Assembly (NCBI GenBank): GCA_028456385.1
Contig: JALNQF010000115.1
Location: 1 to 64,000, forward strand
DNA length: 64,000 nucleotides
Source: Ophiosphaerella korrae
Taxonomy: Eukaryota > Ascomycota > Dothideomycetes > Pleosporales > Phaeosphaeriaceae
Direction of reading: 5' to 3'
The position numbers and the translations under genes were made by a program. The notes beneath the pieces were generated by a model. The model was given only the letters and a program-made list of their open reading frames with translations. It did not search any database and was not told the origin of the DNA. Every line of letters begins with the position of its first letter. Positions within the stretch are counted from its first letter, which is position 1. Shown here piece after piece: positions 1 to 64,000 of this stretch.

Positions 1-1060
1 TATTATAATAGACTTTATTATAAAGTTACTAAAGTCTAAAGACTTAATATTAAGAGTTAAGTATAATAGAATCTTAACAATAGTAGATAAGCTTATAAAG
101 TACATATACTTTAGACTATATAAAGAGAAAAGTAAGATAGAGATTGCTATATACTAGGTTCTAGGAACTGTAATTAGTTAATATAGGCTACTAGATAAGA
201 TTATTATAGATAGAGACGTATAATTTATATTAAAACTATAAGGAACAATAATAGCGTAATTAGGAATTAAATATATAATATCTATAGTATATTACCTACA
301 AACAAATAGATAGTTAGAACGAATAAATTAGATAGTAGAATAATACCTAAGATACTACCTTAACTACAACTAGAATAATTAGGTATAGTTACTACCTATA
401 GTATAGCTAGTATACAACAGCGCAAAGAACATAGTAATAGGAGTATTACTCTTCTTTGCAAACTATAGATTTAAGCCTAATATATACTAGATACTAAGAG
501 AATAGATATCTTAGTTCCTAAGAGGAGAAAACTTCGCTAATAGACTTAAGGATATACACAATTAATTAAGATAGGACGTAGAATTCCTATATAATCGCAT
601 AGTAAAGTATTACAACAAAAAGTATAAAAAAATACCCTAATTTAGAGAGGGAGAAAAAGTATAGTTAGTACGAAAGAATATTAAAAGTAAACAACTAAGT
701 TTAAAATTAGACTACGTTAAGATAAGACTATATAAAATTAAAAAAGAAGTTATACTAGTTATATTTAGATTAAAACTACTAAACAAGATAAAGATACACC
801 TAATATTCTATATAGCCTTACTAGAGATAGTACTATAAAACGTAGAACTACTAGTATACAAAGTAGATACGTATAGAGAATAAGAAGAATAGGAAGTTAA
901 GAAAATCCTAGTACACTAGTTCTATAATAGTAGAAACTATTATATAGTAGAATAGATAGGTATAAATAAAAAAGGGTAACTATAGGAAAAAATATAAGAA
1001 CTAGAAGATAATCTTAATTACCCTAAGAAACTAAAGGACTTCTAAAGTTAAAACCCTCTA
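1..1060 (+). mobile_element. RIP-degraded Ty3/gypsy 3' part: integrase and chromodomain-side tail
   Basis: Frame 2 from about position 11 reads as a stop-riddled gypsy integrase: DFIIKLLKSKDLI, then TIVDKLIKY, then an IIDRDV stretch matching the usual IISDRGPQF region. Around 640-1040 it continues into the C-terminal integrase/chromodomain-like part (GEKV.LVRKNIKSKQL). Stops are nearly all TAG or TAA at places where CAG/CGA/TGG codons are expected. The sequence is saturated with TA, the RIP hallmark. The same region occurs inverted at about 4000-4930, so this is a second copy of the same family. The 5' part lies outside the window. The identification rests on translation by eye; the boundary to the 3' untranslated part is approximate. 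Confidence 0.8.
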
Positions 1061-1687
1061 GAGCGCCTTGTAGCGAACTAAGAAAATTAGTACTACTAGC
1101 GCTAAATAGAGAGACGTTAGGAACGCCTAATATAGTAGGAGCTAGTATAGCCTAAACTATATCCTTAAGGTTTATCTTAGCCTCTAAGGTACAAGACTAT
1201 TTAGATAATTTAGTATTATTATACGCCTTTATCTTATAAAGACGCTTAATACAAGAATAAAGATCTACTAGCTTATAAAGAGTTAGCTTATACTTAGCCT
1301 TAGCCTCTACAAGCTATAATAATAGTATCTCTTAAGCTTAGTTAATAGCTTACCCTATATAACTTAGCAAGAAGAGACTATATAGAAATTAAATACTTAT
1401 ACTCTATAAGAGAGACACTAGATAGTATACACTTATATTAAATATTAGCTAAAATATACTTACTATAGTATTTACTATCCTTTAAAGATATAAGACAAGT
1501 AAGTTTTAATTAAGTATAATAGGCGCAAGGAAATATTTTAACCCTATTACAAGTAATATAAGTAATAAGAAGGAGCTTATTATAATTAGAACGCGAAGAT
1601 ATAGAGAACAATAAAGAACTAGAGATAAACGAAGAAACTAGACTAATAACCTTAGGCCTAGGATAGAGAAACGAGAACCTATCTAAA

Positions 1688-2715
1688 GAGGGGAATAGTG
1701 TTATAGCTATAACAAGAGAAAACTAATTTAAACTAATTAGCCTTACTATAGATAACAATAATACATATAACCTATAGGAGAACAAGTTAGACTAGGAAGC
1801 TAACTATAATAGGGACACGTAATAAATTCGCGATTTGCAATCTTAGTAAATACAAAGTATAAAGCTAAGCACGTAATAAATTTATAATTCGCGATCTTAG
1901 TAAACACGAAGTACAAAGCTAAGCACGTAATAAATTTATAATTCGCGATCTTAGTAAATATAAAGCACAAAGCCAAGCAAGAAGTATAGGTATATAGTTA
2001 GTAGGATACGTATTATTAAGATAGTATTAGTAATTTAATCCTTTAACTATAGAACGATAATACAAGATAGTTGCAAAATATCTTCTATTGTTTATAAGTT
2101 ATTATAGATTATAACCTAAGCTTGTACTATTAACTCTTAATCTACTAACACCCTTTAGGTACTAGGAAGTTAACCCTAGTAATAGCCTATTACAAGAAAT
2201 AAACAAAGAAACTAGACTAATAACTTTAGGCCTAGGATAGAGAAATAAGAACCTACCTAAAGAGGAGAATAGTGTTATAGCTATAATAAGAGAAAACTAA
2301 TTTAAACTAATTAGCCCTACTATAGATAATAACGACGTATATAACCTATAGAGAAATAAACTAGATTAGGAGACTAACTACAATAAGGATACGTAATAGA
2401 TTCGCGATTCGCGATCTTAGTAAATACAAAGTACAAAGCTAAGCACGTAACAAATTTATAATTTGTAATCTTAGTAAATATAAAGTATAAAGTTAGCTAA
2501 GAATTCTAGGTATATAGTTAGTAGGATGCGCATTATTAGGATAGTATTAGTAATTTAATCCTTTAACTATAGGACGCTAGTATAAGATAGTTACAAAACA
2601 TCTTCTACTATTTATAGTTATTATAGATTACTATATAAGCTTTTTTTTATTACCTTTTAATCTACTAACCCCTAAAGAATAGTTACCTATAGTTAACGAT
2701 AGGTAGTCTGTTTAT
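1688..2715 (+). repeat. Two tandem LTR copies of the plus-strand element, RIP-mutated
   Basis: Two similar blocks, about 1688-2192 and 2268-2715, are separated by about 75 bp. Each is preceded by a purine-rich tract (AAAGAGGGGAATA near 1680, AAAGAGGAGAATA near 2258) that looks like the polypurine tract. Both match the reverse complement of the cleaner LTR at 9351-9828, with C-to-T and G-to-A changes. The first carries three copies of an internal repeat of about 50 bp (1800-1980). LTR, short internal piece, LTR suggests recombination or a secondary insertion at the 3' end. Boundaries are good to about 10 bp. Confidence 0.65.
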
Positions 2716-3190
2716 AATAGGCCTCTTATTATTAACTATAGGTACCTATCTAGGGGGTTAGTAGATTAAGAGATAATAACAAAAGTTCGTGTTAGGATCT
2801 ATAATAACTCTAAACAATAGAAGATATTTTGTAACTGTCTTATATTAGCGTTCTATAGTTAAAGGATTAAATTACTAATACTATCCTAATAATGCGCATT
2901 ACTAATAACTATATACTTACTATAATCTATAATCTATATTTACTAAGATTAGTAGATTACAGATTAGCTTAATCTATAATCTACCTCTACTAAGAGTCTA
3001 TAGATTATAGATTAGCTTAATCTATAATCTACCTCTACTAAGAGTCTATAGATTATAGATTACTCTAGGTATCCTAATTATACGTAACTTCCTAGTTAGG
3101 CTTATAGCCTTTAGAGTTGTATAGAACTAGGCTTATAGGATTAATTAGTTCTATCTATAGTTCTCCTATTACTACTATAATACTATCTCC
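2716..3190 (-). repeat. 3' LTR of the minus-strand gypsy element (RIP-mutated)
   Basis: Aligns along its length with 9351-9828 (about 478 bp), differing almost only by C-to-T and G-to-A. For example AATCCGTGATCT in the outer LTR is AATCTATAATCT here. It contains the same internal tandem repeat of about 48 bp. It begins immediately where the plus-strand element's LTR ends, so the two elements meet end to end. Confidence 0.75.
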
Positions 3191-6100
3191 TCTTCTAAGT
3201 AGGCCCTCGTTTATCTATTCTAGAGCTAAGGTTATTAATCTAGTTTCTTTGTTAATATAGAGTTCTTTATCCTCTCTAATACCTATTTTATCTACGCGTT
3301 ATTGCTATTTTCTTGCTAATTATATATTGCGTAATAGTGTTAAAATGTTTCCTTATTCTTGTTATACTTCTCCTAAGTTAAACCCTAAGTCTCTTCCTTA
3401 TATTATTTCTACAAATAATAGTAGGGCTTATAAGGTATATATTTGCGCAAATATACGTAGTTCTTATAACGTATCTAGTGTTTCTCTTTCTAAGTATATA
3501 TTTATTACGCTTATCTTTACGTCTAGGCTTAATAATAATAGGGAAAGCTATTAACTAAACTTAAGAGAAATTACTATCTTAAATTGTAGAAGCTAAAGCT
3601 AAGCGTAAGCGTATCTAGGAGCTTACGCAGAGTAAGCTAGTAGAGAATTAGGCTTATTTCTCTTGTCTTTATAAGATAAAGGCCTTAAATAATAAGAAAT
3701 TAGCTAAGTAGTTAGTAGCTCTAAAAGCTAAGCTAGATCTAGATAAAGCGTTTAATGTTACTGTAGCGGGTCCTACGCTAGACGTCTCTATTATCTCTCT
3801 ATCTATTATTAGTAATATTAATTCTCTTAGTTTACTACTATACGTTCTAGAGGGTTTTAATTTTAGAACTCCTCTAATTTCTTAAGGTAATTAAGATTAT
3901 CCTCTAGTTCCTATGTTTTTTCCTATAGTTGTCCTTTCTTACCTATACTTATCTATTCTACTAAGTAGTAGTTCCTACTATTATAGAACTAGTATTATAG
4001 GATTTCTTTAACTTCTTATTCTTCTTGTTCTCTATATGTGTCTGCTTTATACACTAGTAGTTCTACTTCTTGTAATACTTATTCTAGTAAAGCTATATAG
4101 AATATTAGGTGTATCTTTATCTTACTTAGTAGTTTTAGTCTAAATATAACTAGTAAGATTTTCTTCTTAATTTTGTATAGTCCTATCTTAACGTAGTCTA
4201 GTTTTAAACTAGGCTGTTTGCTTTTAATATTCTTTCGTGCTAACTATACTTTTTCTTCCTTTCTAAATTAGGGTCTTCTTTTATATTTCTTGTTATAATA
4301 CTTTACTATTTAATTATATAGGAATTCTACGTCCTATCTTAGTTAGTTATATATGTCTTTAAGTCTATTAGCGAAGTTTTCTCCTCTTAAGGACTAAGAT
4401 ATCTAATTTCTTAGTATTCTATATGCGCTAAGTTCGAATCTATAGTTTGTAAAGAAAGGTAATACTTCTATTACTATATTCTTTACGCTGTTATATGCTA
4501 ACTATACTATAGGTAGTAACTATACCTAGTTGTTTTAGTTATAGTTAAGGTAGTATCTTAAGTACTATTCTACTATCTAATTTATTCGTTCTAATTATCT
4601 ATCTATTTATAAGTAATATACTATAGACATTACATATTTAATTCCTAATTACGCTGTTATTATTCTCTATAGTTTTAACGTAAATCTTACGTCTCTATCT
4701 ATAATAATTTTATCTAGTAGTCTATATTAACTAATTATAGTTCCTAGAACCTAGTATATAGCAACTTCTATCCTGCTTTTCTCTTTATATAGTCTAAAGT
4801 ACGTGTACTTTATAAGTTTATCTACTATTATTAGGATTCTATTATATTTAACTCCTAATATTAAGTCCTTAGACTTTAGTAGCTTCGTAATAAAGTCTAT
4901 TGTAATAACTCCCTATAGTTATTCTAGTACTTCTACTAGTTATAACATTCTATATAGTATATACTTACTATACTTATTTCTCTAGTATTCTATACAATCT
5001 TGTAGTACCTCTATTACTAACTATCTTGCTTTTAGGATATAGTAATCTTGTAGTAACTTATCTAAGGTCTTGTTAATTCCTTAGTAACTATATACTAGTA
5101 ATTTGTAGAATTATCATATAAATTCTCTTTAGATTTTCTTTAGAATATATATTCTTCTATATACTTATACAAGTCCTTTATAGATCTCTAGTTTATCTAT
5201 TTCTTTAGATACTTTTTATGTTGTTTTCTAAATCTATTTGTCTAGCTCGCTACTCTTTCTCTTAAGTGTTACGGCTATTTTAGGTATATTTAGGACTAAG
5301 TATCCTTCCTCGTTTTTAACTAGAACTATACTAGTAGCGTTTACTTCTTCTTATAAGTCTAGTCTTCTACTAAAGGCGTCTATAAATTAGTTGTCTTTAC
5401 CCTTTATATATATAATTTCTAGGTTAAACGTTAATAAGTACTCTTACTATCTTATATAGCGTTACAATAATTCTTTATTTATTATAAATCCTATAAGATT
5501 CTTATAGTCTATATAGACCTTTGTCTAGTATTTTACTCTTTACAAATATACTCTCTATTACTTAAATACTTTATAGATTGCTAGTATCTCTTTGTCGTAG
5601 ATTAAGTAGTTAAGTTCTACTATCTTTATTTTCTTAGAGAAGTATTTAACTAAGTGTTCTTTTTTAGTCTCTAGGTCTTCTTGTATTAGTACTATTCTGT
5701 AGACTAAATTAGATACGTCTATTTTTACTATTACTAGTAGGTCTAGGTTATATATTCTAATAACTAGGTTTTCTATAAACTTTCTTTTAATCTTATTAAA
5801 TACTTTATTATATTCCTTTATCTATTTAAACAGCGTGTCCTTTTTTATAAGTCTTGTTATAGGTTCTATATCTTTAGACTATCTTACTATTAACTTTCTA
5901 TAAAAGTTAGCTAGCCTATAAAATTATTATACTTCTTTTAGGTTTTTTAGTATTAGCTATTTGTTAATTAATCTAATCTTTTCTAGGTTAATCTTAATTT
6001 TTCCTAGTTTAATAATAAATCCTAAGAAGTCTATTTCTTTCGTGTAGAATTTGCACTTTCTTATTTTAAGAAATAGTTTATTTTCTACTAATTTCTTTAA

Positions 6101-9100
6101 TACTTTGTACACGTGTTGTATGTGTTCTTCTTCTATTTCTAAGAATATAAGGATGTTGTCTAAGTATACAAATATAAATATATCTAAGTACTCTTTTAGT
6201 ACTATATTAATCCTTTCTTAGAATACTACTAGTGTATTTATTAAGCTAAACGGCATAACTAAGTATTTATATAGTCTATACTATATTCTAAATACTATTT
6301 TCTACTTGTTACCTTTTTTAATTCTAATTTAGTAGTAAGCGTTTTAGATATCTAGCTTTGTAAAGATCTTTACTTTTCGTAGCCTATCTTGTATTCTATC
6401 TATTTGTAGTAGTAGGTATTAGTTCTTGTTTATAATTACGTTAGTTTTTCTAAAATCTATATAGGGCCTTTTATTATTTATTTCCTTTTTGTCTATAAAT
6501 ATAAGTTTGTATACTACTAAGGATTTAGATTCTCTTATCTATCCTTTTTTTATTGCGGTCTAAATAAACGCTTGTTTAATCTTAGATTCTTCTTCTGTTT
6601 TTTAGTAGACTAGGCTCTATCCTAAGTTTCTTCCTTCTTCTAGTTCTATTACTAAGTCCTATAGTTAATATTCTAAAAGGTAGTCTTCTAGCTCTATAAG
6701 CTATTCTTCCTATTTCTTGTATTCTTCTAGGAATTCTCCTTTGTAGGTGCTTATGTTAGCTTTTAACGTATTAGTTTTACTATAACTAATTTTCTCTATT
6801 CTCTAATTAATATATAGGTTAATTATCTATAACTATAGTATACCTAATATTATATCTTATTTGTTATCAATTGTCGTTATATCTATAACTATATTTTTAA
6901 TTATTATCCTTTCTAATTTAAGTGTAGAGGGAACTATCTCAAACCTAATAGGTTCTTAGAATAGTTTTCCTTTAATCGTGCTTAGTTATCGAGGGTATTT
7001 CTTCGTTATATACTTTATTCCTTGTGTTTCTACAAACTTCTTTAATATAAAGTTCCTTGTAGCTCTACTATTAATTATTAGTCGTACTTTCTTTCCTTAG
7101 TATATACTTGTTTTTATAATATATAGGCCTCTTATACTTTTTAACTATTCTTGTTTAGGCTCTTTTGTAAACTATCTGTCCTTTTAGGGCTATAGCCCTA
7201 TCTTAAGCTTATATTCTTTATATCTTAGATATTTATTATATATGTATTTGTACTATAGTCTTCTTTAGATATATTTCTTAGATAGTTTTAGGCTAGGTCT
7301 TACTACTACGTATCTATCTTCTAGGATTATTTCTTATCCTTAGATATCTTCTACTATAATTACTCTTGTATAGTTGTAGCCTTTTCTTCTTATAAGCTAT
7401 ATACTATTATTTACTTTAGGGTTTCTATATATAACGCAATTTTTTTCTAGGTATAATATCTATAATGCTTTAAAATATACTAGATGTCTTAGGTCTATTA
7501 TTTTGTTATCCCCTTCCTAGTACTTATCTTTTCTAGGTATATCTATTATTAGGATATAGTACACTACTAGTACTCTTAGTATATAGGCTTTGTTAATCTA
7601 TCGCGTTTTTCTTGTAAGGTACTGCTATTCTTTTTCTATAGGTATTCTTCCTACTACAACTATATATTACTTTATCTATTCTTAAAATAGTATAAACTTA
7701 GTTTCTTTAGGATTGCGTTCTTTCTAGTCTTTATACGCCTCCTCTATACTTATAACTATTAAGTATATCTAAACAAACTTCTATTCTTTATTTCGTTCCT
7801 CTATATCTATTGTTATACAGCTATTATAGCTATATATTATTAGCTAGGTATACTCTATATTTCTTATACTAACTTATCTCTTACTTTCTCGCAGTCCTTT
7901 AGAGGAAGCCGTAGTAGTCTCTTTATCTAGTACTAGTCCTTTAGCCTAGATTAATAGTACTAGGGGCTCTTCCCCTTCTAAGTCTTCTATTAGTAGGTCT
8001 ATTACTTAGGCTATTTCTTCTAGCTAAGCTTTTGTTCTTTCTTTTATTACTACTACTCTATATCTCTATTATAAGAAATATCCTACTCCTTGCTTACTAG
8101 AAAGATATATATAGTAGTCGTCTTTGTAACAAAAGGTCTAATAGAGTATTACGTATTATATTTCTTTACTCCTAGCTACCTTCTCTTAAGGTTTAGCCTA
8201 TGCTTATAGTGCTTCCTTCTTTTTCTTAGTTGTTTTTAACTAAGTTTCTTTCTTTAGGTCCTTACTCTTACAGTTCTTTACAAAGTGTCCTAGTTTCCTG
8301 TATTTATAATATACTATATCCTATTTCTTCTTTAACTAGTAGTCTTTCGCGTAGTAGCCCTTTCTACTACAGTTAAAGTACGTAAAGTTTTTACTCTTCT
8401 TCTTCTTCCTATCCTTGTTAGCGTTAAGGATTATAGGATCTCTAGCATTCTAATTTCTATTTTAGGTACTATACTTATTCTTCTTCTATTTCTAAAGATT
8501 ATCGTCGATTTATATTACCTATTACTTTAGAGCTTCTAGTGTCCTTAGTTTCTCTATGTAGATTATTTCGTATTAAATCTTAGAGTTTAGTCCTTGTTTA
8601 AATCGTAACATTAAGGCTAACTCGTTCTATTCTATGTTTTAGGATAGTTACTTAAATTATAATACGTACTTAGGAACACTCTAGTTTTATATAAGCTTTT
8701 CTAGCTGCTCTTTAGCTTATTAGGTAACGTCCGTGTCTCTAAATACTACTCTTATTCGTTTAGTAAAGTATTTGTAACTTCTAAAAATAGCTCTAGTTTC
8801 GTCTTTCTAGGTTATTAGAGAGTATGTCGTGTAATCTATCTAGTATAGTTCGTACTATCTTATTGCGTCTTCTTCTAGGTGCAACCTAATATATATTACC
8901 TTCTTTTCTTCCGTGTCGAAGTATAGTACTTGTACATCTATCTAGAGTTGTACTAATACTATAAAGGGTCTCAATTTCTCCCTAGTTCTATCAAACTTCT
9001 TAAAGACAAGTATCTTTAGTAGTTTCTTCGTTACACTTATAGCTAGACGTTGTATAATTAGTTCTATTTAATTTTAGCCTTTAATAATAGCTTTAATCTG

Positions 9101-9350
9101 TACCTTATTCTATTTTACGTAATCCTATAGTTCTTTATTTTGCGTTTCTAAAGCGTTGATTACTATCTTTATATCTTCTTTATCTAAGATTAGATTGTTA
9201 ATTTAGTCTTTAATTGTTTCCTATGCAGTGCTATTAGACTTGTGACTACTCCTAGGGGCTTTGCTTGTTTTAGTTAAACTTTCTACCATCATGTTAGCTA
9301 GACCGTGCGTTACTTACGCTTCGCTTCTCGCAATAACCAAATCAGCAAGG

Positions 9351-9828
9351 TGTAACGGGCCTCCTGTCGTCGACTACAGGTACCTGTCTAGGGGGTTAGT
9401 AGATTAAGAGATAATAACAAAAGTTCGTGTTAGGATCTACAATAACTCTAAACAATAGAAGATGTTTTGCAACTATCTTGTATTAGCGTTCCGTGGTCAA
9501 AGGATTGAATTGCCGATGCCATCCTAATGATGCGCATTGCTGATAACTATATACTTGCTATAATCCGTGATCTATATTTGCCAAGATCAGCAGATCACAG
9601 ATCAGCTTAATCCGTGATCTGCCTCCGCCAAGAGTCTACAGATCACAGATCAGCTTGATCCGTGATCTGCCTCCGCCAAGAGTCTACAGATCACAGATCA
9701 CTCTAGGTGTCCCAATTATGCGTGACTTCCCAGTCAGGCTCATAGCCTTCAGAGTCGTATAGGACTGGGCTCGTGGGATCGATTGGTTCCATCTGTAGTT
9801 CTCCTGTTACTGCTGTAACACCGTTACA
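9351..9828 (-). repeat. 5' LTR of the gypsy element, largely unmutated (478 bp)
   Basis: The block starts TGTAACGG and ends CCGTTACA, an 8-bp perfect inverted terminus of the TG..CA kind. Internally a unit of about 48 bp (GATCACAGATCAGCTTAATC...) is repeated at about 9562-9700. GC content is normal for the window, unlike its partner at 2716-3190. On the minus strand the sequence just inside the LTR (9350 downwards) is CCTTGCTGATTTGG, the expected primer-binding-site location; I cannot match it to a tRNA. Confidence 0.8.
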
Positions 9829-10184
9829 CCCCGGGTCACACCACTCCTTAGGCTACCCCAAAACTATAGCTTGATATCTTAACAACAACTTAATAATAAA
9901 TTCTAAAATTTGTATAAATGCTTGTGCAGCTATTTTAAGAAGTTTTTTTTAACTTAGTAGACATTTTATTATGCTGTTCTAGAGATTTAGCAATTTAGCT
10001 TGAAATTCGGGGCTAATAGTAAGAATTATTGCCTTAGTACTTCTATAGGAACTTCTAGGGAGGTATAAGAGGCTGATAGTAAATTTTTAGAATTTATTAT
10101 TATGTTGTTGTTGAGATATCAAACTATAGTTTTTGCAATTTTTGGTGGTTTTTGGGATGGCCTGAGGAGTGGTGTGACCCGGGG
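9829..10184. mobile_element. Fold-back MITE with long terminal inverted repeats (356 bp)
   Basis: The left end CCCCGGGTCACACCACTCC matches the reverse complement of the right end at 10160-10184. The match continues inward for about 85-90 bp on both sides, through AACTATAG.TTGATATCT and AATAATAAATTCTAAAA. The middle is AT-rich and has no coding frame. It abuts the gypsy LTR terminus with no spacer. No convincing target duplication is visible (left flank TTACA, right flank ACTGG), so the superfamily is undetermined. Confidence 0.75.
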
Positions 10185-11872
10185 ACTGGTGGAACACGTT
10201 AGCCTCAAGTATCGTAAAAAGTAATTTGCTCACAAATCTCCAGGTTGATATCTCAACAGCGAGCAATCTGCTTCATTTGAGCCTCGGCATCGAGCCACAT
10301 CGAAATGGATTCGTGTTAGCCGTATCGCTGCTGTAATTAGTGCAAATTGGTTCCCGGTTTACACTCTGATTTATTCTTGGAAAACAGCATAGTAAGCTCC
10401 ATATTCTATGCCAGTTTCTATATCACTACTCGCGCCACTCAATTCTCAGAGACTTGCTGTCTTAGAGCCGTAAGGTCATGTGATCTACAGCCTCACCACG
10501 CCAATATCTCGGCTATGCACCTTAAGAAGACGGTAATCTTGGGGTAGTAATATTACACGAGACGGTCTTTTGATCCAAGGGGCCATCGCCAATAGATGTT
10601 CGGGGCCAGAGGCCACTGCTAACCAGGCGAAAGACCAGAACGCCTACCTGTGAAGTTTAAGCGAAGGTGTGATCAGTGGATCTCGGCTGCGTCCCTTTTT
10701 CCTGCTCTTATCTTCCGGAGCTGGTTTTCGATCGAACCATAACGTCGTGGTATCTTCTACAAATCGCGCCGCCGGCAACGCGAGCAGCACCTCCAAGATG
10801 GCCCCTCCGCTTATCGGGAATGGATTGTTTCTGAACGGGACGCAAGCAGCAAGCATCATTTATCGGCGCACCTCCGAGCTGCTAAATTTTCCATTTGGTT
10901 TGTCTACCGTCTAGCTATTTTCCATTCGCCCTTACGTACCTGCAAACCTCGTACATCTTGACGGCACGACAAAGGAATCTCGTAAGTCATTATTAATGTG
11001 AGATTAGTCTTGCGAAGCGCTCGCTAAAAGTCACGCAGATACCTGCATCCAGCTAGAGGGTTTTGCCTTGCGTAGTACCACTTCTCAATCTGCGTGGGTT
11101 TGGCGTGGTTTAGCAACTGATTGCACATGGAGCCCCCACTCAAGACTATGAAGGCTAGCCTGAAGGTCATGACGGAATGCGAAACTCAAATTGAAGCGTA
11201 ATCTGGAATTGACGACCGCCGGCGTCTAGCACTAATAATGGAATCATAGAGAGGAAGGATATTGTGGCGCGGTGCTAACCTTTCATCTTGACTTGAATAT
11301 ACCAAGACCAAGAACGGAGGCGGCAGTGCATCTGAAGATACCGCACCAATTTTACTGTGCCACAACCCAGCGTCATATAGTGTAAGCGGCTGCCCGGCGT
11401 ACGCGATACCTGCAGTGCGTAAGGAGCCGCCCTGAAGCTGGCTGAATCAGAGTATAAGAGGTAAATAGTGGTTTTGATCTGAATGAGTATGATCGGAGTG
11501 TAGCGGAGAACTGTGTACTAATCATTAAACCTGGGTTACCAAGGTCCCCTCTACAAGGACATGTGCACCTGAACTGTGCACATTACGATCGGCAGAATCC
11601 GTAATATTGAATGTGACAAATGCGTTTCGTGTTGTTGACGCGGAGTTTGAAGGAACTCGCTAACCCTAGTAAGAATGCCGCGATATGTCTGGCTGGCAAC
11701 GACGCCGCAACGCCAACCTCTTTATTTTTGTACATACTAGTGGTTGGGGTAAGGAAGCAAGAACGTGCCGCAGTCCCGTGTCTGCCTCGTGCGCGGCGGT
11801 TGTACCCGACGCGTATATAGTACATTGCCGGCACTATGAACCGTGCGAGCGTTTCCTCGAGTGTACCAAACA
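10185..11872. other. Intergenic, no supported gene
   Basis: Normal base composition after the AT-rich block. Short open frames on both strands (for example around 10644-10914 and 11583-11873) overlap each other and show no recognisable domain, signal peptide or splice-consistent extension. It probably contains the promoter of the gene starting at 11873. Confidence 0.5.
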
Positions 11873-14800
11873 ATGGTTGTCACTTCAGGCGTGAACTTTT
11901 TTGTTAACTTTTATGATCTCAACCCTTTCACGCAAAGACAATGCATATACTTCACAAAGCAAGGTGCCCGGTGCCGATGGAATTGTCATGAAAACGCACG
12001 GGCGCGAGTACTTCATCGGCGCATCCTTGCCTCGAGTAGCGAGAATCTCTCTACCGAGGATATCATCGAGTACCTTCTATGCAACTGCTGTACGTACGAT
12101 AGTGCGATAGATCCGTTCCAAAAGGTAGAGCACCGGGAGTATATAGAGGATGCGGGCCTTGTGGCACCGTTGGCGAAACGATGGAGAGCGGAGATACTGG
12201 CTCGGCTGCGAGTGACCGAAGCCCGCACACAAGCCACGAGGGGTCCCTCTACGCCGAGCCCAGCTTTCACACTACTTGATAGTAGTCCAGCTTTCACAAC
12301 ATATTCTGCGTCTGTTGCATCAACACCAAATCGCGATTCGGTTACCCAAACCCCCATCACAGATCCATCTTACTATAACACTCGCAGTTCACTGTCTCGG
12401 GAACGGTTTTTGGCATCCCCAAGCCCGCAAGTATGCTCGACGCCAACCCCTCACATTTCGGGGGTAGCTGCTATCTCAAATTTTTTTGGAACACAAGCAA
12501 TAGAAAATCAATCGCCCTACAGGGAAGGCTCTCCAGAGGCGAGTGCTCCCATAAATCGCACCTCTAGCCTTGAGTATCGCTACTCGCAACCCCCGGAAGG
12601 CGAGTTTCGACCACATAAGGCGAGACCTTCCTCTAATGATACTGTCTCATGGATGATGCAACGCGAGCCTCAAAGGCGAGATAACGAATCTGGCTTAATA
12701 TACATCTTTGATCGCGATGGGTCTCCTGGTCATGTCAAGATTGGTTGGACTGCGATTTCTGTTCAACAACGTCTAGAGGATTGGTCGAAACATGGATACA
12801 CGCCACGTCTGGTATTCGAGACTGAGCGAATCCCGAATGCGCAGCGCATTGAGACCCTTACGCACTACGAGCTTATCACAGAATGGCGCCGGGAGCTCAG
12901 GTGCAGAAACCCAGACTGCGACGTTAAACACCAGGAATGGTTTGAAGTTAGCCCGGAGAAGGCCAAAAAAGTAGTTGGCGACTGGGTACAGTTTTCTAAG
13001 AAGGCTAGCCCTTTTGACAACTCAGGTTATCTGAAGAAAATGTGGATAGATAGGGTGAATGAAATGGAAGAAAAAGGCGGAGCAGTGACATCAGCAACGA
13101 TGCTGGCGCTCGCATTAGCTGATGAGTCTGCAACGTTCAAGAATATCAGCCAATCCCCACTAAAACAATTTGCGAAACAGGAACCCGTCGTGGAAGAACC
13201 GGCAAGAGTCGAATTAAAGAACCTCACCGACATTACTCAAGTAATACAGGCCGCGCTGGAAGGCTTCAAGAAGGAGTCCCTGCTTGCACAACAGGAATTC
13301 ATGAAAGAATTGCGGTTGGAACAGGACGAATACATGAGAGATCTGCGATTGATGCAGAATCAATTCATGGAAAGGTTGAAACCAACAAAGTTTACGGTCC
13401 AGGAGCCCGAAATCGTAGAGGCTGAGGTTGGGACTGCAAAATCTACTGTCTCTAAGCGGCGGATTAGGATTAGGCTCCCAAAACCAAAAGAGGAAAGCGA
13501 AATTACAGTGAAAGAAAAAGGTGCATTGCCAGCATTGCAAGATTCAAAACCACTCTCCGAACTGCGTCAGAAAGAGCCGACCTCTTCTGCGGCTGCAGTG
13601 AATTCCGTAGATAAAACGCCGTCGCGGAACGTCGTAACGAAAGAAGAAGAGTCAACCACCGAGGCCCAGCCACGTCAGACTAAGCTAGAGTCTGAGGGTC
13701 ATACCAATTCTAAAGTTACTCTTACACCCAACTTCAAACCCAAGAATGATGACAGAGTGTCTCTAGACTATTCTTCTCCTAGCGCTTTTACAGCATCTTC
13801 CACCAGGACTCACTTCATGTCCAATGAATCGTTGTTCGCAGAAGTGGCACGGGACACCAAAGAGACATCAGCGAAAACGTCCCCCTTCGGGTCACTACCA
13901 CTCTTCGGGCCGGGCACGTCTGAAAGCAAACAAACATCATTCGGAGCTAGTCCGATGCCAGAACCTAAGACACCGTTTAGTACAGGAACTATATTTGCAC
14001 AGGGCAAGACGTTGTTCGGTGGGGCTGCGTCTACAGAAACGAAGGGGCTATTTGGTGAATCAACAAAAAACACGTCCTTATTTAACACCAAGGAAACGTC
14101 CCAGGGAGCTTCGTTATTTGAAACCAAAAAGGCGCCCGCAGAGGGTACGTCTTTATTTGGTACCCTAGGGACAAACCATCAAAATTCATTTCTTGATGCA
14201 AAAGCGACATCAGCGGGCAAAGGATTGTTCGATACTAAGACGACCTCCACATCTTTATTTGGAGCCTCAGTGACGTCTACAACAGGCTCTTTGTTCGGTA
14301 CCAAAGCCGCATCCGCTGGCAGCTCGATTTTCGGTAGCAAATCGACCTCAGAAAATTCGCTTTTTGGCAACAAGACATCACTCACAGGAGGCTCTTTATT
14401 TGGCACCAGCACAACAGATGCACAAAGCTCGCTGTTTGGTAGCAAGGCACCATACCTTGGAAACTCTCTATTCGGCACCAAGGTGACTCCGACATCTTCA
14501 GAAAGTGCTTCCTCCAGCGAGACAGCTTCGGCATTTGCAGCGGTTTCATCGTCCCCATTCACGGCACAATCCACTTCAGCACAAACCTCACTGTTTGGTA
14601 CCACGGGGACTTTCACAAAAAATACTTCGCTGTTCGGATCAGGGACAATACCAACGGCACCCTTTGATTATTCGCCCAAAAAAGCTACTAGCACACCAGA
14701 TTGGACGAAACCTTTAGGTTTCTCAATCAACACCTCAACGGAGAGTACGCCGGGTCAAGGCTCTAAGAAACCACTAAGCACTGCCGAATCCCAGGATACA

Positions 14801-15580
14801 ATGTTGACTGCGCCAAAGACCCCAAGTATATTCGATACACAAGTCAAGATGGAATTCGATGGCTTTGAGTCAGATTTTGGCTCTAAAATTCCAACGAGAA
14901 AGCACGTGCCGACTCCACAGCAGTTACCAAAAGATGAGTCGGTGCAGTGCACAGAAACCGTAGTCAAAAAGGAAACCACTGGGAATATTACATCTCTCGA
15001 GCCACCATTGATAACAAGCGTCTCCGGAACACCGACTAGTCTTTCAATCAAGGAGAATAAACAACACGTGGACGTCTGCAAGTCGGATAAAGATCAGATA
15101 AAGGAAGAGGGCTTTGAAGAAAATGAGCTACATGGAAAAGGGTTGGCAGAACAAGCTCAGCGCGATCAAGAACTGAAGCAACACAGTTACAATGAGGAAT
15201 CAGAGAAACGGGACCCGCACGCTGAAAATCTTCGCAACAACAGCTCAGACGACCAAATTGATCAGGATAATGTGGAGGAAGAATGTGTAAAAGAAGACGG
15301 AATCGAGGATGATTTACCTGAGGAAAACACTGATAAAGATCAAGAGGAGAATCATGTCTCAAAAGATGAACTATTAGAAGAAGATGTTGGCAGTGGCGAA
15401 GTCCGACATGAGTATGACGACAAGCAACCTACTCGGCAAGCGCGCAGCTCTGGCGAGCCAGTTGCAAAATCGCACAAAGCAGGAACCATAGTCTCTAATG
15501 TTCAGATTACAATTTCAGAGAAGGAATCGGAGCATATTGGAGTCATTTTCAGTGAAGTGAAGGCAGTCGATGAGCCCTAG
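11873..15580 (+). CDS. T5orf172 (GIY-YIG) domain protein with FG-nucleoporin-like repeats
   Basis: The open frame extends upstream to 11843 but the first in-frame ATG is at 11873 (MVVTSGVNF), giving 1235 aa without introns. Order: a Cys-containing N-terminal segment (QRQCIYFTKQGARCRW); a Ser/Thr/Pro-rich linker; about residues 272-390 a T5orf172-type GIY-YIG module (GLIYIFDRDGSPGHVKIGWT, then RIETLTHYEL and HQEWFEV), a nuclease-fold family common in filamentous fungi; a predicted coiled coil near 464-502 (QEFMKELRLEQDEYMRDL); about residues 656-930 a low-complexity domain with 15 FG dipeptides in degenerate units such as SLFGTK, GLFG and SIFGSK; then an acidic, charged tail to the end. FG repeats of this kind form the permeability barrier of nuclear pores or bind transport receptors. 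The fusion suggests a nuclear or pore-associated role, which is inference. Some FG units have decayed to SLFN, SLFE and GLFD. A small 5' intron cannot be excluded. Confidence 0.8.
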   Translation: MVVTSGVNFFVNFYDLNPFTQRQCIYFTKQGARCRWNCHENARARVLHRRILASSSENLSTEDIIEYLLCNCCTYDSAIDPFQKVEHREYIEDAGLVAPLAKRWRAEILARLRVTEARTQATRGPSTPSPAFTLLDSSPAFTTYSASVASTPNRDSVTQTPITDPSYYNTRSSLSRERFLASPSPQVCSTPTPHISGVAAISNFFGTQAIENQSPYREGSPEASAPINRTSSLEYRYSQPPEGEFRPHKARPSSNDTVSWMMQREPQRRDNESGLIYIFDRDGSPGHVKIGWTAISVQQRLEDWSKHGYTPRLVFETERIPNAQRIETLTHYELITEWRRELRCRNPDCDVKHQEWFEVSPEKAKKVVGDWVQFSKKASPFDNSGYLKKMWIDRVNEMEEKGGAVTSATMLALALADESATFKNISQSPLKQFAKQEPVVEEPARVELKNLTDITQVIQAALEGFKKESLLAQQEFMKELRLEQDEYMRDLRLMQNQFMERLKPTKFTVQEPEIVEAEVGTAKSTVSKRRIRIRLPKPKEESEITVKEKGALPALQDSKPLSELRQKEPTSSAAAVNSVDKTPSRNVVTKEEESTTEAQPRQTKLESEGHTNSKVTLTPNFKPKNDDRVSLDYSSPSAFTASSTRTHFMSNESLFAEVARDTKETSAKTSPFGSLPLFGPGTSESKQTSFGASPMPEPKTPFSTGTIFAQGKTLFGGAASTETKGLFGESTKNTSLFNTKETSQGASLFETKKAPAEGTSLFGTLGTNHQNSFLDAKATSAGKGLFDTKTTSTSLFGASVTSTTGSLFGTKAASAGSSIFGSKSTSENSLFGNKTSLTGGSLFGTSTTDAQSSLFGSKAPYLGNSLFGTKVTPTSSESASSSETASAFAAVSSSPFTAQSTSAQTSLFGTTGTFTKNTSLFGSGTIPTAPFDYSPKKATSTPDWTKPLGFSINTSTESTPGQGSKKPLSTAESQDTMLTAPKTPSIFDTQVKMEFDGFESDFGSKIPTRKHVPTPQQLPKDESVQCTETVVKKETTGNITSLEPPLITSVSGTPTSLSIKENKQHVDVCKSDKDQIKEEGFEENELHGKGLAEQAQRDQELKQHSYNEESEKRDPHAENLRNNSSDDQIDQDNVEEECVKEDGIEDDLPEENTDKDQEENHVSKDELLEEDVGSGEVRHEYDDKQPTRQARSSGEPVAKSHKAGTIVSNVQITISEKESEHIGVIFSEVKAVDEP
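13840..14660 (+). repeat. Degenerate FG-repeat-coding tandem array
   Basis: Within the preceding gene, units of roughly 45-60 bp encode [ST][LI]FG followed by T/S/K-rich spacers. At DNA level TTTGG(T/C)A(C/G)CA is repeatedly seen. The units are too diverged to be a fresh minisatellite. Confidence 0.7.
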
Positions 15581-16113
15581 ATAATTTTCATACTAGTAGT
15601 AGATTGTTGGGAAGGTCAATATTGCAGCTTCTTGTTACAATGATTTTGTGATAATCAGTGCCTTGGCCCAAGCATAGAACTATATAAGCACTGTGACGTT
15701 AAATATGCAGTCAACTTTAATAATATCAAAAGCCGAAAATCTTGAGAAAACGGGCTTGTTCTATCGCTACTCTCAATGGTGGTACTTTCTACTTGATAAC
15801 GACATGATCTGTTATCACGGAGTAATATCCCTATCCCATTCACCCACTATGTATCGCATTAGCTCTCCCATTCCAACGTCGTCTATTTAATCGGAGTATG
15901 AATACGACCAAAGCAACAAGGGTTGTACTCACGACGGTGGCACCCGAGACCTGAATCCAGCTGTGTGTAGATTTTGGCAGAACGTGGTAGGCTAAATCTG
16001 TGGGAAAATAATTCGAAATACATGAATGTGCTACCTGAATTATTTTGACCCGAAAGAGGCCATAGATCGAATAAAGATCAATCTTGATATCGGGTCTGTA
16101 TACTAACGTCAAA

Positions 16114-16518
16114 TAACGTAGTTTACAAGCGAGTGACGCACCCCAAAACACACCAAAAACGCTGAAAAACAGCCTCTTAAATCTCAACGTCAGCGCTATA
16201 ATATTATCTATAAACCTAGGGATAGGTTCTTATGCTCATTTTAAATTATTGTTGAAATTCTTCGACTAATAGGTTGTATAGTTTCCTAGATATAATATTT
16301 TGGCCCCCAATCTTGTGCAAATATCAAAAATTCTACTATATTTCAAGAATTAATTGATATATTCTTCTTTAACTTAAGAATTACCCTAGTTGCAGGTATA
16401 CAAACCTGTCCTTAGGTTTATAGATAATATTATAACGCCGACGTTGAGATTTAAGAGGCTGTTTTCCAGCGTTTTTGGTGTGTTTTGGGGTGCGTCACTC
16501 GCTTGTATACTACGTTAT
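16114..16518. mobile_element. TA-flanked MITE with ~95-bp inverted repeats
   Basis: The left arm ACGTAGTTTACAAGCGAGTG (from 16116) is matched by the reverse complement of the right arm ending at 16516. Arms stay nearly identical for about 95 bp (GACGCACCCCAAAACACACC, then AACAGCCTCTTAAATCTC). TA dinucleotides flank both ends (16114-16115, 16517-16518), the target duplication expected for Tc1/mariner/pogo elements. The AT-rich centre has no transposase. Open frames in this stretch are products of the arms, not genes. The rest of 15581-17316 shows nothing I can support. Confidence 0.8.
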
Positions 16519-17316
16519 AGCTATTATACACCTAGAAATGGCGTTCGCACAATACTGTAGGTACTAGCCAATAGGCATCTCATAAATCATAAGCAAAAGC
16601 CATGTTTCAGCTTTTGAACTGGAATGAACATTGCTCCATGGCGCTCTGAATCGCTGCCATCAGTCATTGTCCTCATAGTGCCTTCTTCGCACTGCTCTTT
16701 GGGCAAATTTTCTGATACAGATGATCGAACTAGGGTCCTTGTCCACCTCTAAGAGGAATAAGAATAAAACTTATTGCCAGAGATAAAACAACCTGGTGCG
16801 TAGCAATACACGATCGTACTGCATGGGCACTGGACTAGAGCGATGAATCGATAACGGTTGAACAAAATCGCGGAGTTTTCAAGGGTGGCTAGTGGCGCAG
16901 AGGTATTAGGGAATATTTATTATGCTCACGCTACGGGCCTGAGGCATCCTATTACTTTGGGTACTGATTTTGCATATTATTGCATGATCTGACCAGCTAC
17001 ATGCCCTCCCTGATGCAAAAACGCGCTTATTCAAACTTAGCGCCACTACCCATGCGTCCTGTTAACCGTTGGCTGCCCTGCGGGAAATAAATCGCAAATA
17101 TGTTTGCCTTCATCCAGGTGCACTGCCATCATCAACGCCGGTGATGGAGACAAAGTTGGTTCTAAAACTCTCATGGGGAGAAAGAGGGCCTCGAACTTCT
17201 ATGACCATTCGGTCGAGAAACGGAGTTATAGACGGAAGAGCACGGATGAAGAAAAATTTACGAGCTGACAACATAGATCTGTGTTTTGAAACTCAGGTGT
17301 GCCTACTGCTTGGTTT

Positions 17317-17850
17317 TCACATGTTGTCATCCTGATATTTTATCTCATTATCTTCTTCGCTTCTCTTCCCATACCCTAGCACTACTACCCAGCAGCATAA
17401 TGTCCGATTTCCGTAATTAGCAAAGAATCTTCCCAAAGAAATCTTCATCAGTTGTAAGTCAATGGCCCACTTGAGCATCTCTGCGCTCTCCTTCCATCGT
17501 TTCTCGCGAAAGTACAGTCCTCCTAGGCGTGCAAGGATTGGTATTAGATTCTCGCTGTCCCCACCGCGCACATGTTCAACTATCTTGATGTATCGCCGTA
17601 AAAGTTTTTCTTGGAAGAGAGGATCATCCTCATCTTTTAAAGCAGTAGACGAGCGATCAAGTGCAATATGGATATTGTAATCCGTTGGCCCGACCGCATT
17701 CTCGCATTCTTTGAACGCCCCTTCGATGTCCCCAAGGGAGGACTTGGGCGGCCTTTTTATTCACTGCCAGTGGCGGCCAAACGGAAGATAGTCTTTCCAT
17801 GTGTAGGTGCCGTTGTATGCATCAACGGCTGATATCGTTTCGCGTAATCG
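17317..17850 (-). pseudogene. Fragment of a TPR-type protein
   Basis: On the minus strand a frame open from about 17760 to 17317 reads RPPKSSLGDIEGAFKECENA, then LARLGGLYFREKRWKESAEM and LKWAIDLQL. The GxLYxxxxxxxxSAEMLxxAIDL spacing resembles a tetratricopeptide repeat. Just upstream in another frame MRLRETISAVDAYNGTYTWK ends in a stop, so either an intron lies between or the gene is broken. There is no start, and the 3' part after MKISLG looks non-coding. Function is unknown; it could be the remnant of a NACHT/TPR or other repeat protein. Confidence 0.35.
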
Positions 17851-18454
17851 CATTACGGGGGGTATTTCTCGGGGGGAAGGTGTCTGTAGCAACCCCTCTG
17901 TTCTCATTCTTGGTTCGCTTCCTGCCATAACCAAAACCCAAGGAAAATAATAAAAGCGATGGATATAGTGGTTCCAGGAACTCTTTCGATGTATCTCACG
18001 CCCTTAGTGTAAGCGTAGATTGTGAGAAAAACGGCCAAGGCCACCGGGTACTACCCCCAGTACCATTCCCAGAGACGGCGTAAAACGCGCACAACCTTCC
18101 ATCCCCCTGAACTATAATTGCATTAGAAATAAATGATTCAACGCACAGAATTTTTTTTTGATTAGAGGCAGCGTTTGCTTTTCAGACATGATACACCAAC
18201 ACGCTGAAAGAAATTTGTCAGTGATGATTTGTGCTCCAGTATATATCCGTTGATGGTACTTTCAGGGTAGTTAAAGAGGAAGTGATCACGATGGTAGAAT
18301 GAGAGGGAGCAAGATTATTGTCTACTTGACTCATGGATCTTGGAGAGCGTCTTTGCTTAAGTAGTATTTATTGCCTACTATCACTATACATGTTGGTGGT
18401 CTACAGAGGTAGGACTTAGGTAAAAACCAAGTCTCTTTTATAATGGTTCGGCGT
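17851..18454. other. Intergenic, no supported gene
   Basis: No open frame with recognisable content. A T8 run occurs near 18150. It is the 3' flank of the HET gene that follows on the minus strand. Confidence 0.5.
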
Positions 18455-21400
18455 TTAAATAATACACCACTTGTTATTGTCCGTCAGAAGTATCTTCCCA
18501 TAAACAAGCTGGTCGAGGGGAGGGTTCATATCAATCATTCTGGTCTTTGTGATGTTGTTGCCCGTTAGTATTCGGTCGGCATATAGATCATCCAGTTCCG
18601 AGTCATTCTCCCAATCACTATAATAAGAAACCTCGTCTTCCGTGTCCAAGTCATCCAATGCTTCGCTCATTTCTGTTGCGTTAGGTTTGGAATCATGTCC
18701 ACTACGTTCGCTAGCGTGGTCGCCATAATTTTCTTTATCTTCTTCATCATCGCCATCATTATCAACCTCTTGATCAACATCGCTATCACTCCCACCCTCG
18801 TCCCTTGCCTCCGAAAATTCTCCGCTTCCCCGGCTGTTTTCTAAACTCTCCCTGCTCTTGTTACCCGAAAGATCATGCATTGGATGATGCCTATAGTCGC
18901 TGCTGCTGTCTCCACTGCTGTCCTCCCAAAGTTCTTCACTATCCTCTCCACTATCTTCTTCACTATCTTCTTCACTATCTTCTTCACTATCTTCTTCACT
19001 ATCTTCTTCACTATCCTCTTCACTATCCTCTTCACTTCCCTCTTTACTTCCCTCGTCCTTCACAGATTTCCAGCCATCGCTGTCCTCGTCCACCCAAGCA
19101 TCTCCTTCCTCGAGCTCGCTCCCACACACTTCCACGCTTGAGGCCTTTTCCTTCGCCATCTCACGTCTTCTGTCTATCACCTTGACCCGGGCTGTGGCAA
19201 GATGCCGCAGCTTTCTGACCCTTTTGTCCATCATACCTAGAAAGACACCAAAAACGGCGGGAATCGGACTAGTTGTGTCGAGCGTAGGAGCAGCTAATGT
19301 GACTAGAGCATATTGGTTCGTCGCATGTTCAGACTCGGTAATTTGAGGAAAGTCTTTTAACGTCACGTGATAGAGAAGCCGCCTGAAGCCTCTCTCCCGG
19401 ACATAGAATGTGCCTGCTTTCATTTGTGACCAGCCAACGGTATGAAGCATGATTCCAGGAAAGGTGACCATGAGACCGAGCGCGTTGTCTATTTGGCGCG
19501 AGTCCCGGGAAGCGCCAGAGGGATTCTTGAATACAATGGGAGCCCGCCCCTCATGTCGCTGGGCGATTTGGTGAAACCACTCACGATGTATGAAGTCTGA
19601 GGCGGCTGACTGGCCTAGAAACGACGACGGCGCCCAACGGTAACCATCTCCTGGCAGACGAGGTAGGTCGTTAAAGATGATTGATTTCTCAAAGCAGCCG
19701 ATCATGCAAAGGAACTGCTTCATCCGTCCGTCGCACACCCGCGTTTCCTCTGCGAGCCTCTGTTCCTCGGGGATAGCCCACAATTCTTCCCAAGAAAACT
19801 TAAATTGGATGTTGAGAAGTGGGCTGTTATCGAGGCGCAGCAGTGCTGATAGGCAGATTGTCTCATCTTCGCGCCACGACGTTCGGCGGTCTTTGGCTAC
19901 AGGGACAAGCGCACTAAAGCGCGCATCCGGTGCAAAATCATCCGGGTTTTCCTCTTCTTCATCCCACCGGAGGCTTATAGAGAGCAGTGTGAGCAAATCT
20001 ACGGTAACATGGTGCCAAAACTCAGGGCTGGCACCATAGCGTTGGCCAGGGGTGCGTCTAGCCTGCCGTTGACCTTCCTCCTCCTGCAATTCTTCCAGTG
20101 TGTAGACGCCGTCAGAGAACTGTATGAATAGCTGTTGAGCCATAATTCCCTCTTGAAGCGTCCAAATGCGACTCTGCCAGTTGCTAAGAATTAAACAGAT
20201 GGCGCGGTCGCAAAAGGGACTTGATACAGAGAGTTGCTGGATGCCGTCGTCAAGCACGAGCACACGGTCTGCCCCCTCGTATATTTTGCGCATTTGTATG
20301 ATAGCCTTGCGCCGGAGGTGCGCTTGGCTTTTCCCGACGGGTATGCAGAGCGTGTCCATCCAGAATCCTTTAGGCTGGCGGTGAGGATCTCTTGGCTTCT
20401 GGCGCTCCCAGGGCCCAAAGAGTAAAACTGTGCTTGGGGGGTCTGCTCTGGGGATATTATAGAGCGCCTCGACTTTCGCATGGATACTCTTTAGCTGACA
20501 TTCCGGAAGCGCGTTGCGCTCTCGGTTTCCTTTACCATCCGACCAACTGCGTGAAGAATTCTTGTTACTACTCGAATGACGAACGGACGGATGAGATGAC
20601 ATACACATGGGAAATGGCCACATAGGTCATATTTGGTTCGTACTCGACTACGTCCAAGCCACCTTCGTCTGACCATGTTGCCAGTGGGATGCCCCCTTTT
20701 TCCACAATGGCGGCCGCCAAGGACGGCATCTCCCTCATGCTACAAGCACATCCTTTCACCACATGGGAAGTCTCATATGTCTTTGTATTGGCCATCTTGC
20801 CGCGGCAGATGGTGTTCGTACACTGGTCATGGTTCTCGAGTGGGTGTGGGTTGGGAGCCGAGCTGACAAATAGCATAAAATCAATGCACTGCTCGGCGAG
20901 GAATTTGGCTATGAGTGCCCTGCACCAGTTTGAGTCTTGCAGCTTCTCTCGCAACGCCCACCGGACACCCCAGTTCCTCTGGATAAGGCTGACAGAATCG
21001 CCATATATCTTGTCCGAGACTTGCTGGAAAGTATAACCTAATGCTGCGATGGATAGCGCAATGTTTGGCCAAGACAATGTCAGGGGCTGTTAGGGTGATT
21101 TTTGGCAAGGAAACAGCGGAATTCTTGAAGGGGACCCCTAAGATTTTGTCGAATCGTCCATAAGATTTCTTTGACTTGACTTTTCTCCTTGGCCATCACC
21201 TTCTTTGGGCGACGACGCGCACGTTCGCGATTTATCCATTTGTCTAGATACGTATTCAGACCAGCGGATGATACAACATTCCCTCCATCGTCGGTTGGCC
21301 GGATGAAGCTGGCGGTGTCCATTGGCAGGTGGATAATATTCGATATCTCAGCAAGACAACCGAAATACAGCCATGTCTGGAAGAAGGCCTGATATGCATC

Positions 21401-21556
21401 TGGCGGTAGCCGGACAAAAGAGCATACGGAAAGATCATCTTTCATCTCTCTCCGGTGAGGGAAGCGGGAAAAGGCGCCCAAGGGATCGTTGTACAGAGTG
21501 CCAACGAACGGAACGGTTGGCGGCTCGGTGCCGTGAGGGAAAGGCAGATGATCCAT
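18455..21556 (-). CDS. HET-domain protein with acidic SEED repeat tail (possible frameshift)
   Basis: The start chosen is the ATG at 21556 (MDHLPFPHG), a typical N-terminus of this HET subfamily with the WLYFGCLAEI segment. A 58-nt intron (20604-20547, GTATGT..ACGCAG) restores the HET signature as YVAISHV|WSDGKGN. The HET domain continues with FWMDTLCIP, IYEGADRVLVLD and SRIWTLQEG. The C-terminal region is highly acidic and holds about seven tandem SEED units (about 18940-19040). Between the first part and IALSIAALGY the frame changes at a G4 run on the plus strand (21083-21086). One extra base would give NSPLTLSWPN without a break, and no convincing intron donor is seen, so this is a 1-nt frameshift (real or sequence error). 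HET domains trigger heterokaryon-incompatibility cell death when activated. Expected length is about 1000 aa. Confidence 0.75.
18940..19040 (-). repeat. 12-bp minisatellite encoding SEED repeats
   Basis: The plus strand shows ACTATCTTCTTC repeated in tandem about 7-8 times with small variation (TCTTCC, TCTCC). On the minus strand it encodes (SEED)n within the HET protein's acidic region. Copy number is likely to vary between strains. Confidence 0.85.
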
Positions 21557-21760
21557 CTCTTGAATCTGAACTAGGAGCGACGAAATGTCTGGATGCCAGG
21601 ATAACAAGGTGCTGGCGGATGTGGAGGGGATGCTTACTTGGCTGTTACCCAATCCGGGCGTCACGTGTCGTACCTCGTGTAAGTGTACGCTTGCACCATG
21701 CACTAGCGGCTCCACTCCGCGCCTTATCACAGTGCCACGAGTAAAAGAACAGGCCCACCC

Positions 21761-21892
21761 TACAGTGTCTTCGCATGGTGGAGCGCATCCCTGTCAAAGT
21801 TTAACGAAATACGGCTCTAGGTCACACCGACTGTTATGCTCCGATTCGCCAAACTTTGATAGGGATGCGCCTCACCATGTGAAGGCGCTGTA
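21761..21892. mobile_element. Small TA-flanked inverted-repeat element (MITE)
   Basis: The left arm CAGTGTCTTCGCATGGTGGA (from 21763) pairs with the reverse complement of the arm ending at 21890 over about 42 bp, with some mismatches, around a loop of about 45 nt. Both outer ends are flanked by TA. It sits about 200 bp upstream of the HET gene start, within its likely promoter. The mariner-like assignment rests on TA flanks and the CAGTG terminus only. The rest of 21557-22062 shows nothing else. Confidence 0.6.
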
Positions 21893-22062
21893 CATTCGAA
21901 TGCATACTGTCAGCTGAAAGCGGGGGTTCAGTTTTCTATGATAAGCTAGGTCCCGCTGTTGTCAGTCCATCTATCCATCATAATTAGACTGAGGCGTAGC
22001 CCGGTGGTCAAGCAGCACGTTGTATATCTTCCTTCACATATCTTCACGAGTATTACCGCACC

Positions 22063-22483
22063 ATGGGCTCAGTGGAGCAAAAAGCCTACGACGAGCTCAG
22101 AGGCATCTACCAGAAGGACCAAGCCAAATTTGAGAGCGCGCTAAAGAAGGCCAGCAAGGACAGGCTCAGGCAGGATGCGATACTCCGTCAGCGTCTGAGA
22201 GAATGTGAGGCGTAAGCTTTCCCTCCCTCTGCGTCCATAGCTTGAAGTCGATTCCTGACGTTTGTTAAATGGCAGGATTTGCAACTTCTGCCAAGAGCTC
22301 ACACCGAGCGACGACGCGAAAGCCGCAAATTCGTGGTTGAAAGAAGCGAATCGATGGTTAGGTCGAAAGCGCAAGCTCGAGCGCCAGATGGATGAGATTG
22401 ACGATGAAAACGATGATGAATTGCCCCTCCCGGACCGGGAAAAGGGAAGCGGAGGGAAATGGAAGGAAATCAGTTATTACTAA
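22063..22483 (+). CDS. Small charged protein, function unknown
   Basis: Reconstructed from two exons: 22063-22211 and 22276-22483, intron 22212-22275 (GTAAGC..GGCAG, 64 nt). Phases fit (149 + 208 nt = 119 codons including stop; 118 aa). The start MGSVEQKAY has a favourable ACCATGG context. Joining gives ..RECEA|ICNFCQELTPSDD.., so the CxxC pair (CNFC) follows directly after the splice. The rest is Lys/Glu/Arg-rich and helical in appearance, with an acidic DDENDDE stretch near the C-terminus. I do not recognise the family. The splice and Kozak agreement support a real gene. Confidence 0.6.
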
Positions 22484-23585
22484 GGTGCATACCATTTGGG
22501 GGCAGGCATCACGGTATCTTCTTCAAATGAGCGTGTAATGCCTTGGCGCACCTCTGGTTGCATATCTGTTTTGCGGCAATTGAAGTAGTGTCCCTGTAGT
22601 GCCGCAATAGGCTCAGAGGCGATACCTCATCCTTGGTCTTGCTTCTAACGGTTCTCGGACTGGCTTCCACAGCATTTCATTACCGCCAACATTGGTCTCG
22701 ATGCACCCTATCTTGTCTGGTTCATTGTGTAGTGGCTCAAGCAATAGCTCGACCTTGTGTCGTAATTATATTGAGTAATTTTTGTAGTTCCGGGACGAAC
22801 AAATCGTGTTGAGGTAACCCATTCTCGTCTTGCCTCCTCAGCCACCTCAGATGCTCAGTATATTTATCCGAAACAGCATGTACAATTATCTTTCCGCCGT
22901 TAAATGCCTGTATTTCTACAAACATTAGGTCAGCATAGAAGTAATTTAACCCAGCTATCCTTTGACGGCGCTACCAAAGTGCTGGCTCCAGAAACCTTTT
23001 CGTTAGCTGCACATTCGCCGGTAGTCTTACTAAGTGAGTCGAGTAGGAACACCCTTGTAGTAACTATAAACAGATTTACTTCGGCTGCCAGGATCATTTG
23101 AGTCCGCTAGCAGACGAATAGCCTTATCTCGTCATCTACGAACCAATTTCAAATGCGACGCCTAAAACGGTTTTAATGAGCCCCATATCATCCCGATGAA
23201 ACTGAGGGTCCCTTCATAGAGTAACAAAAGGAAAATGTTCCGTAGGGTAGTCGCTGTGGTACAGGGGCGATAATGCTCTCTGAGAACACATCTGAAAATC
23301 AGGCTCGTGGAGGAACGCACACGGTGAGAGTAATTGCGGATCCGCTGTCACCTACGCTAATCTTTATTGAGGAAAAACGAAAGGAAAACCAAAGGCTCTG
23401 ACCTGAATCGCTGTCGATCCAATGACATAGTAAGCCCCCCCCCCCCCCCCCCCCTTTCACTATACTCCTTCAAGGACATTTAAGCAAGGACAGAGTGTAA
23501 TTGAGTGGTTCCCATACCGATTATCCCCCAGTTTGCCTTTCTACCGAAAATCTATTCCTATCGACAGTTCTCATCTCTAACCAAT
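22484..23585. other. Intergenic with a 20-nt poly-C tract
   Basis: No supported gene. A run of 20 C residues lies at 23435-23454, about 150 bp beyond the 3' end of the next (minus-strand) gene; it is a likely polymorphic or error-prone site. Confidence 0.6.
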
Positions 23586-25487
23586 CTAGCGCCTCCTTTT
23601 AGATTTTTTGTGGCGGTTGATTAGCGAAAGTGTCCATTGTCTCACGGATAAAATTCTTGTCCCCGGTACTTCGCTAGGAGATAGAATCTCACTGTCAGAA
23701 CCAGGAAGAGTGGCATTGATAGCATGGATATCAGGCGCAACGCTAACAATAGAAGAAGCAATTTGCTTATCTGGGATGGCCACAGCCATGCTGGTCTCAT
23801 TTGCCGCAGCAGTGTCAAATTCAAGCTCAAGCCTAAAGTGTGGAATTTCCTTTTCCTCCTCGAGCAATATCGTGGCTGTAATAGTGATTGGATTTGACGA
23901 CGTATCTAATGTGATTTGGTCCACTTTCTTACCTGTATCGAGCGGGGAAGTTGAGTTGTTGCCTTGAGTTATGGATATCCCAAATTCCGTCTCTAAGCAT
24001 CTCCACTCTTCAGAAGAGCAAAGCCGTACCCATGGTCTGGGATGTGAAGAGCCCTCCTGATGCTGGACCCCGCACAACAAATTGCACGGACTGGCTCGTT
24101 TTCCAAGAGCATTTGTTGTTTCAGCTACTGGCTGGGTGAGACTAGGGTAGAGCCTCCAAAAAGCTTGAATCCCACTATCTCCATTTGTGAGAAACTGCAT
24201 ACGTGCCGTATCCCAACGGTTACTTGAAGGCACGCGCCGGAAAACTTCAAGCGCCTTAGACAAGTGGTAAGCATGAGACGTAACGCGGACTGCGTAATTG
24301 CCTGACGACTTAAGCTGGAGATGGGTCAAGGGGGAAATGACCGCGATGATGTACGCTTCTTCGATTTCAGTGCGGACTTCAGAAGGAGCGTCCAACCTCA
24401 GTTCATTTGCTGTATCGGTGTATTGGGAATCGGTGTAGTTGAACTTCGCGAATAGGCCAGGGCCAACTTTCCGGAGATAGATCTGAGAGACCGTGGAGTT
24501 GGATAGCCTGCAATTCAAAGGTAAAGTGTAAACACCACGTCGCATATCCACCTGGAGCCTGGCTTGCGGAAAGTGAAGGCCTCTGTTAGTTAAAGTAAAT
24601 ACATCATTCCCGTGCATGTTTGTACCCATGCCCACAAGACTTTCGCAGCCTGCAAAATCACTTGGGGATCTGGCAAACATGCTATAATAGGTCTCCGATA
24701 CGCCGCGAGCGGGAGAGCAGTAGGAATCGTACTGTGGAAGATTGGGGAAGGCGAAAAGTGTGAGGTCGTTCGAGGTCCTGGCGATTTCTTCCTGCAGGCG
24801 CATGAACGCCCCTGAGCCCTCGCCGTAAAGCATAGGTATATGAACATTAAATATTCCCAATAAGCAGTAAGCAATATCCTCTAGCCGGGTTGTTTCTCTC
24901 CCAGCTGCCCAAGACATCTTACGGCCCACCGAGATCATCTTAACCTGGTTCCGGTCGACTAGCGCCTGTTCATCGATGTGTGTGATGCTAGAGAGAATCG
25001 GCGTTAAATCTACCTTTGCGCCAATACGATTCCACCCTCTGTCATAGAACTCAACCACCTTTGGCGCGATAAGTTCTTGTAGACACCAGCCTCGCGTGAA
25101 CCATCGACATTTGGGCAGCCCAACCTCAAGAGGCGTAGTATTATCAAAGTCGCCAAGGAAAGCAAAACATAACTCGGCATTCCAATACCACTGATACATG
25201 GAATTAATTGCCTCGCTTAACTCGGAACTGCTCGTCTTATCGATGCAGCACGTATCCACCCATGCGTATCCAAACCCCCTTCGGCTAGCTTGTCGACAGG
25301 TCGCCACAATCTTAGCATACCCGGCTTTCTCCGACGCTGGATGGTACATGTCATTTTCGATGGCCAGAATATCCTGGAATGAGACTTCGTCGTCCTCCCA
25401 TGTGTGCGACAATATAGCATACGGGGGGGTGTTGCTTAGGAACGTCTTCAGGGAGAATGTGAGCGTATCGATGAGTCGTATGAACAT
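23586..25487 (-). CDS. HET-domain protein, HET-E/HET-D-like N-terminal type
   Basis: Single open frame of 633 aa starting at ATG 25487 (MFIRLIDTLTFSL), the usual position of a HET domain at the very N-terminus. Motifs in order: YAILSHTWEDDEVSFQDI (about 23-40), KIVATCRQA, GYAWVDTCCIDK (about 73-84), SEAINSMYQWYWNA, RWFTRGWCLQELIAP (about 125-140), and further on AYCLLGIFNVHIPMLYGEG, conserved in this subfamily just after HET. The C-terminal 350 residues have no repeat or NACHT domain; they show beta-rich segments as in the conserved C-terminal region of such HET proteins. It is probably an intracellular trigger or effector of incompatibility-type cell death; the partner is unknown. Convincingly intact: no stops, full length for a HET-only protein. 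Confidence 0.85.
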   Translation of the reverse strand: MFIRLIDTLTFSLKTFLSNTPPYAILSHTWEDDEVSFQDILAIENDMYHPASEKAGYAKIVATCRQASRRGFGYAWVDTCCIDKTSSSELSEAINSMYQWYWNAELCFAFLGDFDNTTPLEVGLPKCRWFTRGWCLQELIAPKVVEFYDRGWNRIGAKVDLTPILSSITHIDEQALVDRNQVKMISVGRKMSWAAGRETTRLEDIAYCLLGIFNVHIPMLYGEGSGAFMRLQEEIARTSNDLTLFAFPNLPQYDSYCSPARGVSETYYSMFARSPSDFAGCESLVGMGTNMHGNDVFTLTNRGLHFPQARLQVDMRRGVYTLPLNCRLSNSTVSQIYLRKVGPGLFAKFNYTDSQYTDTANELRLDAPSEVRTEIEEAYIIAVISPLTHLQLKSSGNYAVRVTSHAYHLSKALEVFRRVPSSNRWDTARMQFLTNGDSGIQAFWRLYPSLTQPVAETTNALGKRASPCNLLCGVQHQEGSSHPRPWVRLCSSEEWRCLETEFGISITQGNNSTSPLDTGKKVDQITLDTSSNPITITATILLEEEKEIPHFRLELEFDTAAANETSMAVAIPDKQIASSIVSVAPDIHAINATLPGSDSEILSPSEVPGTRILSVRQWTLSLINRHKKSKRRR

Positions 25488-26441
25488 TGTCTTCAGTGCG
25501 AGACGGAATAGTTATGATCAAAGACGACCCCAGGGAGCCTCACAGATACACGTGGGGGGCGAGTGTTTGCAGATGGTAGAGATATGCTCCAGTATGGCGA
25601 TAAGCTATAGGGTGTAGGGATGCGGGGCTGGATCCTTGTAGCGTAAACCAAGGTTTCAATAAACAAAATTGCTGAGGTTATCGCACCCTGATGTTACGAC
25701 TGGCGAAAATTTATAGTTCGCGCTTCAACCCGACGTGCCTACGCCCTGCAGAAGCGGTCTAACCGGTTGCTCTGACGTGTACATTTATCGGCTTGTGCTT
25801 TGAACTGCGGGTTGGGATGCATGGGGCTTGCATCATTGGCTGTAATGAGAACTTGTGTGTGCCATGCGCATGCATTAAGTTCAGCCTTTCCACAGCGTGA
25901 CGGGGGTTAGCCTAGGCACTATTTCGGGATAGCCTTCACAAATTATCCGAAACTGTCAAAACAGAGACGACACAACGCCCTACACAGTACCTTAGTGATG
26001 AGAGGGCGAGTATACCCGTATCGATGCATTGTATCTTGAGAATATATTGAATATGGTGGCTAGCTATTCCACGGCTTTTTAATTTCTCGCTGAATTTAAC
26101 AAATGAAAGTTTTCGAAATAGCGCTTTGACAGAGATATATATAGAGAAAAGATAAAACCGTATCCTAAGCCCGCATACCAGATATTGTGGCTTGAGCAAG
26201 TCAAGAGTCGGCCGCATACGAGAGATCGGCAATCTTAACTAAGTAGACCTGGAATATCCCCCTCTAATAAATACCCCCACACAGCCAATAAATACAACCC
26301 TGGCACTTCTTGATAAACCCGTTTCCAGCTCCAAATAACGTGTTAGCTTCTTTCCTGATACACTCTGTATTCCTCTAGCGCAACTAGTATATCATGAAAC
26401 TGAAGTTCCACTACGAAGCGGAAGCCTGGTAATCTACAGTA
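25488..26441. other. Intergenic between two minus-strand genes
   Basis: No recognisable coding content. Likely holds the promoter of the HET gene (25488 upwards) and the 3' flank of the TPR fusion gene. A repeated AATAAATAC motif is seen near 26265-26300. Confidence 0.5.
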
Positions 26442-29225
26442 CTATCCCTGAAGCTTAGGATGCAACCGCACCTTGGCCCCTGATATCTGGATCTCTTCGT
26501 TTTGATCTCGCAATTGGAAAAAGTTAAACTTGACAGTGTATATGTCGGGGTGATCGAAGTCGACGGATTGGAGATGGCGCTCCAGCTGCTGCCGGTATAT
26601 TTCCTTGCCTCCCGATGCCCCCATGGATGCTGCGAGATTGCTCATTATGGACAGTGTTTGGACGTGTTCTGGCCCCCATATATCGTCGCTAATGGCGAAC
26701 GCCAGCCAAAACAGTTTCTCCGACGCTGCGTTGTTCTTTGTGCGCCGGAGTACCCTGCCCAGATTGCACATGGTGGTTAGGGTGCTGCGATGATAGGGAC
26801 CTAGGGTTTGCTTGTTCCGTTCCAAGAGAGCCCACAGCATCCCTTTGGCTTCGTTGAATCTTTGTTGATCCTCGAGATTTTGGGCTAGACGCTCTGGGCT
26901 CTTCGAAGTTCCGGTGTTGCTAGGATCTAGCTTTGGAATATTCGGACGGGGCATTTCTAGGATCGCTTCTAGGGGCTCAAGCTTCCAGCGCCGATAATAA
27001 GTATCGAGCTTTCGCTTCTGCTGAACCATCTTCAAATTTGTGAGGCTATCCCAGGTGGTGCTACTGTTAGCTCCGTGATGCGACTCTGCAATCTTGACTT
27101 CGCGACTACGCAGTTCCTCAGCCTCTTCATACAGCCCCTGGTTCTCTAGGTTCACAGCCAGGAACGAGAGACCGACTAAGACATCTTCGATGAACGTGCT
27201 ATCCTTGTCCGCTAATGCTTTCCGATGAAGCACTTCGGCAATCTTGTACTCTCCTTCGCGGTCGTATTCCCTGCCAATTTCTTCGGATGCACGATTGTCA
27301 GGTGCTCTTTGGACACGGAGCAGTGCCTCCCGCACTTTTTCTTCGTAGAAAGAGTCGCGCTTTATATTAACGTTGGCATCAGAGCCTGTTGTTACTTCGA
27401 AAGGCACGGGAGAGAATTCATAGGACCTTTCACCCACAGTTACCATGCCCTTTTCTTTGTCAATAGCGATGCCTGATTCCTCATGATAGCATGTTCGAAC
27501 CATTGCGTTGTCGACCGCGTTCAGAATAATCTGGCGTGTACGGATGCTTGGGACGATCCTCACGAGGATGAGGAGGAGTTCCAGCCAGCCGATGACCAGT
27601 TCGCGATCGCCTTGATTCGTGCATTTATATCCATGCCTGTTGATGACATATCTCACACCATATCCTTTCATCTCCCGCAGGTGCTCCATGAAAAGCTTTA
27701 CATCAGCAAGCCCAATAGGACGAGATCGGTTGCGAACAAATTCCGCCACTTCAAAAAGCACCCAAAGGCGTGGTTGGAAATCTGGAAAATGCCACGTAAA
27801 GCCACAGTCACGCGCCAGTTTAGGAATACTCAATAGGACTCTTTTGAAGTACGTCTCTTGTGGGGTGGTACGCGGGGAGTCACTCAACCATTGCGGCAAG
27901 CAGGTAAAGTCGACCCAGAAATAGTTGGCCCGGCCCCAAATTCCGTTCAGAAGCCGCTGCTGTAGGGGCTTCAAGTCCAGACCTTCGGGATCGGGATTTC
28001 CAGGTCCGCGCCAGTAGTGGCTGATAAATATACAGTCGGTGTCGTTCGCAAACTTACCCTCCACCGGGAGGACGATATAGTCATCCAAGCAGTTTGGATC
28101 CCATATCTGAAAGGAATTTTGACGTAGGAATGCCTCGCGGCGCTGGAAAAACCAGTACTGATGGTCCTTGAAGTTGAGGAAGTCGTCCAAAGATTCAAGT
28201 CCCCTCAGGGCCTGCGAGTGTCGTTTTATCGCTTGTGCCAATCCCTTTTGGTTAAGCCCCTTCCATGCCTTGATACTACGTTCGACAAGAGAGCGGAAGA
28301 TGTCAGAACTCGCAACCACTGCATTGACAAAATGGTCAACTTAACTTCCAATCACCCACTGTTCCAAATACATACCTGGGCTATCATCATCGTATTCCTC
28401 ATCCGTATCGCTATAAGAAGAAGGGAGGTATGTAGGAGGGCTTGGGTCATGTCCCATAATCTCCGCATCTCCCAATGCCAATGCGTTGACTACTTCTGTA
28501 CCACAACTGGTCATGCCATACATACTCTGATACATGCGGCGTATTTGTGACCAGTTCACCGATTTGTTCCCAGCGAGTGGATCACCCGGTATGGGTAAGC
28601 CATGCTTAGCTGCAAGCATTTGCCTTAGTTCTAGGGAGTCTTGCGGCCCGCGAATCTTGGTCAGGTCATCCTGGATGCGCGTGGTGGACGAGTGCTCCGA
28701 GCCAAATAGTCGCTTGCTTAATTCCAGCGCCCGAAGGAGCACTGAAATGGCAAGGTGAGAATCTCCCTGCATCATGTACACTTGGCCCATGTTCTTGAGC
28801 GTTTTGATCGTCAACTCGTGCTCAGGCCCAAACGCCCTTTCGCACCGTCGTAACTCCTCATCAAGCATCTTCATGGCCTCCTTGTACTTTCGCATGCTGG
28901 AAAGGGTCTCAGATAGAGCATCAAGCGCCGCGAGAGTGTCAGTCTCATACAGCCCCATCTTTTTTTCCCGCAATGGAAGTAGCTGTCGGAAGATTTTCTC
29001 GGCGTCCTGGAATTTACCAGCTACGTGATTTATCGCCCCAATATGGTACATGGTTGACAGTGTGCACGTATCTTCCGGCCCAAGTACAGACCTTCTCTTC
29101 TCCAACAATTGCCAGCCCAGTTCTGCAGCTTCCGTGTATTTACGCTGCCTCGTCAGTTCTCCGATGAGGGATTCCATCATCGCCATATCCCTACCCGGAC
29201 GCGGGCTTGAAAATAGCGATGTCAT
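26442..29225 (-). CDS. TPR / HET-TIR-like / TPR fusion protein (908 aa, spliced)
   Basis: Two adjacent frames are joined by one intron at 28375-28319 (GTATGT..ATGCAG, 57 nt). The downstream frame has no ATG at its head, and the phases fit exactly (850 + 1877 nt = 909 codons). Residues about 10-200 form TPRs of the TPR_10/12 type (LGPEDTCTLSTMYHIGAINH, FGPEHELTIKTLKNMGQVY). The middle, about 380-476, shows IFISHYWRGPGNPDPEG, YFWVDFTCLPQ and RLWVLFEVAEF. This has the spacing of a HET-like or TIR-like effector domain (SH.W, then D..CLPQ, then a W..E block). About 790-850 is a second TPR block (LGPYHRSTLTTMCNLGRVL, WGPEHVQTLSIMSNLA). TPRs are the usual sensor repeats in fungal NLR-like proteins, but no nucleotide-binding domain is present. 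The start is MTSLFSSPRP at 29225; further 5' exons are possible. Confidence 0.75.
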
Positions 29226-30115
29226 TGTCGTATAATGGTGCGTGCGTGGTAAGTCTCGAATGCGACACGGACAAGTAATGCTTCAGCCAAAGGAAAGGTG
29301 GGGCGAGCAATCAGTAGGTAAACTAGGCTACCAGGCCAAAAATGAGCTGAGAACAGAGCGTGAGACACTGGACTTGTTAGATGTAGGCCAGACAATTAGC
29401 TTGCACTCGTATCTGCAATAGTTGCTCGATTGAGAGCAGTGATGCATGGCACCGGTGAAGGTTCCGGTGAAGGCAACATCAATAATCCATATTAGGTGAT
29501 CAGCCTCAGCCTTGTAGCAACAGGCAACATGTCGTACTTGGTATGAAGCGCGTTGCAGCACCTATAAAGCACTGAAATAAGTTTATCGGTTGCCATTTGA
29601 CGAATACATTTACCAGGAGACAGTAACAAGTTCAAGCGCGACTGCTATCACTGCCATCACGTGATAAGGCTGAAAGTCGGGCCAGACGTGACATTGCTAT
29701 TTTTGGGTAGCAGCCAAGAGTAGACTAGCGTACTGCGGGGCTTTGACAGCGGCCCCACTTCCGAAGCCTCCAGGAGAATTCACTATCAAATTCACTATCA
29801 AATTCACTATCAAACAATTCAATTTTTGGTGAGCGCAACATGGATGCACGGAAGCTAAAAACCTTGGTAATCACGCAGGTGTTTGGTAGTCGCCTCGTAT
29901 AGAGAAAAGTCCCAGCGCGCTTCGTTCCCTTTACCCCTAGATGGGCAAGAGCAATACGAAGAAGAGATGAGCTGATAACAGCTAGTAAAAAAACACGCAA
30001 TTATCAAAGTAATCCAGGTAACAGACGTACGCAATGTCTATAAGACCAGATGCTGCAGCGCCAGTCTCGGAGAGCAGCTGGGCATAAATGCTACTAAACC
30101 AACTTATTCTATGAT
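29226..30115. other. Intergenic; short 12-bp tandem repeat
   Basis: No supported gene. At about 29779-29815 the unit CAAATTCACTAT is repeated three times; the minus-strand frame over it begins without ATG and I do not call it a gene. Confidence 0.5.
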
Positions 30116-31256
30116 TCAGGAGCCCAGGCTCGAAACAAGAGTGACCATCAAACGTTGTGCCTTGTCTCTGGCTGCTTCGGCTATCCTGAGCTGCTGCTCT
30201 GCCTTGTCCGTCTCCTCGCTCGCTCGATTGGCCTGTGTCTGCGCCTCTCTAATCTGGCCTTTGGAAGATATTGTCCTCGCGGCGGCCGAGTAGGTCAGGG
30301 CCTCGTTCGCATGCCTCGCCGCGCTCCTCGCCGCGCTGGACGCCTCAGAGCCGGCACTCGAAATCTCTCTCGCCAGCCCCAAGACCTTAGTCGCCGTCTG
30401 CGCCTCCTGCCGCCGATACTCATCGGCCTGGTCCTTGGCGCCACGATACCGATCCACGCGCCGCTGCGCCTCCTTTGCCCTGTCCTTTAGGTCTGCAGCA
30501 TGCACATTCGCCGTCCGCACCTGCCGTGCTAGGTTTACTAGGTCGAAGCTCTGGCTCGTGCCGACCGCCGTGCCGACTGCGTCGTCAACCTCGTTGGCTT
30601 TTCGCGCCACGCCCTCTGCCTCCTCGCTGACCGAGTGCACGATGCTCCACGCTGCCTCGGCGTGCCCGTAGAAGTCCGGCACGCCCACCCGCAACGCCCG
30701 CCGCGCATCGCGGGCCGCCGCGGCGGCCATCTGGAAGCCCTGCTCGGCCAGCGTGCATGCCGAGCGCTGCTCCTCGTCGGCACGCGAGGCTGCGCGCGAG
30801 GCCTGCGTGTGCGCGGCGTCGGCCAGCGTGCAGATGGCCGCGGCGGCCTCGCGGTGGTGCTCCCGCGTGTACTGCCAGGCGAAGGGGAGGGCCCCAACAA
30901 CCCAGGCCTGCGACCAGGGAAGGATGACGAGGGCTGCGACAGCCGCCGTCGAAGTCCATTGGGGAAGGGTCGCGAGGAAGGCACGGATAGGCGCCGGGTA
31001 GTTGGTGTTTGCGTAGCGGAGCGGGCCACTTATGTTTGTCGTTGAGAGCAGAATCGCTGTGGAGAGAATGGCGAGGAGAAGATAGGAGCCATGCAGCCGT
31101 TCTCCAAGAGTTGGGGCAAGCAGCCCTCCAAGAGCGAGGGGGAGTATACCTATGCACTGTCAGCGCACTTTGCCCCTGCATAGTGTAGTATTAGAGACTT
31201 CTGTGATACGTACTGGTGGCGTGTGAGCTGAATATCTGGGTGAGTGTCTCCGACAT
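30116..31256 (-). CDS. N-terminal membrane-anchored, Ala-rich coiled-coil protein
   Basis: Reconstructed as ATG 31256 (MSETLTQIFSSHAT), intron 31213-31150 (GTACGT..CATAG, 64 nt), then one long exon to the stop at 30116. Phases fit (43 + 1034 nt = 359 codons; 358 aa). The join gives SHAT|SILPLALGGLLAPTLG. Three hydrophobic segments follow: about 15-30, 38-53 (YLLLAILSTAILLS) and 82-108 (VAALVILPWSQAWVVGALPF). From about residue 115 on the protein is Ala/Arg/Glu-rich and strongly helical with heptad character (ADEEQRSACTLAEQG, ADLKDRAKEAQRRVDRYR), to the C-terminus. I do not know the family; it could be an organelle or plasma-membrane scaffold. GC is clearly higher here (many CGCC/GCGG runs) than in neighbouring genes. 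Confidence 0.65.
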
Positions 31257-32114
31257 AATCAAGGGCCGAGAGATTTACATGAAACGTTGGGCACTTTTAT
31301 CCGTAGCGTAGGGAATGGGAAAATGCTGAAAAAAAAAAATCAAAAAAGTCAAAAAAAAAATCAGGGAGGCTGATGTATAAGACCGGCGGCCTTCAGCTCT
31401 AGGCTCATCTGAACTTGTGTCTAAAATCCTCGTAGTCAGTACCCCACATGATACGCTTGCGGAGAAGATGCGGCCCTGCGTGCTCGGAGCAACCTAACAA
31501 TAATTTCAGAAAGCTGTATGGCTATCCTCCGAAGGACTCACGAGGCTAATTGATAGGGCAGGATGAGGAATTTTCCGCGATTGGGTATGTGTAGCGACGC
31601 ACGGCTGGGGGCAGCTGACGCATGCAGACCGAAATGGTTTCTAACTCCTACCGTGCCAAGCTAATGGCATCGTTATTCTATATCTGGAGGCAAAGTATGA
31701 ACTTTGCCCACCTGAACTGCATTAAAGTCTACCTCGTGGCTATGTAGTTGGCTTAGGATTGAAACAATTCCTTTGAACCTACCGGCACTTGGAGCCTTTG
31801 GAGTTGTGGTCAGTCTCTTGGTACAAGCTCCGAATACGAGTCCCTGCATACTGTGGCTTTTCCTTGTCAGCTAGATACGACGATAATAGCAAATCATACG
31901 AGGCCACAACCCTCAAGGCTTGTAGCCCTGGTAATATGTGTGCTCCGCCCTCATGGTCGTGCGCGCTGCCAGCCAACGCCCAGCTGAATCCTCCAAAATA
32001 GTCTTGGTCCGTTTTGAGCAGCTCCGAATCGTAGCTATCCTTGAAATGTCATCTAGAGACCGTTGTTTCTGCAATCCATCAAGTGAAAACACTACAATTT
32101 AAATCGCTTAGAGC
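31257..32114. other. Intergenic; A-rich tract and one unassigned minus-strand frame
   Basis: A-runs at about 31329-31360. A minus-strand frame (about 32060-31779) reads DYFGGFSWALAGSAHDHEGG and LRVVASYDLLLSSYLADK before a stop. It looks protein-like but has no start or known domain, so it may be a remnant exon. The remainder is the promoter side of the HET gene at 32115. Confidence 0.4.
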
Positions 32115-34571
32115 ATGCCTAGTCAGTACCTACCACTTACTACAGTCAGACTTCCTCTCACCCTCGACTCGCCCTTGGTCGAGTATGAAGTTGATGGGGA
32201 TCGTTCTGCCAACCAGGGGTGCGCGAATGCGAAGCCCCGCACCCACTACTGGACAGAAGATGACACGGAAGACTTCAAAAAACTAGTGAGGGAGGAACAC
32301 GGGCTCCTCAATCAGCTAGGACAAATTCTCATGAGATCAGAACTTAAATACTGCTATCGACAAGGATGTATGCAAGAATTCAAAAAAATCAAGGCCGTTG
32401 CCCCGAAGTGCGAATGGAACTATTTCCGTGCGTGGGCCATTCAAGCTCTCACCTGTGGGCAGTTCATGGAAGATAAGGAAGAATATGAGCAGGCAGATGC
32501 TCATCTCGTTACCGCTGCAGAGTTCTGTCGCCTTGTTCTAGAATGGTATCATAAAGAGGACAAGGTTTATGACGATATACTGTTCGGTGAGAACGGAGAA
32601 GTCAACCAAGTGGACGTTTCCCAAGTCTGCGATGTTATTTACTGGGTTGTTTCAGTGCACCGCCATCGGGGTCATGGGCCTTTGTTTGTTGAGGAGTCGC
32701 ACTGGCCGCAGCGTTTTGTACCATTCAAGTTTATCAAGCATGGCTATCGCCAAGCGCTCGATCTAGCTGACAGCATAGGCTTTTGCCCAAACCGAGTGCG
32801 AAACCTTCGGTTAGTGAGTGGCCGTGGCCGTGCTGATATGCTGCAGCTGATGGAGTATGCTAAAGGGTTGGATAATCCTCTTTTGAGGCACGAACGACAC
32901 AAGAAGTGCGCAGCGTCATGGTGCCTCCGTGCGAATATCGAAACTGGTGAAATACCACGGGATCATAAGCCCGACGCATACGGTAACGAATGCGGATTGT
33001 ATGGTGATTGCAAGACTATCGAACTTTCGGAATCGAAGCTCAGGAAAGCAATCAACGCAGGGAGGCCTACGGCATGGAAAAACGATGAAAATAAAACTAT
33101 TGAAAAGGGAGGACGATACATAGCAATCTCACACATATGGGCGGATGGCACAGGTGGGATAGACGGGGAATTTTGCAAGGTGGAGAGCTGTATCCTAGAA
33201 TACTGGCGCCGCCTCTCGAGGAGTATGCACTGCGATGGGGTTTGGTGGGATGCCGCCTGTCTTCCTGGGCCCGAAGGTGATGATAACTGGGACTGCCGCA
33301 ACAAGGCCATGTCCAAAATGCATCACAATTACATCGACGCCGCCTTCACGGTTGTCCACGACCGCTATCTCATCAATATAACCTATACGGACCCTGCAAG
33401 CGCTTGCTTAGCCTTAGTTCTCTCCCCATGGTTCACACGGTGCTGGACAGCCCTAGAGCTGCGTATGTCGGGCGAAGACAAGGTGCGAATCCTGTTCAAA
33501 GGACCGAATGCCGGAACTCCCAGCTGGCACGACTTGGACACGATTCTCAAATGTCATCCAGTTCACGATCCGCGTGCGCACATCATCGCAAATTCCGTAG
33601 TCAAGCGGCTGCGCCCGAGCAAAGAGATGTCGACAACAGACTTGTTGGTCGTCCTGAGACTTCGTCACGCGTCTCGGCCCCGGGATATAAAACTGATTTC
33701 CGCGCGGCTAATTGGCTGCGAAACAGCCAACCGTGACTGGCCTGAAGCAAAATTCACGCGTGAGCTATTGAGGTCAATTCGATACGTAGAAATGCCAGGT
33801 CTGTATCACGGGTTTGAAACCATGAACCAAACTGGACCGTTTTCCTGGTGTCCGCGTGCACTAAGAGATATGCCTCTTAATCCTTCGGCCGAGTTCGAAG
33901 ATCCTGAAGATGACTTATCTCAATTAATCGTTTTTAATGACGGGAGTTTGGAGGGGACATTCTACTTTCGATTCGTTACCAAGGAAGACGTCGACGATGA
34001 GAATTTGGAGCAGCTTAGGCCATCTATTCCCCGTTCCAAGCTCTCTAAGGAGGAAGAGGACGAACTTGCTGGCTCGAGGAAAGGCTCGCGTAGCAATGAC
34101 AATATAGTAACGTACAGGGAGTGGCTGAAGAAAAGGGAAAGATACCTCAAGAATCAGGGAATTTCTTACTGGGCTGATGAAGACTTGATGGACAAGGCAC
34201 TGAAAGATTGGCGCAATTGTCTGCTCCTTCGGGCCAGCGAACGAGCTTCTGGGCCGGCTATTTTGGTTCAAACGGTCGGCAAAGGGCCGTCAAAGGAGAT
34301 GGTCGAAGGAGACTTGGCAGATGCACTCAAGGAACTAAAATTAGGAAAGGACTTCAGAAAAGATTTTGGACCAGAAGACATTGTTTTTGACTGTCGCTAC
34401 ATTGTAGCAGTAACAGATCAAACTATACGAGGAAAGGACCGATTAGTTTGGCAAGAGGAACAATTCTCTCTTGGTCGTGATGAGAATAGAAGCCCTAGGA
34501 AGGCAAGAAAGCTATTTCGCAAGTCTACCAAGGCTAATAAGAAGTTTAAGAAGAAAGGATTAGTAGCCTAG
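32115..34571 (+). CDS. HET-domain protein (818 aa)
   Basis: One uninterrupted frame from ATG 32115 (MPSQYLPLTTVRL). A long N-terminal region (about 1-330) precedes the HET domain, which shows YIAISHIWADGTGG (about 334-347), GVWWDAACLPGPEG (about 374-387), AAFTVVHDRYL and FTRCWTALELRMSG (about 440-453). A cysteine-containing segment (CAASWCLRANIETG) lies about 60 residues before the HET domain. The C-terminal third is charged, and the final 30 residues are basic (SPRKARKLFRKSTKANKKFK), possibly for nuclear targeting or nucleic-acid/membrane binding (inference). The subfamily with a long N-terminus and internal HET resembles the gene at 18455-21556. It is intact, with no frameshift seen. Confidence 0.85.
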   Translation: MPSQYLPLTTVRLPLTLDSPLVEYEVDGDRSANQGCANAKPRTHYWTEDDTEDFKKLVREEHGLLNQLGQILMRSELKYCYRQGCMQEFKKIKAVAPKCEWNYFRAWAIQALTCGQFMEDKEEYEQADAHLVTAAEFCRLVLEWYHKEDKVYDDILFGENGEVNQVDVSQVCDVIYWVVSVHRHRGHGPLFVEESHWPQRFVPFKFIKHGYRQALDLADSIGFCPNRVRNLRLVSGRGRADMLQLMEYAKGLDNPLLRHERHKKCAASWCLRANIETGEIPRDHKPDAYGNECGLYGDCKTIELSESKLRKAINAGRPTAWKNDENKTIEKGGRYIAISHIWADGTGGIDGEFCKVESCILEYWRRLSRSMHCDGVWWDAACLPGPEGDDNWDCRNKAMSKMHHNYIDAAFTVVHDRYLINITYTDPASACLALVLSPWFTRCWTALELRMSGEDKVRILFKGPNAGTPSWHDLDTILKCHPVHDPRAHIIANSVVKRLRPSKEMSTTDLLVVLRLRHASRPRDIKLISARLIGCETANRDWPEAKFTRELLRSIRYVEMPGLYHGFETMNQTGPFSWCPRALRDMPLNPSAEFEDPEDDLSQLIVFNDGSLEGTFYFRFVTKEDVDDENLEQLRPSIPRSKLSKEEEDELAGSRKGSRSNDNIVTYREWLKKRERYLKNQGISYWADEDLMDKALKDWRNCLLLRASERASGPAILVQTVGKGPSKEMVEGDLADALKELKLGKDFRKDFGPEDIVFDCRYIVAVTDQTIRGKDRLVWQEEQFSLGRDENRSPRKARKLFRKSTKANKKFKKKGLVA

Positions 34572-35479
34572 ATTTAGGTCTAGGTTACTGATACTTTGTA
34601 CATAACAGGGGCCCTACCAAGGCATTTCACCATTATACCAAAAATGCCTTAGCGACAAAAGCACATTTATTCCCATACAGTTCTGTATCAAAGTCTGTGT
34701 ACTCACGTTACCTACTGGCCGAACGCGTCATCTCCATACATCCACCACAATGTCGCTTCCATACACACCCCCTTCTCTCAACGCCATCACCTTGTCCGTA
34801 ATAAGTGCTTACAAGCGCAGATGCTAAATTTGGCCCGTCACAGTACACGGGAGACCTAGAGCCGTATTGGCCTTATACGACGATAGGTTTTTTACACAAC
34901 TGCTAGCAACCGCGTTACCCCAAGGAAGCGTTCCGGTCGACTCCACACCCTCATAGACACCCAAGTTAATCAGCTCGTTGGACATGTGCGACCACTCCCA
35001 GCTATCTGGTAGATATCCTTTTTAGCTCTTGCTACATACAGGCCTTTTGAGGAGTAGGGAGTAGGGCAATATACCGTCCGCAACGCTCTTCGGTTTCGCA
35101 GGTGTGTACGCCGCGTCGCATGTATTAGTAGAATATCTAAGAAAGAATAGAAGAAAAAAAAACCCCCCACTATCATAGCGGGAATGATCACCTGCGTGCA
35201 CATTGCTATAGGGATGCTTCACCTCACTCCTCAGACTTTCGATCGTCCTCGAGCCGACCTGGTAATAAAACATTGCACAGGGCAGCTTAGTCCAAACCGA
35301 GCCGCTGATCCCCGACGCCCAGGCCTAAGCGCACCCGAGGCTCTGAAAATAACGAAAGGCATCCCCGTAAGCAGCGTAGCTAGGGAAAATCTTGCGGTCA
35401 CGAACATCTGTCAACATACCCATCTGAGCTAACTTCTTTGGCTTCTCCCTTCTCCAAAAGAAGTCGTTCTGCTCAATTG
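34572..35479. other. Intergenic, no supported gene
   Basis: Mixed composition, short frames only. Nothing recognisable on either strand. Confidence 0.5.
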
Positions 35480-35885
35480 TCTGTCAGATCTCATCTAATG
35501 CGGTCTTCTGTATCATGTGCAAAGAGGGTGAAGCGGGATTTCGTACTGATGAATCGTGCTCAATCACTTCTTTGCTGTCGTTCCGCTAAGCCATCTGCCA
35601 TTTCTCCACTGCCCTCTTTGCAAAGGCGCAACCTCTTGCCAAATCACCATTGGCGATAGCAACTTGAGCGGCATCAAAGGATGCACGAGGCGTTCCGGAG
35701 TTTCTTGGCCTTTGTTCGTTGTACAGACGAATTTGTTTATCAACATAGTAGAGGATTTGTAGTGAAAAGTCCATTCGCATGCTGTTATTGCTAATAAGAC
35801 GGTCCGGCTGGCTTATCGTCTCTATCTGTCTATTATTTTCCTGGCTCTGCTTGATCGATAAGGAGCATAGATGGTAGGAACACAA
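35480..35885 (-). pseudogene. Decayed C-terminal part of a SET/MYND-associated TPR-like protein
   Basis: The minus strand reads QILYYVDKQIRLYNEQRPR, PRASFDAAQVAIANGDLARG, AFAKRAVEKWQMA, stop, then in the same frame RNDSKEVIEHDSSVRNPAS. This succession (DAAQ.AIANGDLARG, FA.RAV..W, NDSKEVIE) resembles what I remember of the region after the SET domain in fungal SET/MYND-type proteins. There are at least two in-frame stops (one between WQMA and RNDS, one after TALDEI), and the catalytic part is absent. A family search with the pieces would settle the assignment. Confidence 0.4.
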
Positions 35886-35999
35886 AACCCCAAACCTATC
35901 CTAGAGTTTCTTCTGGCGGACTTCACGGTTACTATCAAGGCCTAGGTAATAAATAGTGATCTCCTCGCCCTTGGGGATGCTCCTCTAAGCCTGAGCTGT

Positions 36000-36272
36000 A
36001 TGTCGTTTAATGCGCTGGTTCCGGTATTTCTATGCGTTATTATCGCGGGCGTGATTGATGCGACAAGCCTCAAGGAAAATTTCCCCTCTAATCCCGTCGG
36101 CCTCAATGGGAAGACTGTTTGTTCAAGTGATACTGAGAGGTTGATCGGCAACATTCTGGTGTGGGTAGGGATTGTGCATGGACAGGGACAATCGTCTTTG
36201 GTGTTCAGGGAGTGGATCAACTTGCCGAGATATGTTGCGTCTTTAGTCATTCGTCGTCCTGTTGGCATTTAG
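36000..36272 (+). CDS. Possible small secreted protein (weak)
   Basis: A 90-aa frame starts MSFNALVPVFLCVIIAGVID, a plausible signal peptide (hydrophobic core VPVFLCVIIAGV, cleavage near DAT-SLK), followed by SLKENFPSNPVGLNGKTVCS. Only one cysteine appears in the presumed mature part, and the C-terminal half looks non-coding, so an unseen intron or a chance frame are both possible. The flanks 35886-35999 and 36273-36508 show no other gene. Confidence 0.25.
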   Translation: MSFNALVPVFLCVIIAGVIDATSLKENFPSNPVGLNGKTVCSSDTERLIGNILVWVGIVHGQGQSSLVFREWINLPRYVASLVIRRPVGI

Positions 36273-36508
36273 GAGTCGTGATAATTAGACAATCTGAAAG
36301 AATTCGCCTGCCTTTGGGCGTATCTTCCACTGCGACAAGACTTTTGCCTTTCCCTGGTATATCTCTCAAGGCGTACATTGGGCTACCACTCAGGCCCTGC
36401 ATATTAACGTGCATCCTATCCTTGGCCTTGTTCTCGAAACAGAAATTCGCAGAATAAGTCTCCCACCTATACTAGAAATTAGATACATGGGTTGACACAA
36501 GTGTATAT

Positions 36509-36711
36509 TGTGGTGTAGTAGAACCGCATGTGATCGGGGAGGCTTAGGCCAGCATTGCAGCTCTGTATGGGCTCCGAGTAAGATCGGATGGAGTAGGTAA
36601 CCACCGACACCAACTCGTCATGTAGCTACTCAACCGATATATTTCAACTCAACTCGCCGACTGCGGGTCGCCACCTGCCTCCTACTTCTACGTGCATCCT
36701 AGTACACCACA
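36509..36711. mobile_element. ~203-bp TG..CA element, solo-LTR- or MITE-like (copy 1)
   Basis: Begins TGTGGTGTA and ends TACACCACA, with AT-rich flanks extending the symmetry (TATAT before, ATATA after). The body (GTGATCGGGGAGGCTTAGG, then GGGCTCCGAGTAAGATCGGA) recurs at about 40673-40825. It could be a small solo LTR (TRIM-like) or a MITE; the terminal symmetry fits both. The region 36712-37190 has no supported gene. Confidence 0.6.
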
Positions 36712-37190
36712 ATATATGTCGGCTGGATGGTTACGGAACACTACTCATAAGACAGAATCCTTATTTGTGTAGCAAAGATGCTAATTCTGCGATAGAAAGT
36801 TCGGACTCAGCGTAATCGCTGTGCAACAAGAAGGGAAACCCAAGCGAACGAGGAATTTTGCTAGTATGTGTCACTTCATTGGAAAAGTAGCAGTGACAAT
36901 AGTAGTGAGTGTTCTAATTTTGGGAATCAATGTACTTTATCGTCCGCTCTAAATACTGATTGACTAGCCAGCATTCCGATACAACGCCCATTGCTGCTGA
37001 AGCGCCATGGCGTCACTATGACCTTAAAGGCTAAGCCTAATCCGCGAGTATGCTACATGCTGCTGGAATCTATCTTCACAAAGTACTGCGCTGCATCGAG
37101 CACAACAGCAACCAGTCCGTGCCAGAAGACCTCTATTGGGCTAATGATCTCTAGGACTCAGTAGTCTACTCCATCAGCGCAACGTCCGCA

Positions 37191-37763
37191 TCACCCACAA
37201 TCTTTATCGCAAAGCCCAGTCCTGATCCTCGTCCCAAATCGCCCGAGGATAGTATTCTTCCCAAGCGTCTCCGTTATCAGGGTAACTTGTCCTAACTGTC
37301 GGTGCTGCTGAGCGTGCCTTGATCGAGGTGAAGAGCGCCGCTTGTGTACGGGGTTCCGTTTGGTAAGATGAAGCCTATGGACATGTGTTAACCTCTGAAT
37401 AATACTTCCTCCTACCAAGCCACGAGATTTTAAACCTACATTCTCCAAATTCAACAACGCATCCACCTCATTCTTAACCGCAAGATTTGCCGGAACTAGC
37501 ATTCCTGTGTGCGGCGACGACTTCTTGTGCTGTCCCGCAGCCTGTTTACTTGCAAAATGCCTCTTACATAAGGCACAGCTCAACATGGTGCTGTGAGACG
37601 GTGAGTTGCAATGTTGCTCCATCGCATTCTGACTGCAGAGCTTGCGCTCGCATTTATGGCACATATGGGCACGGCGGAGAGCTGTGTTATTGGTGCCCGT
37701 GTGATTCTTCAGCGCGATTTTAGAAGTGAGTCTCCTGGAACAAATGGGACATTGTTTTACCAT
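37191..37763 (-). CDS. C2H2 zinc-finger protein
   Basis: The start taken is ATG 37763 (MVKQCPICSRRL); the frame stays open further upstream but without similarity. There are three zinc-finger-like modules: CPICSRRLTSKIALKNH (one C2, His spacing partly degenerate), CHKCERKLCSQNAMEQHC with a following H, and CALCKRHFASKQAAGQH with SSPH. The pattern of short C2H2 fingers spaced by about 25 residues resembles fungal proteins of unknown role that use jaz-type fingers. The C-terminal half is basic and has no recognised fold (HKRRSSPRSRHAQQHRQ); a missed intron near LENVGLKSRG is possible. 190 aa. DNA or RNA binding is inferred from the fingers only. Confidence 0.6.
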   Translation of the reverse strand: MVKQCPICSRRLTSKIALKNHTGTNNTALRRAHMCHKCERKLCSQNAMEQHCNSPSHSTMLSCALCKRHFASKQAAGQHKKSSPHTGMLVPANLAVKNEVDALLNLENVGLKSRGLVGGSIIQRLTHVHRLHLTKRNPVHKRRSSPRSRHAQQHRQLGQVTLITETLGKNTILGRFGTRIRTGLCDKDCG

Positions 37764-38989
37764 GGCAAAGAGTATCTGGTGTGAAAGGAAGTGAATAAGA
37801 GGAAGGTGAGATACTTGAAGGTACAGCCTACCCCACTTTGTGTTACCATGATTTTCATTAGACACGTCTGATATCGGACAAATATGAAATAAATACAGGG
37901 GGAATGAGTCAAACTGGAAACAATGTAACTTACTAAGCCTTTAAGAAGTACGTTGCTACGGTACGCTGTGTTACGACCCAAGCGAGTAGCTACTGGTATA
38001 CCCCACCAAGCAGCACCGAGCTCTCTCGGTTAGTCAGGCAGCAGAGAGCAGCGCTACGTGGCCGCTCTCCTTGCTCTCTGTTATGGCCTCGGAACTAGGT
38101 GATAGTCTTAAGGGCAAGCGGTTGGTTCTTAGGGGTAAGTGGTTCAATGAGGGTGCTTGTCTTGGTCAACTAGAATCGTAATCTTCGTAGGGGTGTTTGA
38201 ACGCGATGAGCCAGGAGGGCTTATCGAGGTTCCTATATACATGCTGAGCTGCGCTCCATCTTGGAGCGATCACGTGATTGGCTGCGCCTCCTCGCCGGTG
38301 ACCAATCGCGTTCCGACACAACGGCCCCGTGCCGCTTGGTATCGTAATGCTCTCCTTTCTCTCCTTATTAATTACACCGTGTATCTTTTATAAAGTTTGT
38401 ATAAGTAATATTATCAGCATATTTTATTTAACCTTCTACTAGATAGCTAAATTAATTAGTAACCCTATAAAGGACCCTCCTATCTGTAGAAACCAATTAG
38501 TAAACCTACCTTAATACTAGTTGGAGGCTATCAATACGCAGGAATCTGTACTTGGGTGCTACTTGTGGAGTACTTTACTACGTTTCTATACACTTTATTA
38601 TCATTGACGTTTCGGAGTCCGGCCGTGGATTAGGCTTCCCTAAGCCCTGCCACGCCCAAGCTTTTGCCCGGAACAACTTGGCGCACTATAAAGGTATGAC
38701 CACGTCGCTTATCTTTTCAGCAAGTGGCACGGTCACAGTGGAATACTTGGCCCTGCAGGCGGGCGGATAGGGGGCTTTAATTGACCCCAGAGTGAAATTT
38801 CGTGAAATTTCGTGAAATGGCGCACCTGTGCCACAACATCGACAAGCGCCATGCCACTTCGCCATCATTAGCTTCCCCTTCCAAGGCGAAATGCCGAACT
38901 CGTATCGATAAAGGGCTTCCCCCGCCCCTACCGCCTTGAGACGTCTTTCATCTCTGGGTGCTCTAGGTAACGGCAACCTTCCCTCCTCG
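37764..38989. other. Intergenic: possible LTR-like start and an AT-rich remnant
   Basis: From 37970 (TGTTACGACCCAAGCGAG) the sequence resembles the start of many fungal LTRs, but no matching end was found. An AT-rich patch at about 38380-38530 has RIP-like TA enrichment. No gene supported. Confidence 0.35.
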
Positions 38990-40330
38990 TGGACACTTCA
39001 CAAGCCCAGTGGGAGGGCCTCGCTTGGCTGGTCGTTATGACCGTGACAGCGGCGGCCATGGCTGTCTTCTTCTATAAAAGTTCAAGGTTCGAATGCTCTT
39101 TTATGGACTCAAGAAGCAAGGCTTGGTATGTATACACTTCTGTCCATAGATAACGGACTACATGTTGACTAATTGTCAGCCAATACCCCAATGGAATTTT
39201 GGTGCTGGCCATCTGAGGGTTCTCCCAACCATGCTCGAAAAATTCCCCAAAGGATCCATGCAGTCCGATGCCTTCACAGAGCTATCCTATGATTTTGCCA
39301 ATACTGATGGATGCTTTTACATCGGTATCTGGCCTTTTACTAGCCCATTGCTCGTTGTAACATCTGCTAAGATAGCTATTCAAGCCTGTCGGGAATACGA
39401 TCTCCCAAAACCGGACGTGCTTATCCCCTTCTTTGCCCTACTTACGCTTAACCCCCTCGCACGCTGGAATCCCATGAGACCGATCATCGAGTGGTACACG
39501 GCTGTACCATGAACCGATACATCGACGCCGAGCTGGACAAGCGATGCGATGAATGGAAACAAGCTAAACTGGCAACACGAACAAAATCAGTTATGGACAT
39601 TACCATCGCAGAATATATGAGCAAACAGAAAGCGGCAGAAAAGCTAGACCGGCAGTTCAAATCTTGGGCCTCTGCTCAAACCCGCCTATCCCTCTTGGCT
39701 GGACATGATTCGACTGCTGCAATAATCGTCTACAGTCTATACCTCCTTTCTAAACGACCCGATGCTCTATCCAAGATCCGAGTAGAACACGACTAGGTGC
39801 TAGGCCACAACATATCCCGTGCAGCTCAAACCCTCACAGAACGCCCTCAACTATTCAACCAGCTATCATATACAATTGCGGCTGCTAAATAAACTCTCCA
39901 CCTCTTCGCGCCTGCATCCGGCATTCGCGGCGGCCTTCCCGACGACTACTTCCGCGACAAATACAGCAACAAGTTCCCGACGGAAAACCTCAACATTTGG
40001 ATCCTGCAGAGCGCGATCCAGCGCAACCCCGAATATTGGCCCGATCCGCACTCCTTTGCCCCGGAACGCTGGCTCATAGGACCAGGACACGAATTGTATC
40101 CGCCGAAGGGCGGGTGGAGGCCATTTGAGCATAGTCCGAGGAACCGCGTCGGAAAGACGCTCGCGATGCTGAATGTAAAGATTACGATGGCGATGATAGT
40201 AAGGGGGTTTGGTGTTGAGGATATGTATGAAGAGTTTGATCAGTTACATCCGAAGAAGGGTGCTAAGACCGTGTAGGGGGAGAGAGCGTATCAGGTTACG
40301 CTGGGGGCGGCACACCTGGCGGACGGATTT
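38990..40330 (+). pseudogene. Cytochrome P450 pseudogene (heme cysteine lost)
   Basis: Pieces occur in order along the strand. An N-terminal membrane anchor (GLAWLVVMTVTAAAMAVFFY, about 38990-39110). A GHLRVLPTMLEKFPKGS and YIGIWPFTSPLLVVTSA segment typical of sterigmatocystin-cluster-like P450s. Then a gap, and PIIEWYTA. Then the I-helix LLAGHDSTAAIIVYSLYLLS, with AGHDST for the AG.DTT motif. TAG at 39794-39796 and TAA at 39890-39892 interrupt the frame; the TAA sits where KETLRLF normally has Glu. After that come NPEYWPDPHSFAPERWL and the heme region FEHSPRNRVGKTLA. There the ligand Cys of FxxGxRxCxG is Arg (codon CGC at 40145-40147) and the Gly before Pro-Arg is Ser. Not functional as a P450. 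Confidence 0.85.
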
Positions 40331-40672
40331 CCTTGCAGGGTTTTTCGAAGGAAAGGGGAGAACGTGATATAAGTGCTATTTGTATGGGGGAAAAGAAGTG
40401 GGAGGAATATACAAGGGTTGATAGAGGGCACGAATCGTAAGTAAGCGTGGAACAATTCGAGAGAGTTAGATCTTAGAGGCTAAGGCTTTCTATCACTTAC
40501 GTAGCCGGCTTAGTTCTTACGCGGGTAAATAAGTATGGGCTAGCTAAGCCTATTTATTGACAGGGTCACTACAACCTCTATAACGAACGAGGGGAAGTAG
40601 ATAAGGACAAGAGGATTTACGGCTTATAGTATGAGAGGGAATAGAGCGTAGGGATTTTAGGGATATTGTGGT

Positions 40673-40825
40673 GTGGTAGAACTGCACGTGATCGGGGAGG
40701 CTTAGGTCAACATTGCGGCTCTGTGTGGGCTCCGAGTAAGATCGGATGGAGTAGATAGCCACCGACACCAACTCGTGATGTAGCTACTCAACCTATATAC
40801 TTTAACTCATCTGATCTCTCACCGA
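40673..40825. repeat. Copy 2 of the ~200-bp dispersed repeat (truncated)
   Basis: Shares TATTGTGGTGT, GATCGGGGAGGCTTAGG and GGCTCCGAGTAAGATCGGAT with 36509-36711, in the same orientation, and loses similarity after CACCGACTGCG; the right terminus is missing. The rest of 40331-41491 has no gene I can support; minus-strand frames around 40788-41306 are protein-like but unassigned. Confidence 0.65.
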
Positions 40826-41491
40826 CTGCGATATAGTCTTGGCCAATGTTCGTTTGTACAATGCCCGGTGAACGAATGTTGAAGAATGCCTCGTGAAATT
40901 GATAGCACAAAGTGATCGAACGATAGCATATTGTTTTTGTCGTTGAAAAGTACTTGGAGTGAGACATCCGGAACTGAGGACGACAAAAAAAATCGTTGAA
41001 AATCTGACTTCGAATCCGCATGACGTTCAACCCGGCCCCCATGCATGTAATTTGAAGAAGCGAACATGTGAAAACAACCAGGATGCGCTAGATCCTACGC
41101 AACCCCAACCTATTTTCCATATATTTTAGCCCAACAAATCTCCGACGACCATTCGACCAATCAACGTCATTCGCGTAGTTTTCAACGAGTGAAAGGAGAA
41201 TAGTGGACGGTTCTTCTGGCAAATAGACGACAAAAAGCTTATTCCACGACCAAGTTTCAGCGCGCAGAAGACTACAACGAGGTAGATTCAGGATTCTAGA
41301 AATCATGGCTTCGGTGCGAACTGTCCGTATAAGGATGTGCTGAATACCCTCATTGCCAGAGAGTTCAATTCCATTCAGTCATTCATTCATGGTTTACCAG
41401 TTCTTCTATCTTACCCCAGTCCTTCTTTCAGAAGCTTTCGACTCTCCATTCAATTCATCGAATAATATTATTTTCTAAAACGACATTCACG

Positions 41492-41875
41492 ATGAAGTCA
41501 GCACTTGTCTCTTCCGTCCTCCTTTCCTCGCTCGCCCTCGCGATGCCTCAGCCCCAAGCGCGTGCAGCTGAGGCCATCGATGTTGCTGATAGCATGGACC
41601 AGGTCATCTCTAGCAAGGAAAAGTTCTTTGCCTGTGGCACTTTTAACTCAGGTAACATTAGTATTTGGGTGGGCCCGGCGCTAGCTAAGGACGCTGACAA
41701 GTTCTTCGTCTAGGACGTTTCCTTCCAGAGTGTGTCTAAGAAAGATTACCATGCTACTTTAGATGACTACGTTAAGACTAAGAGTAGTAAGGCTTGTGCT
41801 ACCAGCTGCGCAAAGACTGTCACCAACTGTATTAAGAAGTGTTGCCCTGATACCGCCGTCTTCCTGTCCAGATAG
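41492..41875 (+). pseudogene. Small secreted Cys-rich protein with in-frame TAG
   Basis: ATG 41492 begins a clear signal peptide (MKSALVSSVLLSSLALAMPQ, cleavage near APQ/ARA). The mature part continues DVADSMDQVISSKEKFFACG to a TAG at 41711-41713, then stays open in the same frame for another 53 codons: DVSFQSVSKKDYHATLDDYV and CATSCAKTVTNCIKKCC, ending at 41875. The spacing C-x3-C-x6-C-x3-CC and the small size suggest a secreted effector-like or antimicrobial-type protein. The TAG could be a CAG hit by a C-to-T change (RIP-type), a readthrough codon, or a natural null allele. No intron joins around the TAG were found. Family not recognised. Confidence 0.6.
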
Positions 41876-42289
41876 AGGTGTCAGATTTGATGGTCACAGT
41901 TTGATGATGTGAACCGGTGTGAGAATTGAGTTGAGTTGAACTGGTTGATTGATGTATTGATTTTTTAGCTGCTTGTTACTTTCTACTGCTACTTATGCTT
42001 TCTGTTGGCGGGCCTTACGTAAGGGGACCTACCGATTTATTGTTTGACCTCAATTCATTGCACTGACATGAGCCAGCTCTGGCTAGCGCTGTGGCTCTCC
42101 AATGATGTGCCGCAGTTGATGAGGTGTGGTTGAGTTAGTGGCGAGTTAGTATCGCGCACTAGCATCGCAGATCGATCGCATTGTGAGATCTACCTCACCT
42201 CATCCCATCTGACAAGAGGTAAGCTAAAGCACCCTGCAGAATTCCCTAGAGAGAAAACCAACATGATTGTAGCTAAGGCGCACTCTGTA

Positions 42290-42960
42290 CACACACCTGC
42301 ATCAATAAACTTAAGGGCTCGCCAGCCTTGAAGAATATTAAGGGCATCACTACTTTTAGTGACGAAACTAAACTTATAGATCCTAATGACGTGCCCCTAT
42401 CCCCTAAGGACATCCCTGTTGAGTAATTCGCGTTAAAGACACCATCGCCCCTGATTTCCTCTATACTAAGATTACTATCTCCAGCATTAAGCTGCCCTCT
42501 ACTATTACTAAAATTAAGTCTGTCATCCTTAAAACCCTGACTAGTCGTATTAAAGTGGCTTTAAACAAAGATTAGCGCAACTATGTTCCTAAGATTCTTT
42601 ATAGCAGGGCTTCAGGCTTTTTGAGCATCACTAATAAATCCCTTGCTGATGCTAAGGCTTTGAAGGTGTTATGTCGCAGCTCTACTCCACTGCGCCAAAC
42701 AAACCCAAAAAGGTAACCAAGTATTCAACAACGTTGAATACAGGAGTAGAACAGTATATATTGCCCAAGGGCCCTCGCCCTTATCTCGCGCTTTGCGCAG
42801 TTACGGCCTACTGCGGCCTGCAGCGTGACAGAAGGTTAGGGGGTAGCTTATGCTTCCTCCCCACTCCAAGTATGCTAACAACAGTACAACTGATAAGGCT
42901 GTTAGGTTCATGGTGGAGCATGTCAAGAGCAAGAAGTCGACTTAGAGTTAGGTAGAAGCA
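42290..42960 (+). pseudogene. Decayed coding sequence, family unknown
   Basis: Protein-like stretches in changing frames: ACINKLKGSPALKNIKGITT, then DETKLIDPNDVPLSPKDIP with a TAA, then (other frame) VKDTIAPDFLYTKITISSIK and NYVPKILYSRASGFLSITNK, interrupted by TAG, and finally TTDKAVRFMVEHVKSKKST. Codon-like composition is retained but frames shift at least once. I could not assign a family. 41876-42289 and 42961-43154 show nothing else. Confidence 0.4.
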
Positions 42961-43154
42961 AAAGGAGAGACAGATGGTCTAATTACATTCTTGTAAAAAC
43001 TATTGTAGAAAAAATATAGATTATGTGTTGCTCAAATTCGCTAATTTCCCAAGAATGGGTAAGATCCCTGCTCACATCTATCCCCTTCTCTGTGGTGATA
43101 CATGTTGACTTCGGAAATGAACACATGAATTTGTACTTGTAAATGGCTTTTGAT

Positions 43155-45405
43155 TTAGTGCTTGAACAGTCTTTTACTCCGTGCTAGGCAAAATACTAGA
43201 AAAAAAACCGACGGGCCAGTCTCAACCTTCAGAGCAAACACTATCACGGCTGCACGATCATTAGAATCACCCGAGCTCCTGCCACGATCCATTAAGACTA
43301 CACGCGCTAGAAATGTTAGGATACCCATGAGTAATAAACCAGCAATGGCCCTAAAAATACGCGATTCGTATACTTGCTTGATCACCGGATCAGGTGTCTG
43401 GCGGTCCAGCTTTTCATCTACTGTCAATAATTGGACACTTGTATCACAAAGAAGCCCACTCAGAGTGTTATGGCTTGTCTGCGAGACGCTTGAATGCTCT
43501 ACAGGCGGTAGTGGAGTGCTTATCGCTGCATAGAATTTCTTCTTGCCTAATCCGTTTGTGGTTCATAAGCATACGATCGCACGCCGGAGTAATTTGTCTA
43601 ATACGTACTAGTGAGAAAGCCTAGGGAAGCTAGTGCCGGCTGTAAAAGGAATAATAGAGGCAATAATTGACCGAACGTCATCTTACTCAACTCGTTGACA
43701 TCAACGACTTTGGTTATCCGTTGCTGAAATAACCTCAGAGTTCCCCAAGCTAAGGTAAAGGCGACAAGGATAATCGTCGTCATGAAAGATTTAAGGATAT
43801 GCGTAAGGACATCCGTAAGGACAATGAAGAGAATGTAAATCATGACGAGCGTTCTGAAGTAGATCCGGAAAATCATGTTACTAGGCTGAACTCGTGCCGG
43901 CTTCTGGATAGTGAGTTCTATTTGTGTCAGATTCGAGGGGGTTATAGCAAATTGATAAAAAAGGCTTTTTCGTAACGGCCATGTGAGGGCCTTGTTGGAG
44001 GTGGATACTGAGGCTTTCAGAAAAGCCTTATTTCAGATTGATCACATATGACCTGAGTACACTTCGGTATGAATTGAGTGGATTGATTGCTCTGTCTTTT
44101 TTCTATCTCTGGCCCTGCGCTCTATCTATGTATCTACGCTGCGGCCGTCTCGGCTGGGTCTCTCGAGACGGCGGCGAGCCGGATCCTCAGCGCTCCTTCT
44201 GTTGAGGTGCTGGTTTCTTTGTTGTATCAGTTGTGCTGACGTAGTCCATCTCCTAGCGTGTGAGATCCTTTGTTCGATTCCTTTGTTCGCGAGGGCTGAG
44301 GCTGCGATCTTTCAGCTGCGGCGGGGTTGGCGGCTTGGCGATCGTCGCGCTAGTGAGCTAAGCTAATCAGATCGCCGCGCTATCTCAACGAGCCAATCAA
44401 CAGATTCCAGGTTGACCTGGAATCTGTTGCGCATCTCAGCGCGAACGCTATCGCGCATCTGACAATTTGACACTCGAGACGCGTGCAAACCCAACGACGC
44501 AACCAGGAATGACTGCCCACAAATAGATCTACAGTCTTCCAAGCAAAAGTGCCTATCAATGTGATGTAGGAGATGATCGCGTTAGGATTGATCTCGGTGA
44601 TATTCAGATGAGTCGTGATGTAACTTTGATAAAACAAGCAGCGTACAGGTATCTCCTCTCGACTAAGCGCAGGAATTTTGGCGGAGAAACTAGCACAGAG
44701 AAGTCCGAGTATGACCAACATGACACCGACTCGGACATTGCGAAGTACTTTGTTCTCGTTGAAACGGTGTCGAAGCATTGAGATCGACATCGGGTGGACA
44801 GTCGAGCTAAGCCAAGCCAGGTAGATGATGTATATCCAGTGGTAATAATCTAGATGATAGTTGGTAGCCTGCCAAAACCCAGTAATGAGGATGCTGAGAG
44901 CTGTTATGAGCTGCTGGTCGTTAAAAATCATGCTGATATCCTCAGGCGGTTCTCGCCATGGGCCGGCTATGTTGCGACTATGTCTACGAAGTAGTCTCCG
45001 GTCTATTCGATTGAGATAATCGCCGGGCGGGAAATTAAAGAGGTAGGCAATTGCCATCAGCGCAAATGTTGTACAAGCCGTAGCTAGGAAAGCTGCTAAT
45101 ACCTATACGAGAATCAGGGGAAGATTCACATGAGTGCACGGATCACTTACGCCGATTCCAGCAATGTCAGGGTTAGGTTGTACGACTAGGGAGCAAGTGA
45201 GAAACTCTGCGCATGGGAAAGTTACATCTGTGATGTTGACAGTGGTATGCTGATATATTGCTACTGTGACAGTGGGCCCCGTGAGATCAAAAGTGTGAGT
45301 CGAAGTGCTTGTCGCAGTCGTAGTAGTTCGTTGCGCGCTTGCTGAGAGACTGCACCAAGTCTCGGTATACGAGTAAGTCGAGAAAATGGTCATAAGGTTT
45401 GCCAT
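43155..45405 (-). CDS. Fungal polytopic membrane protein, multi-exon (model incomplete)
   Basis: Exon 1 45405-45151 (MANLMTIFSTYSYTETWCSL, 85 aa); intron 45150-45103 (GTAAGT..TATAG, 48 nt, phase 0); exon 2 from 45102 (VLAAFLATACTTFALMAIAY) with LSDQQL-like FNDQQLITALSILITGFWQA and IYLAWLSSTVHPMSISMLR, to about 44470. Then an unexplained stretch of about 450 bp. Exon 3 about 44010-43609 (KALTWPLRKSLFYQF, LAWGTLRLFQQR, FGQLLPLLFLLQPALASLGF). Intron 43608-43547 (GTACGT..GATTAG, 62 nt, phase 1). Last exon 43546-43155 with PPVEHSSVSQ and a final TM (AIAGLLLMGILTFLARVVL). The succession (ETWCS, PD.AGIGV, DQQL.TA, YHW..YLAW, WGT.RL, FGQLLPLL) is a recurrent fungal membrane-protein family without known function. 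The exon 2 to exon 3 junction is unresolved, so the gene may be interrupted. Confidence 0.6.
44010..44470. other. Insert-like segment inside the membrane-protein gene, with perfect-arm hairpin
   Basis: About 450 bp, far longer than the other introns here, and compositionally different (GGCCGTCTCGGCTGGGTCTC, CGCGCTAGTGAGCTAAGC). It contains a near-perfect palindrome at 44398-44429: CAACAGATTCCAGGT, TG, ACCTGGAATCTGTTG, with arms of 15 nt. No terminal repeats or target duplication were found, so its nature (TE, large intron, rearrangement) is open. Confidence 0.45.
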
Positions 45406-45635
45406 AATTGTAGCTAGTAGTTTTCGTGAGCGCGTCGATTTAGAGACGGGAAATACCTGAAAGCATATATGGATACAAAAGATGCGGATGCAAACGAGGA
45501 GCATGAAGGTATTTGACTCCCATTTCCCGACCCTGTTTTCTGCAGGCTGCAGCGGTTGACTCGTTTGCCTTGTTTGCGTTCGCACCGAGATGCATACCCG
45601 AAGCGGGCAGTGCATGCGTGTGTATGCATTGAATC

Positions 45636-45985
45636 TAACGTGCTTACTCCACTCAGACCCACCACACCCAACCTGACTGATCTATCTGATCAACTGCGCC
45701 ACAACCACACACTCAAAGCAGCTGGAATTCAAGAAGTAGATAGATTAGATTGATTTGCATTGGCGCTTGTTGGGGCCAAGTATATAACACTTACTACAAG
45801 TTGGTAGTGCACGTTAGCGCACTTAGGACGCATCTACCTAACGGCTCCTCTTAGCTTCTTTAATCAATCTCTATCCTTCTTTAACTTGAATCGTGCCTCT
45901 AGAAGCTATATAACGTCTGTGCTTATCTCTCCTCTAAATCTTGCGATAATTTTTAGCTTTTAGCTAAGCATTTTTATAAGCGAAC
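45636..45985 (+). repeat. 5' fragment of the TA-flanked transposon family (copy 2)
   Basis: Starts TA-ACGTGCTTACT and matches 56234-56590 over about 340 bp (CACAACCACACACTCAAAGC, AGGACGCATCTACCTAAC, TATATAACGTCTGT). No right terminus is found before the next gene, so it is a truncated copy. The rest of 45986-46546 is intergenic and includes the promoter of the hydrolase at 46547. Confidence 0.7.
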
Positions 45986-46546
45986 TTCAGAGGATGACTT
46001 TTGTCGCACAATCGCGCCGCTCAAGTTAACAGCGATCTCGCACGTTTCTTGAAACTTCTATGGGTGTTATATACTTCCATGCAGCACAGAAGATTGCACG
46101 AGAAAGATTTGAACCTTAGTTAAGAAACCTTGAATGGAGAGTGAAAGGGATGTCAGTTGCTTTTTCTTAGCAGCATTTGGAAGCCTACCAGCCAGTGCAT
46201 GAACAGCTGCAACGTGTGTGGGCACCGATGCGTGCTGCAGTCTACTAGCATACGAAAATCGGTACGAAAACTGGCGTGGTTGACGATTTATTCAGATTTC
46301 AGTAGATAGGGCAGTAAAAAAGATCGTATTTTGTAATCTAAGCCTTAGGTAGTTAGGGCACGGATACTCCCGAGGTCGCGCTAGCTGAGCTGCCGATTAG
46401 TCTCTATAAGCGCGGGGTCAGGCGTCCACAAAGTGTTCCCACATAACCGTAGATCTGCTAAGAATCAGATCCGGCAATCCCTACACCATCTCCTTCCTGC
46501 CAACACACCTGAATTTTCGACGTCCTCTATCTATCGATCCGCTAAA

Positions 46547-47331
46547 ATGGAAGGAAAGACATGGGTAATGCTTGGTAAGGGACCTAAACCCTCATGGACC
46601 ACTTGTCTTTGAGTAGAAACTCATCACAAATGGCAGAGAACAACCCCGATGTAATGAACCAATTGGCAACAAAGTTGGGTCTATCGTCCGAGCTCCAGTT
46701 CTACGACGTCTATTCCCTGGATGAACCCGAACTACTCGCAAATATCCCCCGGCCTGCCTTGGCTCTGCTGGTCATCATTCCACTTACACCAGCTTGGGAT
46801 CGAAGTCGCAAGGCCGAAGATGCTGACAAAGAACCCTACACTGGCTCCGGCCCTGACGAGCCGGTCATCTGGTTCAAGCAGACCATCGGCCACGCCTGCG
46901 GCTCGATCGGTCTGCTCCATAGCGTAATCAACGGTCCAGCCGTCGACTTTATCAAGCGTGATTCCGATCTTGCAGCGATACGTAGCCTCGCCATACCGCT
47001 GGATATGACCAAACGCGCCGAATTGCTGTACAACAGCGAGCCATTCGAACTTGCTCATAAGTCGGTCGAGCAGGCCGGCGACAGCGCTGCGGATCTAACG
47101 GGTAAGCGTCAGGGCGGGCATTTTGTGAGTTTTGTCAAGAGTGGTGGGAAGCTCTGGGAGCTTGAAGGGTCGAGAATGGGTCCTCTGGAGAGAGGAAGCC
47201 TTGCTGACGACGAGGACGTTCTCAGTCCGCGAGCGCTTGAAATGGGTATCAAGAGGGTCATCAAGTTGAACGTGGAAGGTGGAGGAGAGGACCTTCTTTT
47301 TAGCTGCATTGCTTTGGCTCGCAGGTCTTGA
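46547..47331 (+). CDS. YUH1: Ubiquitin C-terminal hydrolase (UCH, peptidase C12)
   Basis: Two exons: 46547-46574 and 46637-47331, intron 46575-46636 (GTAAGG..GGCAG, 62 nt). The join restores the family N-terminus MEGKTWVML|ENNPDVMNQL, and phases fit (28 + 695 nt = 241 codons; 240 aa, usual UCH size). Catalytic features: Gln91 and Cys97 in FKQTIGHACGSIGLLHSV, and His171 in GGHFVSFVKSGG. The fourth catalytic position, normally Asp in LYELDG, is Glu186 here (LWELEGSRMGP). UCH enzymes cleave ubiquitin from small C-terminal adducts and precursors in cytosol and nucleus. Similar to yeast Yuh1 / human UCHL3. It is the only clearly housekeeping-type gene in the window and marks a likely conserved anchor between accessory blocks. 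Symbol by family resemblance only. Confidence 0.9.
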
Positions 47332-50076
47332 GCTCTGACCGGGAATTGGTACACACGTATTACGGATATACTATACTATATTCGGAGCATCTAATGAGAT
47401 TCGAGAAGACATTATCTTGCTCTCTAGATCTACACGAGACCAGAACGGACACTCGAATATCTCGATGTTATAGCACGGGAGAAACGGGCTGTACTAACAT
47501 GCTGCGAGATTCCCAGGGAGGAATATCAAACCTTTGCAATTGCGCAGAATAGGCAGACATGCCATGCAGAAGTTCTGACCATGAAAGAGTTGCTATAGTC
47601 CCCTAACCTACAGCCGTGCGTGTACTGGCTCTCTAGAAATATCTCGACGATCTTGTCGTGCCCTCCTAAAGGGGCGGTCTACGAGGCGGTGTTATAGCGC
47701 CTACTCTACGCGTTGGCATTTGCGCTGTTGGTTAAGATTATAACATACCTTAAATAATAAGTCAGGATAAGTATAACTGAAAGTATGCAAATTATTTGCA
47801 GAGACAAGGTTTATCTCATCTACTATAGAATTAGGCTGGAATGAAACTCAATAGAGAAGTAGTTGCTATCAATACCTTTTGTCAAGGTTTGAGGTTTAAA
47901 TTGTGGGGATTGGTTACCGGTGAAAAATCATCATTCCCACCAGTAAATCTGGGATCCACATCAACTTCATTTCCCGATCGTACAACATCCTTCCTCTGCC
48001 ACGAAGTCCCCAATTGCCTTGCTACATTGCACAGCAATGAATCGGCTAGGTCTAGGTAAGAAATATAGGGGTTAGAGGCTGGCGTATACAGTAATGTTCT
48101 TAGAGGGCGTGGGGGACGTCGGTTTGAGATGATAAAAGGTTGAGCACTGAGTGAAAGCTCACAAGCAGCGTACGCAACGGCTTGCGAAGAAGTTATCTAT
48201 TTTCGACCATAATCAGCTCCGCCTTGTTCGTTATATAAATCACCGACGTTCTCTCCGGAGCCCACAATTGTATAGAGTCGCCGCTCATCGATATGGAAAT
48301 CGTGGGACGACCGCAGAAGCAGACCAAACATGCGTACAATCAGTATATTAATAAGGCACCAAGGACGAAACATAAAGCGGCGTGTAGCATCGCATCTGGC
48401 AGGCGATCGCGGTAGGCGACAATGTTAGCCGCAAGCAAGTATGAGGAAATGGGGCAAGCAACTACCTAACAACGATGACATGTCAAAGAGCTAAGTATCT
48501 ACAATTGAGAGGTCTACTATGAAGAGCGTGCACCTTAGCTAGCGGAAGCTCACAGAGAGGCCGAGCCATTAACTCACTGGAAGTAGGTAAATATCGAGGA
48601 TAGGAGCTTGCGTATGGATAAGAAACTGTGGATAGAAGCGTCAGTAATGTGTCTTTAGATTGTATGCGAATGAAGACAACTACCGACTCTGGTGGCTCCA
48701 AGAGTAAGCACTTGTGTCAATGTGTGTACAACAGTCAGTAAGGGACGGGTGAAAACCTGTAGCACATCACACCTGATTTGTAGGCGTCGTTGTCGCATGA
48801 GGGGGGAAGGGCATCATATTGCCGAACCTTTTACACGTTAGCTAACAGACCTAAAGGGGACATACCTTCTCAAAGCTTCACGCCCAAGCTAGCACTAGCA
48901 ACCGAACATCGCCTCCAGTCGATTACCCTGCCCCTCTAGTGGTCCGCCGTATCAATAAATCAGTCGTATGCCCTACCGAAGTAATAGACCACCGTGCCGA
49001 AGGCTTTGGCGACTGTAGTGTGACTCATTAGCTCGGTCGGTGCTCAGTCGGTCGGTCCCCCAGTCCTAGACACGAAGATCAAGAGAGAATAGATAGCAAA
49101 ATAACAAGGAAATTCGGATCCTATTGTCTTGAACACGGGAATCAAAAGAGAAGGAAGAATCGATCAACCAAAGAAACGGGCCTGAATACCCGAGACCCCC
49201 TGTTTTATCTCTACTTTTTTTTTTTCGGAATTCACTTCGTTAGTCAGAAGCTTGAGTCCCAAACTCATGCTGACTCTTAGAAGTTTCTTTGTAACCAATT
49301 TTTCACAACTTTTTTTTGTGTTTTCGTACTTTAATAATAAGAGAATAGGAATAGGTAGAACGAGATATTGAAAGTAGTAATAGCGCTTGTATTACGGCTC
49401 GCATCGCAGTACAACGGGCGCTGGCATCGCAGCTCTTATCGCAGCCCACATCGCAGAGAGATACCGATCTCTACCTCCAGCTCAACGAGCGCTCGCATCG
49501 TGCAACTAATTGGGACAATCAGTATCAAATAGGGGAGGGATACTATATCAGCTTTGAGATTCAAGATTAGTTCAGTTTAGCGCGCAAGATTTCCACGCAG
49601 AGAGATCCCAGTTTACTCGGTTCAGCTCGGCGCGCGCGAGATGCCATTGCAGAGAGACCTTAGTTTACTTGGTTTACTCGGTTTAAGAGATTTTGGGTTT
49701 GCTTCAAGTTGCTCGGTTCGGTATACGAGATCTTAACGCAGAGAGACTTTAGTTTACTTAGTCCAGTATGCAAGATCTCTGTATAAAGAGACCTCAGCTG
49801 CTTAGGTTAAGTGCTTAATAGGACTAAGCTCTTAAGTAGGGGAGGTCTGTGCCTTTGCCAAAGATGCCGTCTTGAGCTTAGCCCTGGCGTTCGCTATACT
49901 TGGGGAAGAAGAGGGGTTAGCTATTCGATTCATCTTATTCTATTCTATTTAGTAGCTATCTTATATTGTAGTAGTTATTACTAGGCTACTATTCTTTATA
50001 CGACTATATTGTATAAGTAGGTATAAGATATAGGTATGTATAATTAGTACATTTACTATAGATAATAACGAGATAT
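47332..50076. other. Long gene-poor interval with degenerate tandem units
   Basis: No supported gene in 2.7 kb. At about 49580-49800 four degenerate units of about 45-70 bp share (C/T)GAGAT..., CGCAGAGAGA and TTTACT(C/T)GGTT, suggesting an old tandem array. 49380-49510 has repeated CATCGCAG motifs. Poly-T runs occur near 49217 and 49311. From about 49920 the sequence becomes AT-richer. Confidence 0.5.
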
Positions 50077-50369
50077 TAGGTTGGTAAATGGGTAGGGCTT
50101 GGGTAGGCTTACGTTAGACCCTGACCCCTACCCAACCCCTACCTAGCTTTTTCACGCTAGTAGTGGGTATGGGTTGGGTAGAGGTCGCACAGACTGGGTT
50201 GCCTTGGGTCTGAGTAATTGAAATTTATTGGTTTGTATATCAAGTTCAAACTAGCTGCAAGCTTGACGGCGAGCTGCGAGCTACGAGCTTAACTAACTAC
50301 TGAGCTTAATTTGTAAAACGTATATTAAAGGCAACCCAGATAGGTACCCTAAACCCATTTACCAGCCTA
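50077..50369. mobile_element. hAT-type MITE with perfect 8-bp target duplication (293 bp)
   Basis: Termini TAGGTTGGTAAATGGG and (reverse complement of the right end) TAGGCTGGTAAATGGG match at 15 of 16 positions. The element is bounded by identical 8-mers CGAGATAT at 50069-50076 and 50370-50377. Eight-bp duplications and G/T-rich subterminal GGGTAGGGCTTGGGTAGG runs are characteristic of fungal hAT elements. There is no coding capacity, so it depends on a transposase encoded elsewhere. Confidence 0.85.
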
Positions 50370-51159
50370 CGAGATATAGGCTAGCTAATTAATAGGATAT
50401 AGTATAAGGAGCTTAAGATAGAAATACGCTGTTAAGTAGATATCTATACTTAGTAGTCTGTGCTTCTAGGGGGCTAACCCGGCTTAGGGTCGTGATACGA
50501 GTAAATCTACTTGCTTTCCAGTATTATCTTCCGATTGGTCCCAAAATGCTTGTCTAGAAATCGGAAGCTTCTCTGCGCCAACAGGGGCCAGGCTCCAATG
50601 CTGGCCGATAACCCGCCGTCTGCTGCCTCCGCCGGGTCCCGTGAGAAGCGCGGGGCACGTACCCTGTCCAAGGCCTTCCCGTCCTTCTTGGTGTCTAGGG
50701 AGAAGTCCTCGACACTGCTGAGTCCGCCGTGCAACCCATCGTGTAACGCCGAATTCGAGAATTTTTCGACCAGCACTCTTCAGTCTGTTTCCACATTGTG
50801 CACAGGTTGACGGCGTTTCGAGTCTATTTCCAAACCTCTCCGTCCTTGGCTCTTATTACCGTTTCATTCGTCCCGCCGGGCCGGCCTAAGCACACAGGCT
50901 AGGTGGTTATGTAAGCCACCTACGTACCTTACGCGCTACACTATCCACATACCTACATTTGGATCGATTCATACCTGAAACAAGATGGCTGCCCCTCCAG
51001 AGGTCTCGATGCAGGATCTCACGGGCTCTTGGTTATTGGTAACCTACCCCAGACGGCCAATAGAAAGTCTCCTCCAAGCCATCTGATAGGCAATAACAGT
51101 TTCCAGAGCAAAAATCTTTCCGACTCATTTGACCCAGCTTTCGCCTTCCAGGGCATCCC
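50370..51159. other. Intergenic with one unassigned exon-like frame
   Basis: On the minus strand (about 50800-50650) VLVEKFSNSALHDGLHGGL and FSLDTKKDGKALDR run up to a consensus GTACGT donor, which looks like a real exon of a lost or unfinished gene. The opposite strand is also open. I cannot name a family. Confidence 0.35.
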
Positions 51160-51443
51160 ATGGATCATACGCAAGGTTGTCGGCATCGCCACGGGATTGA
51201 CGAATCCGGAGCAAAGACACTGGTTTTCACCCAGGCCGCATCCGTCGCCATCGCCGGGCTCAGCGAGGAGAAGCTTCCCCCATCGCGGCAGGCTGTCGTG
51301 CAATCGGCCAAGAAACCCGGGTCCTTCGAACTCCACACTGACCTACCCATGCCGCTCATGCTGCCCGACCATGTCCTCATCAAGGTGACCGCAGTGGCGG
51401 TGAACCACTGCGACTACAAGATGCCGGCTCGAGTGCATTGTTA
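51160..51443 (+). pseudogene. Truncated medium-chain (trans-acting enoyl) reductase fragment
   Basis: About 51236-51443 reads KTLVFTQAASVAIAGLSEEK, QAVVQSAKKPGSFELHTDLP and LPDHVLIKVTAVAVNHCDYK followed by MPARVHC, TAG, AGATVI. This is the N-terminal GroES-like part of quinone-oxidoreductase-type enoyl reductases (pattern P.DxVL(V/I)KV.AVA.N..D.KMP), which in secondary metabolism act with polyketide synthases. The frame stops at the point where PGATVGCDFAG normally follows, and the Rossmann domain is absent. Probably a remnant of a metabolite cluster together with the regulator and pump that follow. Confidence 0.55.
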
Positions 51444-51482
51444 GGCAGGAGCTACAGTAATTATAGACGACTCAAACTTTAC

Positions 51483-52781
51483 CTAGTCATCGAGAAACGC
51501 CATCGACTCCTTGATACTGGCTCGTATCGACTCCACGTAAGACTTGCTACTCTGCCGTGACTTGACATCCTCCTGAGCCATAACGGCCCAAAACAACCGT
51601 AGTCGATGTGCACAGGAGAATATCCCCGGGGCGGCCGTGGTGGGTGAGGCAGCCGCCTCGCCCGAGAGGCAGTATTCGACTGGAATCCCCATACAACGCT
51701 CTAGGATTTGCACCTGGCTCTTGATGGCATCGAGAATGCCTATGGCATACACCTTTAGCGGCATGTCCTGAAGCGAAGAGACGCCGCCGATGCGGAGTAC
51801 CGATTTGACCTTGATGGACCTGTACGACTCCGGCGCCACCTTGCAGAGGTATTTGTAGATGCGGTGGAATAGGGAGTCGAAAAGCCTCATCAACGCAAGG
51901 TAGCCAGACAGAGCCAGGAGCACGACCTCCGTGCTGAGCGCATCCTCGGTCTGCGTGTGCAACTGACCCGCCGGCGTCAAGCTCTGGATGATGTCTGTGA
52001 ATTCTTTAGTGCATGTAAGAAGTAACGCTGCCGGATTCTCGACATCTTGGCCCACGCCCTCATCTTTGCAGCGCTGCAGGATTTTGGGCATGTCTGAGTA
52101 GTATGCGTCAACCGTCGCAATGCGGTGGTCTATCTCCTCTCTGAATCTCGCCAGAGAGATTGCCGCGCCGAAGCATTGTGGTAGGGGAGTCGGGGGCAGA
52201 AGACCCTCCCCATGATCGAGGAGCGGATCAATACCCATATCGAGGGCAGTGCTAGAGCCCCCGGTCATGTGAAGCATCGCGTTGAGTTCAGCATCTGCAC
52301 TGAGAAGCGCCTGAAACTGTGATGGGCTGTTCAGTTGATCCGCTAGGGAGAGGATATCTTCGCCTGGCGCAGGGCTTTGATCCATTGAAGGGGAGCCGAA
52401 GAAAACGGACATGTCGCCCGGCGCAGCCCACAAATCTGGCTGTGGCCCATGAGCCACTGGGTCTCTTGGCGAATGCGGATGCACGGCAGACTTGGACGCT
52501 CTTGCAGGCGCGGGCACCGCTGCCATCGCGGGTGCATGGATCTCAACGTGATGCATGGCTCGCAGCGTCGACGTGCGATGGGGCACAGCCGAGGAGACGG
52601 CAAGACGCTGCTTGGGCGGTCTTCCAGGGTGGCCGGGGGCGCCTGTCACGCATCGCGCGCCCATGTAGCAGCAGCGGGCGCACGGCGCCATGCTGTCTTC
52701 AGCGCGAAGGCATCGGACTCGCTTTGCTCTGCACTGGTCGCAGGCAGAGCGCCTGACTGCGGGCTTGTGCATGGTTGGCAT
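51483..52781 (-). CDS. Zn2Cys6 transcription factor (cluster-regulator type)
   Basis: Intact 432-aa frame from ATG 52781. The DNA-binding domain lies at the very N-terminus: C14-x2-C-x6-C-x9-C-x2-C-x6-C (ACDQCRAKRVRC, then PCARCCYMGARC), followed by a basic Pro-rich linker (GHPGRPPKQR) as in AflR-like regulators. There is no fungal_trans domain. The C-terminal half (EFTDIIQSLTP, TEVVLLALSGYLALMRLFDS, YCLSGEAAASPTT, RLRLFWAVMAQEDVK) matches the pattern of AflR-type regulators of secondary-metabolite genes. Divergently placed to the MFS pump gene at 53447 with 665 bp between, so it may control it. The target genes of the cluster seem mostly lost here. Confidence 0.8.
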   Translation of the reverse strand: MPTMHKPAVRRSACDQCRAKRVRCLRAEDSMAPCARCCYMGARCVTGAPGHPGRPPKQRLAVSSAVPHRTSTLRAMHHVEIHAPAMAAVPAPARASKSAVHPHSPRDPVAHGPQPDLWAAPGDMSVFFGSPSMDQSPAPGEDILSLADQLNSPSQFQALLSADAELNAMLHMTGGSSTALDMGIDPLLDHGEGLLPPTPLPQCFGAAISLARFREEIDHRIATVDAYYSDMPKILQRCKDEGVGQDVENPAALLLTCTKEFTDIIQSLTPAGQLHTQTEDALSTEVVLLALSGYLALMRLFDSLFHRIYKYLCKVAPESYRSIKVKSVLRIGGVSSLQDMPLKVYAIGILDAIKSQVQILERCMGIPVEYCLSGEAAASPTTAAPGIFSCAHRLRLFWAVMAQEDVKSRQSSKSYVESIRASIKESMAFLDD

Positions 52782-53446
52782 TGCGCTTGAAGAGACACGA
52801 AAAAGCGATTGCGAAGCAACCGAGCTAAGGCGAAGATGTTGGTATGGTTGATTAGGATAGGCTGGCCATGAACGACCATATTAGCTAGTTGTTAGATAGA
52901 TTAGTAAAGAGAAGAAACCCTCCTCGGAGGTTTTGTAGCCAGCTAAAAATACAAAGTACCAGAAGTACGCTAACCCCTTTAGGGCACTATACAACGTGTG
53001 CTAGTGGCTAGATAGAGGTATAGTATTTACTAACACGTCTAGAGGGCTCAAGACAAATTTGAACTATAGGAAGGCTATCAACCGCGCTACATTGTTTTCT
53101 ACAACCGCAACCCCTGATTACGCCAGCGGCGAAAGAAAACAAAACCCTACGAGGTCGGGCACGCAAAACCCTCCGCGGCGTTTCCCCAAAGAGCATCGAG
53201 TCGCTCGAACCATGCCACTATAGTTACTGGGCGCCATTCCGGCCTTACATAGGTAAGTACCTACAGCTCCTCGCACAGGATCTCAGGTCCGAATATTTCC
53301 AAAAACTCCGTCGACTTTCTACAATAAAGTTCCAAGACAGCACTCCTATCATCCCATAATACTAGCGGCACCTATTACTACTACTACTACTACTACTACT
53401 AACCTTGTCGCGCACGACGACACAACAAGACGCAGCCGCTTCGACT
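52782..53446. promoter_or_regulatory. Shared divergent promoter region; TAC microsatellite
   Basis: Intergenic region between the Zn2Cys6 gene (minus) and the MFS gene (plus). A trinucleotide run of TAC/ACT at about 53370-53401 lies about 45 bp upstream of the MFS start. No palindromic Zn2Cys6 site (CGG/CCG pair) could be assigned with confidence. Confidence 0.4.
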
Positions 53447-55286
53447 ATGGAGTCTAACGAAGCTTCGGTCGACGCCCAGGATGCGACTACGGAAAAGAAC
53501 CCGCCAAAGTTTCAGAAGGGGCCGAGGTTCTGGGCCATCATCTTTGTCCTCTCTCTCGTCAGCCTCCTCACGTCTCTGGAAGCCACAGTCACCTCGACGG
53601 TCATGCCATCGCTTGTTGCCGATTTGGGTGGGGGCGGAAACTACATCTGGGTTTCTAACGCATACTTCTTGACCATGTGAGCCTCCCTGCCTCTCGCGAC
53701 AGAGACGCGGCCGCCTCAAACTTGAGCCACAAGTTCTGGTTACTTATGTATCCAAACCGATTCTGACTTAATTTATGCAGGACTTCTCTTATGCCCATGT
53801 TTGGCCAGCTTGCAAACGTATTTGGCCGCCGGTGGCCCCTGATCATATCCGGGGCCCTCTTCATGGTTGGGAGCGGTGTTTGTGGCGGGTGAGTTGCTGC
53901 TTCCTCAGTACCTGGCCGGAGAGCCATTTCGTCCCATGGAGCTCAGGGTCTTTGCTGACGAGAAGGGTAATGCGCAGAGCCACCAACATGGCCGCGATGA
54001 TCGGCGGTCGGGCGATACAGGGGATCGGAGGTGCGGGCATCGGTGTCCTCTGCGAGATCGTCGTCTGCGATCTGGTGCCGCTCCGCGAGAGAGGTACCTA
54101 CATGGGTGCCGTGTTTAGCATGGTCGGCATCGGAGCCGTCCTCGGCCCTCTCTTTGGCGGACTACTCGCCAGCTACAGCAGCTGGCGCTGGGCTTTCTAT
54201 ATGACTCTGCCCATTGGTGGTGTTGCGATTGTGCTGCTGTTTGACCTCTTGCAAGTCAAGTATGATAAATCCCAGACGTGGGCCACTAAGTTTTCGAGCC
54301 TCGACTGGCTGGGAAACATGCTCTTCATCGGCGGCACCGTACCGGTGCTGATTGCCCTTAGCTGGGCAGGAGGGCAATACCCGTGGTCGTCTTATCAAGT
54401 CCTCGTGCCGCTCACTGCCGGCCTGGCCACGATGGGAGCCTTCGTCGTGCTCGAAGGCAATGCTCGACTTACGCCAAATCCCGTCATGCCCCTCCACCTC
54501 TTCGGCAATTCCTTGAGCTCCATCGTCTTCCTCCTCACCTTTCTCCACGGCATCGTCACTATGTGGGCACTCTATTTCCTCCCGGTCTACTTCCAGGGCG
54601 TTCTCGCCGTAGATGCCTACAACGCCGGCATCCATCTTCTCCCCACCATCCTCGCACTCCTCCCGGGCGCCATCATCGGCGGGTTGCTACTCAGCAAGTT
54701 CGGCCGCTACAAGCCCATTCTCGTCTTTTGCTTCGCCTTGATCGTCGTCGGCTTTGGTATCTTCACACTCCTAGACGAGAACTCGAGCACGGGCGCCTGG
54801 GTGGGCTTCCAGGTGCTTGAGTCCTTTGGCGCCGGCTTTGGCATGGGGGCCATGCTCCCAGCGCTGCTGGCCCCGTTGACCGACAAGGACACGGCGCTGG
54901 CGACGGCCACGTGGGGCTTCATGCGTAGCTCCGGCGTTATGTGGGGAGTCGCCATCGCTGGCACCATCTATACCAACCGGGCTGCGCAGCTGGCCGGCTC
55001 GGGCGCCATCAGCGACGTAGCGGTGGCCGCCAAGTTTATGGCGGGCGGGGCATACGGGGCCGCTGAAGTTGACTTTCTTGATACGCTCTCGGCACAGACG
55101 CGTGCTCAGGTGATCTCTGTGCAGAGCACCGCACTCCAGCGGTCCTGGCAGGTTGCCATTGCCTTTGGCGCGGTGGGGCTCATTGCTGCTGCTGTAATGA
55201 AGCAGGTGCCGCTTAGAAAGGAGAATAACACTGAATTTGGCATAGTAGAGAAGGACAAGCCTACTGAGGAGGAGGCAGGAGTATAA
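53447..55286 (+). CDS. MFS multidrug efflux transporter, DHA2 (14-TM) type
   Basis: Three exons: 53447-53676, 53781-53888, 53978-55286 (introns 104 and 89 nt, GTGAGC..TGCAG and GTGAGT..GCGCAG). Phases fit (230 + 108 + 1309 nt = 549 codons; 548 aa). The start chosen is ATG 53447 (MESNEASVDAQ) with a charged cytosolic N-terminus before TM1 (FWAIIFVLSLVSLLTSLEAT). Signatures: TM1 motif LEATVTSTVMPSL, motif A MFGQLANVFGRRWPL, SGVCGGATNMAAMIGGRAIQ across the second splice, and antiporter motif C-like GAVLGPLFGGLLAS. Fourteen hydrophobic segments are plausible over the length, as in toxin/drug exporters of the DHA2 family (AflT, GliA type). It likely exports a metabolite or drug by proton antiport at the plasma membrane; regulated perhaps by the neighbouring Zn2Cys6 protein. 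Confidence 0.9.
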
Positions 55287-56233
55287 CAGAACAAACTGGG
55301 TACGATTTAAGCTCGGGAGTGATATAGAAAGGATTACTGTACTACCAAGGCTAGAGAGCTATCCAAATATATAGGGGATCGGTAGCTCAGCCTAAGAAAG
55401 CTCAAGTAGTAATAGTATAGTGCTAGGAAAAAACAAAAAAGATATTACTAAATAAAAAGTTTCAAAAAAATGTCTATAGTAGTCCAAATATTAGGCTATA
55501 GGCTGGGCCGTACGCCGGGCTCTTCAAAACGCATACCTGTGATATCAGTAATTGGCTCCTCTCTTTTCGAATCTGAAGACACCATCCCTGCGGCCTTAGC
55601 TTGGCTATTTCCTACCGTAGCTAGTAGGACCATGTTACTAATGACACAACATCTGCTCGCCCGAGAAGCCTGGTAATGTGAATGTTGATGATGTCATCAA
55701 ATCGTCCAGATGGGAGAGCGTGCTCATAGAGCTAGGAGTCGGTCCTCCATCTTGCATCAACTTGATCGAAATTTATGATCTACTGTTACAAATGTGCAGG
55801 TATCGTTCGATTGATTACACAATCTAATTGAAACTACCTGGTCCTGACCAGCACGAACTTTCATGATCGAAAGCCGGATAGCACAAGCTTTGATGAGCTG
55901 TGGCGCGTTATCGTACTGGAGGTCTTGTCCTCTCAAGACCCACTACAGATGAAGGTTAGATTTCAAGCACACAGGCTGTTGAGTCACTAGTAGTGGCTTT
56001 GGATCATGCAACGGGAACGCACAGGGTATGATATAATCTATCCATGTATCTAGACTTGCTATACTGATCGATCTCAACTCGTTTCATACACCATACATAT
56101 GAGGCAAATCGAAATCGGCGCTACGTGTATGATGGCAAAGTATGCAACTGTCCGCATAAGGCTGAGAAAATGCGGCTGGACAGATTGAAACTTATACGCT
56201 TTCGGCTAGCGCAACTGTGTAGGATGTGCACAC
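55287..56233. other. Intergenic, no supported gene
   Basis: AT-richer than the MFS gene, short frames only. An A-rich stretch lies near 55430-55470. Confidence 0.5.
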
Positions 56234-57361
56234 TAACGTGCTTACTCACGACGCGGGCCACCCCACCCAACCTAACTAATCTATCTAATCAATTGCGCCA
56301 CAACCACACACTCAAAGCAGCTGGAATTCAAGAAGTAGATAGGTTAGATTGATTTGCATTGGCGCTTGTTGTAGCCAAGCATATAACACTTGCTACAAGT
56401 TGGTAGTGCACGTTGGTGCACTCAGGACGCATCTACCTAACAGCTCCTCTCAGCCTCTTTAATCAATCTCTATCCTTCTATAACATAAATCGTGCCTCTA
56501 GAAGCTATATAACGTCTGTACTTGTCTTTCCTCTATATCTTGCAATAATTTTTAGCTTCTAGCTAAGTATTTTATAAGCTAAAATTGTAGCTAAGTGCAT
56601 AGCTAACTTGCAGCCTTTAATAAGCTAAGATAGCGCTCAACTTAAGGGACTTTAAGATTAACGCTAAAGAAGATTCTTTAGTATCTAAGTCTATCTGTAG
56701 AGCTGATTAATATTATAAGGTGTTTCTACAACGAGTAAGCTTATATAGCTATCAATCTACAATAGTGCTAGTAGTAGTGTATACGCGAGATCCTATGCTC
56801 GTTGCGCGTATCGTCAACAAACTTGAACTACGCTCTAATTGTAACTAGGTCTTTACATCTAGCTCTCTCTAAATTAAACTTTTGATTCTACTTAGTCTTA
56901 AGCTTAGGCTAGCTCTTAATCTATCGTGACGCCTAATTGTATCTAACTAGTTTGGGAGGTAGATCCTGTCGGCGTGTAGAGAGAACGTCAGCTATACGAC
57001 GTACGTCAATAACCTAAGGTGGAAAGCTATGTCGATTAAGGTCTAAGATCTAATCTACAAGAGACTCCTCTTTAGATAGTGATAGCTTTCGAAATCTGAG
57101 GTGGGCGTCGCGCACAGACTGACACCCTGAAAGCCGGCGCTGAATTGTCCCACGAGAGACATTGTAGAGCGTCGTAGCGCGACGCTGGCTTTTTATACGA
57201 TGAGTTTGTATAGCTTAGGCTGCAAGAGGTACTCTCTCTTCTTTTTGAGGTAATTAGGCACGTTTTGTGGGCGCCATGGTAGATGGGATAGAGGAGAGAT
57301 TTGTCAAATTAGGTGGGTGGCCCGAGTGGTGGGGTTGCCCGGGTCGTGAGTAAGCACGTTA
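56234..57361. mobile_element. TA-flanked non-autonomous transposon, ~1.12 kb, with 17-bp perfect TIRs
   Basis: The left terminus ACGTGCTTACTCACGAC (from 56236) equals the reverse complement of the right terminus ending at 57359, perfectly for 17 bp, then CSCGGGC with mismatches. TA flanks both ends (56234-56235, 57360-57361), as for Tc1/mariner/pogo. The inside has no long open frame; a short peptide (HNHTLKAAGIQEVDRLD) is shared with the copy at 45636. Probably an internally deleted derivative. It ends only about 85 bp before the kinase start codon. Confidence 0.8.
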
Positions 57362-57444
57362 CAGCTGGCACGTCACAGCCTGACGTCTTTATCAAGCATT
57401 TATTTCAATTCTCAAAAACCAAAGCCTACACTAATATCTTCACA

Positions 57445-60400
57445 ATGTCATCATCAATCTGGGGCTCACGGTTCTCGGACGAAGGAGGTCAAAACTCCGT
57501 CTCATATCGAAGCCGAAAAGAGGAAGGCGAAACCGACGTCGGTGATATCCTCGCAGCTGCTCGCAATGAATTACCTTACATTGCGCCATACAGGTTAACA
57601 TATGACAAGCTTCTAGGACGGGGTAGTGGTTTTCAAGTCAATCGAGAAGTATACTCGACGCCACGAGATGCAGGGTATTACGTTGCCGTCAAATATCTTC
57701 AAACCGAAACGGAATCGAATGCTGAGCGAAAGAGGCGATATAATGCGGTTCTTCGGGAGGTTCGAGTCCTGACTCACCCCCCTATTCGATCGAACGGATG
57801 CATAATACAAGCGCTAGGTTATGGATGGAAGAACGATTCGGGGGAGGGAGCGCGGCCGTATATGGTCATGGATTTCTCTGACCACGGGTCGTTACCACAA
57901 TATCTGAAGCGTTGCAAAATTCCTTTCGACGAAAGGGTAGAGCTGGGTGTTGACATAGCTGCGGCTCTAAGGTCGTTGCACGCTTGCGGAATCGTTCATG
58001 GCGACATCAAACCTGAGAATGTTCTAGTGTTCGATCACGGCGACGACTACTCAGACCGTGTCGAGGGAGCAAAGCTCGCAGACTTTGGCTGCTCCATTTT
58101 TGCCCAGGACTTCGACGGATCTAAGGACATCTTTTATCTCGGTACTCCCAAGTACAACGCACCGGAAATTGTCGGGCGTGCCGGTCCGAGGGCTGAACCT
58201 TATGTCCAATCCTTTGACTCGTTTAGCCTTGCTGACAGCTACTCTTTTGGCCTTTTTCTATGGGAAATACTCAAAAATGGAGAAGATTTTATAGATACCT
58301 CATGGCTCGAAAGAGACGAGGCTCCAGCTGACTACCTTGCTCGAGTGTTTGCGACTGAGGAAGACGGCCTACTACATTTGGCTACTATTTTCTGTGACCA
58401 GATTCCTGACAGAAAACATGACGATTTCTCCGTTCGTTCATTGAAACTGTCGTTCAGTTTGTCCCTTAGAGATAGACGATCCCATCGAGGATCTGTGGAG
58501 GAAATTGCACGAGTACTTCTCGGGGAGTCTAGGTAGGCGGATAGAAACTTTACTTGTGCGAGGGAGCTGACCGGTTTAGGGAGAAACGTCCGAAATTGCT
58601 GTACCCACTTCGTACTACCCGTCCTGTAGGAATTGACTTGTCGTCCTCATCTGGGAACGTTCTCAACTACCGAAACATTCCAACAAGTTCTCTACTTGCC
58701 CAAAAAAAGGTCATGGAAAGATCTCTAGCCAGAAGCCAGCAAACTCGGGTTTTCAGAGAAAATATATACTCCCACCGCGACTTAGATCTGTTAGAGGTAA
58801 GATGAACCATTTTAAGATTGCAAGGTCGGTCATTGAGCAAGTATTCTAGCTAGCTATGGATCTTTCAGTTCCTTGGGATGTGCAATGCGAGTCTATCAAT
58901 AGTCTCAAAGAGGCTGCTAGCCTTGACGAGGAAACCAAGGCAACTCAAGCTCACTTCCAGCTTGCGGTTGCGTATCGAATCGGCTTCGGCCTAGAGATCA
59001 ATTTCTCTAAAATCCAAGACCACTTGCGAAGCATGAACCTGCGATATCGTTCAGCTAAAATGATCATCGAACGAATTGCAACTAGCTTAGACCATGAGCG
59101 AAACGATACGTCTTCTCTTCAAAATGCGTCGCTCACACTACAGCAACCCACAACTAGACCCTTATCAACGGAAATTTTTAGCGAGCTCTTCAGAGACCTT
59201 TGCGATATAGACTACCAGCATACAATCGGAGAATCCCAAGCTGATGTTAATGACATCATCTTCGACGCCCAAGATCACCCACATAATGTTAAGCCCTCTC
59301 TGTTTCATTGGCTGATTCTACTACCACCTGCGAAGGCGCGAGAAATCCTAATGCATTATAAATCTAAATATAGTACGTGGTCAGTCGCCGAGAAACGAGT
59401 ATTGAATCTTAGCGTGTCAAAACCGATCCTACTACGCCAATTTTGTGTAGACCTTTTCGGAACACCTTTGCATTGGGCTGTGCGAACAGCAAACATTGAA
59501 CTGGTGAGACTTCTCATCGAATTTGGCGCCAACATCAATGAGTCCTGGAGACTGAGCAGTTTTTCGAGCGAACCGGAGCGCCCACGCACCCCAGATTTGA
59601 GCCCTCTTGCACTCGCAATCATGTATCACCTTGAGGATGTGACCCGTCTTTTACTCGACGAAGGTGCCGAAACCTACTGGGAGGCGGCTGATATACCGTG
59701 GAAGTATTTTGCAGTTCACATGATAGGGGAGAGAACGATGCCTTTCTCACGGGCTGTGCTCCACGGAGGAAACTCTCGTATGGCTGCACGACGCACTATC
59801 GCAGCTCTCCTCTCCCACGATCATACATTCGATAGGAAAGACTCTTTAGGCCACACACCACTTTCCCGAGCTCTGGAAAACCCGAATACAGAGATGTATA
59901 TCATCGAAGAACTCATGGCTGCTAATTCCCGTGGTGAGCTCTCACTCGGGACGCCAGGGGAAAGCCTCGCTACAATTATTGCGAAGAACTGCTCTGAAAG
60001 ACGATTTTCATCCTGGAAGTTGAAACTTGTGAAAAATCTCCTCACTGATATCGATGAAACCAATCTTGACGGGAAGAACGCTCTCCATGTGTCTGCACAG
60101 GCTGGAAGTTATGATGTGGTCCAATTTCTTATCGAAACCGGAGCCGACGTAAACGCAACGACGGCGGATACTTTCCAGAACACAGCCTTGGCCTTGGCAG
60201 CTCAGGAAGGGTGTATTCCAGTAATGCAACTCTTAGTTGAAGCGAATGCGCAGCTGGAATTGGTAAATAGCTACGGGGAAAGAGCTCTAGAGCAAGCCGT
60301 TGTTCACTCTAGAATAGAGGCTGTGTCACTGCTGATTGCCGCCGGCGCCGAAACTACATTCAGAAATCGCAACAAGAGTACAAACAGCACAATACTTCAT

Positions 60401-60595
60401 GCCGCTGTCAAAAACGGACCCGGTCGCCCGAATGTCACCAAAGAACTGATAAGAGTATTCCCTGAGCTTAGCAAACGCTACGTCAACGTTTCTGATCATC
60501 AAGGATGGACACCCCTGCACTACAGTGCATATCATGGCAATTTGCAAGATACCAAAGCTCTTCTCTCCCTTGGTGCGGTATTCGACTCTGTGTAG
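57445..60595 (+). CDS. Protein kinase fused to ankyrin repeats (1016 aa, three exons)
   Basis: The kinase frame is open from 57313, but that part belongs to the transposon end; the first suitable ATG is 57445 (MSSSIWGSRF). Exons 57445-58532, 58580-58796 and 58850-60595 (introns 47 nt GTAGGC..GTTTAG and 53 nt GTAAGA..TTCTAG); phases 2 and 0 fit exactly, total 1017 codons. Kinase about 50-360: Gly loop LGRGSGFQV, VAVKYL lysine, catalytic loop IVHGDIKPENVL (HGD, so non-RD), LADFGCS, YNAPEI, DSYSFGLFLWEIL. The linker exon (REKRPKLLYPLRTT) leads to a helical region, then about 640-1010 ankyrin repeats (TPLHWAVRTANIELVRLLIE, ALHVSAQAGSYDVVQFLIE, GWTPLHYSAYHGNLQD). Such kinase-ankyrin proteins are expanded in filamentous fungi. 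After the TAG at 60593 the same frame stays open for 56 codons (DMLQSVIEDAERQQFGPKHE), so the stop may be premature. Confidence 0.8.
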
Positions 60596-60763
60596 TCTTC
60601 GACATTAACAGATATGTTGCAAAGTGTTATCGAAGATGCCGAACGTCAGCAATTCGGCCCCAAACATGAGTTCATAAAGAACGAGGGGCCGGAGTCGGTA
60701 CAAGAATTCATAGACTGTCTCTCGGCGATCAAGATTGAAATCGAACAGTACCTACAACTCTAA
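60596..60763 (+). other. Open in-frame continuation beyond the kinase-ankyrin stop
   Basis: Directly after the TAG, 55 sense codons follow in frame (SSTLTDMLQSVIEDAERQQ, EFIDCLSAIKIEIEQYLQL) before a TAA at 60761-60763. Composition is protein-like and acidic-helical, as expected for the end of such a protein. No intron can remove the TAG (the nearest GT..AG pair spans only about 20 nt). Confidence 0.5.
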
Positions 60764-60818
60764 GCTAGCTGAACTTACGACGGCTCCTACGTGACCGTCC
60801 TTCTTCTGGCAACGCCGC

Positions 60819-61835
60819 TCAGCCCATAGGCAAGTTCCCCACGAACACAACCATGACTGTACAGTACGCTGCAGTTGCCGAAAAGATCTCAAAGTTTCTT
60901 GTTTGCGTGAGCCAACACAAAGTGGACGAGAAAAGCACTGTAAAAAAGGATATGATCCAAAGCCGGGCGGACATGCTTCGAACATTGTAGAGCACTACAA
61001 TGGGAACTGTCAAGGTGACCACTGCAAGCAAGGTAGCGAGAAACCTCGCAATGTGAAATATGCGTGAATCAGAAAACAGCAGAACTCTTTTATCGTCCGA
61101 TGTTGCGTGCACATTCTGAATTCTCAGTGTCAGCGGAGGTAGTCCACGTTGCACATGGTGCGACACTTACTTCGATCAGGGTATATAGCTGGTTATCATT
61201 TAGCAGATTGGTATGACCAAAGGGTTGAAACATTACCTTGGTGTATCCTCGATGTTTTAGGCCCAACGCACTCTTCTCGATTAAGCGATTTAGCCCACCC
61301 TTGTCGTCCGGATCGCCAGGGGAGCGCATATCGTCCCAATCATTGAGGAAGGTTGACTCAGACTCGTCCAGAGGCTTGTTTGCCTCCATCCAGTTGCAAA
61401 GACTCTACAAGTTGGTTGTTTTGGTTCTTGACCCTGTGGTATTTGAGAAGTAGCATTTCTGGAGCTTATCTTCAGATGGACTTAGCGTTCGTGTTCCTGA
61501 TCTCGCGGCCTTCGCATACCATATTCAAACAATCGTTTCTCAATTTCGTCGATAATGTGTTGTCTGGTGCTGGACCGATCGCTTCGTGCGGATTGAAGCA
61601 GGTATGCAGTTGGCTCCGCATTATCTATGTTTTCTAGGCGTTCCTCTAGCTGAATGAGTTCATCCTGCTTGTGCAAAAGGATACGCGCATGGAGTCTCCC
61701 GAAGCACCGAAAAGCCGCGAAGTCGCGGTCCGCATCGATCAGCGCAGACAAGCGGGGATAACCAAGACGATGGCTTTCAACTGCAAGGCGATAAGTCAGT
61801 CAAAACGCGAGTATATCTGCGCGCACTTACCCTTT
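60819..61835 (-). CDS. DUF6594-like membrane protein (5' end unresolved; apparent frameshift)
   Basis: An exon from about 61780 (acceptor TTGCAG) starts ESHRLGYPRLSALIDADRDF, the family's N-terminal signature, with FGRLHARILLHKQDELIQLE. Intron 61519-61459 (GTATGC..CTCCAG) leads to YEMLLLKYHRVKNQNNQLVE. There the frame breaks at an A3 run (61398-61400) before CNWMEANKPLDESESTFLND; one extra base would restore VES(F)CNW. Intron 61170-61116 (GTAAGT..TTCAG, phase 0) leads to the last exon: VHATSDDKRVLLFSDSRIFH and a three-TM end (FLATLLAVVTLTVPIVVLYN, RLWIISFFTVLFSSTLCWL, FSATAAYCTVMVVFVGNLP). The YSE/FSDSRI motif and EIFSATAAY ending are DUF6594-typical. The N-terminal exon upstream of 61830 (donor GTAAGT) has no clear ATG; an acidic exon MAEAEAQRGRTRPVDAHSDE at 62646 may belong to it. 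Function unknown. Confidence 0.6.
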
Positions 61836-62917
61836 CTCCGCTGGTGGACAAAATTTTGTCTATTGCGAGTTGCAACTTGGCTTGTTCCGCTTACATGTTA
61901 GCCTTTTGACACCATGTTTCGATGCTTATGATTGGTTTTCAGCTCACGTTCGATGACGTTGACGAAAGTTTTGGACGGAAGCACGGTTGCCTGCCAACGA
62001 AGACGGGACAGTATGAGAAGCCATGGCAGTGAAAATAATTGTTTCTACAATTGTTGTGCAACTACAAAAGGTGTGACGAGGCAATTTCACTCCGAGCCCA
62101 AGGTCCAGGCAGCGAACAGGGTTTCCGCCACCTTTCAGCCTTCCTGCAAAAGGGTTGCACCTGACGTTTTCGGCTCGCCACGTCAGCCTTGAGTTACTCA
62201 GGCTGGAACTACGAGGTGATTCTCGTTTACCGGTGAGGGGTACTGTTGGTTGTTATCTTGTCTCTTGATAAGATAGCGATTATTGATGTCGCTCGAGACC
62301 ACGACGTAAGGGCCCGAAGGGTACTGCTCACCAGGAAGCAGTAGGTATACGATTTCGTTGATCGTGAACAACGGCGGACTGGGAAACTAGCGACGTCAAG
62401 AGTGCTTCTGTGTCGCTTGGACCAGGGGTCATTACTGATGCCTGCGTAGTGGACCTGTCAATTTGGCCGCCACGAAAACTCCCTTTCACCTTCTCCGAGT
62501 ATGGTGCTGCTGTCTAGCGGTACGATTAGATATTTAACACTACAGCTCTTTGCAATAGAGAAACCACATACATTAACCTCGTCTTCCTCGTCGGAGTGGG
62601 CATCCACTGGTCGCGTCCTTCCTCTCTGGGCTTCAGCCTCAGCCATTTTATTAGTGTAACAAAGCGCGCAGCGAAAACCTGGGGCTCTAGAGGCAGGAGT
62701 TTACAAATGTGCACCCACTACAACAGATGTTATGTAGAAAGGGGGGAGGGGATTGCCGTATTTTTGTGGGGCAGGGTCCTCCTATTCTAGCAAGGTTTTC
62801 CGCACCCAATCGTGGCAAAACGCGACTTTGTGTGACAGTCTTTCGATCGCCTTCTGTCAAACTCTTCTTCTGCCTGGTGACCGCCTTCCAACAGTTCCGT
62901 ATGACTAGCGTGCCATA
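61836..62917. other. Intergenic / possible 5' exons of the DUF6594 gene
   Basis: A minus-strand ATG at 62646 opens an acidic disordered stretch (MAEAEAQRGRTRPVDAHSDE) and could be the first exon of the upstream gene; the joining exons were not resolved. Otherwise this is the promoter region of the plus-strand caspase-like gene. Confidence 0.4.
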
Positions 62918-64000
62918 ATGCCAAACTCTAGTGTGGTTGAAGCCTTCCAGAAAAACCTTGGGCACGGTTTCCTAAAGCGACGTGACTACGCCACAGTACA
63001 TGCGCTGCTGGTATCGTGGAGTCGAAACGACATTCAGCCTGATGCAGAGATAAACGGCCTCCGAAGGGTTCTTGAAGAAGACTTTCATTACCGATCATCT
63101 ACGTTCCAGATTCCTACGGATGGTCAAAATGGTGTGGCTCAGTTGCGGTTGAACTTCGAAATATCAAGGTTTATTGAGGATTCATCGAACAGAGTTGACA
63201 GTCTTATCATAGTGTACTATGCCGGGCACTGCAATGCGGATACGCAAGGGCGAGCAGAATGGGCAGCGTAAGTGCAGTGACGTTGTTCTTATCTTTCGCG
63301 ACGCTAATCATGCGTAGGTTTGAAGAAGGGGGCCCAACGATATCTTGGCATGTCACCCAGCAGCTCCTTTTCCACGCAGTTGGGGATGTGCTTCTCATCC
63401 TTGACACATGCAATGCGGCAATGATCGCGAAGGGTGCGAAGGCGTCCGGCCGATTTGAGATGATCGCGGCTTCAGCCAAAGGTTACAAAACACCTGTACC
63501 TGGGCGAAGCTCGTTCACCAATCTCCTGACAAGGGAACTCCACCGCCAGTCAAAACGTGGTGTCTCAGTCTCCAGTTTATGTTCACTGCTTCTCGAGAAC
63601 TATAAAATTACTGGTAATCCCATAAACTTTCCTAAAAGATTAGCTTCACATTAACACCCACGCAGAAACTCCCGTCTACAACGATCTTGCAAGAACGAGT
63701 CGGACAAGCATGTTTCTTAAGCCTCTGGAGCCACCACTGGATCCGCAATTCAAGAAAAAACCGACCGGCTTTCTGATGCTGCGGATATCGCTGTCAGATG
63801 ACATTACTGGCATTGAGATCGCGAACTGGTTGAAGACAGCGCCTCCTGATAACGTCAGCGCCGTTGACATTGAAGCTGTTATAACGAAAGCTTTGCGGCT
63901 CCAGGACGTCTCCTCTAGGGTAATATTCTCCCCAAACTCGTTATTTAGTAAATTATCGGCTAGCGCCCAGGATGAGCTTCGCCATCGACTCCGATATTTG
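62918..64000 (+). CDS. Caspase-like (peptidase C14) domain protein, 3' end outside window
   Basis: Exons 62918-63267, 63318-63613 and 63666 to the window edge (introns 50 nt GTAAGT..GCGTAG and 52 nt GTAATC..ACGCAG); phases 2 and 1 fit, 327 codons in the window. The start is MPNSSVVEAFQKN. The p20-like part shows RRVLEEDFHYRSSTFQIPT, SLIIVYYAGHC (catalytic His, with Cys after it where Gly is usual) and VLLILDTCNAAMIAKGA (catalytic Cys). Then FEMIAASAKGYKTPVPGRSS and FTNLLTRELHRQ, a pattern of fungal caspase-like proteins found as N-terminal effectors in NLR-like or repeat proteins. The region after residue 230 (PTGFLMLRISLSDDITGIEI) begins a further domain cut by the window end. It is likely a cysteine protease acting in cell death or defence; activity is inferred from the visible His/Cys dyad. 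Confidence 0.8.

What the first reader, a model, noticed from the sequence alone, without database searches (positions are those of the whole stretch)
11873..15580. GIY-YIG (T5orf172) module fused to FG-nucleoporin-like repeats
Seen: a T5orf172-type domain, a coiled coil, then a low-complexity domain with 15 FG dipeptides (SLFG/GLFG-like) and an acidic tail in one uninterrupted 1235-aa frame. T5orf172 proteins in fungi are mostly uncharacterised, and I do not know of a described one with a nucleoporin-like FG domain. The combination could tether a nuclease-fold protein to the nuclear pore or to transport receptors, or form condensates.
Basis: partly seen in the sequence, partly recalled or inferred. 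Interest (0 to 1): 0.75.

Follow-up and report, generated by a model that had tools for sequence, protein, structure and literature searches.

The report
Fungal nuclease-fold protein with pore-like repeats
A fungal gene joins a DNA-cutting-enzyme fold to a floppy tail of the sticky phenylalanine-glycine repeats normally found in nuclear pore proteins, and relatives suggest this kind of tail has appeared more than once in the family.

Summary
Window 11873-15580 (+) is one uninterrupted 1235-aa frame: Cys-rich N-terminal domain, T5orf172 (GIY-YIG) domain, 11-residue-repeat stretch, FG domain (15 FG in residues 661-930, seven of them 11-12 residues apart), acidic stretch. The FG stretch passes Pfam's Nucleoporin_FG cut-off; in this genome's search two other loci did. 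It is not filed as a nucleoporin: no pore-anchoring domain was found, and the genome has separate Nup98-96, Nup49_C and Nsp1_C loci.

Of 121 family members examined, 8 have significantly FG-rich tails, of SLFG type or, in a separate clade, FxFG type; trees reject one clade for them. Most long tails of other members carry G-less phenylalanine motifs (28 of 42 tails of 300 aa or more), but short tails mostly do not. The register here (LFxT-K) resembles family repeats, not the fungus's own Nups, so the FG array probably arose in place.

Against a strict FG function: 5 of 16 FGs are kept in the nearest FG-bearing relative, and a close relative ends before the FG half. Best reading: nuclease-fold protein with a fast-evolving multivalent phenylalanine tail that here became nucleoporin-like. 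Pore or importin binding is plausible but untested. The papers searched did not show this combination.

The parts
11873..15580 (+). whole gene, single frame, 1235 aa
11891..12238 (+). N-terminal folded Cys-rich domain, residues 7-122; C72, C73 and H87 nearly invariant in 36 rows
   Evidence: AF2 model; conservation
12590..13147 (+). folded T5orf172/GIY-YIG region plus conserved C-terminal helices, residues 240-425
   Evidence: AF2 mean pLDDT 94.8; Pfam; Slx1 matches
12692..12985 (+). T5orf172 domain proper, residues 274-371: Y277, K289-I-G291, R300, E327, H331, and C344-x4-C349-x3-H353
13292..13381 (+). 11-residue repeat stretch, residues 474-503 (QEFMKELRLEQ / DEYMRDLRLMQ / NQFMERLK), perhaps a helix
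   Evidence: sequence; exact 11-residue gap in P0002
13454..13489 (+). basic NLS-like stretch KRRIRIRLPKPK, residues 528-539, largely kept in P0002
   Evidence: sequence; the NLS reading is inference
13886..14638 (+). FG domain, residues 672-922, 15 FG, about half S+T+G
14252..14479 (+). core array, residues 794-869: seven LFG/IFG units 11-12 residues apart
15113..15412 (+). acidic stretch, residues 1081-1180

Best explanation
A protein of the T5orf172/GIY-YIG nuclease superfamily, probably nuclear, with a long disordered tail of short phenylalanine motifs. In most long-tailed relatives these motifs lack G (SLFKTE- or FSFxxE-like); in this lineage the residue after F became mostly Gly, giving an SLFG array with the motif, spacing and low charge of a cohesive nucleoporin FG domain. 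Proposed mechanism (inferred): the GIY-YIG domain binds or cuts DNA, and the FG tail gives multivalent weak contacts that hold it where other FG or FG-binding proteins are (transport receptors, the pore, or its own condensate). Shown here: architecture, fold class, presence of catalytic-type residues, FG density, recurrence in the family, and a repeat register shared with part of the family. Inferred: disorder, nuclear location, cutting activity, and what the tail binds.
Confidence: 0.46

Rival explanations
1. The tail is a weakly constrained low-complexity spacer; FG dipeptides are one of several states it drifts through, and no transport receptor or pore is bound.
For: FGs no better kept than neighbours between P0001 and P0002; 113 of 121 members do not pass the FG test; 79 of 112 non-FG members have fewer than 5 [LIV]F or FxF motifs; tails differ greatly in length and motif.
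Against: Within P0001 the Ser and Gly of the units are held in 13 of 18 while synonymous third bases are scrambled; FG-rich tails occur in lineages that the data reject as one clade; 16 FG against 2.6 expected.
Confidence: 0.37
2. The FG half was captured from a host nucleoporin by gene fusion.
For: Matches to solved Nup49 (E 1.3e-6) and Nup98-96 (E 0.0013) with the FG part; the own Nup98-type frame has the same median FG spacing of 12.
Against: The register after LF (T at +2, K at +3) is found in the family and is almost absent in four own Nup frames; unfiltered BLAST similarity to the own Nup98 frame (36.6 bits) lies among that to tails of relatives (P0002 118, P0004 46.6, P0032 38.9, P0033 30.4 bits); relatives have other F repeats in the same place.
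Confidence: 0.05
3. The GIY-YIG domain is a catalytically dead DNA-binding or regulatory domain, so the protein is a scaffold rather than a nuclease (can be true together with the other readings of the tail).
For: The position that I take, from recall, for the second tyrosine of the GIY-YIG motif reads Lys (KIG) in 56 of 56 rows; database names call the family DNA-binding; nuclease activity of the yeast homologue is still open (passages of PMC12719033).
Against: R300 and E327 are held in 55 of 56 rows; the phage T5orf172 nuclease Odn cleaves DNA and its E180A mutant does not (passages of PMC8263062).
Confidence: 0.25
4. Two neighbouring genes or an assembly artefact read as one frame.
For: P0100 lacks the FG half; no transcript data.
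Against: Collinear relative P0002 over 88%; other members with T5orf172 and FG tail in one record, P0004 and P0032; the gene shows no RIP signature.
Confidence: 0.04

Closest known systems
T5orf172 / MUG113 proteins of fungi (S. pombe mug113, S. cerevisiae Yfs1/YPL034W)
   Same: Pfam T5orf172 and MUG113 both above cut-off
   Different: Orthology was not tested. The passages read on Yfs1 and mug113 report a GIY-YIG-like central domain, no assigned function for Yfs1 and no meiotic phenotype on deleting mug113, and mention no FG domain.
Slx1 (GIY-YIG structure-selective nuclease working with Slx4)
   Different: No RING-type domain in the Pfam scan (that Slx1 has one is recalled); long tail
GLFG/SLFG nucleoporins (Nup98, Nup49 type)
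   Same: SLFG motif, 12-residue spacing, charge-poor Ser/Thr/Gly-rich domain; an engineered 12-residue GLFG repeat is enough for a selective FG phase (passages of PMC8245513)
   Different: No Nup98 autopeptidase, Nsp1_C or Nup49_C anchor in the Pfam scan, which own Nup frames do have; much less Q/N (6%) than the own C973, C30 and C4 frames (17-45%), though not than C468 (5.4%)
Odn (Gp88), phage ICP1 T5orf172 nuclease
   Same: T5orf172 catalytic module joined to a part that directs it to its target (passages of PMC8263062)
   Different: Odn's aiming part is a RepA_N-like domain, not FG repeats
AGFG1 (ArfGAP with FG repeats 1)
   Same: A catalytic-type domain fused to FG repeats outside the core pore (recalled; only the name was seen, in the listing)
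   Different: Unrelated catalytic fold

Membership tests
T5orf172 (PF10544) | Pfam match above the curated cut-off | tested here: met
   68.7 bits, cut-off 20
T5orf172 (PF10544) | GIY-YIG-type residues incl. Arg and Glu | tested here: met
   Y277, R300, E327 present; R and E in 55 of 56 rows. That E327 is the catalytic Glu is inferred from its place, not aligned to a solved nuclease
T5orf172 (PF10544) | nuclease activity | not testable with these tools
   needs protein
MUG113 / Yfs1 orthologue | orthology with mug113/Yfs1 | not tested
   PF13455 matches but no yeast sequence was compared
Slx1 | GIY-YIG fold like Slx1 | tested here: inconclusive
Slx1 | C-terminal RING/PHD-type zinc domain (recalled as a feature of Slx1) | tested here: not met
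   no such family among the four listed by the Pfam scan at E up to 1
FG nucleoporin | FG-repeat domain | tested here: met
   PF13634 34.8 bits over 32.2; 1 of 3 loci over the cut-off in the genome search
FG nucleoporin | pore-anchoring domain (Nup98 autopeptidase, Nsp1_C, Nup49_C or similar) | tested here: not met
   none in P0001; found in own Nup frames of C973, C4 and C468
FG nucleoporin | location at the nuclear pore | not testable with these tools
   needs microscopy

The most novel reading that the evidence does not exclude
A fungal nuclease-fold family has repeatedly evolved nucleoporin-type FG domains, of both SLFG and FxFG kinds, from its own phenylalanine repeats, so as to enter or line the nuclear-pore FG phase or bind transport receptors: a pore-directed nuclease, for example acting on DNA that passes or docks at the pore.
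Probability: 0.25. Interest if true: 0.8.

Novelty: new variant of a known kind. Interest (0 to 1): 0.55.

Why it matters
FG domains are usually thought of as the hallmark of the pore. A non-nucleoporin family in which both canonical FG motif classes occur in separate lineages, with what look like intermediates (LFK and LFG units in one protein, P0004), would give a natural test of which sequence features are enough for an FG phase, and a first handle on an uncharacterised fungal nuclease-fold family.

Full report
Check. The frame 11873-15580 (+) encodes 1235 aa without interruption. Pfam-A reports T5orf172 (274-371), MUG113 and Nucleoporin_FG (784-856), all above the curated cut-offs. FG dipeptides after residue 423 number 16 against 2.6 in composition-preserving shuffles. 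Seven FGs at 796-867 are 11-12 residues apart. Residues 661-930 are poor in charge (D+E 5.6%, K+R 7.0%) and rich in Ser/Thr/Gly (48%).

The units are not a fresh DNA repeat: no TRF array in the gene, and the DNA copies of the three repeat families of the FG region (D1-D3) are 65-86% identical to their reference copies. Over 18 [LIV]F-anchored units, Ser at -2 and Gly at +1 (not used to pick the units) are each held in 13 of 18, while third-base identity is 0.30 and 0.29; gene-wide Gly codon use would give about 0.27 by my arithmetic from the codon counts. That suggests selection on the amino acids within this gene. Between genes the picture is weaker: against P0002 only 5 of 16 FGs are kept, with F and G each kept 8 of 16, close to the 101 of 236 for other residues of 661-930.

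Relatives. Three searches gave 121 proteins with the query; the last found 161 and listed 120. All 24 scanned members of alignment A3 have T5orf172 and MUG113, and 3 of 24 have Nucleoporin_FG at E <= 0.01; only P0001 passes that family's cut-off among the nine FG-type members. Eight of 121 pass an FG test (at least 3 FG, p < 0.01): P0001, P0002, P0004, P0032, P0033 (SLFG type) and P0017, P0018, P0053 (FxFG type); P0016 belongs to the latter clade with p 0.02. Trees of the parts before the tail need four changes of tail type (36 rows, of which starred branches force three; 121 rows, quick tree with long-branch warnings). One clade for the five SLFG members is rejected (p-AU 8.7e-5), as is one for the eight FG-type rows of the 36-row tree (p-AU 4.1e-4); P0001/P0002 with P0004/P0032 is not (0.18). 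Changes cannot be told as gains or losses. The nearest third relative, P0100, ends near P0001 residue 560 without an FG half; its contig is short.

Tails without FG. Of 112 such members, 42 have tails of 300 aa or more, and 28 of these 42 carry at least 5 [LIV]F or FxF motifs (20 of 42 at least 8); over all 112 it is 33. Seven of 112 have two or more LFxT[KEDR] units. So phenylalanine-motif tails are common among long tails, not family-wide.

Origin of the FG array. In the 112 members, LF is followed most often by K (63 of 170 sites), with T at +2 (55 of 170) and a charged residue at +3 (87 of 170). P0001 has G at +1 (12 of 16) but keeps T at +2 (8 of 16) and K at +3 (7 of 16). In four own Nup frames T at +2 is 1 of 49 and a charged residue at +3 is 2 of 49. 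P0033 does not show the signature (T at +2 in 1 of 9). The 55 sites come from 29 proteins, led by P0012, P0052 and P0009, and repeats within one protein are not independent, so the Fisher p of 2e-5 is only a guide. P0004 has LFK and LFG units together. I read this as SLFKTE-like repeats turning into SLFG repeats in place.

Own genome. G000 has 63.0 Mb in 974 contigs; the window is the start of contig C19. T5orf172 matches lie at eight places, the window gene included. Nucleoporin_FG passes its cut-off at three loci: C973 (Nup98 autopeptidase and, in a neighbouring frame, Nup96), C30, and the window gene. C4 has Nup49_C and C468 has Nsp1_C. The first piece of a paralogue on C242 is 97.6% identical over 494 aa to P0036, named as a Pseudopithomyces chartarum protein, so the fungus is probably close to it.

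Function. No function is assigned to yeast Yfs1/YPL034W, and deleting S. pombe mug113 gave no meiotic phenotype; Yfs1 shows genetic interactions like those of the Holliday junction resolvase YEN1, both with strong synthetic defects with POL12 (passages of PMC12719033). A perfectly repeated 12-residue GLFG peptide is enough for a selective FG phase, and F-to-S or F-to-A changes abolish cohesion (passages of PMC8245513). From these I infer a nuclear DNA-acting protein whose tail gives multivalent phenylalanine contacts; the basic stretch at 528-539 could be an NLS. Whether the partners are transport receptors, the pore or other copies of itself is open.

Verdict. Real architecture, one of a recurrent set, not a nucleoporin and probably not a nucleoporin fusion by the evidence here. 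New variant of a known kind.

Noticed in passing
window 16113-16518: About 400-bp foldback element (121-nt arms, 93% complementary) just downstream of the gene; 111 match rows, both strands and partial ones included, in the genome from 40 scored of 58 candidates, a MITE-like repeat.
   Followed up: partly
window 1 to about 9500: AT-rich block (26-28% GC in 1-8000) with strong RIP-type indices (TpA/ApT 1.7, (CpA+TpG)/(ApC+GpT) 0.25-0.27); the gene itself is not affected (0.71, 1.20).
   Followed up: partly
window 18455-25487 (-), 26442-29225 (-): Neighbours include one clear HET-domain frame, one weak HET match below the cut-off, and two TPR frames, an accessory-region look.
   Followed up: no
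L033 941-3340 (-) (G000 C242): T5orf172 paralogue whose frame is parted by a TAA into 504- and 295-aa pieces that match one continuous relative, P0036. One search gave an open frame of 813 aa there, one search gave 504; the difference was not resolved.
   Followed up: partly
L032 3049-4956 (+) (G000 C712): 636-aa frame with 8 FG and GLFG/SVFG motifs but no Pfam family at E up to 0.1; possibly another FG protein.
   Followed up: no
P0016, P0017, P0018, P0053: FxFG-type repeats (FQFG, FRFG) on T5orf172 proteins of one clade, P0017 named as Exophiala aquamarina.
   Followed up: partly
P0020, P0029: Tails of FSFA/FSFT repeats almost without FG: F-x-F arrays with a different spacer.
   Followed up: no
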